Source: Bryoerythrophyllum caledonicum
Taxonomy: Eukaryota > Streptophyta > Bryopsida > Pottiales > Pottiaceae
NCBI GenBank assembly: GCA_963971425.1
Contig: OZ020524.1
Span: forward strand, 6,868,417 to 6,932,416
DNA length: 64,000 bases
Reading direction: 5' to 3'
Part shown: piece after piece, positions 1-64,000 of the stretch
Layout: each line of letters opens with the position of its first letter
How positions within the stretch are numbered: position 1 is the first letter of the stretch
The notes under the pieces: generated by a model
Databases searched by the model: none
What the model was told of the DNA's origin: nothing
What the model saw: the letters and a program-made list of their open reading frames with translations, nothing else
Translations under genes and position numbers: made by a program

Positions 1-724
1 TCTGGATCTCGTTGTTCCCGTTCCCAATGACTATTCCAATATTCATTTCCGATGATCTTCTTAGAATCTTTCTTAGTCGTGAGTGGAACCCACCATTCGA
101 CCTTAAAGTTCCCATAGGAATCCCCAGGAGTGTGGATAACGCACTCCAGTACCCGGCCCATCCACACAAGAAGGTAATCGCTAGTGCAGGGTCGGCAAAG
201 AACAAAATCACCAAGAAGAACATCACAAAACGGATTGAAGGACAATTTCGGACGGTTTATCTCTGGGCCGCAGTAAGGATAAGGGTCAGGTTCATCTTCT
301 GGTGTGACATCCGAGCTCAAATTAATTGCATCGGGCAGTGACGTTGCGCGAGCATGATCACGCATCCAGTCCGATTTTGGCCAGAGTCATTCACGCAGAC
401 AGGCGGGATTAGGAGGGAGAAGACCAAAAATAAGCTGTAAAAGACGCTCCCAATATGCAATGTAAGGTGCCATATCCTCGGCATATCTTTTGTCTCGAGC
501 CATGCTTGTCCTCCAGAACTCAATATACTTTGCAATACCGTTCTTGATAAAGGACTATTTCTCGTTGTTTCTAGTGGCCCTTGCAACCTCCTTCTCCTTG
601 TTACGCTTTGATTTGTTGACATGAACGTCACCGCAAAGCGGCTTCAAGGATACTGGTTTTGGATTACCGATCGGAAGGTTAGGATTCACGAATTTATCCG
701 CCGTCCACATCTTCACAGGCTTAT
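1..724 (-). pseudogene. C-terminal exon of DUF7869-type gene, with BAH-like module
   Basis: Reading leftwards from a clear 3' splice site (pyrimidine tract then CAG at 725-727), one frame stays open to the window edge apart from two isolated stops, a TAG at 555-557 and a TGA at 387-389. The product has a lysine-rich linker, then FNPFCDVLLGDFVLCRP and WMGRVLE, then a tryptophan-rich stretch (VEWWVP, YWNSHWERE). The GDFV...GRV...WW pattern resembles BAH or Tudor-like chromatin-reader folds; this is inference from pattern only. It continues the gene whose core exon is at about 889-2019. The same module recurs at 60822-61382. The gene runs off the left edge, so its end is not seen. The two stops suggest a recent pseudogene. 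Confidence 0.6.
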
Positions 725-888
725 CTGATTGCAAAATACAAAAAAATGAGACAAATACAAGAAAGCGATGAATACGAAGGAAAGAAGGACAAAAGAAGCA
801 CAAAGGTCAAATCTATCGGCTGGCAGCCGACGGATAAGTAACAAGAGAATCGGCCGAAAATGATAGCAAACAGAATATTGACAAAAAA

Positions 889-2019
889 TAAATGAGCCTC
901 ATCCGGTGGGAGCCATGATGAATCCGTTGCACTTCTCTTGTATCTCATGACCGGCCATCCTCCATCTTCACCTTCCTCTTCAACGTAAAATTTAAAAAGG
1001 TGCATCTCACTGAGATCGACAAGCTTATTCTTGTCGTCGTGATGGTAATTAGCAATGTAACTTTTGAAATCAACAACCTCTTGAACAAGTTCAAAAATAA
1101 AGGCTACTGTCTTCTGAGAGTCCATGAAAGATTTCATGAGGTCAGCTAAGCAGTAGGTGTTTTTCCGTTTGATGAATTTTGAAAGGTAACTAAAATGCTC
1201 GTCAATGTCCTTATGAGTGTGGCCGACAATTAAGAATCCCACACTCACTTCCTTAAAAATTCGTCTGGCTGTGAGAAGCGAACAGAAGGCCATGACAAAC
1301 CTGTTTTTGTTATCCTTTGTAGAGTTATCAAGTTGGAGATACAGCTTCCGAGGAAGCTTAACTTCCGGTTGAGCGAGCGAAGCAACTAGGAGGGGATCGC
1401 CCCTAGATTCTGGCATTGACGAACTACATTTGGATTTACCACGGAGTAGAGCTTCAAAGAACGGATTCTGAGGTGGATATGTAAAAATTTGTTTAGACTC
1501 TCGCACAGGGCGGCGCTCTAAAGCCCGAAGAACACAGCAGATAGATGAGATTGTGAAATTGGAGTCCCGAGGCCATAAGGACGTCGAGTAATGTGCATAC
1601 GCACCGTCTCCGTGACCATGAGTAAGCATGCCAGTACATGAAATAGGAATCTGTCCAAGATCCGCGGTCGCCTTCGTAATCCGCTGCATTCTTGGAATGG
1701 CCGTTTTAGAAGTGTCCATCTTGTCGTGAATAATGCAGAGAAACTCATACGGGTAATTAATGGACTGAGATGTCCATCCAGAGTACACATTATGGCAAGC
1801 ACTTTGGTAGTTAAGATGTCTTGCTCGATCATCATACACTGCCTGCCATTCGTCAAACCCGCTAGGATATTTGGCAAGAAATTCAACCAGATAGTCACAC
1901 TCGGTACATCTCGAAAAGTTGCTACCAATAGTCTTTACCTCAACGTTCCGAAAAAACTTCCTTTTCAATCGACTAACAACAAATTGCGAAATCGGCTTGA
2001 CAGAGCATTCAAAGTTCAC
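889..2019 (-). pseudogene. DUF7869 core exon (DDE/RNase H-like fold)
   Basis: The exon starts at 2019, exactly after a splice acceptor (GATTCCAG at 2020-2027 on the minus strand), so no local start codon is needed. It reads openly for about 375 residues to the segment WLPPDEAH. Conserved DUF7869 signatures are LQLDNSTKDNKNRF, ARRIFKEVSVGFLIVGHTHK and DIDEHFS; the spaced Asp/His residues are those of an RNase H-like nuclease fold. This family is repeated in many plants, algae and oomycetes and is widely suspected to be of transposon origin. The open frame beyond about 889 is read-through into the next intron, which holds a copy of the palindrome at 816-830. I could not fix the donor site. Flanking exons carry stops, so the gene is probably dead. 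Confidence 0.65.
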
Positions 2020-2112
2020 CTGGAATCGACAGAGAAAGCAATCAAGACTATTGATGTAGAATTAGAGAGATGCAAAAATAGACAAGCATCGGCTGCCAGC
2101 CAACAGAATGGG

Positions 2113-2673
2113 TTACATGAGCAAGTCACATGTGCAAGTAGGAAGAATGTTGAACCTTACTAGGTTGGACATGTCACGGAGATGATTCCAGTTCATCGCA
2201 ACAGGTAGAACCATCAGAGATGCAACCTTCTTGTTGTCGATGATTCGAAACTCATTTGGCATGTGGTCTGCATTATCGTTGATGATTCTAGAAATGGTCC
2301 CACATGCCTGAACAGTCTGGCAGATTATACAAGTGTCCGCCCAAAGAAGTATCTGATAGCATCGTCTCGAACAACACTTTTTCAAACTAACAAGCTGACA
2401 AACAACTTTGGACTGGAGGCGTCGAAACTTGGTAAGAGAAACAATGCTCTTCTGCTTAAGCTTTCATTTCATACCTCTGTATGGATCCTTGGCCACCCCC
2501 TTGAGCCCATCATCTTTACATGTGGCTTGATTGTGCTCAGAACAGTAGATAAGGCACTCAGACAGTAGTGGACCACTTTCCAGGCGCGTGTGCGGAATCT
2601 TCCAGCGCAGCGTGGTCATCTGAAGATCCTCATGCTCAGAAACAAAGAGTACGCCCACGTCAATGTCACCCAA
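2113..2673 (-). pseudogene. Upstream exon of the DUF7869 gene (Cys-rich N-terminal part)
   Basis: Two ORFs (2464-2673 and 2113-2385) are in one frame separated by a single TGA at about 2464-2466, so they form one segment of about 185 codons. It contains cysteine pairs (CLIYCSEHNQATC; KKCCSRRCYQ; CIICQTVQAC) that may bind zinc. Position and strand make it the exon before the DUF7869 core, with the intron 2020 to about 2112 between them. That intron contains the palindrome at 2089-2103. The assignment to the same gene rests on order, strand and splice signals, not on recognised homology. Confidence 0.45.
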
Positions 2674-2802
2674 TATGTCCGCATCAGATGCCTCCTACGG
2701 AAGGCAAACTTGAATCATCGCCCACCCAACTAATGCAAAGTTATTGTCGAGCAAATGGCAGTTGTTCCTCCATTGTGGTCGATCCGGATACTGAAATTGA
2801 TC

Positions 2803-3786
2803 TTATTTGACCCCTGAAGGAAAGGTTGCTTCAATTGGTGGTTGGTTAGTCGAGCGTCGGCTGCCAACCGACGAAACGACCTCATATCCTTCTCGGCTTG
2901 CTTCGGAGTCGCTGCCTGAACCCCCATCAAATCCCGTGGACACTGGAAAAGTGCTGTCAGCATAGATCTTGTCGCCGCGGTCGTCGTCATCCAAAGCGCC
3001 TAACAACTCACTCACTGGAGATTCATCAGTTGAGGCATATCCAGTGTTGTCACCGACCCGTATGGGGCGAACTCGATAGCCACTCCAGAGAACAAGGTTA
3101 CCCACCGTGTCACCAAGCGTGCTCACCTGAAGGAGTTCGCAGTATGCGGTATGAGTGAGGAACTTGACATTTATTGTCTGGACTCGGACAACCAGAAAGA
3201 AGCTGTGAGGAATTAGGAACCCTTCCCACGATCCCTTTGGTGAGCACTCGTTGATAACTCCTACGCCTGCACAACAGTTTTGACCCATGACATCAACAAG
3301 GAGGGCAACCTCCATGCCGTCACGAAGGTTCAGAAACGACAGAACTGGTTTGATATCCTCAACGGGCTGCAATGTGAATTCTGTTGGATCCTCAGTGAGT
3401 TTGTCGATGACAGCGAATGGCCAAAGGTCAGCCGCCTCCCAATCCATTGACCGACCACAACATTCGCGAAGCATAGTTAAACCATCAGTTGAGAACGGAA
3501 TAGGCATTTCCATCGAATCGGAAACTTCGATCACCTTGACACAAATAATCCATGGATCCGACAGAATGAATTTTTGAACGATTGCGCGACGAGCAAAGTA
3601 GAGGCCCGAGTGAGTTAGGGCGACTTGAACACCTTTACCGGGCTTCCATTGACCTGATTTTCCGTTCTTCATGAATAATAAAATGGGTCCGCAATTTATG
3701 TTCCAGAATGCCAACTTGGCTTTGTCGGCTGGGAGCTGACAAAATTTGTGGATAAAATGGACCAATGGATCACGCATCCAGCTCAA
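2803..3786 (-). CDS. Unrecognised protein, 327-codon ORF
   Basis: This is a long open frame with no family I recognise. It is mixed-charge and globular in the middle, with an acidic, Ser/Gly-rich tail (DDDDRGDKIYAD, GGSGSDSEASREG). It may be the first coding part of the DUF7869 transcription unit or a separate gene just upstream on the same strand. The last 25 or so codons look intronic: they contain a palindrome copy (2856-2872) and are followed by a convincing 3' splice site (CCTTTCCTTCAG at about 2812). A second palindrome copy (3724-3740) lies near the N-terminus, so the first in-frame ATG may not be the true start. Coding status is supported mainly by length. Confidence 0.4.
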   Translation of the reverse strand: MSWMRDPLVHFIHKFCQLPADKAKLAFWNINCGPILLFMKNGKSGQWKPGKGVQVALTHSGLYFARRAIVQKFILSDPWIICVKVIEVSDSMEMPIPFSTDGLTMLRECCGRSMDWEAADLWPFAVIDKLTEDPTEFTLQPVEDIKPVLSFLNLRDGMEVALLVDVMGQNCCAGVGVINECSPKGSWEGFLIPHSFFLVVRVQTINVKFLTHTAYCELLQVSTLGDTVGNLVLWSGYRVRPIRVGDNTGYASTDESPVSELLGALDDDDRGDKIYADSTFPVSTGFDGGSGSDSEASREGYEVVSSVGSRRSTNQPPIEATFPSGVK

Positions 3787-5253
3787 GAATGGCTCACAAA
3801 TAGGATGAAGGCAAATGCATGCGTCAATGAGTCAAAATCGATGCTTTAGGTTTTTGGATTAGGGTTCAAGATTAGGGTTTAGGGTTTAGGGTGAACTTCT
3901 AATGGATTTCAGTGCTTTTGCATGAGACTTGGAAAATCGAGAATCGGAAAGAGCATGTTCGTGATTACATGGAATGCAGAAACAAACTGGGAAGGAGCAT
4001 TTTTGTGCACAGATTCGGTTGCCAGTGTTTAGGGTATCAAGACTTTAGGTATTCAGGTGATCAACGCAGATACAACAGTAAAGTGAAGCAACAAGGTCGA
4101 GTTACACGGAATCAATATACGACTCAAAATCTGGAAAGATATAGGACAATCCAGGGATTGAGCAGATATCTTGCGAGAGTAGTTCAACTTGGGAAATACC
4201 TGGACACCCTAATGGATTTCACACTGATGAAGTACAATTTTACTTGACATGGAATCTGAGGTCTAATCGGATAAAGCATTGAACACAATTGCACCATAAA
4301 TGATCGCCTAGACCATAAATGAACGCCTACTTTCGGAAAGTGCTTGTCAACGTGCAACACGAAGAATGTTGGAATGCTAAAAAGAGCCAGTGCAGAACAG
4401 TGAGATGCGGACGATCTAAGCTGAGACAAAAACTATGCGACAGAAAAGGGTGTGGGGGCAGGTGCATTAAAGAGAAGCAGAAGAGAAATGACAGAGAACT
4501 CGCAGTAGATGCGATGATATCCCTCTCTCAGCTGAACAATGTGCGCGGTAGTCGATTTTGAAATTTCGCGCCAGATTCACCTTTGTGGATTCGCGCCCAG
4601 AAATTCGTGCACGTTCTTCCTTGGACTTCAAATTCAAATTCGAACGGAATCGAATGTGAAACTTCAATACAAAATTCGAAAAGATTTTCCAGAGAATCAA
4701 AAATAAAATAAAAATGACGAGGATGAATGAGTCGAAATTGAAAGCCTAGAATCAGTCAAGATTATGAGCCAAACCAAAAAGCAATTACAAAAAAGAAATA
4801 AATATATAAAAGAGATATTTAAAAAAATCTAAATTAGAATATTAAAAAGAAAGTTACATCAGAACACAAAAATGATAAGTAAATTTGAATATTTAAAAAA
4901 AAATGATTTTAAATTAAATTGAAAATGCCAATTGGAAATCCTGCTGGTTGGATGTAAACTATCAGTCTACCGAGACTATCAGACAATCAAACTACTGTAG
5001 TCTCAGTAGTCTGATTGTCTGATAAACCGGGTCATTTGCAATCTGCTCTTCCTGGTTTAGTTGAGCAGCTTCAGAATTAGGTTGTAAAGTTTTTCCTAGT
5101 TTAGAACTGAATCCGTTCGCGGCCAGCCGATGTAGTGTTTCCGGTAGTTGAAGAAAAGAGTGGAGGAGCACCCAACAGGGAGAACGAGGCGGAGGAGCTC
5201 CAGTGCTAGAGTTTAAGCCACCAACCGACGGGTTTTTTCCAGCAGCCGACAAA
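3787..5253. other. Spacer between divergent genes; no recognised gene
   Basis: It separates the minus-strand DUF7869 gene from the plus-strand gene at 5254. It holds a short tract of plant-type telomeric TTTAGGG units (about 3857-3890), a 111-codon ORF at 3912-4247 that I do not recognise, a very AT-rich stretch (about 4780-4930) and a hairpin (4977-5024). Partial palindrome copies are at about 5117-5131, 5219-5230 and 5240-5250. As the region lies between divergent genes it may contain both promoters, but I see no convincing TATA element. Confidence 0.4.
4977..5024. repeat. Inverted repeat, 20-bp arms, 8-nt loop
   Basis: The arms at 4977-4996 and 5005-5024 (TATCAGACAATCAAACTACT and its complement) match with one mismatch around an 8-nt spacer. 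They would form a strong hairpin in RNA or DNA. It lies about 230 bp upstream of the plus-strand gene. Confidence 0.75.
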
Positions 5254-6847
5254 ATGTCTTCAGTCGATAGGTATGTTTCTCTTTCACTGTCGGCTGCTAG
5301 CCAACGACAAGCTGTATATGTTGTTGATTTTTCCTTTTGTTAATTCCATCGAATGTCATATTGTAAGATATTGTAGCAACTATGCACTTCCGTCAGCTGC
5401 CAGTTGATGGTATTCTTCAGTGTCGGCTACCAGCCAACGGAAATCTCTTGAGTCGGCTGCCAGCGGATGACGTACTACAAAGACGCGGCTCACGAACAAC
5501 GCTCGTTGACTTGTTGCGCAGGTTGAGTAAGCTGAAGTGGTTGTTTGGGCAATGTATTAGTGAGGACGAGGCGGTCTGGCTCGATAATCACGTACCGAAA
5601 GCCACATTTGAGGCTCGTCTTGAATTAACAGAATGGGGCATTACTTGGAGGCTGGGGGAGGTGACTGAAATGTGAATTAACGGGAAGCACATGGGCAAGA
5701 GTTTTCTTAGTGGAAACCTGGTCGCCGTGATGGATATTATGGGAGATCCTGAGGACGACGACTGCATTCGACTCTTACTGAAGGTGAAGGTTCGAGTGGC
5801 CGACGAAGACCCGGAGTCTTATGCTGTAAGAATCCGTTGGGCCCTCTCCTCACAAGAGCTATGCACGTCGGCACAGGAGGTGGGCATGCAATTTACAGAG
5901 GTGTACCCAAAGAGCCGCGCAGAATTGGTGGACTGCTTTATGGAGGCAAAGGACTAGAGAGTGGAGCTCAATGGCGGAACTGATGGGCGTGGCAAACGTA
6001 AAGCTACAAAGAAGCCAAGGGCCTCCAAAAAGGCTAGCAGTTCAGCATTGACTGTTGTTGCTGGAGCACCTGATACGGAGGTGTCGCCACCGAAGGCTCC
6101 AAAGAAGCGGGCATCTAAGAAGACTGCAAAGGTGAAGACAGTGGCCGAAGCACTGGTATGTCTGAACAACCTCTCATCCAGTACCAATTGGCAATAGTTA
6201 AGGAGGTCGAGGAGATGTACAACACGATCGAGAAAGGATTGGGGCGTTGTTATCCATTTGGGCAGCAGGTTCTGCTAGATAAGATTCACTCGTCTATGAT
6301 CCACCTTGCGCCCCATGGAATGGTTTACCGTGAACTCGTCAAAAGGAGCCTCGACCAACTCTGGGTCATCTACAGAGCCGTTGGTCCTTGGCGGGCAACG
6401 GTACTGCCACTATACTGCGTTCCTCTGCGTGCTCCACCAAGTTCTGCTCAAGATGGCAATGAGTTAAAGGATATGGAACTTCTTCGCAAAAGCATGCCCA
6501 AAATGATGGAGGACCAAGTTCATTTTGCCGGTCAGACCTACAGGTGGTATGACAAACCAAATTGTCATTAGTTCATCATTGGTGGGCAGCACACATACTT
6601 TGTGTGTAAGGAGCTCGGGGAGATGGAGGACCCCCAATCTTCGAGAGCAAAGTATTTCATGGAGTGGGAGATAATCGTACTCTGGTCGAATACTTAAGAC
6701 GACCTGGTGAAAATTTCAAACCTCCTGAACGTTGATGTTACTGAGAAGAAAACGGAAGAGACCTATGTTCCTCAGCTTCGAAGAATGAGAGAGAGGTAGG
6801 TTGAGCTCAGTCGCGTTGACGAGCTTCAAGACCATGTTGCCTGGAAG
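5254..6847 (+). pseudogene. 5' part of a decayed multi-exon gene, function unknown
   Basis: A possible tiny first exon (ATG at 5254, donor GTATGT at 5271) is followed by an intron with four palindrome copies (5289, 5391, 5421, 5451). Coding-like frames follow: 5490-5675, then 5691-6197, a frame broken by one TAG at 5955 with a Lys/Ala-rich linker (KRKATKKPRASKKAS), then 6158-6847 in another frame with three stops (6569-6571, in the 6690s and near 6797). The last exon ends HVAWK at a phase-0 donor (GGTATTTT, 6848). The many stops and the frame change say pseudogene. I recognise no domain; the basic linker would suit a nuclear protein. Confidence 0.45.
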
Positions 6848-6976
6848 GTATTTTTATTGCTCAATTGCTCGTTCATGCTATTCGTGTAGTATTGCTTAAG
6901 TGTTTCTGACCGTCGGCTGCCAGCCAACGGCTTGACATCCCTTGGAACTTGACTGTATTCATTGTGATTGTTGCAG
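6848..6976 (+). other. Intron with one palindrome copy
   Basis: The donor is at 6848 (GTATTT) and the acceptor ends TTGTTGCAG at 6976. It is 129 nt and phase 0 on both sides, and both flanking exons are open in the matching frame. The palindrome copy sits at 6910-6930, about 45 nt before the acceptor. This is the cleanest case of the palindrome being intronic. Confidence 0.7.
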
Positions 6977-8211
6977 GAATTTTGTAAGAATCACCTCACT
7001 GTAATTATGAGTAAGGCTAAAGACGTGGAGATCCAAAAGCTACCCCTTGTTTTCGTTCCTGATGACCTCTACAACAAATGGCATGTGGTTTTCACTGCCG
7101 AGCAGATGGGTCAATTAATTGGGGAGAACGGACAACCTCCTCTCCAGATTCCTTGAATTTCGTAGCGGGACATCACGCACACGGACCTTTCGTACCTCGT
7201 CAACCTGCGTGACAAGGACTCCATGAAGCCGGGTGAGGCGATTCTGGATAAGGTGTATACTAAGGTCAACGCAGGAAAGGAGAAAGAGGTTGTTGGTGTG
7301 TCGATGAAGTTGTGGGTTAAGGATGTGAAGATGAACTACATCATCAAGAACGAATTGATGCTGAAGTACCGTGATTATCCACTGAAGAAGCCTGGAGAGT
7401 CCGCTTATGTTCCGTGGGCGTATGAGCAGTTTACGTTGCTTGCAGTTGAGAAGGATATCAACGATGAAACCTTTGATAACATCCGACGCGAGTTGGAAAC
7501 TTGGAGCAGTCTGATGCCGGCACAACATTCTTGAAGGGGAGGAACAACGGCATTACTCCAACAACTAATGAGGCCCCGCCCGAGTTTTGGTCAGCCGTGA
7601 AGAAGTACGCCGTTCTTTGTGATGAGGATCTGGTTGATGAGTTCGCCATTTGCTTTGATGTTCGTGTTGCGAAGGGGCTTGCCGAATTGGTGAAGAAAAT
7701 TGATGACAAAGGAGACGTGCAACTCGAGAAGGAAGCTCGCGAGATGTTCGTTGTGTTTGGATTTGACGAAGCTAGGGAATCAATCTTTATTGGTAGAGAC
7801 GGGCTCAAAGCAGTTGTGTAGAGGGTGCTGCGAGTGAGTGATGATGATCAGTGTGAGATTTTTGCTCCTACAGTTCTCCTAACTGACGACAACTCCAGTT
7901 TCCAAATTGAGTCGGAATGTCGCAGTTCGATTGGGGTATGTGCTGTCCACACAATTCGCTACCTCCCTGACAGTAGCCGGAAGTTCAAGATGTTGGCCAT
8001 GCACGACAGAACTTTGGCTAACGTTGGAATCCTCTACAACAAGCCGAGCGATGAGCGTGAAAGATTCAGCCAGTTCAAGAAGGTGACAGGATTGACGAAG
8101 CCTCTTAATCCTCTCTATAACAATGTTGCTTCGCCCTTGACCGAGAGCTCGTGTGGAGATGTGTGCAATCCTTGCATGGGTTTGCTCACGGCAATTTTGG
8201 TCCCACCTTAG
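6977..8211 (+). pseudogene. 3' part of the same decayed gene, function unknown
   Basis: It starts directly after the acceptor at 6976 with EFCKNHLTVIMSKAKD. The frame is open to a stop at 7154-7156, resumes (7223-7534), shifts near 7520 and continues (7535-7821 and 7825-8211), with one TAG at 7819-7821. The segments are mostly charged and globular (WHVVFTAEQMGQLIG, KKLWVKDVKMNYI-like stretches, SRKFKMLAMHDRTLANVGILY). The family is not recognised. About 90 bp further on, a hAT-like element is inserted. Coding may resume beyond it at 11330, so the element probably sits in an intron of this gene or between two genes. Confidence 0.45.
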
Positions 8212-8301
8212 TGGTGAAGGAATCAAACCTGGCCGTCTTCAATGCCTGGGGTGATGGGGTTGTTAGAGCTTTGGCCTTGGTTGGTTTCCTTACCCCTTGT
8301 C

Positions 8302-8309
8302 GTGCTTGC
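8302..8309. repeat. Target-site duplication, left (GTGCTTGC)
   Basis: It is identical to 11247-11254 on the other side of the hAT-like element. Eight bp is the length hAT transposases produce. Confidence 0.8.
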
Positions 8310-8504
8310 CAGGGTTGTCTACATAGACGGACAGGGGCCCAAAGACAGCGGACGGACGGACAGTAGGACGGACGGACAGGACGGACATCACTTTTTGGCG
8401 GACAGTTGCGTATAAAAAAATTACAAACCCTAAATCTAATTTTCAACTTACCCCCTAGTAAAACACGTGTGCACGACACGTCAGACGGCATTCCACGTCA
8501 CATC

Positions 8505-8614
8505 AAGGGGCGGACGCGTGCCTTCGGACCACGCGCGCAGCATTTGGGGCCGGGCGCGTACCAATCTGGACCGGGCGCGTTCATGTAGGGCCGGGCGCGT
8601 TCCAATTAGGGCCG
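8505..8614 (-). repeat. Left subterminal GC-rich array of the hAT-like element
   Basis: There are repeats of GGGCCGGGCGCGT spaced about 21-22 bp. They are the reverse complement of the right-arm motif ACGCGCCCGGCCC. The array is cut by the assembly gap, so its length is unknown. Confidence 0.7.
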
Positions 8615-8814
8615 NNNNNNNNNNNNNNNNNNNNNNNNNNNNNNNNNNNNNNNNNNNNNNNNNNNNNNNNNNNNNNNNNNNNNNNNNNNNNNNNNNNNNN
8701 NNNNNNNNNNNNNNNNNNNNNNNNNNNNNNNNNNNNNNNNNNNNNNNNNNNNNNNNNNNNNNNNNNNNNNNNNNNNNNNNNNNNNNNNNNNNNNNNNNNN
8801 NNNNNNNNNNNNNN
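8615..8814. other. Assembly gap of exactly 200 N
   Basis: The round number suggests a placeholder rather than a measured length. It lies at the inner edge of the left GC-rich array, so a repeat collapse is likely. The kinase N-terminus and possibly other element genes are hidden here. Confidence 0.95.
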
Positions 8815-8816
8815 TG

Positions 8817-10400
8817 GCCACTGATCGTAATACTGGGAAGCGGCCCGCGTATGTTGATTTAGATGCTCCAGATGCATCGGAGCTTCCACCTACTAGCGTT
8901 GCGGAGTCGAGCCGCAATCCTTCCGATGCACCGAAGGCACCGTCGAAGAGGGCGAAGCAAAAAATGTCTGCGCACGAGAAGGATGCCGGTTATCCACCAA
9001 AGGAGTATACCGCATTTCTTCGAGGTGTGGCAATACAATACTACCGTCGATGGTGTGAAACTGACGTGGTGCGATTCCGTCAAGTTTATTTGGAGAAGGG
9101 AGAGCCAGGAATCATGTGCTTACAGGCCGACCTCCAGTTGAAATTCGAGCGCGCTCTGGAGAGTTCTGAATCGTTCAAGGATGCATATGGCATGTATCAC
9201 TATGCCTCATTCATGGAGAGAGTAATCACTCAATGTACGAGTAATGCATCGCATATATTTGATTGTGAGGTGAAAAAACCTCGCGGGGGCCAGCATCAGC
9301 CACGAGACTTGGAACTCCGCAAGTTCCTCGAAGGTGTGAAGACCACCATCGGCAGGTTTTCAAGCTCTCTTACGAGAGGTATGCCTTGGAATGAACAAGC
9401 GATGAAGTCAGCCATGGAGGCGCATATGTTGCACAGAGTGCAATTTCTTCCAGAAGATATCGGAGTTTATGGACTTTCCGGATATGACGCCGTTGGTGGA
9501 TACGGAAAGGTTCGGAAGGTCCGCATCGTGGGTGTGCTTGCCATTTCGGCATACATGGAGTTTGCCGGGAAAATGCCAACGGCGTCTCATCCGAAGGAGA
9601 AATTTAGACAACGGTCTCACGAGGCCATGATATGTCATGTTGCACACCCAGGAGTTATAAAGTTTTGGGCTGTGAATACAAAGAATATGGAGGCGTACAC
9701 ATTGTGGTGGAATGGTGGTAGTTGGGCCCATTTTAAAACCGTCGATTCAAAGGCAAATCCGGCGGCTTCGAGCAACTCAATCCTTTCAGCTCCATATATT
9801 TTGGCGGAGGATACAACACAAATCTTAGCCTTCCGGAAGAATAGAGCAAGACTTGCCTGGGCTTTGATGTGCACCATGGCCCAAGTCCACAAGGCAAATG
9901 TCATTCACAATGACATCACTCCCACAAACGTGCTTCTCCACTTTCCTCCAGAGAAACCAGGATCCGTCTTTATAGGCGTTTGTGATTGGGGAATTGCGAG
10001 CCGAGTATCATATGAAGAGCCATCAAAATATGGATTTCGGACAGACACGGAGCTGGACAATCAACGCCGTAGACGACATTGGGTAGCTCCAGAGTTGTTT
10101 TACAAATTCGGCCCACAAGATTCGGAAACGGCATTGGATGTGATGCAGCGGCGTCACCAATACACATAGCTCGCCGATTCGTACTCCGTTGGGTGGATGG
10201 CTAGAGCGATTTGGGAGAAAGAATCTGACTCAACATTCTTCAAATCAACCGTCAACTACGCAGCTTTTCAAGTGAAGATCGAGAAATTACTGCAGCGAGA
10301 TCCCCTCAAACGTCCAACACTCTGCAAAGTGGTTGACGAGCTAATGGCTAAACCATTCAACTTTGAAGTTCCGGATGCTTGCTTCCGCTATGAGATATAG
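8817..10400 (+). pseudogene. Divergent protein kinase-like gene inside the hAT-like element
   Basis: The frame is open from the N gap to 10400 except for one TAG at 10167-10169. The first ATG in view is at 8964, but coding continues upstream, so the true start is probably in the gap. Counting from that ATG, a helical N-terminal region of about 170 residues precedes the kinase domain. Its parts are the Gly-rich loop GGYGKV (about 179-183), a candidate ATP-binding Lys at about 203, catalytic loop HNDITPTNVLL (HND in place of HRD, Lys replaced by Thr, Asn kept), DWG in place of DFG (341-343) and an APE motif (WVAPELF). The last 75 codons after the TAG complete the C-lobe. The Asp, Asn and probable Lys remain, so the parent could be active. 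It is probably a captured host gene, now broken by a single nonsense codon. Confidence 0.7.
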
Positions 10401-10559
10401 ATATTTTGACTTAGCGTATTGATAGTGAAGGTTTCAATTGTTGAACATTTTGCAATACGTACTAGCATTGTGATATAACGGTGATTTTTGCCCATCTCGT
10501 GATATATATAAGATTAATATTTTTCATACACATTGCGATATGAAGCTCATGCATGTTAA

Positions 10560-11095
10560 GAAGTGAGAGAGCGCGCGCGACCCCTAAATTCAATACCCAT
10601 ACGCGCGCGACCCCAAAGGCCACGCGCCAGGCCCAGCCCCCTCCACGAACGCGCCCAGTCCTCCCCCACGAACGCGCGCAGCCCCTCTACGAACGCGCGC
10701 GACCTTGGCAGGTCGCGCCAGCCCCTCCAAGTATGCACCCGGCCCTTCACCGCGCGCGCCCGGACACTTGCGTTACGCGCCCAGCCCCTCACAGTACGCG
10801 CCCGGTCCACCCCTGTACGCGCCCGGCCCAACACGGTACGCGCCCGGTCCTCTCCTGTATGCGCCCGGCCCCTTCTGTGCGCGCCCAGCCCCTCACAGTA
10901 CGCGCTCGGTCCACCCCTGTACGCGCCTGGCCCAACACGGTACGTGCCCGGTCCTCTCCTGTATGCGCCCGGCCCCTTCAGTGCGCGCCCAGCCCATCTC
11001 CGCACGCGCCCGACCCTTTCAGTATGCGCCCGGCCCATCTCCGTACGCGCCCGACCCCTTCACGCGCCCGCCTCCTAGCCGCACGCACGCGACCA
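10560..11095 (+). repeat. Right subterminal GC-rich array of the hAT-like element
   Basis: The basic unit is about 21 bp with core ACGCGCCCGGCCC, and a higher-order period of about 104 bp can be followed (10781 against 10885). The 21-bp unit equals seven codons, so three plus frames and one minus frame stay open for 145-182 codons; these ORFs are by-products of the repeat. The array is the inverted counterpart of 8505-8614. Such subterminal arrays in hAT elements are normally transposase-binding sites. Confidence 0.75.
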
Positions 11096-11246
11096 TGTTG
11101 ACGACGTGTCAACCACGTATTCGCCTTCGTGGCAGTGGGTAAATTGATTTACCTCGAGTCATGGTCAAACTAGGGTTGACCCTTATCGGACGGACAACAG
11201 CCTCTATCGGACGGACATTTGGACGGACGGACGGCCGAACAACCCT

Positions 11247-11254
11247 GGTGCTTG
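11247..11254. repeat. Target-site duplication, right (GTGCTTGC)
   Basis: It is identical to 8302-8309. Removing 8310-11254 gives the predicted empty site. Confidence 0.8.
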
Positions 11255-11329
11255 CTGTTGTTTTTAGTCCTACTTTTACCGATTCTTGTCATTGCATCTC
11301 GTTGGCTGGCAGCCAACAGTTTTTTGCAG

Positions 11330-12250
11330 CGAACTACTGACTTAGCTTATCGTATTTGTGCTCTGCGGGCAAAAGCAACTATGATTGAGTTTGTGCGCGA
11401 GGAAGCTGACGTTGCTATCGCGAAGGAGCGCGTAAAGAACATGTAATTTCTTCCGCAGTCGCCTAGTGTACCTAATCGAATCACGTGGCCTCATCAGTTT
11501 GGTTCATCATTTGGGGCTACTCAGCTTGGAGATAATTTAGCGCCGCCCCCGGAGGTCGTGGAACGCGATGATTTTGCTCGTGCTGCTTTGGAGGTAGTGG
11601 AAGACTTTGTGGTCCATTCCACCCAACCATCCAGTTCACGGAATGCGTTGGTAGTGTTTGATTTATCGGACGACGAGATGTCGGATCGTGATATCGGGTT
11701 GAATGATGACAAGGCTAGTCTGGACCATCCGATTACCCCGATTGGCAAAGGACATCAGTCTACTGTGCCAGATGTGTTGCCTACAGTAGTGGAAGAAGCA
11801 ATGCATGCTGGTTCTGTGGTCATCAATATGGCCGAGCAACCCCAAGTTGAAATAGTCGTCTGGGCTGTGTGCACATATGTGGCACGTCCTAAGGCAAAGA
11901 CCGTCCATCCTCTTAATCTCGCGATGGACCCTGCTGCTCGGAGACCGATTACTCCCGATTTTGGCGTCGTCCAGCCGGGACCTCAAAAAGAAGTTCCCGT
12001 GATTTCTACAGGTACTGACGTCCCTCATGGAAGCCCTAAAGCAAAGAGGTCGAAGATAAGCAGCAAAACTTTTGGATTGAAGCGGCCGAAGTCTCCCTTG
12101 GCAAAGATGAAGGGTTCCATTGCAAAGCGCGGTGCAAGAAGCAATTCTTCTTCAAGACTAGGCACGCTAATGACCCCCAATGGCGAAGATCTCCCCAACG
12201 AGCCCCTGTCTCCTCACGTAGATCGCGCAGGCAATCCATCCGGAGTTTAG
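11330..12250 (+). CDS. Coding-like exon, low-complexity protein
   Basis: It follows a strong 3' splice site (TTTTTTGCAG, ends 11329), with a palindrome copy at 11300-11319 just before it. The frame reads an alpha-helical charged start (RAKATMIEFVREEADVAIAKER), meets one TAA at 11444-11446, then stays open to 12250. The second part is Ser/Pro-rich with acidic and basic patches (LSDDEMSDRD, PKAKRSKISSK, KRPKSPLAKMKGS), as in disordered nuclear proteins. It could be the 3' end of the gene interrupted at 8.2 kb or the start of the FCP1-like gene that follows. No family is recognised. Confidence 0.4.
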
Positions 12251-12443
12251 TTTGTTAGTTAACTTACTGTTGGTTCAGAATTTAGTGACCTAGCATGCAA
12301 CTAATTTTTTGAAATATTTATAAACCCTTTATGATTCTGTGCTCAAGTGCATTGCTATTTCTATGTTTGATTTTATGAATTATTCTCTGACCTTGTCTTA
12401 TCTTTCGGGTTGGTCCGTCGGCTGGCAACCGACCTAGGATCTA

Positions 12444-13388
12444 ATGTCCTATAAATGGTCTTTCTTTAAATCAGCTGATCAGGGGACTAGTACTTCTGTA
12501 TTTGCTGCTTCTGGTGCTGTGGAGCAGGTTGCTGCTAATCTAGAATCCGAAGCGTTTGAGCACATGATTCAGGTGGGTTTGACACCCCTCAAAGATTACT
12601 TCCTTGTACTTGAATTCAATGGTTTGGTTCTCACACATGGCACTGACCGTGTTACAAAGTTCCGGCCTCACACCCAAGAATTTCTCAAGTATTGTGTTGA
12701 TAATTTTACTATCGTGATTTGGAGTTCTAAAAGTCCGGCTAGAGTGGGGACTCTTCTTAACGACCTGCAAAATTAGTTCGAATACATTCTTCACAGAATC
12801 AAATATGACATCTTCGATAATATCCATTGAGATGTAGCTTGGTATATTGTCGATGGCAAGAAATTCTACCTTAAGAGGCTATCAATGCTATTTTTTAGTT
12901 ATGGGGAATTGATAGGAAAAGGAGCCAATAGAGCCAACACCCTCTTGATTGGCGTTCATCCGTACTCGAACGTCAAGAATTCTCCATATAATGCCATATA
13001 TCCAATGCCCTACACTCTCACTTCAACTGAGACTGCCGACGAGAATTTGGAAGCTCTCTCGGTAATAACTACCTTTCTGAGTGCGATGAAGGAATTGGGT
13101 TGGACCGTTCCCGAATACACCTCAACAATGGACCACCTTATCATGGTGAAGAAGTTCGCCAAGCCCTTTCGGAGTGACAAGCCTCGTCGTCCTCGTCCTG
13201 AAGTTGCGAATCCGGAATTGAATGATGAGCTCTCAGCCAGCGTGGATACGGTCGTGCCTGATGTTGTTGTTGTCGCTACTCTGCTTCTCGGCCATAGGAT
13301 GACCTTCCTTGAACCTAAGCCTGTCGACCCTTGGAAGACTGTGCTAGTAGCCGACCCAGGAACCCTCGATTGCTTCCAGGACAACTAG
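12444..13388 (+). pseudogene. FCP1/SCP-like HAD pseudophosphatase, copy 1
   Basis: It is one frame with two internal stops (TAG at 12774-12776 and a TGA near 12828). FCP1-family HAD motifs are present in order: the beta-1 strand YFLVLEFNGLVL (where active enzymes have LDLDGTL), VIWSSKSP (motif II region), and NTLLIGVHPYSNVKNSPYNAIYPMPY (in place of the LLVDDSP...PxNAI motif). Both nucleophile-loop aspartates are changed (to Glu and Asn) and the motif III/IV Asp pair is Gly-Val. The fold is probably kept but phosphatase activity should be lost. A basic Pro-rich tail follows (DKPRRPRPE). It is the first of four related domains in a row. Confidence 0.6.
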
Positions 13389-13716
13389 AGTGGGAGCAGT
13401 TTGTTTGGTGCTTTCCAAGCAAGAAGCATCCAAGGTCACTTCCAAGTAGATGTTAGGTCAATCCGTCGGCTGCCAGCCGACGCTGCAATTGATTCCATTT
13501 CTTTTCGTGACTTTTGTCATGATTATGGAAATATATTTTTGAGTTCGCACAGTGATATTATCTTTGTGTGAATGTTTACCCATAATAAACATCGCTTGTA
13601 ATTATCTCAACTTCCTATGCACTTGATGGTTTCTTAATTCATGCATCGTCATCCATTCATTTCTCTACGTTAACTCTGAAGTTGGCGATGCAAGTGAGTG
13701 GTCTTTATCGCTCCGC

Positions 13717-14382
13717 ACCGGTCCATCTGAGAAGGTCAATAAGTACTTCCTTGTCCTATCTTTGAACGGTCTCTTGATGGCTCAAGGTGTTGGAGCCGAC
13801 AGGAAATGGCATACCATCTTCCGGCCGATGCTGAAAGAGTTTCTTGAGTTCTGTGTTTCCAACTTCACTATGGCAGTTTGGAGTGACCAATCCAGCTCTT
13901 TTCTGAAATTACAAATGATAGCTCTTGAAGGACAGTGTGGCATTGTTAGACAAACTAGACATCGTTTCCACAAGAGTTTCTGCGACACAGCAACGACATC
14001 GTTCAATGGTCGGACTCTTTATATCCGCAGGCTTTCTACCCTGTTTTTGCATCCGTCCGGCCTGTTAGGCACAGGAGCAAATAGCCTAAACACTCTTCTT
14101 CTCGACTGCTGTCGTTTTGCTAATGTCCGGAACAATCCCCTCAATGTCATGCATCCACTGATGTTCGATCTGACTTCAAAGGAGACCGTGAAGAATGTCG
14201 TTCTTTGTGGTGTCGTTCAGTTCCTTTCCGATTTGCTTTCAACGGGATTGTCTGTTCCTGAGTATGTTTGTGAGAACATAGATTTGACCGGATATCCTCG
14301 TCTTTGGACCGATGACGCAAAGTGGGCAGAATACGTCAAAGCTTACCCCAGCTCGATGCGTCTCAACATTTCTTCCTCATAG
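13717..14382 (+). CDS. FCP1/SCP-like HAD pseudophosphatase, copy 2
   Basis: The open frame extends upstream of the first obvious start to include KYFLVLSLNGLLM, the counterpart of the catalytic LDLDGTL strand with Ser and Asn in place of both Asp. AVWSDQSS matches motif II and NTLLLDCCRFANVRNNPLNVMHP matches the C-terminal Asp motif, keeping one Asp. There are about 220 codons without a stop, so this is the best-preserved copy. The spacers on both sides (13463-13482 and 14391-14409) hold palindrome copies, so it may be one exon of a larger gene spanning the whole array. Confidence 0.55.
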   Translation, partial: TGPSEKVNKYFLVLSLNGLLMAQGVGADRKWHTIFRPMLKEFLEFCVSNFTMAVWSDQSSSFLKLQMIALEGQCGIVRQTRHRFHKSFCDTATTSFNGRTLYIRRLSTLFLHPSGLLGTGANSLNTLLLDCCRFANVRNNPLNVMHPLMFDLTSKETVKNVVLCGVVQFLSDLLSTGLSVPEYVCENIDLTGYPRLWTDDAKWAEYVKAYPSSMRLNISSS

Positions 14383-14550
14383 GATAGCAACGTTGGCTGG
14401 CAGGCAACGCCCTTGAATGTTCATTTTGTCAGACCTTTATTGACTTGTTGTATTACAATTTTCTTGGTAATAAAGCTCTTTCGTTTTTTGAACAATCATT
14501 TGTGATTGGTGCCTCACTGAATCCATGCATGTCTGCTTTATTGACTTTAG

Positions 14551-15586
14551 ATGCAAAATTCATTCCTTGAAGTCGGAAATTTCGCACCAACTTGCCGTCG
14601 TGACTGATCCGGGAGACATTGACTTGACGGACATCTCCCCGCGCTTCAGCGGCTTCCAGTCACTATTGGGAGATTACGAGAGACTGGAGCATCAAGACAT
14701 CCCTGGTGCCTTTTGCGGTCGTGGATATCATGTCGATTATGGCCAATGCTCACTTGAGCGTGGCGGGGAGCGTGCAGTTGTATTCAAACCTGCTGTTGTA
14801 GTTGAGATCGTGTCACTAATGCATTATGGGAATGTCGTTGTCGTTTCCGGCTCCACCCGCTGTCACATCGAGGAGGTAGACATCGACGATTTTGTTTCGG
14901 ATGGTGCTTGTCCTATCTCTGTCAATGTCGTCGGCTCCCAGCCGACACCTTTTTCTACTTCAGTTCACGCTGCCGAGCTCAGCTCCGATGTGGTTCCTAG
15001 GAACATTCAGGTGGGTCCTTCAAGCTACTACCTCGTCCTTGAAATAAGGGGGCTTCTTCTCGCCAGAAGTTTTGTTTGTCGTGGCAATGCTAAGAGGAAG
15101 AGCTTTCATCATAAATCTAGGCCTGGGCTTCAAGAGTTCCTTGCTTTGTGCCAGTCGTCCTTTTCGTTGGCCTTTTGGTCAACCGATAAGTCTAGAGATA
15201 TCCATCGACACATGGATCACTTGTTCGATGTTTTCCCCAACTTGCGAAAGGACACAAAAGTGTTGGGCACTACCTACTGTGATTCCTTCGCGGCCAAGAA
15301 TCCCACGACTTTAGTTGCGCCGTTGCTGAAGAGGTTGGCCTGTTTGTTTTCTGATAGGTGCTATTTGATCGGGCCTGATGCAAATGAGCGGAACATGCTT
15401 CTCGTTGATCCCTTTCCTCTCCAAAATATCCTCAATAGCCTCTATAATAATGTTTATCGTTCTCTATTTAAATATAATATTCCAGAGATCTCAGTGCCTG
15501 GTGTCGTGAAGGAAATCACTAGATGTTATAACAGGATTAAAAAAAGAGGGGAAAGAGAATGGTTAGGGCCGAAGGTGAAGACATGA
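14551..15586 (+). CDS. FCP1/SCP-like HAD pseudophosphatase, copy 3
   Basis: The frame opens after a plausible acceptor (GACTTTAG at 14550) and ends at 15584-15586. The first part (about 120 codons) is unrecognised. A stretch ending CTTTTTCTACTTCAG at 14963, preceded by a palindrome copy at 14928-14946, looks like an in-frame intron end. The HAD part then reads YYLVLEIRGLLL (both catalytic Asp lost), LAFWSTDKSRDIH (motif II) and NMLLVDPFPLQNILNSLYNNVY (one Asp kept). It ends in a basic tail. It is a likely pseudophosphatase like its neighbours. Confidence 0.55.
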
Positions 15587-15684
15587 CTAGCGGATTCATC
15601 CTCAATTACGCAGTCATACTTCACCAAATAGCATCTTTATCTTAGAGGGTCTTTTACTGCCTCTTGTCACTAGCTCAGGGCTTA

Positions 15685-15845
15685 GGAGCGTCCACCAGCT
15701 CGTTTTCCTGCTGATTCCAGCAGTCCCCTGACCACGCGTGCGCCAGCCGCTCTGACAACCCAAGGAATCGAACCCGGACCGGCGACGTGCAACGAAATGC
15801 TCAGCCAGCCGAATTGAGCCGCGGTCGATGACAGTACGTGGGCTC
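15685..15845 (-). repeat. tRNA-derived SINE-like sequence
   Basis: On the minus strand a perfect pol III B box (GGTTCGATTCC within GGTCCGGGTTCGATTCC, 15759-15775) lies about 35 nt after an A-box-like TGGCTGAGCAT. No full cloverleaf can be drawn, so a SINE or a tRNA relic fits better than a tRNA gene. Confidence 0.4.
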
Positions 15846-17660
15846 TAATGGTATTTAAGCCATTTTCTAACGCTTCTAAGATCAAAAAACCTAAACAGAG
15901 TGTTATAGTAGTTTAGTTTGTAGTAAAAGTAAGAAATGCTAGTGTTTAGAGTCAAGTTAGAGGGAAGAAAATAGGGGCAGCTACTTGTTGGCATTGTAGA
16001 TAAGAGATAAGAGGGAATCTAGGCTTATGTGGGAAGTTATGGACAAGAATTGGAGGTAAATTGACTTAGGTGACCAAATTTTGGTCAAAGAAGGAGGCTT
16101 GAAGGCGTGGGCTGATGTTTATTCTTGACTTTCTTGCCCTTCTCCCCCGCTTGAGCTCTTCTCCCAAGACTACAAATAGCCTCAGGTTTCTGCTTGTTTC
16201 ATCGCGAGTTTTTGGAATTTTATTGTCAGTTTTTAGAGTGTTGTTCTTCTTGTTGTTAGCTTTCCAGTGATGTATCACACGCTCTAATCGGAGTTGTAGT
16301 GAAGCCGTGGTGCGGATTTGAATAAAGAGGGGTTTAGAAATTGAGGCAGTAATGTATAAATACTTTGAAGGAGTGGTGTTCCGCGATCATTGTGAGTTTG
16401 ATAGTGAGATTTTGAGGGTAGTATTAAAATTGTCTTAGGAAGCTTGTATCAAAATCTTAGATCCATTAGGACTATAATCTAAAAGTTATGAGGTAAATTG
16501 TAACCGGGGTTTTGAGAGGGATTCAAGGGCAGAACTTGGTGTAAGGAAACTACGCTTTGGGAGATTATTGATAGAGTATTTAGGATTGATTTTTTGTGGA
16601 AGTGTTCTTTGTTGTATGAGTGACTTATGTACAAATTTTGAGATCTTTGTCTGTAATAGAATAGGAGTGATAAAGAGTTGAAGTAGGGGGGGACCTGATA
16701 TTAGAGGCAGAGGAGTTTGAGGCCATGGATCTTATTGAGAATTGATCCAGTAATAGTGAAAATTGGTACATACCTTCTTAACAAGATTATAAAGGTTGTG
16801 TCAAAATCCTAGAGTCATTGGATATGTAGATAGAAAGTTATGTGAAAATTAGTGGTGGGATTTTTAGGGGCAGCGTTTGAAGATAGGAACTCCTAGATTA
16901 AAAATGTTATGGAGATAGACTAGAAGCAAAAGAAAGGCATAATAGCCATTTTTTATGTTTTTTGAAGCCATACATACAAGATAAGTCTTGCACTTAACTA
17001 CCTAAATGAAAAAAAAAGACCCTGTGTTTCCTAAAACAAAGTTTCTCAACACGACACCGGGATGCAACCGTATCTCTTGAGTGCGTTAATTCCCTCTCTC
17101 TTGGGACTTTTGAAGTCTGGAGTCAATGTTTAGGAGTATTGCTCTTCAAATTGGAAATTCGGAACTTCTCGAGTGTACCCTGGGTCGTTTCAACATCAAA
17201 AGTACAGGAAGGTCATCTTTCCCCACGCCTTGGGTTTCGACGCGCCATACTGTCCCGATGAAGTGGTATCCAAGCTTTTAATTGCCTACTCGAACTGAGT
17301 ATCCATTTTTTCTCCAATGGGCTTTTCCGAGTTTCTTTTCCTCTTTACTGCTATTGACAATCAGAAACTGATCCTATATTACCTTGTAATTTCTTAATTT
17401 TTGCGATCTTAAGATATGTTTTCTCATTCCAGTTTTCCTGTGTGCATGTATTTGTCTGTGCTTCATCTCTTATGATGGTCCTGTGCGTTGTTATGCATAG
17501 CCGATGGTATAGTGTTTTCATCCGTCCTTAATATTCGACATCATGACGATTGTCTTATTTTTTATTTTCCAAGGGTCATCCTTTTATTTCAAATGCTTAT
17601 ATGGAACCCCTTCACCGTATTGAAACTGTGTTGTCTTCTATGTCAATGGGCTCCTTTGCT
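15846..17660. other. AT-rich spacer within the FCP1-like array
   Basis: I see no coding sequence. The open frames at 16066-16278 (-) and 17488-17688 (+) are short and resemble nothing I know. Confidence 0.4.
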
Positions 17661-17674
17661 TTGTAAAACCACGT

Positions 17675-18250
17675 GTGCCAACTTCTAGTTCTTGCACTCG
17701 TGAGAATATAGTTCGCCGGCCGGGCCTGAAAAAGCTTTTTGATATGTTGTTCCCGTGCTTTAACGTCGCGTTTTGGTCAACGTTGCCGATGGAGGAGTTA
17801 CAACTAGTCTTGCGGCATATTCTTCCGGTTGGTGTTATGGATAGGCTGTCATTTGTCTATAGCAGACATGAATTAGCGCACAGCATGAATTTCCCTTGGA
17901 GTTACAAAACGATGTCTATTCTTTCTAAGAAGAATTCTACGCATTCTGTCTGCCTGCCTCATCAAGTTCTATTCGTGGATGTGAACCCAAGGTCTCTCCG
18001 AAAAAACCCCGACAACATTTGTTATATTCCCTGGTTGTTTAAGGGTCATTTGAGCCTTCGAGACGATGATCAAGTTATTCCTAACGTGGCGACCGACATC
18101 CTTCCCTTCATTCATCCGCTCCACAGATTTTCAAGCATCGGTGAATATTTGAAGCAAGCACATCGACCTGGTCAGTCTCATTGGGCGGGTTCAAAGGCGC
18201 GTGAGTATGGGCGCACAATTGTCCGATGGGACGAAATCGAATGGTATTAG
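17675..18250 (+). pseudogene. FCP1/SCP-like HAD domain, copy 4 (N-terminal part missing)
   Basis: It contains RPGLKKLFDMLF, VAFWSTLPMEEL (motif II region) and VLFVDVNPRSLRKNPDNICYIPWLF (C-terminal Asp motif, one Asp kept), then a basic Trp-rich tail. The strand that would carry the nucleophile Asp is absent from the ORF, and I could not find it in any frame just upstream, so this copy is truncated or has an unseen upstream exon. Two palindrome copies (18261 and 18469) follow. Confidence 0.5.
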
Positions 18251-18724
18251 GTGTTCTTCTTTGGCTGCCAGCCGATGGTCTTCAAATTAGTTTTTGTCCG
18301 TGATTTGAAGGATGCATTTTGTAAAGTTCATGAAAGTGAACATTTGTGTTGTGTAATTTGATTTAGAGTGTTCATGTACGTGTCATTAGTTTCCGATCAA
18401 CTTTATTCCGGGATGGTTTTCTTCTAGGCAGTTGTATTTATTAGTTCTCGAGATCTCAACTTTTTGATTGGCTGCCAGCCAACAGTGTAATTTGTTTTGA
18501 TCAATAAACGTCTCTTTTTTGCAACTGGTATTTCTTTTTTTTGAACATCGAGTTTGTCCATTGAGTTTTTCTTGCTTTATTACTTTGGCCTCTACTGCTT
18601 GCCGACTGTATTTTTTTCTCAATGACTTGTTTGTGACTCGTTTTCATTTGTGGACTTTGTTTTGTCCTTATTTAGTTAAATATCCGTTTTAAGTGCAAAA
18701 AAGACACAAACCCCAAACCGCTTA

Positions 18725-18854
18725 TGAAATGTGGACATCAGAAAATTTGGCATGGAAAGATATACCTCAAGATAGCATCCAAAAGTTGATTTCTACAATG
18801 CCAAATCGAATGGAAGCTGTGATAGTAGCTAAAGGCGGTAGCATTAGATGGTAG
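18725..18854 (+). pseudogene. Tc1/mariner transposase C-terminal fragment
   Basis: The frame reads WKDIPQDSIQKLISTMPNR and then VIVAKGGSIRW before a TAG. This is the typical C-terminal end of Tc1-family transposases (WxxIPxxxIxxLIxSMPxRxxxVIxAKGG). Nothing upstream is recognisable, so it is a fragment. It resembles the C-terminus of the copy at 28496-29514. Confidence 0.65.
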
Positions 18855-18859
18855 TGGAT

Positions 18860-19755
18860 GTACCACTTTCTTTCAATGTAGTTTACAATGAACACAATAC
18901 AACGTATTGTTTGTGTTATAAGAGGCTTCTACATTATTGTAACTTTCTAATGGTACTTTACATGACTACCTCTGTTCATATATTTTTGTAATACATGAGC
19001 TTCTTTTCCTTTGCAATGAATGTACTTGAAATATATTTAATAAACTCACTAAAGTCATATAGAGGAAGATTTTACCTAGATAGTGAAAGTTTTGTAATAT
19101 GAAAGAAGTGGAAAATAATGATTCCTAAACATATGTGCAATCAAATTCAAGAAAACCATCACATTTATTTTTCAATCAAACTACATGTAAACCCATGAAA
19201 AACAAATAAAACAATTCACCAAAAATAGAGTTATTAGTTTTGGACATTGAGATTTCTCATGTTGGATAAGAATCCATAAAGTTATAGTTTTAATAGAATA
19301 ATCTTGATAGGATACTTTTACAACAGGTTTTAAGCAAAAAGTTCAAAGGACTTCATTATGGGGTTGCAAGACATATTGGAGGCCATTGTATAAGAAAAAC
19401 CTCGATATTGGCCCTCCTTGCCGAATCAGAGCATGCCTAACACTTGTGGATTTGAGGTCCTTGAATGTGGCTTTTAGTTGGACCATGGAAAGGTGTTGCA
19501 GATGTTTTGCCCACTAGTTCTCAAAATCCGATACTCAACTTCTCTTTAAGCCAATAAGACACAAGAACAAGTGAAGAGTGACGTTGAGGGCAAGAATGTG
19601 GGCACTCTATAAAAACCTCCCAATTGACTACAGTTCTGTAATTACAAGGACTCTCGGAAAGTATAGAGTGCTTGAGAGTGTTGGGGGGAAACATGTAGAG
19701 TGATCTCTAGCTCGCTACAATGGTTTGTTTCTTTTTCAGGGGACGTTTGAGTGGA
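18860..19755. other. AT-rich non-coding stretch
   Basis: No gene or clear element is seen. Confidence 0.4.
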
Positions 19756-19759
19756 TTAT

Positions 19760-19955
19760 TGGCGATGCTTTTAGTTATTTTACCCAAATCACAGTGGTTG
19801 GGACACAATGGATAACACGTAGGTATTACATGGATATCACCTTGGTATTACAATGGTGTCACCTATGCATTACATAAGTATCATCTAGACAAATCTTTTA
19901 AATTTTCCAAGATTTTTGGACAATCTCCATTGTGAATTAATTATGTACGAAACAA
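19760..19955 (-). repeat. Dispersed repeat family 'CTAGGTGATACC', copy 1
   Basis: The reverse complement matches 34115-34262 and 53708-53905 along its length: a shared start (TTTCGTACATAATTA / CACAATGGAGA), then AAGATTTGTCTAGGTGATAC and several degenerate TAGGTGATACC units, then CCATTGTGTCC. Looser relatives of the TACCTAGGTGAT motif occur at 20040-20120 and 42740-42835. It is an unclassified non-coding repeat. Confidence 0.6.
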
Positions 19956-20749
19956 ACCAACACGTAGGATACTAGTTCACTATAATTTTTTTTAAATAAT
20001 GAAACTTAGCCAAAATGTTGCCCATTTAGCCAAAATGCTGACTACCTTCTGATATGATATCCAGGTGTAATACATAGGTATATCATGGGAGTTGTAGGAT
20101 ATTACCTAGGTATCTCCAGGTAAGTCAATGTTTTATCTTTTAGGAATGCACAAACTATGTCATATTGAATACATGTTTAAAAGAAGAATATATTGTTCTA
20201 AAGCCGTTCCATTATTTTAACCTCTTTATTTATTTTCCCCTCCACTCTATGTCGTTTAATAAATATTTTTTATCCTTTTATATATAAATGTAATGGAACA
20301 TAAAATAGAATCTTATTAGGACGTAAGTTTTTATTTATTGTAATTATGATATATTGAAGTAAAATGATTTTTTTAATATGTTAGCTTTACTAAATTTAAA
20401 TAATAGTTGGTTGATTTTAATATGCAAACAAGATTGTCCTTTGGCCAAGGATTCAAGGTTGTTCTTTCCACGCAACTCTTGAATTAAATTGAAGTTACTT
20501 ATATTACATTAGATTTAAATGTTTTAAATTTGCATGAATAGAGATTATATATATTATGTTATAGAGTGATTTTATTGTCACCATGTATACTTGAGATTAA
20601 CTTTTAAAAATTACTCTTATTTAATTTTTTTACAACACCCTCTACTCATCATTTTTTTGCATCCATTATATTAATATTGAAATTGGTGTTGTTTATTATT
20701 CTTTGACAATAAACTGATTATGGTGTGTTTTAAGTTGGCTTGTATAAAT

Positions 20750-21005
20750 TGGATATTTGGAAGTACATAATGATATGTAATATTTTCTCCTTGCCACAGG
20801 GCATTAATTGGAGATTTCCTCTCCTTTTATGATTGTCTTTCAAGATATAAAATTTGACAATTTTATATTAATTTCAGTAATATAAAAGTTATCACAAACT
20901 TCATGTGAGAAATACAATAGAATTTAATATACAAGGAATATTGAGTACATTTATAAAAGAAATAACATATATTTCACACTGCATGACTACACTAGGCATG
21001 TATAA
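20750..21005 (+). repeat. Dispersed repeat, partner of inverted copy at 32590-32870
   Basis: It shares AATATTGAGTACAT, AAGAAATAACATATATTTCACACT and the preceding AT-rich stretch with the reverse complement of 32590-32870. The two copies flank the nested gypsy region in opposite orientation. Confidence 0.6.
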
Positions 21006-21079
21006 GATATGGTCAGCTTAGTCATTTGACTTTAATAGTTTTATTTTAGACTATAATTTATTTTAATTTATAGTTTCTT

Positions 21080-21554
21080 TTATTTTTCTTTTACTTTAAA
21101 CTAGGATATATATAGGAGTCGAGATCAAAGAATTCTTTAATCTAGAGAACGCATCTCCTTGAAGTTCTAGTTCACCTCTCTTAGTATTGCCCATGTACTC
21201 ATCTTGATAATCCATGTTTTTCCCAATTTTCAACTTGAACCTTTTTCCCTAGTTTCCGATTTCTTATCCTTGAGATTTTTCGTGATTAAACTCATCATGA
21301 GTATAACAGCTAGAACCTTCTTATTAGAGTGTGGGTTATCCCTCTTCTTGAAGGTGTACTAGTGTTTTAGAGATTGCAGATTATCCTCCTTTAATCTAAC
21401 ATCTCTTTCACCATAGTATTGGAGCCTCATTCTTCTTGTCTGAGAAAAAACCATCCCTCTTCTTGAAGGTCAAGTCACATGCATATTAGAGGTTGTGGAT
21501 TACCCTCCTTTAACGAATATTGTATTATAGGATCATTCATTTTTGTCTTTTAGT
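21080..21554 (+). repeat. Candidate 5' LTR end and leader of the gypsy element
   Basis: The stretch before the gag start has the Leu/Phe-rich pseudo-repeats and the TATTGGAGCC motif (about 21416-21426) that resembles a shortened initiator-Met tRNA primer site (TTGGTATCAGAGCC) in plant gypsy elements. The assignment is by resemblance only, and the LTR boundaries are not visible. Confidence 0.35.
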
Positions 21555-21794
21555 ATGGCTGAAGCTCAAGAATGTAGTATGCTTCAATCTTCCAAAATTA
21601 GGTTAAACACAATTTTGAGCTTTGTCTTCTTTATTAGTTCAAACTGCGGCGATTGATAGAGTCATTGAAAGGCATTATAAGCCTCAAACTTACGTCCAAG
21701 AAGAAGCAATTGCGTCCATGGTTCCACAAGAACCACTTCTCATCAACAAAAGGAGCATTCTCTTAGTCTTTTAGAGAAATTCGATGGCACATGC
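21555..21794 (+). pseudogene. Gypsy gag, N-terminal fragment
   Basis: ATG at 21555 opens MAEAQ; frames then shift, ending in LEKFDGTC at 21794, a motif that precedes the capsid core in plant gypsy Gag proteins. The rest of gag resumes at about 23950. Confidence 0.5.
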
Positions 21795-23950
21795 TGTCGG
21801 GTAGAGAGGAGCGCGCTTTGAGGATACGCGAGGTAACTGACTGCGACTTTTATAGTCTGCTACGGAGTTCTTGTAATATCTTGTAATCTTCAATCTTCAG
21901 TCTTCAAACTCCTCCCCGTTGGCCTATCATGTGGTGGCTCTAAAGAGTTAAGGATAAGGGTGGGTGATAAGAAACCACGGCCTCGGATGGCCAAACCACG
22001 GCCTCGGATGGCCTCGAACGGCCAAACCACGAGCTGACCGTCCGAAAGATTGGCTCCTGAATTTCAAACCCACGGTGACCAGAAATCGTGCCTCACCGGT
22101 GGGAACAACATAAAAGATCAACCATGTGGGTAATCAACCCCACTTTGCCGCCACAAACATAAAAAAATGGGGCTAGTAGTTAATTATCACATAATCTGCA
22201 ATAGTGTTTACGATGCAAAAAATGAAAAATAACAAAAGACAACGAGCCTCTAAAACCGGCTGGGAATAACAAAGCCACAAGCTACAACACACGAGTCTTA
22301 AATCTTCATACTTCAAGTCTTCAAGTCTTCAAAGTCTTCAAGAATTGAGAAGAAACTCAACTTCACACTCATCCTAACCACATTCTACACGAAATAAGAA
22401 GGCAACAGACCCTCTTTTGTTCTCAACTCATAAAATTTGCAATTTTTCTCCAAATTGACAAGTTGATAGCTTTCTGAAAAGCTAACAAAATTTCCTATCT
22501 TTTCTTAAAGATTGCACTTCAAAAAAATTCTTCAAGAAATACTGAAAACACTACGAAGTTACGGATTTCAAAAGAAAGAGGCAACAAACCTATCTCTAAT
22601 CAAGAATCCATAACTTTTTCTACACAACTCCAATTAACTTCAATAATAAGTTTTTGGAAAGCTAAAAAATATATCTACAAATTTTAAAATTTTCAAACAG
22701 AAATGCAAAAACTACAAAATTTGGTGGTCGCCCGAATCTCTGCTCCTCTTCGTTGGGTGGCAGCAGACCCTCCTCCACTCAGACGCTTGTAACTTTTTGT
22801 TCACAACTCTAAATTAAGAAAAATAATCTCTATGAAAGCGCATCTTAAAAAGAAAAAAACCCTCAAAATTTCATTTCAAAATATTTCTTACAACCAGAGT
22901 TATGGCTGATCAAATTTACGGCTCTCTACACTCACTCCCAAAACTACACTCCCTTTTTCCCTCAAAAATCCGACTAAGAGGAAGAGAAAAGATGCCTACC
23001 TACCCTCTAGACCCTCTAAGGTGGATGAGATCAGCCCATGTGCATCTCACATGGGCCTCAAAACACCGGTTGGCCCAAGGAAAACTCCAAAAGATAAGTA
23101 TCTATTTATCTTTTAAGGTCAAAAAACCTCTGGAGTTCTAATTAGGAGGTAAACTATCCTCTATCTATCATCTTTTAATTTGTAACATTCAAATGGAACA
23201 CAAAATATTTATATTCAGTACAAAACTTTAATCAAAATCAAGTAGAGGTAAAAACTAATGTCAAAGAAGAGTACTACTCGATCTACAAGAACTTGAAGAT
23301 GCGCTTGATAGTAATTGCAATGTAATCTGCACTTTGAGTCTTTGTCAAAGGATTTACTGGCCATTGTAACCAATGATGGTGGTCAGCGCTTACCTCGATT
23401 GGCCTAGGTATGCAAAAATAATGGTCTTCGTTCAGGCCCTCAAAACTTCCTTCAAATGTCATTTCATGGCTGCCGGGTTCAACACATCGAATTTAAAGTA
23501 AGATTACTAAAACACAAGCGCCGCTTTGGAGATTATCATGCCAACGCCGCTCAACACGAGGCTGTTTCAGCGAACGAGAAGATCCAGCTTTATCTTGTGG
23601 GTGGAATGACAATAGTGAAGGAAACCGCCAGCTGAGATGATTGAATTGGCAACTGAGACAAGGAAAGCTCTAATTATACCTCCGGTTCAGACTCTAGATC
23701 TTATGACTCTATAAAAATCCTCCAGTTTAAACTTCAAATCCAAACACAAATTCAAAAAACATAAAGGAATACTTCAAATTGGTGAATATTGTTTACGGCT
23801 TTTGCCTTTTAAACAATTCCATGACCAATAAGCGTTACCTTGAAGCTACTGGAAGCGTCACCAATAAGTTTTGTCCTACTAATCAAAGACCTTTCCAAAA
23901 TGTAAACAAGTATATGTTTTACACACTATTGATATTTTCATCAAAACAAC
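21795..23950. mobile_element. Unclassified 2.1-kb insertion in gag
   Basis: It splits gag between KFDGTC and FRGFVNQIQ. It holds tandem copies of AACCACGGCCTCGGATGGCC (about 21976-22028), a CTTCAAG-rich tract (22306-22350) and no recognisable coding domain. A 3-bp GCT is shared at both edges, too short to prove a target duplication. It may be several insertions. Confidence 0.4.
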
Positions 23951-24625
23951 GCTATAAGTTTTGAGGATTTGTCAATCAAATTCAATCATTGATAACTGCC
24001 TTATAATTGGAGCGCTATTCAATAGAGGAATCACGGGTTGGATTGATTGAAACGTTTCTTTATCATGGTTTGCTCCTTTGTTCTAGAAGAGGTCACTAAC
24101 TTTAAACAACTTTGAAACCTTCTTAGAAGCGTTTGCAGAAGCATTTGGAGAAAATAACAAGGCTCGTCGGATAACGACAAGGAACACGTTTTGCAATATA
24201 TGTGCATCGGATTTTTGATAGCTTGCGTGCACCATCAATCAAGATGAAAAAGCTTTGTTGATCTAGTTCTATTGGAGATTGAGGAACCATGAAAATGATT
24301 TGTTATTGTCTCTTCCCGACCTTCGAACGCTCAATGAAGCCATTAGTCAAGCCGTGAAGTACAATAATCGACTATTTTAACGTCGCCAAGATCAATGCTC
24401 AAGGACTCCATTGAGACAAAATGCGACCAATTACACTCCAACTATGTTGGCAGGCAGTTCAAAATTCAAATTTGCATTCAGATGTAGAATACATGCAAAT
24501 TGATGTGGTTCATTTTAAGCCTCTTATCCTAGACAAAAAGAATCCTTGTATGGAGGAAGGGCTATGCTTATATTGTTGTGAAGAAGGCGACAAGGTTGGC
24601 AATTGTCCAAAGAAACCAAGTTGAC
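23951..24625 (+). pseudogene. Gypsy gag core and zinc knuckle
   Basis: Across frames the capsid-type signature can be followed (FRGFVNQIQ, WFAPLF, FETFLEAFAEAFGENN). A CCHC-like knuckle CLYCCEEGDKVGNC lies at about 24567-24610, with Asp in the usual His position. There are many stops. Confidence 0.6.
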
Positions 24626-24779
24626 GCACCATAAAGACCCGAGGAGCAATTAATCAAGAAAAAAAAGGTGCCTAACCACAATGGAACCGTGCTACTAGAC
24701 AATCCAATACTGCAACAACATTTAAGTTCTCTGCTTTCCGCTCAATTGGCTCGTTTTACAATTCCCTTAACTTTGGCCC

Positions 24780-25550
24780 CTCAAAAACTCAAATCAAGTG
24801 TTTAATTGCATTCTAAAAAATTTGCTTGTTTCCTAGATGAAGAATTTTTCAAGCTTCACAAGTTTCCTTTAGTTCAAAAATCCAAATCTATTTTAGGTAA
24901 GCCCCCCTAAAACCAACAAGTTAAGAAATGTGCATGTATGGAGAGAGGAGCAATTATACTATAATTTTTCTGTGATAGCAAATAGAATTACAATTCCAAT
25001 TCAAGTGGTTTCATAATTTTTCGATGAAAACTGAATTAGTTATGAATTTTCAAACTGTGCAGCCATGTTTAGTGGATGGCCAGCAGTAGGTACCCTCCAT
25101 AACCAACGACCAAAAGTAAGGGTCTTGACTGATAGCAAACCTCCATTTGGAACTCAATAGGTGGTAATGGGATAGAAGAGGGTTGGATACACCCCAATTC
25201 TATAGGCGTTGGCTATGGATTTTTGTTGGTAATGACGAGGTTTACCTAATATAGAAGTGATAGATGGGCAACTTTTATCCTCTAGTAGTATCATCCATGA
25301 AACAATGCCTTTAGAGGTGACATTTGAAGATTATAGTAGTCATATAATCTTCAACATTATAAATACTCTATCAAATCCTACTATTCTTGGTTCATCCTAG
25401 TTAGAAAAGCACAATCCAACCATAGATTGGAAGTTGCAAAGGATGGCATTTTTCATATATAGTCCCAAAGGTAAACCTATTCGAAACCGATTTGAAAACT
25501 GCGAATCAATAAACCCTTATTTATTGAAGCAAGAGCATTTGTAAGATTGT
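24780..25550 (+). pseudogene. Gypsy protease region, split by a MITE
   Basis: The left half (24790-24892) reads CFLDEEFFKLHKFPLVQKSK; the right half (25250-25550) reads IDGQLLSSS, PLEVTFED, NPTILGS and LEKHNPTIDW. Both are characteristic of plant gypsy aspartic protease domains. The catalytic D-S/T-G is no longer legible. The MITE at 24893-25249 separates the halves. Confidence 0.6.
24893..25249 (-). mobile_element. MITE with TTAGGTAA ends, copy 1
   Basis: The ends are TTAGGTAAGCCCCCC and, on the other strand, TTAGGTAAACCTCG. They are followed inside by AAACCAACAAG / TTACCAACAAA. It lies exactly between two halves of the gypsy protease, which proves it is an insertion. Related copies in the opposite orientation are at 50988-51357 and 52156-52490. 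Confidence 0.7.
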
Positions 25551-25554
25551 TTAA

Positions 25555-26484
25555 CTCCTAAAGGACCACGACCACTTTCGCTCTAACACCAGTCCAAAAC
25601 TGCCACTACCAAAAAGAGACATGAAAATCACATTTTAAAGTGAATTTCGGATTTACAACTGTAAGATCTTAAAATATACTTCTATATAAACATGCTGTTA
25701 AATTTTTGTTGCAATCCACTGCACGGATTGATAGATTTTAATGTTTAAAGTAAAAACAATGGTTCATTTTCTTCCCTGCGTTGAGTAGATCAGCAGACTC
25801 TTTGACTTCACTTTGTATCAAATTTTTGCATTGTACAAGGTCTAAATTTTTTACCATTGTCTTAAGCATGATGTTATTTCCCAACACACCAATTTTTAGA
25901 GGTAAAAAAGGGGTGTAGCATATTCAAAACAAGTGTGCAAGGAGTGGAGGTTCAAAAATTGCCATTTCACGTTTTATTTTTTTGTGAACTACGTATGTAT
26001 TTGAATGATAATCCAAACAGTCAATGAAAATTTTTTCACCACATATTGTTGTTGAAAAAATAAAAAGTGAAAAATATGAAGATCTCTAGGTTTTATGTAG
26101 AAAAGATGAAGTTTTTTTCCCCTGTTGCCTGACAATGTGTGAAAATGTTTGACTTGGAATAAAATGCCTTTTTACACTAAAGACAAGATTTTTTTTTGAA
26201 AATTTCCAAAAAAAGGAAATATTCTTTATATGTGTGAAAAATCTCAATGTCAATAGAAATTTTTGTCAAAATTTTTGGAGGTGCCCGGTGTCCCCACTTT
26301 TGGCTTTAAGTGGTACTAACTTTCAAACCACAAATCCAAAAAATAAAATAAAAATTTGTCCACGAAGCTCTTATTAGAGGCAATCTAGAACAAAAAAATT
26401 CAGAGAAAATGGATTTTTTTACAAATTTTAGGAACCTGCCCAAAATCAAAAATCTCCCCGAAGGAGACTCTGGTCCTTTAGGGG
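25555..26484 (+). mobile_element. TTAA-flanked non-autonomous DNA transposon, copy 1
   Basis: It begins CTCCTAAAGGACC and ends GGTCCTTTAGGGG and is flanked on both sides by TTAA (25551-25554 and 26485-26488). The whole body aligns with 38529-39453 in the same orientation. It has no coding capacity. It interrupts the gypsy element between protease and reverse transcriptase. TTAA targets with CCC...GGG ends are typical of piggyBac, but PIF/Harbinger (TTA target) remains possible. Confidence 0.7.
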
Positions 26485-26509
26485 TTAAGGAAAACATACA
26501 ATTTGTCAT

Positions 26510-28146
26510 CTATGCGACTACAACTAGCAAAGAAAAGAATTCAACAATAGTATCCTGGAGCAAAATAAGAATTTTAAAGATGTATTCTTGAAGAAGAATG
26601 CCGACATACTAGTGGAATATTGATCATACAATTGTGCCATAGATTTGGAAAAATGAGCACAACCACCTTCTAGGCCCATCTTCTATCTTTTGCATACAAA
26701 GTTGGCAGAACTACGGAAATACATTGACAAGAATCTAGCCAAGAACTTCATTCGCCATCCAAAGTCACCAACTAGAACTTCCATCTTGTTTGGAAAGAAA
26801 CTGCAATTGTGGGTGGACTATCAAGGTCTGAATAAGGTGACAAAGAAAAATCGCTATTTGTTGCTTTCAATCTCTAGTCTTCTAGAACAACTTGGACGTG
26901 CAAAGGTCATACAAAGATTTACCCACCGGGAGATTACAACCTCGTGTGAATCAAGGAAGGAAACGAATGGAAGACAGAAATTTTGTACAGTATATGGCCG
27001 TTTTTAGTACAAGGTCATACCCGTTGGTCTTATCAATGCTCTAACAACCTTTAGCACATGATGAATGACATCTTCCGAGAGCACCTTGATAACTTCATTG
27101 TCATCTATTTAGATGATATTTTAATATTTTCCAAGAACAAAAAGAGTATGAGAAGCACGTTCATTTGATCCTTGAAAGTTACGCGAGCAAAGACTCTACG
27201 CCAAGGTTAAGAAGTGTGCATTTCGCCAATCTGAGATGGAATTTTTGAATTCATTGCGACTACAAAGGGCTTGAAGATGGACTACCAAAAGATGGAAGCA
27301 ATTGTGTCCTAGGAAGTTCTGAAGACGGTTAGAGTTGTACAATTTTTTCTTGGTTTTCCTAAGTTCTATCCGATCTTCATTAAGAATAATTCTCAAGTGG
27401 CTATTTTTCTTAGTTGGTTGACATGCAAAGACAAGCTCAATTGGGGGCTTCTAGTGGAGAAAACATTTTAAGATTTAAGACGACATTTACTACGGTTCCA
27501 ATCTTGGTACATCCGGATTTTACAAAGACATTCTATTTGGAAACTGATGCTTCAAATTTTGCTCTGGAAGCTATACTTTTGTAAATAGGCGAAAACAAGA
27601 AGCCCCATCCAGATGCGTTTTACTCTTGGATGTATCCTGCTGCCAAGATCAGATATGACATCTACAATAAGGAACTTCTTGTTATTGTGGATTCTTTCCA
27701 AGAGTGTTGGCACTTCCTTGAAGGCGCAATGCATCCAGTGACTCTAAACATAAATCACAAGAACTTAAGTACTTCATGTCGTCTTGGGTTTTGAATTGCC
27801 ATCAAGCTCGATAGAATATGTTGCTATCGGATTTGATTTTGTTATTACTTATTGACCAAGGAAGCAACAAACGCTATCCAATGCATTATTGAGGAAATTG
27901 TATCTTGCGCCCAAGGTAGAAGAAGCAACGTTTGATCAACAGAATATAATTTTGTTGAAGCGACAACTATTCTGCCTTTGTCCTACTGTTGTACCAACAC
28001 CCATTGATGTTGACTTCCTCAATCAAATGCGGATCGCAACCATTGAGGATTTGGTAGCCCTTGATATTAAGCATTGTCTCAACAATGAAGATGACAAATT
28101 CAAGGTGGAGGGAGATCTTTTATACTTTGAAGAATGGTTGTGGAGT
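26510..28146 (+). pseudogene. Gypsy reverse transcriptase and RNase H remnant
   Basis: Recognisable pieces in order are LAELRKYIDKNLAKNFIRHP and WVDYQGLNKVTKKNRY (fingers), FIVIYLDDILIFSK with the YLDD catalytic motif (about 27098-27135), FYLETDASNFALEA (RNase H), then KLYLAPK and LLYFEEWLW leading into the integrase N-terminal zinc region. Several frameshifts and stops occur. The sequence stops at the Tc1/mariner insertion. Confidence 0.7.
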
Positions 28147-28147
28147 A

Positions 28148-29740
28148 AGTGACAAAATCGATCAAACATTGGGTAATCACAACTTCAATTGTCATTAATT
28201 GCAAATTGACATGTGGCATGCTTTAGTTCAAAAGCTAATCATATTCTATTTCAAGCTGAGATTCTTTAAGTTGGTACAGATGGAAATGCATTTGTGTGGA
28301 TAGATGGATGATTGCTTGTCATCTCTCTCATTTGATCACTTTTGACAACCCATAAAATGCAAACACTTATGAATTGATGTGCACAAATTTGTGAGAGATC
28401 TTCCACTCGCACTTGTAGAACTTTGATTTCTCTCCTCTAATACTTGTGTGCACAGTTATTGCTACTGTATAGACCTTCTTCTTTAGTGTTTCAAGATGCC
28501 CAAAGCATTATCTCGACAAATTCAAGTTAACGTAGTTTCGATGCTCTGGAGAGGATATTTACACAAGGAGATAGAAAATACTTTGCATGTGAGTGTGGGA
28601 AGTGTCCATAATCTTTGTCAGGTGCATGTTTCCAATGTAGACCGCTTGCATGGAGGTAGACCTCAAAAGTTGAATAGAGAACATGAACAAAGGTGTGTTT
28701 TAGAAATGGTGAGGGGAAGAACGGATACTTGCGCAAATGTAGCAAGGTTTGTGCAAAAAGTATTGAAAATGAGAGTGAGCTCTCATACAATCAAGCATGC
28801 ACTTCATAGAGCTGGTTTACGTTCCCTAACAAAGGTAAAAAAACCACATCTTTCTTCCAAAAATGTGAAGGCACATTTAGAGTTTGCCAGAGTCCACGAA
28901 CACTAGACCGTAGAGGATTGTAGCCAAGTGATCTTCTCAGACGAGAGTAAAATCATCTGCTTCAATTCAAACGGAAGGGTTTGGTATTGGACACGAGAAA
29001 CAATGCCGCTTTTGGTACGAACTATAAATCAAACAGTAAAATATGGAGGTAGGGGGATTGTAGTTTGGAGGTATATGTGCATGCATGGACCTGGATTGAT
29101 ATGCAAAGTAGAGGGGTGCATTAATCAAATTTGTTATTGTGACATTCTAGGGAAAATGTCTACAGGGTAATTTCCAAGTTCGACTTAGATCCTTTTTGTG
29201 TCATGTTCCAATAAAACAATGCTCACATGCACACAACGAAGATGCTTCAAGAATGGTTCTCACAACAACCTTTTACTCTTCTACCTTCGCCTACTCAATT
29301 GCCTGATTTGAATCCCATCGAACACAATTGGTCAATTCTCAAACAGAGATTGAATCAATATGAAAGACCTACAACTAGATTAATAGAATTGTGGGATTGT
29401 GTGGTAGAAGTTTTCCACTCTACTACTCTAGATGATTGTAGGAGGCTTGTAGAAAGTATGCCACATAGAATTACAATTGTGAAAGGAGCAAAAGGGAGGT
29501 GGACAAAGTATTGAGAAATCATCTTTCATGGGTTGGCAAAACTGATCAAATGCCTAGTGGACTTTGGGTTTTTCTCAGTCTTTCTACAACTCTAATTTAA
29601 AGGCGTTTTTCCTCTAACATGTACTATATATTGCATAATATGTTTATAAAATTACCAATTTCAATTTCATGTGTTTTTTTTTGTCCAGAATGGAATAGAT
29701 GAAGTGTTTGCAAATGTTTGATCGGTTTTGACAGTCACTT
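28148..29740 (+). mobile_element. Tc1/mariner (DD34E) transposon, complete ends
   Basis: It is flanked by TA (28146-28147 and 29741-29742). The left end reads AGTGAC then AAAATCGATCAAACATT; the complement of the right end reads AAGTGACTGTC then AAAACCGATCAAACATT. The left copy lacks four bases (TGTC). It encloses one transposase gene and is inserted in the gypsy element between RNase H and integrase. Confidence 0.8.
28496..29514 (+). pseudogene. Tc1-family transposase, broken
   Basis: The N-terminal helix-turn-helix part (RQIQVNVVSMLWRGYLHKEI, then GGRPQKLNREHEQR) and the linker HTIKHALHRAGLRS are present. The first catalytic Asp is in VIFSDESK and the last acid in LPDLNPIEHNW. The second Asp site reads FQ-stop-NN: the Gln codon is TAA and the Asp is Asn (about 29208-29220). 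There are 34 residues between the second and third sites, as in DD34E families. A TAG at 28904-28906 splits the ORF, and the frame changes between 29170 and 29227. It is inactive. Confidence 0.8.
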
Positions 29741-29742
29741 TA

Positions 29743-30680
29743 TATCCTAGTAGGACCAACACGGCTTAGTGTTATTTAATCTCTCCACAACTTTCCAGCA
29801 AGGGGTCATTTTGGATACAACAAGATTTCAGAATTTTTTTTCCGAGATTTTTGGTGGCCCAAAATGTAGAAGGATTTGAAGAATTTTGTTCTCTCATTTG
29901 ACAACATCTTTGTTGTGGTGGATCGATTTACAAAGATGGCGCACTGTAATCCTTGCAAGAAGTTATCATGATGCAAAGATACATGAAGGCTTTTTCTTGA
30001 TAATGTGTATTGATATCATGGTCTATTAGACGATATCGTATCTGATTGGAGAACCCAACTTGTATCAAAGTTTTGAAGATCTTCTTTTGAGATATTGAAG
30101 GTGGATATTGATCTCTCTTCAGCTTTCCATCCTCAAACCTATAGCAAAAGAAAACAGGTTATTCAAGTTCCTATAGCAGTAATTACAATGCAGCATAAAC
30201 TATCAGCAAGTTGATTGGACAACATATCTACCGCTAGCAGAGTTTGCATATAATAATACTCTTCATGCTTTAGCTCAATAAACGCCATCTTATTCCAACT
30301 ATAGATATCACCTTAACCTCAATCTTTTAAGTTTGCTAGCCAATATTGAATTTGCCAGCCAGTTTTGCAGAACAACTATTGTAGCTTTAAAGTGCTTTCA
30401 AGCTTCAACTGCAAACCGCCCAAGAGTCTGAAAAGAATTTTTTTTGATAAAATTTGGAATCAAATACCTGCTTTTCAAATTGGAGATAAAATTTGGCTTT
30501 TTGGACGAAATAGCAAGACCAAGGAGCCATGTGATAAGTTTGACTACTGGAAATTGGAACCATTTGTCATCCAAAAGCAAATCAATATAGTGGCATACCA
30601 TCTTGAGTTACCAACTTCCGGAAGCAGTCACGCTTGGGGTATCCGCGAAGAACTTGAAAGTCATGTTCATTTCACCTGAA
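29743..30680 (+). pseudogene. Gypsy integrase remnant
   Basis: Pieces of the integrase core can be read across frames: LHNFPA and RGHFGY (zinc region), VVDRFTKMAHCNPC (first Asp), LDDIVSDWRTQLVSKF (second Asp), SSAFHPQT, LAEFAYNN. The C-terminal GDKIWLFGRNSKT and PCDKFDYWKLEPFVI are typical of plant Ty3/gypsy integrases. It ends near 30679. Confidence 0.7.
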
Positions 30681-30721
30681 AGTACTTGTGAATGATTTGA
30701 TCTCCATTCTTGGTTGAAATG

Positions 30722-30919
30722 ATTGAATGAAATCTTGGTACAAATTGAATGAAATCTTGGTACAAATTGAATGAAATCTTGGTACAAATTGAATGAAATC
30801 TTGGTACAAATTGAATGAAATCTTGGTACAAATTGAATGAAATCTTGGTACAAATTGAATGAAATCTTGGTACAAATTGAATGAAATTTTGGTACAAATT
30901 GAATGAAACTTTGGTACTA
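30722..30919. repeat. 22-bp minisatellite, about nine units
   Basis: Units start at 30722 and every 22 bp; the core is ATGAAATCTTGGTACAAATT. The first seven are identical, and the last two carry substitutions (AAATTTTGG, AAACTTTGG). As 22 is not a multiple of three and the unit has no minus-strand stop, all three minus frames stay open, which creates spurious ORFs. Confidence 0.95.
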
Positions 30920-31597
30920 GATGAAACTTAATTAGTTTAGATGAAGACATTAACTTTGTTTTAGCACGCTTTGTAATGATCTTGTTAGGAATAGATTTGG
31001 TGCATTCTCATTATATCCTAGGCATTAATACACAAGTGAGATAAAAATGGGTAGCAACTTTTAGAATAATGGGTTATTATCCCCTTTGTACTTAATATAT
31101 ATGAAATACAGTCTTTTAAACTATTTTAAACTCTATAGAAAAAAAATAAAAAAATTTAAGATTAGGAGGAAGGTGGAGGTAAATTAAGGACAAATCTTCT
31201 CCTACTCTTTTTCATTCCTTTTGCCAAAAAAACAGAAAAAGACAAAGTCATGCGATTACTTTCAAGGAATCAAAACAAATGTTAATCATGATTGAATTGT
31301 GATGTAGTAAGTTTCTTTTACTTTAACACAACAATTTTGGTGGCATGAACCAATTGTGTGGATAGTGAAATTGTACTACTATTTGTGACAATGGCTCATC
31401 CAAGATACTTCGTACATTTGAATTGTGCTAAAGACATTCCATTGGGGTACCCTTATCATGACGAGATCCTTCTGTGAACAGTGAACGTACATTGAGTCTT
31501 TCAAGATTCCCTTTTGAACTTATCGAGAGCCATCTACTCTTGGAAGAATTCAATGGCCGTTCGCCAACAACAACACGCATATTCCGGCAAAATCTTC
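30920..31597. other. AT-rich stretch, nothing recognised
   Basis: No ORF of note and no clear repeat is seen. Confidence 0.4.
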
Positions 31598-31842
31598 GGT
31601 TTAGAATTTAGGATTTTAGAGTTTTTAGAGTTTTTAGGGCTTTAGGGCTTTTAGGGTTTTTAGGGATTTTGGGGTTTTAGGGTTTTAGGGGGTTTTAGGG
31701 TTTTTAAGGGATTTTAGGATTTTAGGATTTAGGGTTTTTAGGGTTTTCAAGGTTTTTAGGGTTTTTAGGATTTTTAGGGGTTTTAGGGTATTTAGGGGTA
31801 TTTAGAGGTTTTAGAGTTTTTAGGGTTAGGGTTAGGGTTAGG
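31598..31842 (+). repeat. Degenerate interstitial telomere-like tract
   Basis: There are about 245 bp of TTTTAGGG, TTTAGGG and variants, ending in three clean GGTTAG units (about 31823-31841). Plant telomeres are TTTAGGG. A smaller tract is at about 3857-3890. Confidence 0.85.
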
Positions 31843-32585
31843 AAGCGGCGGACAGGCAGATTGTCGCCTATTATATAGGTAGATATAGGAATCAACCGAG
31901 AAGCTTGGAAACGCGCCGCAATGGCTACAAGAGTTTCATCAACTTTATCCTAATAAGCCTAAAGCTACGTAGTGATAAATTCTTATTAGTATGCACTTAT
32001 TGTTTCCAAAGATATTAGAATCATTAATCATGAGAAGGCATGAGCTTCTCTTGATACTCGTTGCTAGAGAGGGCGTAATGTTAGAGGCATTGTCTTTTAC
32101 TTCACTTTTACTTTCATACGAACAACATTTTAACATGGTTATCAACTAATTTTTTAGATATTAGCCATAAATTCTCACATTCATGCTTGATGTGGCTATC
32201 GCCAAACAAGAGGGGATTAGTGATGGGGTTTCTAACCGGGAACGGTCATCCTCCGGCCCGTACGCAGAGCATAATTTTCTTGTCAAATTACAAAGTGAGA
32301 TAAAAGATCATTTTTTCGTGGAGCAATTGGCAGAAGGGCACGGGCCGCATTATTATTTTCGGCTATATTTCTTCCATTTATGTTTTATGATATATACATT
32401 GGTCAAGTAGTCAATTTTGGATTAAGTGCACTTCGTGTCTCATCATCAAAACAACCGACTTCATTTTTATGAACATTACACAGAGTACATGTACCTTAGC
32501 CTTTAGGTTTATTGCGTGAAGTCACCGTCCAAAACAACCGACCTCATTTGCATTAACAAACTCTCATTCAATACATTTTATCATC
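31843..32585. other. Spacer, no recognised gene
   Basis: It has two short ORFs (31945-32145 minus, 32183-32410 plus) without recognisable features. Confidence 0.35.
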
Positions 32586-32589
32586 CAAA

Positions 32590-32870
32590 CGCATGGTGTA
32601 ATCATGTAGTGTGAAATATATGTTATTTCTTTATGATGTACTCAATATTCTTTGTATGTTAAAATCTATAGTATATTTGACATGGATTTGTGATGAATTT
32701 TATATCATCAAAGTTAATATAAAAATATTAAAGTCTATATCATGAAAAAGGATTATAAAAAGACAGTAACTCTTCAATAAATGCCTTCTAGCAAGAGAAA
32801 AAGACTACAAATCCTTATATACCCCAAAATAACCAATTGGTACAAGTTAGGTGAATTGGACATCTTCACA
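32590..32870 (-). repeat. Dispersed repeat, inverted partner of 20750-21005
   Basis: Its reverse complement aligns with 20750-21005 (shared AATATTGAGTACAT and AATAACATATATTTCACACT). Identity falls off toward the right edge. Confidence 0.6.
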
Positions 32871-32879
32871 TAATTATTT

Positions 32880-34100
32880 TTCAATTACTCTGGCATGTAT
32901 TTTTTGAATAAATTAAAGCCAAACATAAGTTTAGGCTATGGTAGTTTGAAAACACGTATTTTGATCATTTAAAAGTTCCAAGTCTTTGAATTGATAGTTG
33001 AACATTGATCTATAGTGTTCACAATCCAAGGAGGAACCACGATTCCAATATGTGGCCATTGTAATTCCAACATATTTCCGTAACACCCTCTCTATTATCA
33101 AATCTATTCATCTAAACAATGCTCTCTAGTTAGAATAACACGGTTGAACGGGACCACAAAAATTATCCCTCTCAAGTGGAACTCACAACTTCCCGCACAA
33201 GTTATGCGGGACAAAGCCGATGTTACATCGGGAGAGACCTCACCAAAAATGAAGGGTCCTCCTTGTCGGGTAACCCTTGCCCTCCTCCTCAAGCCCCTCA
33301 TTTCTAGTGAGGACCCCCTCCCTATATAATATGTTATAACCAAGTAAGTCCAATGTGCTTCCAATATCTTCCAAATAGACTCCCATCATGTTCTAAATAC
33401 GCTTCGCAAAAAATCCCAAAGTTTTCGAAGCGTTCCCACGTTCCCGTACTCATGTGTTCCCGTGATCTCATGTTCCCGTGTTCCCGACAATGGGGAGCGA
33501 CGGGTCGTGAAGACAAACGCTAGAATCATATCGGTGGGGCACGAAAAGAGTGTCCGAAAGCCTGACGTCCACGACCATAATCGATGGATCGCTTGTCCAC
33601 TTCCCAGCGCAAAAACGTGTCTTCTCTGCGGTCGAGAGAGAGAGAGTGTGCTCGATTACAGGGGAGAGTAGGCACCGAAGCCCAGTACGGATGCTGAAGC
33701 CCCCAATTGCTGTAAAGCATCCAGTGTGCTGATCCCTGGTTCACAATCACAACCGTCGCTCCAGTAGCACTCCTGGCTGATCACCGCTGCAAGTAGAGCC
33801 CCTGCTGCTGGTGCTGCAGCTTTTGTTCCCCACTGGTGTACTGCTTTTGGTCGACTTTCCCTTTGGCATTTTGTAGAAAAAGAGACATCTTCAGCCAAGT
33901 TCGGACCTGCAGGATGCCAATCACAGGGAGTTGACATCATCCGAACCAATTGATCGCCTGCACCCTGAGAACATGACAAACATCTCGGCGCCACCATCAA
34001 TACTTACACGCGTTTCCAACTTGGTCAGGCTGCAAAATCATGCAACGCTCTGGTGTCCATATGAGGTGTACATTAGTTCACAACTGCGAACCACAGTACC
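32880..34100. other. Spacer with short GC-richer segment, no recognised gene
   Basis: A run of GTTCCCGTG-like units lies at 33433-33485, and open frames at 33104-33364 and 33656-34000 (minus) match nothing I know. The composition at 33480-34020 is less AT-rich than its surroundings, so it may be a gene relic. Confidence 0.35.
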
Positions 34101-34114
34101 CTCCGCGTTGGTCA

Positions 34115-34262
34115 GTTTCGTACATAATTATTTCACAGTCCAAACTTTCTGGAAAATCCAAGAGATTTGTCTAGGTGATGCCCATGTAATGCCTAGGTTA
34201 TACCCGTGTAAATAACTAGGTGATACCCATTGTGTCCGAACCAATGTAAATAAGTCTGTACG
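34115..34262 (+). repeat. Dispersed repeat family 'CTAGGTGATACC', copy 2
   Basis: It is a direct match to 53708-53905 and an inverted match to 19760-19955. Confidence 0.6.
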
Positions 34263-34329
34263 GAGGTGCCAAAACTGACCGACGCATCCTGTGATCCAAC
34301 GTTTGTTCTTGCGGTAGTTTGGAATGACC

Positions 34330-34570
34330 TCCAAATGAAAAATGTTAGTTGAGCATGATAAGGTTCACATATTGAAATGACCTCCAAATAAAAAATTGTT
34401 AGTTGAAGAATTTTCAATCTAAAGGTGTAAATCTTGCTAAACTTTAAAACATTTCTTGTACTCTACTTAGTGAAATGCGTGCTTGTATATACGGTTCCCA
34501 ACTGATGTGTAACCCTTACAAGCCCAAGAGTCCCCTCGGGAGATACTTGGGCTTTTAGGAGTTAATGGTT
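34330..34570 (+). repeat. Relative of the short TTAA element at 36346-36597
   Basis: It shares GAAATGACCTCCA, GTTAGTTGAAGAAT and TCAATCTAAAGGTGTAA with 36420-36500 and ends GGGCTTTTAGGAGTTAA like the TTAA elements. Part of it is duplicated locally. No matching left terminus was found. Confidence 0.45.
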
Positions 34571-35870
34571 AACCAACGCGTCCTCTTCAAATGATATTAA
34601 TTGTTGGGTTATTATGTAAGTTACGACATAACTCACATCTTTAACTTTGCAGTAAGAGGATTCATATGTTATTTATAATCTTTAGTTTCCACCATTTTTA
34701 GTCTTTGGATGTGTTGAATTTCAATTTGTACAAAATTTGTGAGGAATTAGACTGCAAACTTCAAAGTTTAGCATCTTGAACACTTTTTAAGAATTGGATC
34801 ATGATTTCAAGGAGTTAGAACTCTAGGAATATCTTGGAATACATTGCCAAATACACCAAAATACTATCAAATACATTAATTTAATACCTCCAAATACAGA
34901 GCCGCATATTACTATGTCTTATTTCATACATATGGAGAGTGTTTTTGGTCCAAAATTTGATTAAAATTTGTCTCTAAGAGACTCTCCATTATTTTGTGGA
35001 TGCTAATCTCCCTAGACAAGTATGTTGATTTGTATAAATTGTTGGAATTAGTAGACAATAGATGAGAACTCATCAAAAATCATGCATAATGATTACTTCA
35101 CTAGATGAAGCTATCAACATGGTGCTCATCTAAACCGAGTCTTCAGTTTTCTAATTGAAATTTTTAGTAAGATTCTAATGATTTGTAAAGTGGTATGCCT
35201 TCCATAATCCACAATGTTCACTACCAAACAATACGTTGGCTTCAAACACACTAATCTTTTACATCAACCATTGGATGTTAAAGCAACTTTTCCAAAATTA
35301 AGATCCTGAGTTAAAGGCAATTGTATAAAGTTAGATACTAAAATCAGAAATCCTATTTCCAAAAGAAATAAGAAACAAGTCAAAGAAAAAAGGCAACGCA
35401 TATCTTGAGGTTGTGGTCGCTAAAGGATGAAGTGTTTGAAGTATTCAATAGCGCACATTCTTGCAGATATCGAGAATTCCTCCTGCATAAATGTGAAGCT
35501 ACTGTAACAACCACGTGAGCGGCTGCTGGCAACGAATTTTGAAACCTTCAAACGGATGTATCTGCAGTGGTGATTGTCATTTGCATAGCGGCACGGTCGC
35601 CACACGCCCGCGGAGGGAGCAAGAATAGTACAGCTGATCATTCGATCCAGATGGATCAAGTCCCTTTTCGGCCTTGATGGTCCCCCATCTGTTAATACTT
35701 GAAAAGGCTCATCACGGCGATCGATACAAGATGCCCAACGATGCATTCGGAATGCTCAGAATAACAGTGCTACTATCGAGGTAAGTTAGTGTATTATAGC
35801 ACCGACGAACCATCAAGTTGGGCTACCAAAAGCGCGCACAAGACAACAAGCGGATGGACTCTGGGAGCTC
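34571..35870. other. AT-rich spacer, no recognised gene
   Basis: A minus-strand ORF at 35420-35746 (108 codons) is richer in GC and Arg but matches no family I know. Confidence 0.35.
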
Positions 35871-35877
35871 AGAACTC

Positions 35878-36229
35878 AGGGCCGCTTCACACCAAGACCG
35901 AGGTCTAGAGGCCGTCGATTTCCACCAGTGAGATTACGAGAATGGCCAAAATTTGGCCTCTTGGTCTTCACACCAAAAACCAAAGTCCAAAGGCCACCAT
36001 CCTCCATGGCAACACTTTTAGAGAGTTTTGACGCCAAAGTGACAGACTCTCAAGTACAAACTTGGGTCGCCGTTTTTAGCCAACCCAAACTTTCATCCAG
36101 AGGCCATCAGCTTCCTTCAATATATATTATTTAATGTATTTTTTAGCTCAAGAGTTTGGCCTCTCGCCATTGTTAGGGTTGAAATTTTGACGGTCAACCT
36201 ATGGACTTGGCTTGGTGTGAAGCGGCCCT
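35878..36229 (+). mobile_element. MITE with AGGGCCGCTTCACAC ends, copy 1
   Basis: Terminal inverted repeats AGGGCCGCTTCACACCAAG are present at both ends. The flanks CAGAACTC and CAGAACAA agree at 6 of 8 positions, suggesting a hAT-type 8-bp target duplication. There is no coding capacity. Confidence 0.65.
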
Positions 36230-36345
36230 CAGAACAATGCCAAACATAGCCTTTGCAGATTTATTACGTTGTTGTAATGACTGGTGGATAACATCACGGT
36301 AAAGGAGTAATATCACCTGAATATCACCAATGTATTAACCCTTAA

Positions 36346-36597
36346 CCCTTAAACGCTAGGAGGTGCCACTGGTGACACAATATTCTACATATACGGTGTT
36401 GTATTTGAACATGATAAGGTGTCACATATTGAAATGAACTCCACATGAAAGATGTTAGTTGAAGAATCTTCAATCCAAAGGTGTAAGTCTTGTGAAACTT
36501 CAATACATTTTTTCTTATTTTACATACATGTTTGTATGTACATGTTTGTATGTACATGATGGTACCCTCATACCCTCATGACCTAGGCACTAAGGGA
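36346..36597 (+). mobile_element. Short TTAA-flanked element
   Basis: It is flanked by TTAA (36342-36345 and 36598-36601). The left end is CCCTTAAACGCTAGG; the complement of the right end is TCCCTTAGTGCCTAGG. Internal sequence is shared with 34330-34460. Confidence 0.5.
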
Positions 36598-36747
36598 TTA
36601 AAAGCTCAAATGCGATGCCAAACCAATGAAGTTTGTTTCATATGTCGCCTCAATAGAAAGAAGAGACAGATTTGATGCCAAATGAGGCAGATTTGAGCCT
36701 ATGCAAGTTGTATTCACAATGTTTATGATCGCCTGCATATCAGAGCC

Positions 36748-37134
36748 TTAGAGCATCTCCACCGGGCATGTGGCCCCAGTAGAAATGTTGGAGTGGTGTC
36801 AGAATCGGGAGAAAGCCACGCACCGCGAGGCCCGAGTTGGCCTCCCGGTCCACCGGGCTAGCCGCGTCGGCCCATCTAAACGGGCAATTCCCAAAAAATA
36901 CAGTGTGCACGTAAAAATTACCCGTTCGGGAAAGAAAAAAAGATGATGCCACGTGGCATTCATTGAGTCCCACGTTGCATCCTGTCGCGCTTCCGTTACC
37001 AGGCTTCCCGGTCTACCGTGGTTGGCTGTTTGCGGTGGGTCATTTCCTAAATGGCCTACGAACCGTCTCCGCCCCTAACGGAGATCTCCCGGTCTGCCGT
37101 GGGAAATTCTCCGCCAGAGGTGGAGATGCTCTAA
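36748..37134. mobile_element. AGAGCATC-type MITE 1
   Basis: The ends TTAGAGCATCTCCACC and GGTGGAGATGCTCTAA form a perfect 16-bp terminal inverted repeat. There is no coding capacity. Confidence 0.75.
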
Positions 37135-37201
37135 GTATATACTATGTGTATTACACCGTTCACCATATATAGTATAGATTCAATGTTGACATGGATAACG
37201 A

Positions 37202-38149
37202 AGAGCATCCACACGTGCCCGCAAACCAGCATGTCAACGGGCACTCCGTGTGCAATAGCTCCATGGCACCACACCTTCCATTTGTCACAATAAGTATGTT
37301 GTTCTAACTTCAACCTCTAGTGACGCCAACAAGCGCGCCAAGGTTTCCAGTCAATGTTTGAGCTGTCATATGGGAGATGAAGACGCCATGGTTCGATTGT
37401 GGAGATTGTAGAATCTGAGGGCCGCTTCACACTCTGCCCAAGTTGAGTGACCGTCCGTCAAAATGAGTGGCCAAACTATGGTGAGAGGCCAAATTTTTTT
37501 GCCAAAAAAATACATTAAATAATATAGATTGAAGGTTTGGCCGGTCGTGGTGTGAAGCCCCAAAGGCCAAGTCCGAAGTCCAAACCCCATATCATTACGC
37601 CAAAAAAAAAATCAGCCAATAAAAACGAGCCAAAAAATCAGCCAAAAAAAATTAGCCCAAAAATTCGGTCTGTTTCATCTAACGATCTAAATCTTGTTAG
37701 TTTTTTATTATTTAAATTAAAAAATTCGACAGACTCTCGATTGTAATTTGGGTCGTCTAAAATGGGTGACTCAATTTTTGCTCGAGAGGCCGTCGCTTTG
37801 GCGCCAAAACAACCCAAAAGCGTTGCCATGTAAGACAACGGCCTTTGGAGTTTGGGCACAAGTGTGAAGGCCCAAAGTCCGGACTTTGGCCATTCTAGCA
37901 ATCTCATTGGTGGAAATTGATGGCCACTCGACTTGGCCACCAAGTGTGAAGCGACCCTGACAATGAACTTGTTGTGTGGCGAAATTTGTTGTGCTGCGAA
38001 AGTTGACATGTCTCCTCGACTGCCGAAACTTTTGGAGCATTGTGGGCTGGGGGTACGGTGTGGTAAGAGAGGAGCAAAGCCTCACCATTCGAGCCTAGGG
38101 CCGACTAATTAGGTAGGCTCTGCATCATGAGGAGCAATGCGGATGCTCT
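37202..38149. mobile_element. AGAGCATC-type MITE 2, with a nested MITE
   Basis: The ends are AGAGCATCCACAC and, on the other strand, AGAGCATCCGCATTGC. It contains the second AGGGCCGCTTCACAC element (37418-37958), so the order of insertion is clear. Confidence 0.55.
37418..37958 (+). mobile_element. MITE with AGGGYCGCTTCACAC ends, copy 2 (nested)
   Basis: The left end is AGGGCCGCTTCACAC and the complement of the right end is AGGGTCGCTTCACAC. The flanking 8-mers do not match convincingly. Internal blocks (GGCCAAACT, GGTCGTC, ACAGACTCTC) are shared with 35878-36229, partly inverted. Confidence 0.6.
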
Positions 38150-38151
38150 AA

Positions 38152-38524
38152 TTTACATCAAGGACATGCATGTCAAGTTTTTGATTGGGTATTTGTTGTC
38201 AAGCAAGTGTGTGCCAGTCGATGATTGCATGTAAAATTTCCAATTAGTGTAAAATTTTTAATTACTCTGGTCCACATTATAATCCAGCAAATGGTGTATT
38301 GAAGTACCACCACCCGCATATTGCCTAGGTATCACTTGGCGATTGTTGAAGCTACAATGTTTATTCTAATCAGTTTGGTTCTACTTTTTATTTATAGAAG
38401 GCCCTGGCATGCAATTCAAAGTGATTTTTTTTTCACCTAGGACTTATGAAGATAGTAACTGTGTTGTAGAACTTATACATGCACTTGAGGTAACACGTTT
38501 CCATTTAAGTGGCATTATAAAAAT
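38152..38524. other. Spacer, nothing recognised
   Basis: It has weak TACCTAGGTATCAC motifs near 38325 and no gene. Confidence 0.35.
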
Positions 38525-38528
38525 TTAA

Positions 38529-39453
38529 CCCCTAAGGTACCGTGACAATTTTACACCAAAAACACTTCAAAATTGTTGGATTCTAGTGCAATGAACAAAG
38601 AAGGAAACATTAACTTTGATTTCTAGTTCTGACCGTAGGATCCCAAATAAGACTTATCAAGTAACACATTTGCTAAATTTCACAAACTTTGACCACACGG
38701 ATTGAAAGATTATAGTGTTTGAAGTCAAGCAAATCATTCATTTTCTCCCCTGCGTGCAATGGATCAGCACACTTTGACTTCACTTAGTGTCAAATTTTTG
38801 CACTACACAAGGTCTAAATCCATTACCATCTTGTTAAGCATGATGTTAGTTCCTTATACACCAATTTTTAGAGGAAGAGGACTAGTGTAGCATATTCAAA
38901 ACAATCGTGCAAGGAGTAGAGGTTCAAAATTTGCCAATTCACACTTTAATTTTTTGTGAACTTAATATGTTTTAGACTGATAATCGGAATGGTCATTAAG
39001 AAGATTTACACCACATATTCTTGTGGAAAAAATAAAAAGTGTAGGTTTTATGTGGAAAAGAAGAAGTTTTTTAGTACCTTGCCCGACAATGAGTGACAAT
39101 GTGTGAAAATGTTTGACTTGGGTTGGTATGCTATTTTTCACCAAAGACAAGAATTTTTTTTGAAAATATGAAGGGAAACAATATTACTTGCGAGTATTGA
39201 AAATCTCACATTCAATAGAGTGTCCTAGCAAAAAAATTGGAGGTGCCCGAGGTGCCTGCTCTCCCCATTGAAATTTAAAACCCTATAACTTTTTCATCAA
39301 ATGTCCAATTTAAGAAAAAAATTATTCTCCCACTAAGGTCTTGGTAATGCCCTTCTACAATAAAAATTTCAAAGAGGAATGTTGGGTATTGACACCATAG
39401 GAACCTGACGAAATTTTTAAGAAGGCCCATTTTGAGACTTGGTCCTTTAGGGG
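38529..39453 (+). mobile_element. TTAA-flanked non-autonomous DNA transposon, copy 2
   Basis: It is flanked by TTAA (38525-38528 and 39454-39457). It begins CCCCTAAGGTACC and ends GGTCCTTTAGGGG. It aligns throughout with 25555-26484, including AGGTCTAAAT, ACACCAATTTTTAGAGG, TAGCATATTCAAAACAA and TTGGAGGTGCCCG blocks. Confidence 0.7.
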
Positions 39454-39457
39454 TTAA

Positions 39458-40499
39458 GAAAATAGAATGTATATTATGCTCACTAATTGAAAATATTATG
39501 GTGTTGTGAATACCGTACTTACACACAAGACAACGAGGACAAGACATCCCCAAGTTAGGACTTATATCGTTTGTAGCATGGATGAATGTCGACATGGTCC
39601 ACATTTTGCAACACCTAATACACAACATGTGCAATACTTTACACGCAAAATATGTCATAATGTGTAAACCACATTCCCATGCCTTAGATAATTTTTGACT
39701 TTGATTTTTTTTCTTCTCAAAAGTCATTGAAGGAATGTCATGTGTTGGCATGGAAAATGCACCAAGACGATACCACTCAATTTCTTCCAAGTTCTAGTGG
39801 ATGTGAAATTCCATGTGGAAAGTTGCCACCCATGATTTTTTTGTTGGAGATGAGGCTTTGGCATTTGCAATAGCATTCTCCTCACAAAGGATGCTAGTGC
39901 AAACGCCAAAATATTATTTCCAACAAAAATTCATCTGTCATGCATCAAATATTATAAAACTGATAGTTTTTTGGATGCGCATGAAATGTATTCTTCATCC
40001 CCATCTTGATCAGGAAGTGAATTTTTCACTGTGGGAATATTTTGTGAAGATGCAGTCAAGAAAAGAAGAAGGCAAAGAAAATGTAAGGTGGTAACTTGGT
40101 GGGCTCGAACCAACTCAACTTGAAGCTAAAAGTGCATAGTTCAAACGCTCCACAAGAGTTTGAACTATGCCTTCGCACACAATGTAAGGCTGCCCACGTA
40201 TGACTACAAGATGGCATCAATAGTAGAGCACCATGGCCCGAGGATCAGAGCATCCTCAATATTTGAGTGCTCATGCCCCCTCACCGGGCCTATTACAGTG
40301 AATATAAATAATAAATTGGAAGGAGTTTGCACTCGCACCTTAACAACCCGCCCTTGACAGCTCCTTTGGTGGTCATGCATGCTACGACATGCTCTTTGCT
40401 TGCTCTTCATTGCACATGACAATACCGACCGTGCATACAAACATTTGGAATGAACCAGGGGAAGAACAAGGACATTGAAAAAATGCTTCTTTTAGGCGT
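39458..40499. other. Spacer with weak ORFs, no recognised gene
   Basis: The minus ORF 39275-39790 begins here but its C-terminal part lies in the TTAA element. It has Cys pairs (CIRCC, CPRCLVC) that might be a zinc-binding relic. The plus ORF 39813-40094 is unrecognised. A weak pol III B-box-like GGTTCGAGCC is on the minus strand near 40110. Confidence 0.3.
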
Positions 40500-40500
40500 A

Positions 40501-40891
40501 AGAGCACCTCCAAGAGCTCCCTTGAAAGATCCTCGCCGCTCAATTTCCAGCTTGGGGCCTGACTTATCTACCAACGCTTCCCACCAACACCCTCACACTC
40601 TATATATATTCGGTGGCTCCGTGGAAAATATTGCATAGCATGCCAAAGATAGGCTTTTAAAAAGTGCCCTTGACCTTGCCAAAGTCCATTTTGAAAGTCG
40701 TGCTCATTTGTGTGTATGCACGACCCTTTGTCTGTATGCGCGTCCACGTTGACGACTTGGCGCTCAGGTGTGATGTCAAGGGAGTTTTTGAGGGTTGCTG
40801 GGGCGGCTATTCTTGACCTAGTCCCAATTTTTTTAGGCCCCCAATATTGCCCAATCACATGCCTAGAGCATCCAACTACTAGATATGCTCT
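40501..40891. mobile_element. AGAGCATC-type MITE 3
   Basis: It runs from AGAGCACCTCCAAGAGC to AGATATGCTCT. It is the first of three such elements lying end to end. Confidence 0.45.
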
Positions 40892-40892
40892 A

Positions 40893-41328
40893 AGAGCATC
40901 GCCAATAGAGTTTCAAAGTGATCAGCAACCCTTGTTTTGGCGAGGCCAAATTTAGCCCATGACCTCTTTTCCGGTTTACTAGGTGTGTATTGCCCCGGCA
41001 AATCAATGTATCGCCCTCGCCACCCCCTCAACTCATCCTTGGCTCTTGTTACACTGTGGACCACAACCTACCACAATGTACCATGTAAGACAAGGAATTC
41101 CACCTCGGGCTACGCAAACCACAAACAAATGGAAATGTGATACAATGAGACTATAAATGCCCGGTATATGGCCTTGCATGTGGCGTGCCATTTTAACTTT
41201 TGCAAAGATACACGATGCTTTTCAACTTTTGAAATGATGTTGGTGGGAAACCATTTTGAGCCTTTCTAGCACTTTCATGGTATGTTTTCTATTTCAGTGA
41301 CGTATTTGGAGACTATTGATAATGCTCT
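40893..41328. mobile_element. AGAGCATC-type MITE 4
   Basis: The left end AGAGCATCGCCAATAGAG pairs with the complement of the right end, AGAGCATTATCAATAGTC. Confidence 0.6.
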
Positions 41329-41330
41329 AA

Positions 41331-41728
41331 GGGCATCTTCAATGCACACACAAAATATCCACCTTGAACCGCAACATTGAGTTAGGTGTAGCGAGCACGA
41401 GCAAAATTTGGAGAAGGATGGAGGAACAATGCCTCAATGCAGCACGGCCCTGTACATGTGTTTCACATCCTAAATAGTTGTTTCACTTCCGACGTTGCAA
41501 CAAGACCACACAACAAGGAACGGAGTCAATGCATAAAGTTTTGGCTCTTTTGTTCTCAAGGAGATGTTTAAGGCTCTGAAAGGGTGGCAAATGTAGCGTG
41601 TGGGAGGCCAAACTTAGCAAGCTCTGAAATGTTCAGAGTTTGTTTACGGGTGGGTTGGGGCGGGGATAGTTAGAACCTTGAATAGTTCAATGCCAGGGAC
41701 TTACCGAGGGGATGCATTGAGGATGATC
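41331..41728. mobile_element. AGAGCATC-type MITE 5
   Basis: The left end GGGCATCTTCAATGCA pairs with the complement of the right end, AGATCATCCTCAATGCATC. Confidence 0.55.
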
Positions 41729-41733
41729 TAAGG

Positions 41734-43052
41734 ATGATAAGTCTCCATGGAGCCACGGAAAGTTTTGGAGTGGCATTGAACGCATTGGTGGGGAGCCGCA
41801 AACTGGAAAATGGTTCCCGCAAATTGGAAACTCACCGAGGACGAAGCTGTCGAGAGAAGTGGTGGGATGCTCTCAGCCAGGTATCAGAAGGTAGAGAACA
41901 TGCCGCAGGACGCCGTGAAACATGTGGTGGGAGTGGTAGAGGATGGCAGGCAGCTGTGAATGGTCTGGCAGGGGACGCTCAGTGGCAGCAAGAAGCGCGT
42001 GGATAGTTGCAACACTCATCAATGCAATGGGGCTGCTCATGGGTCGCGCCTCAAGCGGCGGCCTTCTCATTGGGGGGCGTTCGAGTCTGGACAGAATCTC
42101 TCCCTCCTGGTCAGCGTTTCCTAAACTGGCTAAACTTAGTTGCAAACCTACAAGAAAAACGGATCTCAATAATTTGGTTGCACAAGGTATTTGGGGGTAA
42201 AACCTGGTCCCTAATTTATTTCTGGATGGAGAACTTTTTATTGTAATTGGGGCCTCCGTGAATTTTTTTAAGACCACAGGCTTCAAATTTGTCACTTTTT
42301 CTTTTAAAAAGCCTCTAGACCCCCTAAAATGAGGCGGCTAGTAGAATGAGAGGATGCCATTAAGACAAGGGCCCACCTCTCCAAAATACCTCATGCAACC
42401 ACAATATTGAGATCCAAGAAAAACTTGGCTGCTACTACATACACTACTCTACATTTTATATTTCGTAAGGCACACTACAATATATGATTCATAAATGTTG
42501 TAAGTATTTACTCTTGATGACTATTTTTACCAACCATGTTGACAAAGATCACCCTCTTTAAGTAGTAAGATAGTTGTATTCTCGATAAAAATCTTCATGA
42601 AAAGTAAAAAGGAATAGTGCTTTCAAATCACAAAGTACCACCAGATTAAATATCAAATTTAGTGTAGTACATTGTTAATTTTTTTTAAAAAAAACAACAA
42701 TGAAGTTTAGCCAAAATGCTTACCAACCAATTATAAGTACTTGACCACCTTCTGAGATGATATTCATGGGTATCACATAGTTATTTTACGGATATTGCAG
42801 GGTATCACCTAGGTTGATCTCCACGTATTATATGCTTGAATAGCTTACCAAACTCCTTCAATGTGTAGGTCGTGGAGCGGGCCTGTGGAAGTGCATCTTC
42901 AACGGTGCAACAAGCTATTGTTCAGGTTGGCTGCACTACACGACATGAAACCGTATTTTGTACAACCCTCCTTCCTTTCATGGTAGAAATGTACCCCGGA
43001 AGTACATTGCTCCTCGTGTTGGTTTACAAATTGTAAGACATATCTAGTATAT
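41734..43052. other. Spacer, no recognised gene
   Basis: ORFs at 41734-42006, 41873-42295 and 41943-42200 overlap on different frames and resemble nothing known; the composition is GC-richer than the surroundings. TACCTAGGTGAT-like motifs occur at 42740-42835. Confidence 0.35.
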
Positions 43053-43146
43053 TCAACTCCCTCTACAACAACCATGTTTGTCTACGTGTTATAAAGAACA
43101 ACTATTATAATGAAATGGTTATTGCAACATATGCTTCTGTAAAGGG
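43053..43146. mobile_element. Small MITE with AACTCCCTCTAC ends
   Basis: The left end AACTCCCTCTACAACAACCA pairs with the complement of the right end (AGTTCCCTTTACAGAAGC then TTGCAATAACCA). The same left end is tandemly repeated in the fourth intron of the HD-Zip gene. Confidence 0.55.
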
Positions 43147-43446
43147 AACTGATTATACTTAAAATGTAAGGGGGTTTGTACATTGTAAGGTTTCATTACA
43201 CGTGGTTTATTGCAACCAACCTTCTTAAGAAGTACAAACAAAAATGATATGAGAGCATCCTCCTGTTGCTACACTTTAAATAAGGATGAAGTGTCAAATA
43301 TGTATGAATTTTTTTGTTGCTCATTTAAATTAATGACTAACGTAGAAACATGAGAGTTGTGGAAGGGCACACTACAACATTATGTGGATAAGATCATGTT
43401 GAAGATGTGGTTCTCTTATCTCCCACTACTTATGCACTGGCTTTAG

Positions 43447-43461
43447 AATCACCTAGGTTTT
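43447..43461. repeat. LINE target-site duplication, 3' side
   Basis: AATCACCTAGGTTTT is identical to 50773-50787. It is next to the poly(A) tract (poly-T on this strand, to 43482). Confidence 0.9.
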
Positions 43462-43502
43462 TTTTTTTTTTTTTTTTTTTTTGACACAAGCAAAGAAAAA
43501 CT

Positions 43503-46500
43503 TTACTGCAAAGATAGAAGGGAGAAACAGAAGGCCGGGCGCCCCGCCAGGTCTGGCGAGACCGGGTAAGCGCCCAAGCCGCAATTAGAAGTTAGTGGGG
43601 GGTTAGAACTAGAATTAACACTAAGAGACCTAGGGAGAGAGTGCCAATGAGGCTTCTTATCCACCCAGGAGGCGAGAATGTCGTTGCAACACCAGAGCTC
43701 TTTAAACCTCCTAGAGAACATCGTGCTCTTCTCAGGCGCTTGGGAGCTTCTAGACTGGGCCCTGATCCAGGCCGCACGCCCGTAGTCCACCAAACTAAGC
43801 CAAACTTTAGCTCTGAGCTTCTGCTTAGACCACTTACTCTCGTTGAAAACAACATCGTTCCTTTCACTCCACAAGAGCCACATGATGATGCCTCTCAGGA
43901 GGAGCCATATCCTGCTAACCGGAGAGTATCTTTTCGCAATCCTGTGACCAAAAATCCCTTGCTTCCAAGTTAACGCAAGCCCTTGCGGCAACTCCTCATC
44001 ACCCTGAGTAACTACGTTACTGTTGATGATGACCGAGACCACCTCACTATTAGACGCACCAGAGGACTCGCTGGAAGACGGGGGGACTTCATGCACAATG
44101 GTGCTCAGCACGTTACTTTTCCGTCTGGGCACTCCTTTCCTTCGCCGCCACCAGCGACTTCTCATGATGTCGGCACTCTTCCTGGAGTATCGCCTTTGTT
44201 GTCTGACGACGTTCCGAGGAATCAGGCGCGTCAGCAAGTTGGCACTCCAGGTCCAAATCGATTTGGCCGACTCGCATTCCCAAAACCTGTGGAGGGCAGT
44301 TTCCGGAGTCCCAAGCTCGCACACAGGACAATTCACGTCAATAGAAGCCTGAGCCTTTTTTCTCCAGACATTCACAGCGATGGCTTTGCGCAAAATGGCC
44401 CAGATCAGCCCGGCTTCCTTCTGTGCCCTCTCAGAATCCCAAACGTTGAGCCATTTGAGTTTGTAAGCCGCCGGAAGAATCCCCCTCCATTTGTTCTCAA
44501 CGATCGGAGGGACAAGGTTTTTACTCCGCAGGATGATGCGGCCAAGTTTGGCAGAGAAGTCTATGAAAGGATATTCACCCTCCCACTTGTAGCGATCAGG
44601 ATCCCAAGACAGCATATCGCACCTCCCATAAAACAGAAACAACTCCATCTTCCTCGTACCTCTGATCACCTTCACCACCCTGACCCTCCGAAGTAAGCCA
44701 AAGTGATAGGTCGTCCAGTCATCCGCCTGCGTACACCAGTGTAGTGGTCTCGACGCCATCGTGAGACGGTCCTGCCAACTAATAGTTTGAAGGCAGTGAG
44801 AAGCAGGTCTGACGATGTATGCGTCTTCGCTAATGGGGATTACCAGCCTTTGCCAGCCAAGTTCGGTATGGGATCTTTCACCGACTTGAATGACCAAGCT
44901 CGGGTTCACAGTTCCTTCTCCATCAAAAAGACCGACCCACTCCCCAGTAGTTGACTTAGAATGGTTGGAGTTGATAAGTCTGCGCCAGGTATTCCCCATG
45001 CGGAGTGTAAGGGCGTGCCAGGCTCCTCTATCAGTAATCGCGAGGTTGTGCGTTACCAGGGCCTCTTCGAAAGTGAAAAAACGCTCCCCATTCCAGATAT
45101 CATTAAATAATCTTAGGAATTTCCTGTGCAGCTCAAGTGCTCGCGCTCGGGAGAACCCCGGGCCAATATTCTGCGTCGCTGGGCAGAGCCACAGACTGCT
45201 CCTTAAAAGGTCCTCTAAAGTGGACGGCGGGTTGTATTTCAGACTTGGAAGCATGGTCTTCCAAGCAGTGGACGCTCTATTCCAGACATTAGAGCCCTTC
45301 TTGGTTTGGTGCTTGATGAGCGTAAAGTACTCTAAGCTAGCCTCCCACCTGCCATTTGGGAAGGGCTGGGTCGACTGCAGTCTAAAACGAAGGATGTGGT
45401 GGAGGTTTGAGTCCCCTGGTTCCAACGCCTTGATGATCCATTTAGTCATCAAAGCAGTTGAGGCGTCCATGATGTTAATTAAATTTAACCCTCCTCGCAC
45501 CTTGGGTTGACAGCATTGGGTCCAGCTTACTCGAGTGCGGGAACGTCTCGCCGTCCCTGAGGCTAAGTAGTTCATGATAAGACCCTTCACTCGCGCAATG
45601 CCTCTTTTAGTGCCACCCCAGATTGAGAGGAAGAAAAGTGGCGATGATAGGAGGACGCTATTTACAATCACGCTACGACCAGTGGGGTTAAGTTTCGTAG
45701 AGCTCCAATGTACAAGCTTCTTGGCCATACGTTCGTACAGGAAATTATCTACTGATCTCGTGTCCAATGACATGCCAAATGGAGCGCCAAGAAGTTTGCT
45801 TATATCTTCGACTCCTGTCCAGATGATACCCAGCTGATCAGCCCACGGTGGTCTTCCATCACCGCCCCAGTCTTGCCAATAGCCACACGACTTGTTCCAG
45901 TTGATGACTAAACCGGTTGCCATACAAAACTTGTCTAACAACTCAATCAAAAAACACATCGGTTCCTCTTCCGCAAGAAGAGTGAACGAGGTGTCATCAG
46001 CATATTGCGCTAGAACCTGTTGCCGGCTAGAGGAAGGAAGTTTGATGCCTTTCACTCGCCCTTTGCACAGTTCGGTTTTGACCATGGAGTTTAACGCCTC
46101 AGCTACTATAATAAATAAGTACGGGGCCAGGGGACAGCCTTGGCGAACTCCTCTCTCGATACTGAATGCCAAGCCAGGACTTCCATTCAGCTTGACTGCC
46201 GAAGTGGCGTCAGAAAGAAGAATCCTGACCATTCGTGTGAATGCTTCGGGGAAACCAAGCTTGCCCATAATCCTGTATAAGCCGTCCCAATCCACCATGT
46301 CGTATGCTTTGGTGAAGTCGAGTTTGAGAAAGAGGAGAGGTTGACTAGATTGTTCAGCCCATGCCATGGTTTCATGTGTGAGTAAAAGATTGTCCAGAAT
46401 GTAACGGAGAGGGAGAAATGCAGACTGGTCGGGGCTGATGATGTCCATCAATATCGGTTGCAGCCTTTTCTGTAAAGCTTTGGCAAAAATCTTGTAAGTA

Positions 46501-48140
46501 GTGTTCAATAGGGAGATAGGTCTCCAGTTTGATAAGTACTGGCGATCTCCCCCCTTGTGCAGAAGCGCTAGTAGGCCATGTGTCATGCCATTCGGGAGTT
46601 TGCCCAAATTGATGCTGGACTGGATCATATTAGTGAAGTCAGTGCCAATGAGATCCCAGTATGTCGTGTAGAATTCCACGCCCACTCCGTCTGGGCCTGG
46701 AGACTTTCCATGTTGCATCTCTCTCAAGGCTGCTTTCAATTCATCCTCAGTTATGGGCGCGCCTAAAGTGCTCTTCATTCGATTGTCAAGTCTCTCATCG
46801 AGATACCCCAGGGTTGTATGTATAGCCTCCTCTGTTTCCACGGTAGAGGGGCGCGCCTTATATAGACGTTGATAAAAGCTCTGACAGACCTTCTCCAGGT
46901 CTGCGTTCGATGATATCATTTGACCGTCCTCATTTTGTAACTCTGAGATGATCGAGGCTGAAGACCGCACTCGGTGAGAGCTGAAGAACTCGTGGGAGCT
47001 CCTGTCCCCCACGGCCAACCACTTCATGCGGCTTCTTAATCGAGCTCCAGCTGCCTTCTTCATTTCCAAGGTTTGTAGGCGGGCGACGAATTCATATAGC
47101 TGGGCTTGAGCTGTCCTGTTTTCTACATCGTTTTGGAGCTATGCCTGGGCATTTTCCACCTCCTTCCTTACTCTCACCTCCTCTCTCGTTCTTTCCTCTG
47201 CCTTTTCCACGCAGAACCGTTTGAAGAAGCGAACAACTCTCCTAAGTTTGCTGCAGAAAGGTAAGTGTGCGAACCTCCTCCAGATTTGGTGAATCCCATA
47301 ATGCGCCTCAGGATGCTTCAACAGGGAGGCATTCATGATGTAAATTGACTTGCGACGTTGACTTGGTTCCAACACTATCTCCCTCCAGACCGGGAGATGG
47401 TCCGACATCGACGTATCACCAAGAATCTTGTACGAATCTTTGTTTGTGCGTGAACTTGCCTCCAAAAAGGAGTAGGTTCGGTCTAATCTTGCCAGGATTC
47501 TTTGACCATCTCTCCTTCTACTATCCCACGAGAAACGAATTCGACTCCTCTCCGGGAACGCATCTTCCACCGCCAGGGCGCCCTTTAGTTCTTGAAAAAG
47601 TTGTTTCTCTTCCACTGATCTATAAGATTCACATAAGTTAGATTTATCTTCCTTTTTCTCTACAAAATTCCAGTCTCCTGTCAAAATCCACCTACAGTCA
47701 CGGGGCAAAGAGTGAAGTAAGTCCCTCCACAGATCGCACCTCTCTGCTGAGGTGTGGGGACAGTACACGTTTAGGATTGCTAACTCGCCCCCGGGAAGGC
47801 CTTTGAGTTTTATCCACTGTACGTTGCCCCCTTGTACATGCCCTTGATTACATATCATATGTGAGAGCTTGGGAGCCACCCACATCCCTGTCCCTCCACT
47901 CCCTGCTCCTTCATCTTCGCCAGCGTTGTTGTACGCCACCGCAGCCTCTTGACCTATGAAGTAAGCACCTTGCCAAAACATGCTAGCTAATGCTTGATAC
48001 TTGCTTCCTCTTAACTTAGTTTCTTGGAGGCAGATTATATCTATTTTCCCTAGCATCTTAGAGTAATACCCACTGATCGTGTCTCTCTTTATACCTTCAT
48101 TCATGCCTCGGACGTTGTGTGTCACAATGTTTACTTTCAT
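43503..48140 (-). pseudogene. LINE ORF2: endonuclease, reverse transcriptase, zinc finger
   Basis: It is one frame of about 1545 codons with a single TAG at 47139-47141. The APE-type endonuclease part keeps THNVRG, CLQETKL, TGDWNF and SDHLPVW. The reverse transcriptase part has KSPGPDG, RPISLLN, FLKLDFTKAYD, GVRQGCPLAP and catalytic QYADDTSF (about residue 365 after the stop). A C-terminal zf-RVT-like region reads CPVCELGTPETALHRFWEC. It is the enzyme that would nick target DNA and copy the element's RNA at the nick. Domain order and length are those of plant L1 elements. Only the one stop prevents full-length translation. Confidence 0.9.
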
Positions 48141-48499
48141 GAGCGGGGGGGAGGGAAGGCGAATGAATTATGCACACCTTTACTGGCGTTGAACATCTGA
48201 TTGAATCTGACAGCCTTGTTCGAGTGAGTGTGTATATGATTCGCCTGTTGATTTTCGGGGATATACCTGTCCGTCTGACTTGGTACCCGCGTCATGCTCG
48301 GCGATTCCAGCTCAATGTCGTCTTCCCATCCTTGGTCGCGAAGCCATTGTTTATAGATGGCGCTTAGACTGGCTGGGGCCGGCGTTCGGCTTTTCTTGTT
48401 CGGACCACCAGAGAACTCTGCTGTTCCTTGTAGGTCAGCTGGGCCGAGGCTGAGATCATCGGTCTCCTTCCCTGTCTGCCTCGATTCGTCTTGTCCTCT

Positions 48500-50230
48500 C
48501 TAGCTCTGGTGGTGAGACTCTCCTTTATACTCCAGAGCGTGCGTACCAGTTTGAGCCGCGTTGATGTTGACGTGCGAGGTGTTCAATCGTGGACCGGTAT
48601 ATACTGGTGGAGAGGAAGAAAACCCTGCGATTGTAAGTGCCGCGGTCTCTGCTCTTGCATGGCTCGGAGCTGGGATTGGTCGACCCGAGTCGGCAGAGGA
48701 AGCCGTGTGGTTCTCCGACCTTGACGCTTCTGCACCTTCGCCTAGCTGCCTGTCTTTGTCTTGATCCTGTGTACCTGTGGATGATAGGCGCACATAAGTG
48801 CCAGGCTTTATTTTCCTGCCTTTCTCGCTCCGTTTTTTCCCTATCCCTGCAGCCGACATGTGTACTTCCAAGCTTCTTCTCAATTCCCTAACTTGTAGGC
48901 TTTCTGCCTCTTTGGAGATCGTCGTGGCTTGATTCTGCCTTGAGTCCATCGTTTCTTGTGGAACCTGTCTCGATCCCGCCTGATCTGTTGAGTCCGAAGT
49001 CGCCGTAGTTGCTTGGGCCGGTACTTCATCTGCTGGTGGTGGAAGAGCTCGAGGGCGGGATGGAGGGGGCATCTGTTCCTGCGTGGGTTGGTGATCAGGA
49101 GTCTTGGCCTCTGTCTGAGACTTCTCTGTAGACGTCGGTTCTTGGTTATTCGTCGAGGTACTCTGTTTGGTGTTGAGAGCTTGAATTCTCTGCTGATCTC
49201 TTGATACATTCCTTGCCCGAGTCGCTGTGGAAGCTTTGCTTCCTTGTTGTCTCGGACTTTGTCTGCCTTGAGTATTTTGTAACGCACGGCACTCCTTAAT
49301 CAGATGGGAAGTAGATAGGCAGTGTCTACATCTTATGGGTAAGTTGTTGTAGTCAACTGCTAACGTCACTAACTCATCTGTTACAGGATTCATGACATTG
49401 ATGTTCATGATGAAGGGCTTGGCCGTGTCTATGTTGACACAGAATTTTTGATCAGCCGAGTGGCGGTTGCCTCTGTGCTTGCCTACTACCCTCCCGATGC
49501 ACCTAGCTATGTCATGAATGCTGCTGCGCATTTCATCCGGAACTGCTTTGATGGTTATCCATACTGGCATCTGCGCCTTCACGGGGGCGCTGGGTACAAA
49601 ACCGGCTACCCACGGTTGTAGCATGCACGTTCCTTACCGCGAAGTGTCTGGAGTGAGCATAAGGAGCTGTTGTGTGGCGCACACATCCTTGGTAACGATC
49701 TGGAAAAAGCCATTTCCCAGGTTGCGGCCAAATGAGCACTCGGCTTGGGCGTCTCTTGATAAAGTCTCCATCCATGCTGGGATCGGCTCCCACCTCGATT
49801 TACCTCCCACAAAGTACGCAATCACAGTGTTACGTTGGAAGTGCTCTATTTTTTTCTTGACTTTATCCTCATCAAGAGTAAACACTGCCGCTTGTTTACA
49901 CAACAGGAAACCTGACCCACTGCGAAACAGAGATTCAGGGAGGATCTCACCGGGTGTTGCCTTTGAAGGGTTGAATTCGGCAAGACTTCCTAGGTGTGCT
50001 AGTGCCGCCACCACTTCCGGCTCAGGGAGCTCGTGCTTAAGCAGAGCTTCCGCCTTTCTCCTCTCCTCTTGTGCCGAAGGTTTGACAGGGGCATGTGCAA
50101 TGTGGGCTTTTAGTGCTTCCGCAAAGCTAGGTTGAGGTGCTGTCTGGGCTCCGTCAGCGGACTCGCACTGCATCATGTTCGCTGCTGGAGATCCAACAGT
50201 TGGTGGGACAGGCCCCTCCTCCATGATCAA
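48500..50230 (-). pseudogene. LINE ORF1: RNA-binding protein with CCHC knuckle
   Basis: It is one frame of about 577 codons with a single TAA at 49634-49636. The N-terminal half resembles the DUF4283 domain of plant LINE and retroelement proteins (FFQIVTKDVC, MPVWITIKAVP, GRVVGKHRG). The zinc knuckle CRHCLSTSHLIKEC fits CX2CX4HX4C. The C-terminal third is Gln/Ser/Thr/Pro-rich and disordered. The expected role is to coat LINE RNA. It lies 359 bp upstream of ORF2 in the same orientation. Confidence 0.85.
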
Positions 50231-50772
50231 AATTGATGCCGTCTTGTTACTCGCGCGATATAGTACGACTTCTGTTCTGGCCTTGCTCCCTGATACAACT
50301 TCCCCTGAGTTCCTTGTGAATGTCGTGAAGATCTTCTCTCTGAAGCTTGATGTCTCCCCACGCCTGTGAACCCTAATATCTCTCTTCTTTTTGACGCTGA
50401 CTTCCTCGAGCTGGGCTCCGCTGATCCGTTCCTCTTTCCACTCTCTCGATAAACACCGGTGTATCCGCCTTCCCTGTTCTAGTATGCGATCTAACTCTGA
50501 ACCCTAATTCCTATACCTAATTCCTAGTCACTCCGAGTTCGGACGTTCAGACCCTAATCTACCCAGAGTCGATCCACTCTTCGTGTGAGAGAGATCGGTG
50601 CACTGCTTGGTGCGAGTGGATCTCTTCACACGTTAAATTGATCGCTCTTGACGTCAGTTTGTTATCGCATTACTACGTTTCTACAGTTTGCTGCGGGCTG
50701 CGGGCTCGCAACCTCTCTCTGACTCTCATCGCAACCTCAACCCAAAATCAAGAGTTTTAATTTTGAATTTCA

Positions 50773-50787
50773 AATCACCTAGGTTTT
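50773..50787. repeat. LINE target-site duplication, 5' side
   Basis: AATCACCTAGGTTTT is identical to 43447-43461. Confidence 0.9.
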
Positions 50788-50987
50788 GGCTTCATGGAGA
50801 ATACAGTCATATTTTATTATATAGAGACTAGTGTTAGCGTAGCTTTTTATTTTGATATCTTTTAAGATTTCTAGATGAACTCAAAACCATTACAACCAAG
50901 TGTAAAACTCAAGTGAAAAAACAATAGATTTGCTAGCAATGCCTTTTTGCGTTGATGCTTGTCTTAGACTATGGTTCAAAATCCAAT

Positions 50988-51357
50988 ATAGGTAACTCCT
51001 TAAAAACCAAAATTCATTACCAACAATCCAATACCTATAATTTGGGGTATATCCAACCCATTTTTATCTCATTACCACCCATTCGTTCATCCAAATAAAG
51101 GTTTGCTAGTGATTAGGACCCCTTACATGTGGTAGGTGCCTATGAGGAGTACCATTTGGCGGCCATTGGCCAAACATGGCAACACACTTTGAAAATTCAT
51201 AACTAATTCACAGTTTATCAGAAAAATATGAAATCACTTGGGTTGAAATTATGATTCTATAGGCTATCACTGAAAGAAAAAAAGTATAATTATATGTCCA
51301 CTCCATATATTATGCACATTGCTTAACTTGTCAGTTATGGGGGAGGGTTTACCTTAA
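50988..51357 (+). mobile_element. MITE with TTAGGTAA-like ends, copy 2
   Basis: It aligns in the inverse orientation with 24893-25249 (shared TATATCCAACCC, CATTACCACCCATT, TGGCCAAACATGG, CATAACTAATTCA). The right end complement reads TTAAGGTAAACCCTCCCC. Confidence 0.65.
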
Positions 51358-51359
51358 TA

Positions 51360-51925
51360 TTGCTGAAATTTCACATTTATTTGGATGGATCCATTGGTAA
51401 CAATATCAATATTGATTTCAATTCAAAGTTTTTGACGTGTGAACAGGCAGGGGTCAACAGAGAATAAATTGGAGGGAGACCAAGCATGACTCAACTATTA
51501 TAACATCTAGAACCATTAATTGTTATGGGTTTCCATGGAAGCAGAATGGAAGCTGATGAGTTTGCACAATTCTTAATGGTAGCAATGATGCATTGATGTA
51601 ACGACCAATTTACTCACCAGTACAAAAAGTCTCTTGGTTTTCAGAGATATGGGTTCCGGGACTTTTGCTGACCGTATTGAATGCAATTACATACATTTTG
51701 TCTACTCTAGTTGAGCTCTCAGTTGTGTACTACGATCTCCATGTGGTAAATTTATTTACTATCAAGGGCAATGTTGGTTTTGAGAATGATTCATTGGACC
51801 CTAGGTTGTCAAGCACGGACAACACATGTATCCATATATCCAATATGGAAACATGTAATCAATTGTACTTCATATTTGAAATACGCCTGAGTATATGATT
51901 GAGTAAAACAGGTAGAAGCTGGGTC
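51360..51925. other. Spacer, no recognised gene
   Basis: A 77-codon ORF at 51665-51898 has no recognisable features. Confidence 0.35.
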
Positions 51926-51930
51926 GACAA

Positions 51931-52066
51931 TAAGGTAAGGGTCTCTATATCCGACCCTGTTTCTTAAACCGTCCCCCTCTGACATGTACATTGTAGGTAC
52001 ACTGTAGGTACTCTGAGTTAGAGGACGGTTTAAGAAACACGGCCGGATCAAGAGACCCTTACCTTA
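51931..52066. mobile_element. 136-bp foldback MITE
   Basis: The arms start TAAGGTAAGGGTCTCT and stay complementary for about 48 bp on each side (both include GTTTCTTAAACCGTCC) with few mismatches. The whole element is nearly one hairpin. Confidence 0.85.
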
Positions 52067-52155
52067 AGTGTGCCATTAGCAACAATTGGAGTACAACATG
52101 TACTAGTACATTTGAATACATGTACACAATGAGTACATATGTTGTTCAAGTACAT

Positions 52156-52490
52156 GTATGGTAACCCCTCCTGGAACCAATCAAATCTAGTAATTGACTA
52201 TATATTATTATGGGGGTATATCCAACCCACTTCCATTCCATTACCACCCATTCAACTCAAAATGGAGGGATTGACATTAGCCCCATACTTTTGGTCAACA
52301 CTTTTCAAGAGTGTCTATTGGTGGCCACCGGCTAAACATGGCACTAAATTAATTTTTTTTATAACTAATTCACATTTAATGGGAAAAATATGATTCTTTT
52401 GGGGTAAATTTGTAATTCTATTGGCAATTACTCAAAAATAAATGTATCATTAATTTGGCTCTCCATAGACAATCCAAACCCTTTATATGA
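52156..52490 (+). mobile_element. MITE with TTAGGTAA-like ends, copy 3
   Basis: It aligns with 50988-51357 (shared TATATCCAACCCA, CATTACCACCCATTC, GGCTAAACATGGCA, ATAACTAATTCACA). The right boundary is approximate. Confidence 0.55.
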
Positions 52491-52494
52491 TATT

Positions 52495-53705
52495 GGTCGG
52501 GAGCAGAAAAATCATAACACATATTGTGCTACAACATTTAACACCTAAAATTTGATCTCAATCATTAGTGATAATTATATTTTCATTCATCGGGCCAATT
52601 TTCATCCAATGTTTTCTTCCAAAATAGTCTCCTCAAACCCTAAATTTTGTTCTACCCGGCTAGCTTTACTACCCTACATCATGTTTTACTACCCCTACTC
52701 CTATTTATTGTCCCATGATTTCTCTAATTTTTCCAACTTTAACATTTATAGAAGTAATATTAATGAAGTATGGAGCGAGACATGTCATAGCACTTATCAT
52801 ATAACACTTAATAGTGTAAATTTTTAGGGAGCTTAATTTTCATAACAAATATGAGATTTTAACACTTAAAGAGATAACATAGAAAGAGTTTGGACTGTAA
52901 TATGCACAAGACCCCTTATTTGACAACCTTGATTGGACTTAATAATTATTGATGGAATCTAACCTATGTCCAAATCTATCTTCTGAATGTATGAGACCAA
53001 AAATGACAGTTTTGAATGTTTTGAATACCAAATTCTGAAGAACATTAACTGCATTAGTTGAAGCCCAAATATATGATAACTTGGGTCGCAATTATTGGCA
53101 AGCTTTTTTCATTCAGGTCGGGGAAATTATTGAGGATTATTGTTTTCTTGTACATGTGATATCATTTATGTGGGCAAATTCTTCTTCTTGGCGACCACCA
53201 CAGAATTAAAAGCCTCTGGCATGTTTTCATGCGCAATTTTACTGATTCAATCTTTGAATTTGTAGGCAGTGATTGGAGGCATGCTGCTTGGCCATGAAAT
53301 GTTCAAACATAAGGTGATCGATCTTGAATGCTCATACATAAGGTTCAATCAATGTGCGACGGCCTCATCAATAGCCTACACGCACACTCCATTTGTTTCA
53401 ACCAAGTTCCAAATTGAATTTCCAAGGTGGGCGAGAATTGGATTAATGAGGCTTTGAGTGATGAGATCAATGTGATCATTGCCTTGTATACAACAAATCA
53501 GTTGAGACACGTAAATGAGGCTCTCAAGGATTGGAACAACATTCATCACAGGGATGTTTGTTTGCGCTTGAATTTTAGTGAGAGGGAGGTGGTCATCAAA
53601 CGCGGATGGAAATGATGACTGTCACTCAAGAATGCTGTTTTGCATTTTGAACACCGACCTATTTGTCCTTGTCCCATTCAATAGAGATACCCTAATTGCG
53701 GATCA
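52495..53705. other. AT-rich spacer with two weak ORFs
   Basis: Overlapping frames at 53269-53457 and 53427-53615 read as a possible gene relic (VIDLECSYIRFNQC, then INEALSDEINVIIALY), but I recognise no family. A plausible splice acceptor (TTTGTAG) precedes at about 53267. Confidence 0.35.
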
Positions 53706-53707
53706 CT

Positions 53708-53905
53708 TTCGTTCATAATTTAATCACAATGGAGAATGTCCAAAAATTTGGAAATTCAAGAGATTTGTCTAGGTGGTACACATGTTAAGCCTAGGTGGCA
53801 CCCATGTAATGCCTAGGATGATACCGATTGTGCCAAATGCCTGAGTTAGGCAAAAATAATTATTTTGGCACATGGGTGCTAAAGCTGACCCGCACATATA
53901 CGGTA
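53708..53905 (+). repeat. Dispersed repeat family 'CTAGGTGATACC', copy 3
   Basis: It is a direct match to 34115-34262 and an inverted match to 19760-19955. Confidence 0.6.
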
Positions 53906-53909
53906 TCTA

Positions 53910-54784
53910 TAAAGTTTAAGAGTTAGACCAAAAGAATTGAAAGTTGTAAATATCCGATAAATTTTATTATGCAAGAACCATTATGATAGTGCCTAAGATA
54001 TAATGTAATGTAACTAAATGAACACCATCAATACTTAATCAAACTCACATTCACTTTTCGGAAGAAGGTTTAAATTTGCATGAACATTGAGGTGGAATCG
54101 TGGATATTATACGGATCAAGTGCTCTCAATACGAACACCAAATCAATGTAAATTTTTGGTCCAAATATAAACACACATTTGGATTGATGTCACTCAAGAG
54201 TTGTCATCACACAATTCTCAACATCAAAAACACTAATAACACGGTAGAGTTGACTAAGCTTCTCATGTTGGGATATTGATAGTTCCAGTTCAAAAACTGA
54301 ACTTAAAACCCTTGAGGTCCTTCAGTATTTATCAATCTGAAGAATGTGACTTAAATTTCAAAAGAATGACATGACTTATTTAATGGTTACATCATGATAC
54401 TCATCATCTAATCTCCAACCGGAAGGCCCAGTGGATCATTAAATGACATATCTAGAATCATTTATGTCCCTCAATTAATCTCATTTTTTTTTAATGAACT
54501 GATCATATGGATGGCCATCATCAAAACTCCTCAGAAAAGCTCTTGGATCTCTCTCTCTCTCTTCCTCCGAGCTACTACTACCGTTCTTCTTAGAGATAGT
54601 CCTTACAACTCACCTCTCACCTCCAGTTCTGTCAACATTGACACCAGTCGGTTCTCTGTATACATATGTTCATGTACGAACGCTACAACACTACAGTGTT
54701 TTGGTTGGATAATTTTCTGAACGTGGGCACTTTCTTTTCACCTCAGAAGTAGTAGGAAGCACATGTTTGTTTCCAAAGCTTCAC
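53910..54784 (+). promoter_or_regulatory. Upstream region of the HD-Zip gene
   Basis: It has a CT-repeat (about 54548-54562) and pyrimidine-rich stretch, as often seen at plant transcription starts and 5' leaders. A TATACATA-like sequence is at about 54658. Neither the start site nor a TATA box can be fixed from sequence alone. Confidence 0.3.
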
Positions 54785-57700
54785 ATGAAAATGGGTGAAT
54801 CAAGCTCCCGCCTTAAGTCCTTGTCACCGTCATTTCTGGGAGTGGGAGAAGAAAACATCACTCAGGTGAGTACTACTTCAGAAAATCCTTTGAAGTTGAC
54901 TTTTAGAGTGTGAAAAACAGCCTCATTTGTACTAGTGAATGCTAATGATACATGCAAGATGTAAGTTAATCCTTAGGTTTTCCTGCAGCCTTCGACAAGT
55001 GAAGTGTTCTCGATCTGAGGATCAACTTGAACTCTAACTTGATTTGAGAGAATGATTTCTATGATTTGCAGAATGAAGGTTTATCTGAGAAGATCGGGAA
55101 CTCAAGCAAGTGTAGTTGTTTGTCAGCTCAAGTAGCTCGAAGTTCTCTACCTTTCCGTGACCATCAAAGCCTCCTCAAATCAATCAACTTGCTCGAAGGT
55201 GATTTATACTGTAATATTGTAAATTGAGGAGTCAGGACTCACATTAGTACGATTAAGATTCCGAAAACTAGTCCAAGTTGATATGAAAATCATTTATTTC
55301 ATTGTCAGTTCCTCTCTACACGTGAAAATGTCAGTCTTCCTTCAAGCTTGATTAAAACAACCACAGTTAGGAATTGATCTCCATCAAATTTCGGGCTAGA
55401 CTTTTTTCGATTAAAGCATGATAAAGAAGGTTGCACTTCAAGTTACCGACTTCCGACACTTTATTCACGTCGGTGTCTTAATTCAATAAAATAGGACCAT
55501 AGTTAGACTTCTTCGTCTCACTCAAAGTCATACATTTGAGGTACATTTGGGGAAGTCCCACTGCTTACTAGGCTACGAGATATGAGACGACACCAAACAA
55601 TGACTATCCCTGGTATAATATGTAAAGGATTGTCAGTATTTGGTACCATCTCACACCATCTTTCTAGTAGTGTCCGTGGCAATGAAACGGAAGATGTTTT
55701 TCCACATGCATACGTTCATCACATGTTGATGATGGAAACAGTACCTGTGATCAGGTGAGCGTCATCAGAAGCTGAGGTTCACGGAGGCGCAGACAAAGCA
55801 TCTGGAGGCAACGTTTGGGAGGCAGCCGCGGCCGGATGCGCCCAAGAAGCGCCGCCTGGCTGCAGAGCTGGGAGTGCAAGCGCGGCAGGTAGAGGTGTGG
55901 TTCCAGAACCGCCGTGCCCGCGGCAGATCCTCCAAGTGCATCGCGAATAAGGTAGGTTTCACGTCAACGTAGAGGACACTAACTACTTTCACCCATACAA
56001 CATACTCGTCATAACAATCTTCACCTGGACATGATCTCACATCCATTGTTTTTTTCCATTTGAAACATGACTTCTTCTGATTGTGCAGCCAGAGCAGCAG
56101 CAGCACCAACAACACGTGGTTGCGAGCGAGAGGGAAGCGTTTCGGCAGCGGTGCCAGGAGCTACTTGTGCACAACCATCAGCTGCGCTCTCTCATCCAGG
56201 TACTCATCCTGTGCTACAATCAGCTCACAGTCCTATTTGTTATAATAGTCATTCCATTCAATAACAGGCAGCTCCCTCTACAATAATCCTGTTTGTTTAC
56301 ATTATAATAGTCAGCTCCCTCCATAATAGCCCTATCAGTTCCCACTACAACAACCTTGTTTGTAATAATAGTAAGCTCCCTCTACAACAGCCCTGTTAGT
56401 TATGACATCCAACTTCCTCTACAACAACCCTATTTGCTTAAGTTCAGGGGGGTTTCACACATGGACCATGGTACCAAGGTACCAAAGGACCAAACTATGC
56501 CGAGGTGCCGAGTTTTTGAGTTGGAAAAAAATATTAAAATATGTAATTTGTGGAGTTTGGGATCGTCCATATGTGAAAGCCCAAGGTACCAAGTTGAGAG
56601 GTTGAGACCCATACCATTTGGCAAATCCCAAGTCACTTTCTACTTCTTAAGGGTCTTACTTATATGAATTTTTCCTCTCTCATGTTCTCTAGCCATGGAA
56701 TCTACAAGGGAACACATTCTTGGTAAAAAAATCAAGAAAATGGTCAAAGTGCTCATTACACAAAACATTCCAGCACAAGCATCCACACAGAAAATTTTAG
56801 GTGAAAAAATTTTAGGTGAAAATTCAAATAAAAAAGCTCAGGTAAAATTTTCATGTAAAAAAGTTGAGAAAAAAAAATTGGATAGAGAATATGGATAAAG
56901 AATTTGGATAAAATATTTTAGGGTAAAGTAAGTTATTATTTTGAAAATTTGATCTAACGGTTGAAATCTTGTCAAATCTTAATATTTTAATGAAAAAATG
57001 TTTGGCACCTCGGCAAGAGTTTGGTCCGAACAAGAATAGAAACCCAAATTTCTCTCGAGGGACCGAAGTCTTGGTGCCAAAACCTCCAAAAAGTTCTGCC
57101 ATGCATTTTAGATGCCCTTGGTACCTTAGTACCTTGGTCCATGTGTGAAACCCCAAGGTCTTGATCAAAGCCGACTTTGAGGCTCTACACCAATCCAATT
57201 GCAAGCCTGTACTTGGTACCTTGGTACCATGTTCCATATGTGAAACCCCCTCAAATTCTATTAGCTCCTCTACAATATCCTTGTTTGTTTACATTGAATA
57301 ACAATTAGATCTCATGTTTGTATACATTATCATAACACTTAGCTTCCTCTACAACAACCTTGTTTGTTTACATTATCATGGTAGTCACATCCATCTACAT
57401 TAGCCCTTGTTTGTTTACATTCAATAGCAGTCAACTCCCTCTACAACAACCTTATACATTTACATTATTATAACAGTCAACTCCCTCTACTACAACTCTG
57501 TTTGTTTACATTATTACAATTAGCTCCTTCTTCAACAACCATGTTTAGTGTTTACATTGTAATGATCATCTCCCTCTACAACAACCCAAGCTGATTGTTA
57601 TTATAAAACGGTTTGAAAAATGGTTGTTGTAGCATATACTCTAGTAAAGGGAGTTAACTGTAGCCTTTAAGATCAACCACTCTAGAGTTCACTTTCTAAA

Positions 57701-58453
57701 GTGCGCAAAGTTTTTAGGTTCTCATTTTTAATCATCAAAATCGATTATGAATAACTCTAAATATCCGAAATCACCTTGAAGAGGAAAAAAGGCAGTCAAG
57801 ATTCATGATACAACACAACTTCTCCTTCTCCATGTGCTAAAGCTGGTTATAACTTGAGTTAGAGATCACCAAGCTTCTTCTGTAGATCTAATAATTATCA
57901 TGAGTAGCTATTAGATCTAGCTTGTAGTATTGTAAATTTTAAAAGAGGGACAATGGATCTCATCAAACAACTTTGAGTGACTTTACAAACAACTCTTTTG
58001 TATTGAAATTGATAAGTGGATTGATGTTATTTCAAAGAATTGTACGTACACTCCACGCATGGTACTAGAAACATAATAGAAGGAGAAAAATTTATGTCAG
58101 CTTTTACTTTTCAAATTGAAGCTTTCTTCTTCTTCTTTAGATTATTAGTTCCGCATTTTCAACCTACAAATTTGGATGATTTATAACAAATAATTTCCAT
58201 CACTGTAACTAAGTCTATTATCATAGAGTCTTCCAAGTAGAAATGCTCTAAGATGAGGTGTTTTTTAAGGAGGTGTAATCATATCACTTTGAACCTAAGT
58301 ATAGGGTTTAGGGTTTTAGATTTAAAATTATGTGATTTGGATGGTGTGCAGATTGAAAGATTGGATCACAACAACGTGCCGGCTTTAGGTACATTGCAGT
58401 TACAACAGGCTTTATGCAACTCCTGCAAGCAAGTACAAGAACAATTACAATAA
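54785..58453 (+). CDS. HD-Zip transcription factor, five exons, no START domain seen
   Basis: Exons are 54785-54865, 55072-55198, 55755-55951, 56089-56199 and 58352-58453; all junctions are GT...AG and the phases agree, giving 205 residues. Residues 70-135 are a homeodomain (LRFTEAQTKHLEATF, helix 3 RQVEVWFQNRRAR). A zipper follows with heptad residues V146, F153, L160 and L167, then a CX2C pair (C194, C197; ALCNSCK). The RPD in the first loop and the CX2C after the zipper resemble class IV HD-Zip proteins, which normally continue into a START lipid-binding domain of over 200 residues. Here translation stops eight residues after the CX2C and I see no START domain downstream. It is a nuclear DNA-binding protein, expected to bind pseudo-palindromic sites as a dimer. 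An unrecognised downstream exon is possible (a GTACAAG donor lies at 58430). Confidence 0.8.
56210..57655 (+). repeat. MITE-derived tandem array in HD-Zip intron 4
   Basis: About 13 degenerate units of roughly 40-50 bp, each with CTCCCTCTACAACAACC and often GTTTGTTTACATT, lie at 56215-56440 and 57255-57595. The array closes with GGTTGTTGTAGCATAT and AGTAAAGGGAGTTAAC (57620-57655), the inverted end of the small MITE seen at 43053-43146. The array is split by a foldback element. Confidence 0.7.
56445..57252. mobile_element. Foldback-type element splitting the intron 4 array
   Basis: The left end AGGGGGGTTTCACACATGG then ACCATGGTACCAAGGTACC is mirrored by the right end, whose complement reads AGGGGGTTTCACATATGG then AACATGGTACCAAGGTACC. 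Extra copies of the terminus occur inside (about 56565-56600 and 57110-57160). The ends share the TTCACAC core with the MITE at 35878. Confidence 0.75.
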
Positions 58454-58955
58454 TAGTTTCAGATGAATTCAACATGTTAGCAAAAACAAGGGATCTGTGA
58501 TGGTAGGCTTTTTGTGAGAGGAGCTAACATCACTCTAGGTTCTCGACGCCATTCTAATTTCTTTAGCTATCTTACTACAAGTTTGATTATTGCGATTGCA
58601 ACAAAAACTGAGTCAGTGAGATAAACAACCAAATTTAAATGACAATGCAATGACAATGAGTGATAACAACCGATGAAAATAATAAAAACGGATAATTATG
58701 AGTGATAAAACCGATGCTTTGAAAATACACATTGTGGAAAATGAAGTAATGTAGAACACTTTAAGGAATAATGGATGATTTCAATTACAACAAAACAAAC
58801 AAAAATGTTTGAAACACACCATCACCATGTACATAGACTCAATTTTTGCTCAAACCACTTGACTCAATGTGTCCACTATCTTTTTGGAGCTCTTACACTC
58901 TTCTAAAGTGATGAATAAGAGACTCTTACACTCTTCTAAGCTCTTACACATTGGA
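58454..58955. other. 3' flank of the HD-Zip gene
   Basis: A candidate polyadenylation signal AATAAA is at 58681-58686. A locally duplicated CTCTTACACTCTTCTAA is at 58885-58942. No START domain coding is seen. Confidence 0.4.
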
Positions 58956-58959
58956 AAAT

Positions 58960-59416
58960 GACTTACTCAAGAACAAAGCCAAATCCACCCAATGTGGTGT
59001 ACAAATTTTCCTCTAAACTTGCAAGATAGTCTCTAGCATCATATGCCCTTTGTATATTGTGCAATGGTTCAAATCTCAACATGCCAAACAATCCCAAAGG
59101 ATTATAAAGCCTCCACTTTGCTTACCAATTTGTTTCACCGCACATATGGGAATGTGTTCATGTCAACTATCCAACACCAGGTCCTCCCATTGAAGTTGCA
59201 ATAATTCATCTTGGTATCCTCACTAAACACCACCCACTCCCAATCACTTACTCTCCAATCTTTAAAGGTTTGAGCAAAATAATTTCTCTCTATCAAGGTT
59301 ACAATGTTGAATTCTTTTTCTTGCAAAATTAGCTTTGCCTTTGCTTTCAACCTCAACAAAACCACAAGAAGTAGTAAACACAATCCTATATAAACACTCC
59401 AAGAAAAAAATGTCAA
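58960..59416 (-). pseudogene. Tc1/mariner transposase fragment
   Basis: The minus frame 59135-59416 reads LKAKAKL, FAQTFKDWRVSDWEWVVFSED (first catalytic acid region of Tc1 transposases) and FNGRTWCW. It continues after a frameshift near 59140 as VKQIGKQSGGFIILWDC and, after stops, TIYKGHMM. Only the middle of the gene remains. It is a different copy from 28496-29514. Confidence 0.7.
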
Positions 59417-59419
59417 AAT

Positions 59420-60820
59420 TTCACCTCAAACCATCAAAGTTTGAGTTGCCAAAAGCATGCCTCAAAAACTAAGTATCCATTTGACTTCTTTTTTCTCCTT
59501 GAAACCCTAGAATAATTGATGATGCCATCATGGTGTCATCTTCATGTGAACTCATTCTTATTTCACATCCATTTCTCAGATTATATTAAATAATGTATTC
59601 AGCTATCCCCAATGTCGCTTTGAGCTTATATGTTTTAAACATTGACTCAACTTTGAAGTCACGTTATCCTAATATTGACACATGATTACAAATGCCCATC
59701 TATATGCATGTCCCTTCAATGAGCCCCATGTTCAATAGCGTTGAAACATTCAAGCTTACATTAATATATTCAAAGAACATATGTAAACCTTGATAAAAAT
59801 ATAACATTAAGAATACGTCCAACATAAATTAGATACAGACATGTCCATCACGTCTGTCATGTCCTTTAGAAACAACTAAAAGGCTTTGTTAACCCTTTAA
59901 AGACAAGCTAGCTTTGGTCAACATTCGGGAATCTACAAGCGTCATAGATTATGCAGAACATCATCAAGGCAATGTATGCATTTTACTTTCCATCCAAGGT
60001 CGCTTGTCCTTAAAGGTTAATCTACAATCTACTTAAAACCAAGGTTATTAAGTATAAAATACATATATTTGTATTCCGAATACAAATATATGTATTTACT
60101 ATTTGGTTGTACTTCGTACTCCAAATACGCCAAAATACTTGATTGAGTGAGGCAAAGAGAAGTCGCAAAGTAGAGGGTCAATATTAAATGCTACAACTAA
60201 AGTGCAACATCTACTAATACATTTAAAAACATCAATATAACAAGTACAACACGCAATTAAGCAATTATGCACTTGGCCATTTAAAAGTGCACTTCGGTAC
60301 AACGGCGGCCATTGCCAACAAAAGTGGCAAAATTGCCAAAAAAAAAAAAAAATCAAAGAAAAAAAAATGTTTTCCAAAGGAAAAAAAATTGAGCTTTTGC
60401 AACAATATTATGTACAATCATGGTTGTTAATATTGGAAGCGATTCTTTGGCATTTTCAACTAATTTTTGGTGGCCCCTTGTTAATACTAGATATATGTGT
60501 ATTTAATATAGTTTCACAATATTTCAAAGATAGGAAAGAAGGATTGTAGTGTAAAAACAGGCGTAATCACAAAAAAACATACTTTATGCAAGGGTTGGCA
60601 GTTGATTAAAAGATATTCTACGTAGTACATAATGCATACAATGGTGGAAACTAAATATAGATGCTTCTACAATTGGACTTAACACCAATAGTAAAAACAC
60701 CTTTATACCTTTGGGATAGTGACATAACGTCTTACATCACCCTTAGAATATACTACTCTTACACATACACTATATATCAATTACCATACACAACTAGTAT
60801 ACTCTAAAAAAGACACACTA
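59420..60820. other. AT-rich spacer with a perfect palindrome
   Basis: There is no gene. Poly-A/T tracts occur near 60338-60390. The palindrome at 60057-60097 is listed separately. Confidence 0.4.
60057..60097. repeat. Perfect 41-nt palindrome
   Basis: Arms AAATACATATATTTGTATTC and the exact complement surround a single central C. All 20 pairs match. Confidence 0.9.
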
Positions 60821-60821
60821 T

Positions 60822-61382
60822 CTACTCCATAGAATTTAGGGCTGCTTGCAAACGGTCGTCATCGATAGCTTCGGTTTGCATTGCAATATATTGTAGTATG
60901 TGAGCCTTTGCCGATTGAAGAATGCGAATCATGCTTTCAACTTGCACTCCAAATACATTGCGCTTTCTCCACCCGCTAGCCCCAAACATGGTTCTTTCCG
61001 GTGTATCTACCCATGGAAAAATGCATGCATCTTTCTCTATCCAACTATGGCTCTTCCCAGATGGCTCCCAGAATGAATCCATGCAATTTGCATACCGTTG
61101 TGCAGAAGACCCATGTCCATCAACAACCCCCCTTTGGATGATGGGCCAATACCAACAAACCTTTATCATAAGTCTCCATTAGTTTTTTCCTTCCTCAATC
61201 ACTTTTCCTACATAGAATGGTACACCGCCTTCTATCTCTGCTCGATCAACATTCAAGGCTACAAACTGTCCACAACGGATATCACATTGTGGATTAAATG
61301 GTGGAAATGGGTCGTGATTACCTTCATACATTGTTCCTTCTTCGGCGCGTTCCTCAACGTAGTTCGCTCTGTTTGTTGTGTC
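60822..61382 (-). pseudogene. Second BAH-like C-terminal module, one stop
   Basis: The minus frame is open from 61382 to 60822 except for one TAA at 61179-61181. It starts acidic, then FNPQCDIRCGQFVALNV, PFYVGKVIE, VCWYWPI, then FWEPSGKSHSWIEKDACIFPW and a helical tail. The FNPxCDxxxGxFV...GxVxE pattern matches the exon at 1-724 (FNPFCDVLLGDFVLCRP, WMGRVLE), so both come from the same family. No DUF7869 core lies upstream on this strand; the CACTA end at 61448 lies 66 bp away and may have cut the gene. Confidence 0.55.
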
Positions 61383-61639
61383 CTACACACTGCTTGATTA
61401 GAGGGTCTTCTCTACGAGGACCAAAGTATCCTTGAGCCTCAGCATTTCACTATAAGAAAACCGTGTTTTTTGTCATGTCTTCAGTGATGTCTCAAAAAAC
61501 GCAAAGACATCTACGGTCATGTCTTGCAAGCGCGAAGACATCTTAGACAAGGTGGATGTCTAAGAAGACATCCGGGAAGACACGGAAGACATCTCTGTGT
61601 CTAAGAGGTCTAGAGGTAATTTTGGGAGGGTAAAGTCTA

Positions 61640-61860
61640 TACCACGTGGGAGCCACGTCAGAGACACATCAGCGCCAAGTGAACGGGTAGTGCCACATGG
61701 CAATGAATTTCATCCTTATGTGGACTTTTCCGTGGTCCCACATACAATGACGTGGCGGCGCCAAAATTTGACATGGCACATGGGAAAATCTGACGTGGCA
61801 TGACGTGGCAGGCGGGAAATCCAACGTGGACCCGGAAAAATGACGTGGCATGCCACGTCA
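61640..61860. promoter_or_regulatory. Cluster of TGACGTGGCA (bZIP-type) sites
   Basis: ACGTGG or CCACGT cores occur at about 61641, 61651, 61749, 61792, 61802, 61829, 61842 and 61852, several as full TGACGTGGCA, and the last two form TGACGTGGCATGCCACGTCA. These are G-box/ACGT-type binding sites of plant bZIP factors. Lying inside the CACTA end, they may be its promoter or part of its subterminal repeats. Confidence 0.5.
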
Positions 61861-63109
61861 GCATCGTTTTGGGGGTTTTTATACTCAAAATATGTTCCTG
61901 ATAGACATCCCAGATGTTTGGGCCGACATCCACGATGTCTTCAAGGATGTCTCAAGTGATGTCTTCGGAACTAAAGTAGCATCTGCCGAGACATCGCTTG
62001 AGACATGGTACTGCTCCAGTGATGTAGTGGAGGATGTTTTAGAGGATGTCTTAGGGGATGTTTGGGAGGATGTACGTGAGGATGTTCAAGGTGATGTTTG
62101 CTATGTCGTTTGAGAAGATGTTTGCGAAGATGCTGGAGATGATGTTTGCTATGACGTTTCAAAAGATGTTCAAGAAGATGCTACAGATGATGTTTGATAT
62201 GGCGTTTGAGAAGATGTTCGAGAGGACGTGATTGCACAAACGTCCTAGAAAACATCTGTGACGACTTGTATAGGATGTCTTACAAGACATCCACAGCTGT
62301 ATGTAGACGTCTTTTGAAGCATGCTCCACTCACCATTCAAACATCCACTGTGACATCGGAATGTCTTCCCTTCCTGTTCTAGACATCTTCCAATACATCT
62401 CACATAACATTCAGAGACATATATAGACATCGCAGTACCCAATGTTCAAAATGTCTACAATACTGATGGTTGCTTGTCAAGAGTAAGTATTTTCATTGCA
62501 TACTCAAAACACGAGGTGACATCACAAATTAGTTGTTATAACAATATTGTTTGTAACCTAATAAAAAAATTACATCAAAAAATACTTCTATCTACATCAG
62601 CGATGTATTACGTACCCACAACTTCAAATTGCTCCTCTGTCATCACTGGTTGTCGCTACTCCCATATGATCGTGCGCATGTCCAACACTGCACATGTTCA
62701 ACAAGCCAACAACGTATGCAATTAAACAAGGGTTTAACATAAGAAGAAAATTGCTATAAATCCCGTTGACAGGACGACCTATATGTGCATGGTTAACTTC
62801 TTAACGCCAAAAAACCGTTAGTCTTAATCTCACCACTATGTGAACGTTCCACATGTCCCTCAAAGTAGAATACAAGTTGCTATATGTGACAAGATGTCTT
62901 ATGGGATGTTCTAGCACACATCTCAGACGCTCATGGAAATGTTGACGCGTTTGACTGGACGTCTTCGAAGACGTCTTTGAAAATGTCTTCAAGATTTCCC
63001 GTGTTGTTCATACGTCGTGCAGTGGCTCACTTGAGTCTCATTCGGGCCAGCATTATATTGTGCAATCACTCACCTACTTGCACGCCTCTTTCTTTATTTC
63101 TGCATTGCT

Positions 63110-63285
63110 GCCTCTACACTCTAAACTCTAACACTCTCAAACTCTAAAACTTTAACATCTAAACCACATACTCTAAAACTCTAAAACTCTAACCTCTACA
63201 CTCTAAACTCTAACATCCTAACTTGTAAACTCAGTCTACACTCTAAAACTCTAACCTCTACATTCTAAACTCTAACTACTTAGAG
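63110..63285. repeat. CTCTAAA-rich degenerate tandem repeat
   Basis: Units such as ACTCTAAACTCTAAC repeat over about 175 bp. CTCTAAA differs by one base from the telomere complement CCCTAAA, so it could be a degenerate telomere tract or a simple satellite. Confidence 0.7.
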
Positions 63286-63437
63286 AAATGAAGGCCAAAG
63301 TGAGCTTTGTGTAGCCTCAAATTCTACTTAAAGGTCTCATGACCTAACTATGGCTGCAGCTGCTAACCCTAGCCGCCTCTGTTCATTCACTGAACTCGAT
63401 GAAATTCATTCTAGTTGATGGTTATGAATGTCATTAT

Positions 63438-63530
63438 AGACATCTTTATGGACGTCATCTTAGACATCTTCATGGACGTCATCTTAGACATCTTCATGGA
63501 CGTCATCTTAGACATCTCCCTAGACATTTT
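63438..63530. repeat. 24-bp tandem repeat, about 3.5 units
   Basis: Each unit contains AGACATCTTCATGGACGTC and includes the GACATC motif of the CACTA subterminal region plus a GACGTC palindrome. The first unit differs by one base. Confidence 0.9.
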
Positions 63531-64000
63531 ATGACGTGTCAGCTCGTCCGACGTGGAGTTTTCCTTGCCATGTAGATAAGGAGCTATAAATTATTAAGTG
63601 AACAATATGTCTACGTGTTTATTCAATTATCAATATCGGAAAATTGACTTTTATTATAAAATGCTATTTTCTACAGCATTTCTATTTTAATAATTTAATA
63701 ACATTTAAATACATATATTTTAATATTTTAATAATTTTAATTGAATATAAAACAATTTATTAATTTAAATATAATAATTTGTTATTACATATTATTAATT
63801 TATTCAGAAATATATATATTCAACAGTTTAAATTCAAATTTTTAATTTTTAATATTATTTTTAAAAATAGACCAATGACAACTACTGAAAATAGAATATT
63901 TATATCAAAAAATTAATATTTCGAATTTATAAGGAATTCAAAATATTTTTTTAATGAACAAAAAAAGAAACAATATTTTATTGGATGAAGACTTTCCCTT

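Follow-up and report, generated by a model that had tools for sequence, protein, structure and literature searches.

A recurrent palindrome in the non-coding DNA of a large multi-gene transposon of the moss Bryoerythrophyllum caledonicum, a putative protein-binding site

Few transposons are known in which a recognition code runs across the whole of the non-coding DNA, VANDAL being the known case. The En/Spm TnpA and Ac sites are subterminal transposase-binding repeats. As set out in the sections of the VANDAL21 report drawn on here, VANC21 binds a short motif in the introns, intergenic regions and terminal non-coding DNA of VANDAL21, often as tandem repeats (PMC5735166). Sola2 elements, in the excerpts used, have short inverted ends and duplicate 4 bp of AT-rich target DNA, and Physcomitrella is listed there as having Sola1 (PMC3627910, PMC9033089). 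Palindromes that follow genes are described in part of the literature on Mimivirus polyadenylation hairpins (PMC4402537), and part of that on Volvox organelles describes short palindromic repeats located within introns and between genes (PMC2670323). The stretch of moss DNA analysed here (the window) is 64 kb long and holds many copies of a palindromic motif of 15–19 letters.

A search allowing up to three mismatches identified 18 palindromes in the window, compared with 0.82 expected and a maximum of 4 among 100 shuffles. Seventeen of them lie within 816–18482, bearing out the claim of the first-pass annotation that at least 16 copies are concentrated in about 18 kb; its further statement that the next 45 kb contain none holds for good copies, but not for a weak match with three mismatches at 22753. 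The match at 5116 is also weak (three mismatches) and was excluded from most counts, leaving n = 16, and the full 19-mer is present in the best copy, at 13466. The palindrome centre is C or G in all 16 window copies, in mixed orientation. These copies depart from the 19-mer at 42 letters; C>T and G>A account for 34 of the departures, and the eight CpG positions likewise take 34 of the 42. Paired changes of both arms (TTGG/CCAA), which had been noticed as preserving the symmetry, are real but no more frequent than chance (both arms changed in three copies, P = 0.19), and compensatory change between arms was rejected on this ground.

The intronic placement that had been proposed for many copies holds where it is best checked, in the DUF7869 introns 725–932 and 2020–2160 and in the likely intron 14904–14963, with 12218–12474 as a possible further case (Table 1). 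The second of these introns had been delimited as 2020–2112, which is too short. The introns from 5271 to about 5480 and at 6849–6976 contain palindromes as claimed, by inspection only. An intron with its end at 11329, divided by a later 2.9-kb insertion, is also likely. Stop codons precede the copies at 13466, 14393 and 18261, in agreement with the observation that some copies directly follow open reading frames.

Table 1 Palindromes, transposon structures and coding parts in the window
Feature	Position	Strand	Remark
Palindrome	816..830	.	In DUF7869 intron 725-932
Palindrome	2089..2103	.	In DUF7869 intron 2020-2160
Palindrome	2857..2871	.	Likely intron of minus-strand gene (by inspection)
Palindrome	3725..3739	.	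Close to 5' side of minus-strand gene (by inspection)
Weak palindrome	5116..5130	.	In divergent 5' region
Palindrome	5290..5304	.	Likely first intron of P1
Three palindromes (5393, 5423, 5453)	5393..5467	.	Spacing exactly 30 nt; likely first P1 intron
Palindrome	6913..6927	.	Likely P1 intron 6849-6976
Palindrome	11302..11316	.	Likely P1 intron ending 11329, interrupted by hAT-like insert
Palindrome	12418..12432	.	Ahead of NIF_A, possibly within intron 12218-12474
Palindrome	13466..13480	.	3' of NIF_A stop; best copy
Palindrome	14393..14407	.	About 10 nt past NIF_B stop
Palindrome	14931..14945	.	Likely intron 14904-14963, ahead of NIF_C
Palindrome	18261..18275	.	3' of NIF_D stop
Palindrome	18468..18482	.	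About 205 nt short of the element's right end
Transposon copy, right-hand part	1..18688	.	Begins at L139:7547, about 2.45 kb beyond the window's left edge
Right terminal inverted repeat	18661..18688	-	Inward reading AACGGATATTTAACTAAATAAGGACAAA
Right target duplication	18689..18692	.	TTAA; left copy TCAA, one mismatch
hAT-like insert	8310..11247	.	Ends CAGGGTTGT; 8-bp duplication GTGCTTGC; protein-kinase gene inside
DUF7869 ORF	721..2061	-	Matches Pfam DUF7869 (E 3.9e-44); exon spans about 933-2019
minE0	2887..3672	-	Upstream coding part; no Pfam match
P1	5481..8211	+	Broken by in-frame stops; pieces scanned had no Pfam match at cut-off
P1 continuation past insert	11447..12250	+
NIF_A	12438..13388	+	NLI-interacting-factor-like phosphatase fragment, two ORFs
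NIF_B	13627..14382	+
NIF_C	14492..15586	+	Leading domain with weak Pfam match below cut-off
NIF_D	17624..18250	+

What had been described as one gene cluster is in fact a single decayed copy of a DNA transposon of about 16.7 kb, recognized by its inverted ends, its target duplications and the existence of other copies. The terminal inverted repeats begin AACGGATATTTAAC, measure about 28 bp and were found in several copies. Target duplications of 4 bp are exact in nine of ten complete copies and have a single mismatch in the window copy, with the repeat ends fixed after looking at the flanks. The duplications (CAAT, TTAA, ATAC, ATTT, ATGT, TATC, AAAT, AATT and AATA) are AT-rich, and the moss element shares this feature and the short inverted ends with Sola2 as excerpted above, a likeness of the termini. 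The DUF7869 gene has about 110 scored copies in the 437-Mb genome (111 query matches on many contigs); gene order is the same in other copies of the element, and corresponding tblastn pieces have 55–88% amino-acid identity. Miniatures of 328–334 bp carry one motif close to each end, in opposite orientations. The hAT-like insert is a later arrival and does not belong to the palindrome-bearing element.

Curated cut-offs gave only DUF7869 and NIF in the element pieces scanned, and no Mutator-type (MURA) transposase; a DNA-binding Pfam domain was likewise absent at cut-off from the pieces scanned, with helix-turn-helix hints at sub-threshold level only. DUF7869 has three blocks that contain Asp; four of five aligned rows retain the first two, whereas the third varies in two rows. 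Structure models of the exon were poor (pLDDT 34.7 alone and 37.5 with five sequences). The term 'DUF7869' was not found in the literature searched, and no such element was among the titles listed on giant transposons and mosses. A long-string literature search did not find the motif in print, a 9-mer alone occurring among the matches listed.

Across the genome the exact palindrome has 768 copies, against none for a control with the pattern reversed. All 50 exact copies listed of these 768 fall in the element group or its ~330-bp miniatures, so that the listed set is clustered and not evenly spread over the genome. The palindromes occupy introns, gene flanks and the subterminal ends of element copies, with about 20 internal sites, and their positions are mostly shared among the six copies compared; the 30-nt array is triple in the window copy and in one other (L128), and single in the remaining four. 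The motif is thus part of the transposon, found near the element ends and in the non-coding DNA between coding parts, and its place is kept between copies and families at the sites compared. Between close copies, non-CpG differences amount to 8.1% in the motif versus 9.6% in the flanks, with the motif lower at 13 of 18 sites, and a first, cruder count gave 8.2% versus 7.8%, 687 of 1000 shifted site sets being equally low. Selection on the motif within family A is unsupported, the motif being scarcely more conserved than its flanks, and this weak conservation is compatible with dead copies decaying neutrally.

Families B and C carry the motif TCGGC(G/T)G-N-C(C/A)GCCGA at places corresponding to those of family A. 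At 14 paired cross-family sites, all 14 family A copies have T at position 6 and 13 of the 14 partners have G; the pairs were picked for having the motif in both members and include one with an alternative partner (L147:5833 or 5954). When positions 6, 8 and 10 are set aside, 155 of 168 letters at the paired sites are identical, while the flanks average 61% identity versus 57% for random pairs and are therefore near random. The half-site differs between families in a concerted way, and genome counts by position 6 are 768 for T, 516 for G and 13 for A or C. In the related families, positions 6 and 10 show no covariation (17 of 35 matched, 19.2 expected), indicating independent half-sites, and the motif centre is C or G in 83 of 88 family A copies, 15 of 17 in B and 14 of 18 in C. 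Independent half-sites together with a mostly C:G centre suggest that a dimeric protein recognizes the motif as double-stranded DNA.

We consider it likely that a large multi-gene transposon and its miniatures have inherited the palindrome as a motif of the whole element, and that it is most probably the binding site of an element-encoded dimeric protein. Such a protein would read the palindrome as double-stranded DNA through the paired half-sites TCGGC(T/G)G. Of the original suggestions, a binding protein dedicated to these gene families fits best, although what carries the sites is a transposon in many copies and not a host gene cluster. The element could instead use the motif for recombination, replication or transposase loading, with no role in silencing, given that many exons are bordered by palindromes and that the miniatures retain one palindrome per end, as subterminal transposase sites would; the motif near both miniature ends also recalls the En/Spm TnpA or Ac sites. 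We regard this as unlikely, because some 20 internal sites would be superfluous for transposase loading and gene order is kept between copies, and the moss motif, unlike the En/Spm and Ac sites, is mostly internal, in introns and after genes. Slightly less probable again is binding by a host protein (a transcription factor, insulator or silencing factor). The palindrome contains GCCGAC, corresponding to the DRE core of plants, and CpG-type changes dominate the window copies, as in methylated DNA; however, sites for a host factor should not be limited to the element group, where all the listed exact copies fall, and the concerted half-site difference among families is easier to understand if reader and element move together.

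A signal in RNA, whether for splicing, termination or polyadenylation in the style of Mimivirus 3' hairpins, appears improbable, even though the 19-mer can fold into a hairpin of 8 bp closed by a 3-nt loop (-12.3 kcal/mol) and copies are both intronic and 3' of stop codons. The splicing or hairpin function suggested by the first-pass annotation is disfavoured because the C:G loop centre is invariable in the window copies while its orientation is free, and because positions 6 and 10 lack covariation. The 330-bp miniatures also carry motifs near their ends, and the Mimivirus hairpins, in the part of the source used, act in RNA and lack sequence conservation, unlike the moss motif, which is conserved and also intronic (PMC4402537). 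An endogenous giant virus with 3' hairpins was dropped as a candidate once the introns and transposon structure emerged: in place of a sequence-independent hairpin at each transcript end, the sequence is conserved and several copies are intronic. Two ORFs had no confirmed relative in IMG/VR in a search sensitive to close relatives only, and a palindrome scan of IMG/VR was chance-like by rough estimate (at least 120 loci, with at most 5 near-copies each). The least probable explanation, which we think very doubtful, is an introner-like or palindromic mobile micro-element inserted repeatedly in the cluster, as the unrelated flanks, the many intronic copies and the variable copy number of the 30-nt array could suggest. 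The introner-like introns proposed earlier fail because the introns share almost nothing besides the palindrome (one common nine-mer, against an average of 14.5 in random segments from the rest of the window, some intron limits being approximate), because direct repeats around the palindromes are short and inconsistent (0–5 nt, mean 2.1 versus 1.3 at random places), and because the motif also occurs outside introns. That as many as six copies of the element, and different families too, have palindromes at orthologous positions likewise argues against repeated insertion. The Volvox repeats, in the portion of that account used, differ from the moss motif in being organellar, with inert nuclear copies, in their structure and in apparently being selfish themselves (PMC2670323).

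Returning to a protein-binding motif of the transposon, the moss element resembles VANDAL/VANC of Arabidopsis, as far as the sections drawn on describe it (PMC5735166, PMC10398659), in being a multi-gene DNA transposon with a short motif repeated through introns, intergenic and terminal non-coding DNA, in having a local array of variable copy number, and in a motif that differs among related families. It differs from the system described there in that its motif is a 15–19-bp palindrome, usually one per gap, in that DUF7869 takes the place of a Mutator transposase and the duplications are 4 bp, and in that no VANC protein was recognized in it. More speculatively, the putative reader might mark the entire element and shield it against host silencing, as VANC does on VANDAL, or might alternatively bring the transposase to the element ends.

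It is tentatively conceivable that the DUF7869 transposon group represents another sequence-specific system against silencing, evolved independently of the first, in which the element's non-coding gaps are tagged with a dimeric half-site that is switched in concert whenever a subfamily branches off. Each subfamily would then guard itself alone, and the family A protein is predicted to prefer TCGGCTG, with those of families B and C accepting TCGGCGG. Such a lineage, its code longer than that of VANDAL, palindromic and in at least two dialects, would make it possible to ask how code and reader change together.

Scanning the window with TCGGCTGNCAGCCGA at up to three mismatches gave 18 matches against 0.82 expected, and 17 of them fall at 816-18482, where we count 16 palindromes, a weak copy at 5116 being omitted. 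The repeated palindrome that the first-pass annotation had placed at 816-18486 is thereby recovered, as are its positions in introns, clearest in two introns of the DUF7869 gene, and directly behind open reading frames (see table). None of the 16 lies in coding sequence as annotated, though this makes up 64% of the stretch without the hAT-like insert, a figure that is not fully independent because exon limits were partly set from splice sites near palindromes.

Features in the window and in two fetched genome stretches (L143, L146)
Feature	Position	Details
DUF7869-gene intron	725-932	donor coincides with end of Pfam match; one palindrome inside
DUF7869-gene intron	2020-2160	GT-AG, 141 nt; one palindrome inside
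30-nt-unit array	5393-5467	first P1 intron
hAT-like insert	8310-11247	ends CAGGGTTGT; 8-bp duplication GTGCTTGC; protein-kinase gene next to GC-rich tandem repeats of ~21 nt; interrupts a palindrome-bearing intron
NIF/FCP1-like phosphatase genes	12438-18250	four per element, diverged
Palindromes 3' of stop codons	13466, 14393, 18261	
Tc3-type transposase domain fragment	28487-28906	in an apparent decayed LTR element
LINE-type reverse transcriptase	43503-47138	1211-aa open frame
AT-rich palindrome	60057-60097	perfect, 41 nt; no relation to motif
Second DUF7869 lineage	L143:1-2262; L146:7850-8845	~38% identity; 754-aa open frame in L143

The exact palindrome occurs 768 times in the 437-Mb genome and its reversed control not once. 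Among the 50 distinct places listed of these 768, the copies fall in groups, and all 50 belong to large copies of one transposon, to related families or to small copies. Five more groups on contig C1 have the gene content and order of the window element, with DUF7869 and minE0 on one strand and P1, NIF_A, NIF_B, Cn, NIF_C and NIF_D on the opposite strand. In BLASTN, similarity stops on either side at an inverted repeat, AACGGATATTTAACTAAATATGGACAAA, and exact 4-bp duplications flank nine complete copies (three large, six small), provided that the repeat starts two bases before CGG, a limit chosen after the flanks had been inspected. Lengths range from 16,401 to 16,744 bp for the three large copies; the six small ones (328-334 bp) have the same ends and carry a single palindrome close to either end, the two being oppositely oriented and ~200 nt apart. 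The window copy, the tenth complete one, has an inexact duplication (TCAA versus TTAA), broken reading frames and a length of 21,142 bp, the hAT-like insert accounting for 2.9 kb of the excess. The annotation's "one gene cluster" is one copy of a multi-copy transposon, not a cluster of host genes.

A genome search with the DUF7869 exon returned at least 111 matches, two of them probably a single copy, and many are without an internal stop. Contig C1, with 65 of the 437 Mb, holds 61 of the 111 and may be a sex chromosome or one rich in repeats. The second DUF7869 lineage lies near, apparently outside, palindrome-bearing elements, and no palindrome adjoining it was found in the fetched stretches. 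The kinase of the hAT-like insert had no match among the other genome stretches searched. The first catalytic aspartate motif of the NIF genes is, by eye, apparently lost (e.g. LVLSLNGLL), so that their proteins may be pseudo-enzymes.

Palindrome positions match across up to six element copies, the exception being the 30-nt-unit array, of which the window and one fetched copy (L128) have three units each and the remaining four copies a single unit. Ten loci around the top DUF7869 matches (L159-L168) include the window copy itself (L159) and one previously used copy (L165); allowing up to two mismatches, 10/10 have the palindrome upstream of the exon and 9/10 the one downstream. Palindrome-bearing introns have almost no other sequence in common, and a search of the window for consistent duplications around palindromes found none. 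The motif is inherited with the element, not inserted.

Related families B and C carry a changed palindrome, TCGGC(G/T)G-N-C(C/A)GCCGA. Fourteen sites of the window-type family A were paired with B/C sites by neighbouring genes, the pairs being chosen for a motif in both members; their flanks are on average 61% identical versus 57% for random pairs, whereas within the motif, positions 6, 8 and 10 set aside, 155 of 168 letters agree. At position 6 all 14 family A copies have T and 13 of the 14 partners have G; at position 10 all 14 family A copies have A and 9 of the 14 partners have C. Genome-wide, symmetrical versions number 768 with T and 516 with G, and palindromes whose position 6 is A or C (position 10 being G or T) total 13 over all versions. 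These comparisons indicate that the half-site differs between families in a concerted way.

An RNA stem would favour matched halves. All 16 window copies have a C:G pair at their centre, in either orientation, and the central base is C or G in 83/88 (A), 15/17 (B) and 14/18 (C) fetched motifs. Halves are matched in 9 of 17 motifs of family B (L146, L147; 9.8 expected) and 8 of 18 of family C (L143, L144; 9.4 expected); the two halves vary independently, which argues for a DNA rather than an RNA signal. The paired changes in both arms reported earlier are present, but need no compensatory selection, since most changes among the window palindromes are C>T or G>A and affect CpG positions. Among close copies, non-CpG differences amount to 8.1% in the motif versus 9.6% in flanks, the motif having the smaller value at 13 of 18 sites; in a cruder count the two did not differ (8.2% versus 7.8%). 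The motif is not clearly better conserved than its flanks; dead copies would give such a result, yet it lends no support to selection there.

No Pfam DNA-binding domain scored above cut-off in the element pieces scanned, and DUF7869 structure models were too poor for use. In Arabidopsis, the introns, intergenic DNA and terminal non-coding parts of VANDAL21 hold a short motif to which VANC21 binds, and VANC proteins strip methylation (PMC5735166, PMC10398659). Motif placement in the moss element is alike, including its 30-nt-unit array. In the simplest reading, the palindrome would be the binding site of an element-borne dimeric protein, a candidate reader that may act in anti-silencing, as a transposase or otherwise.
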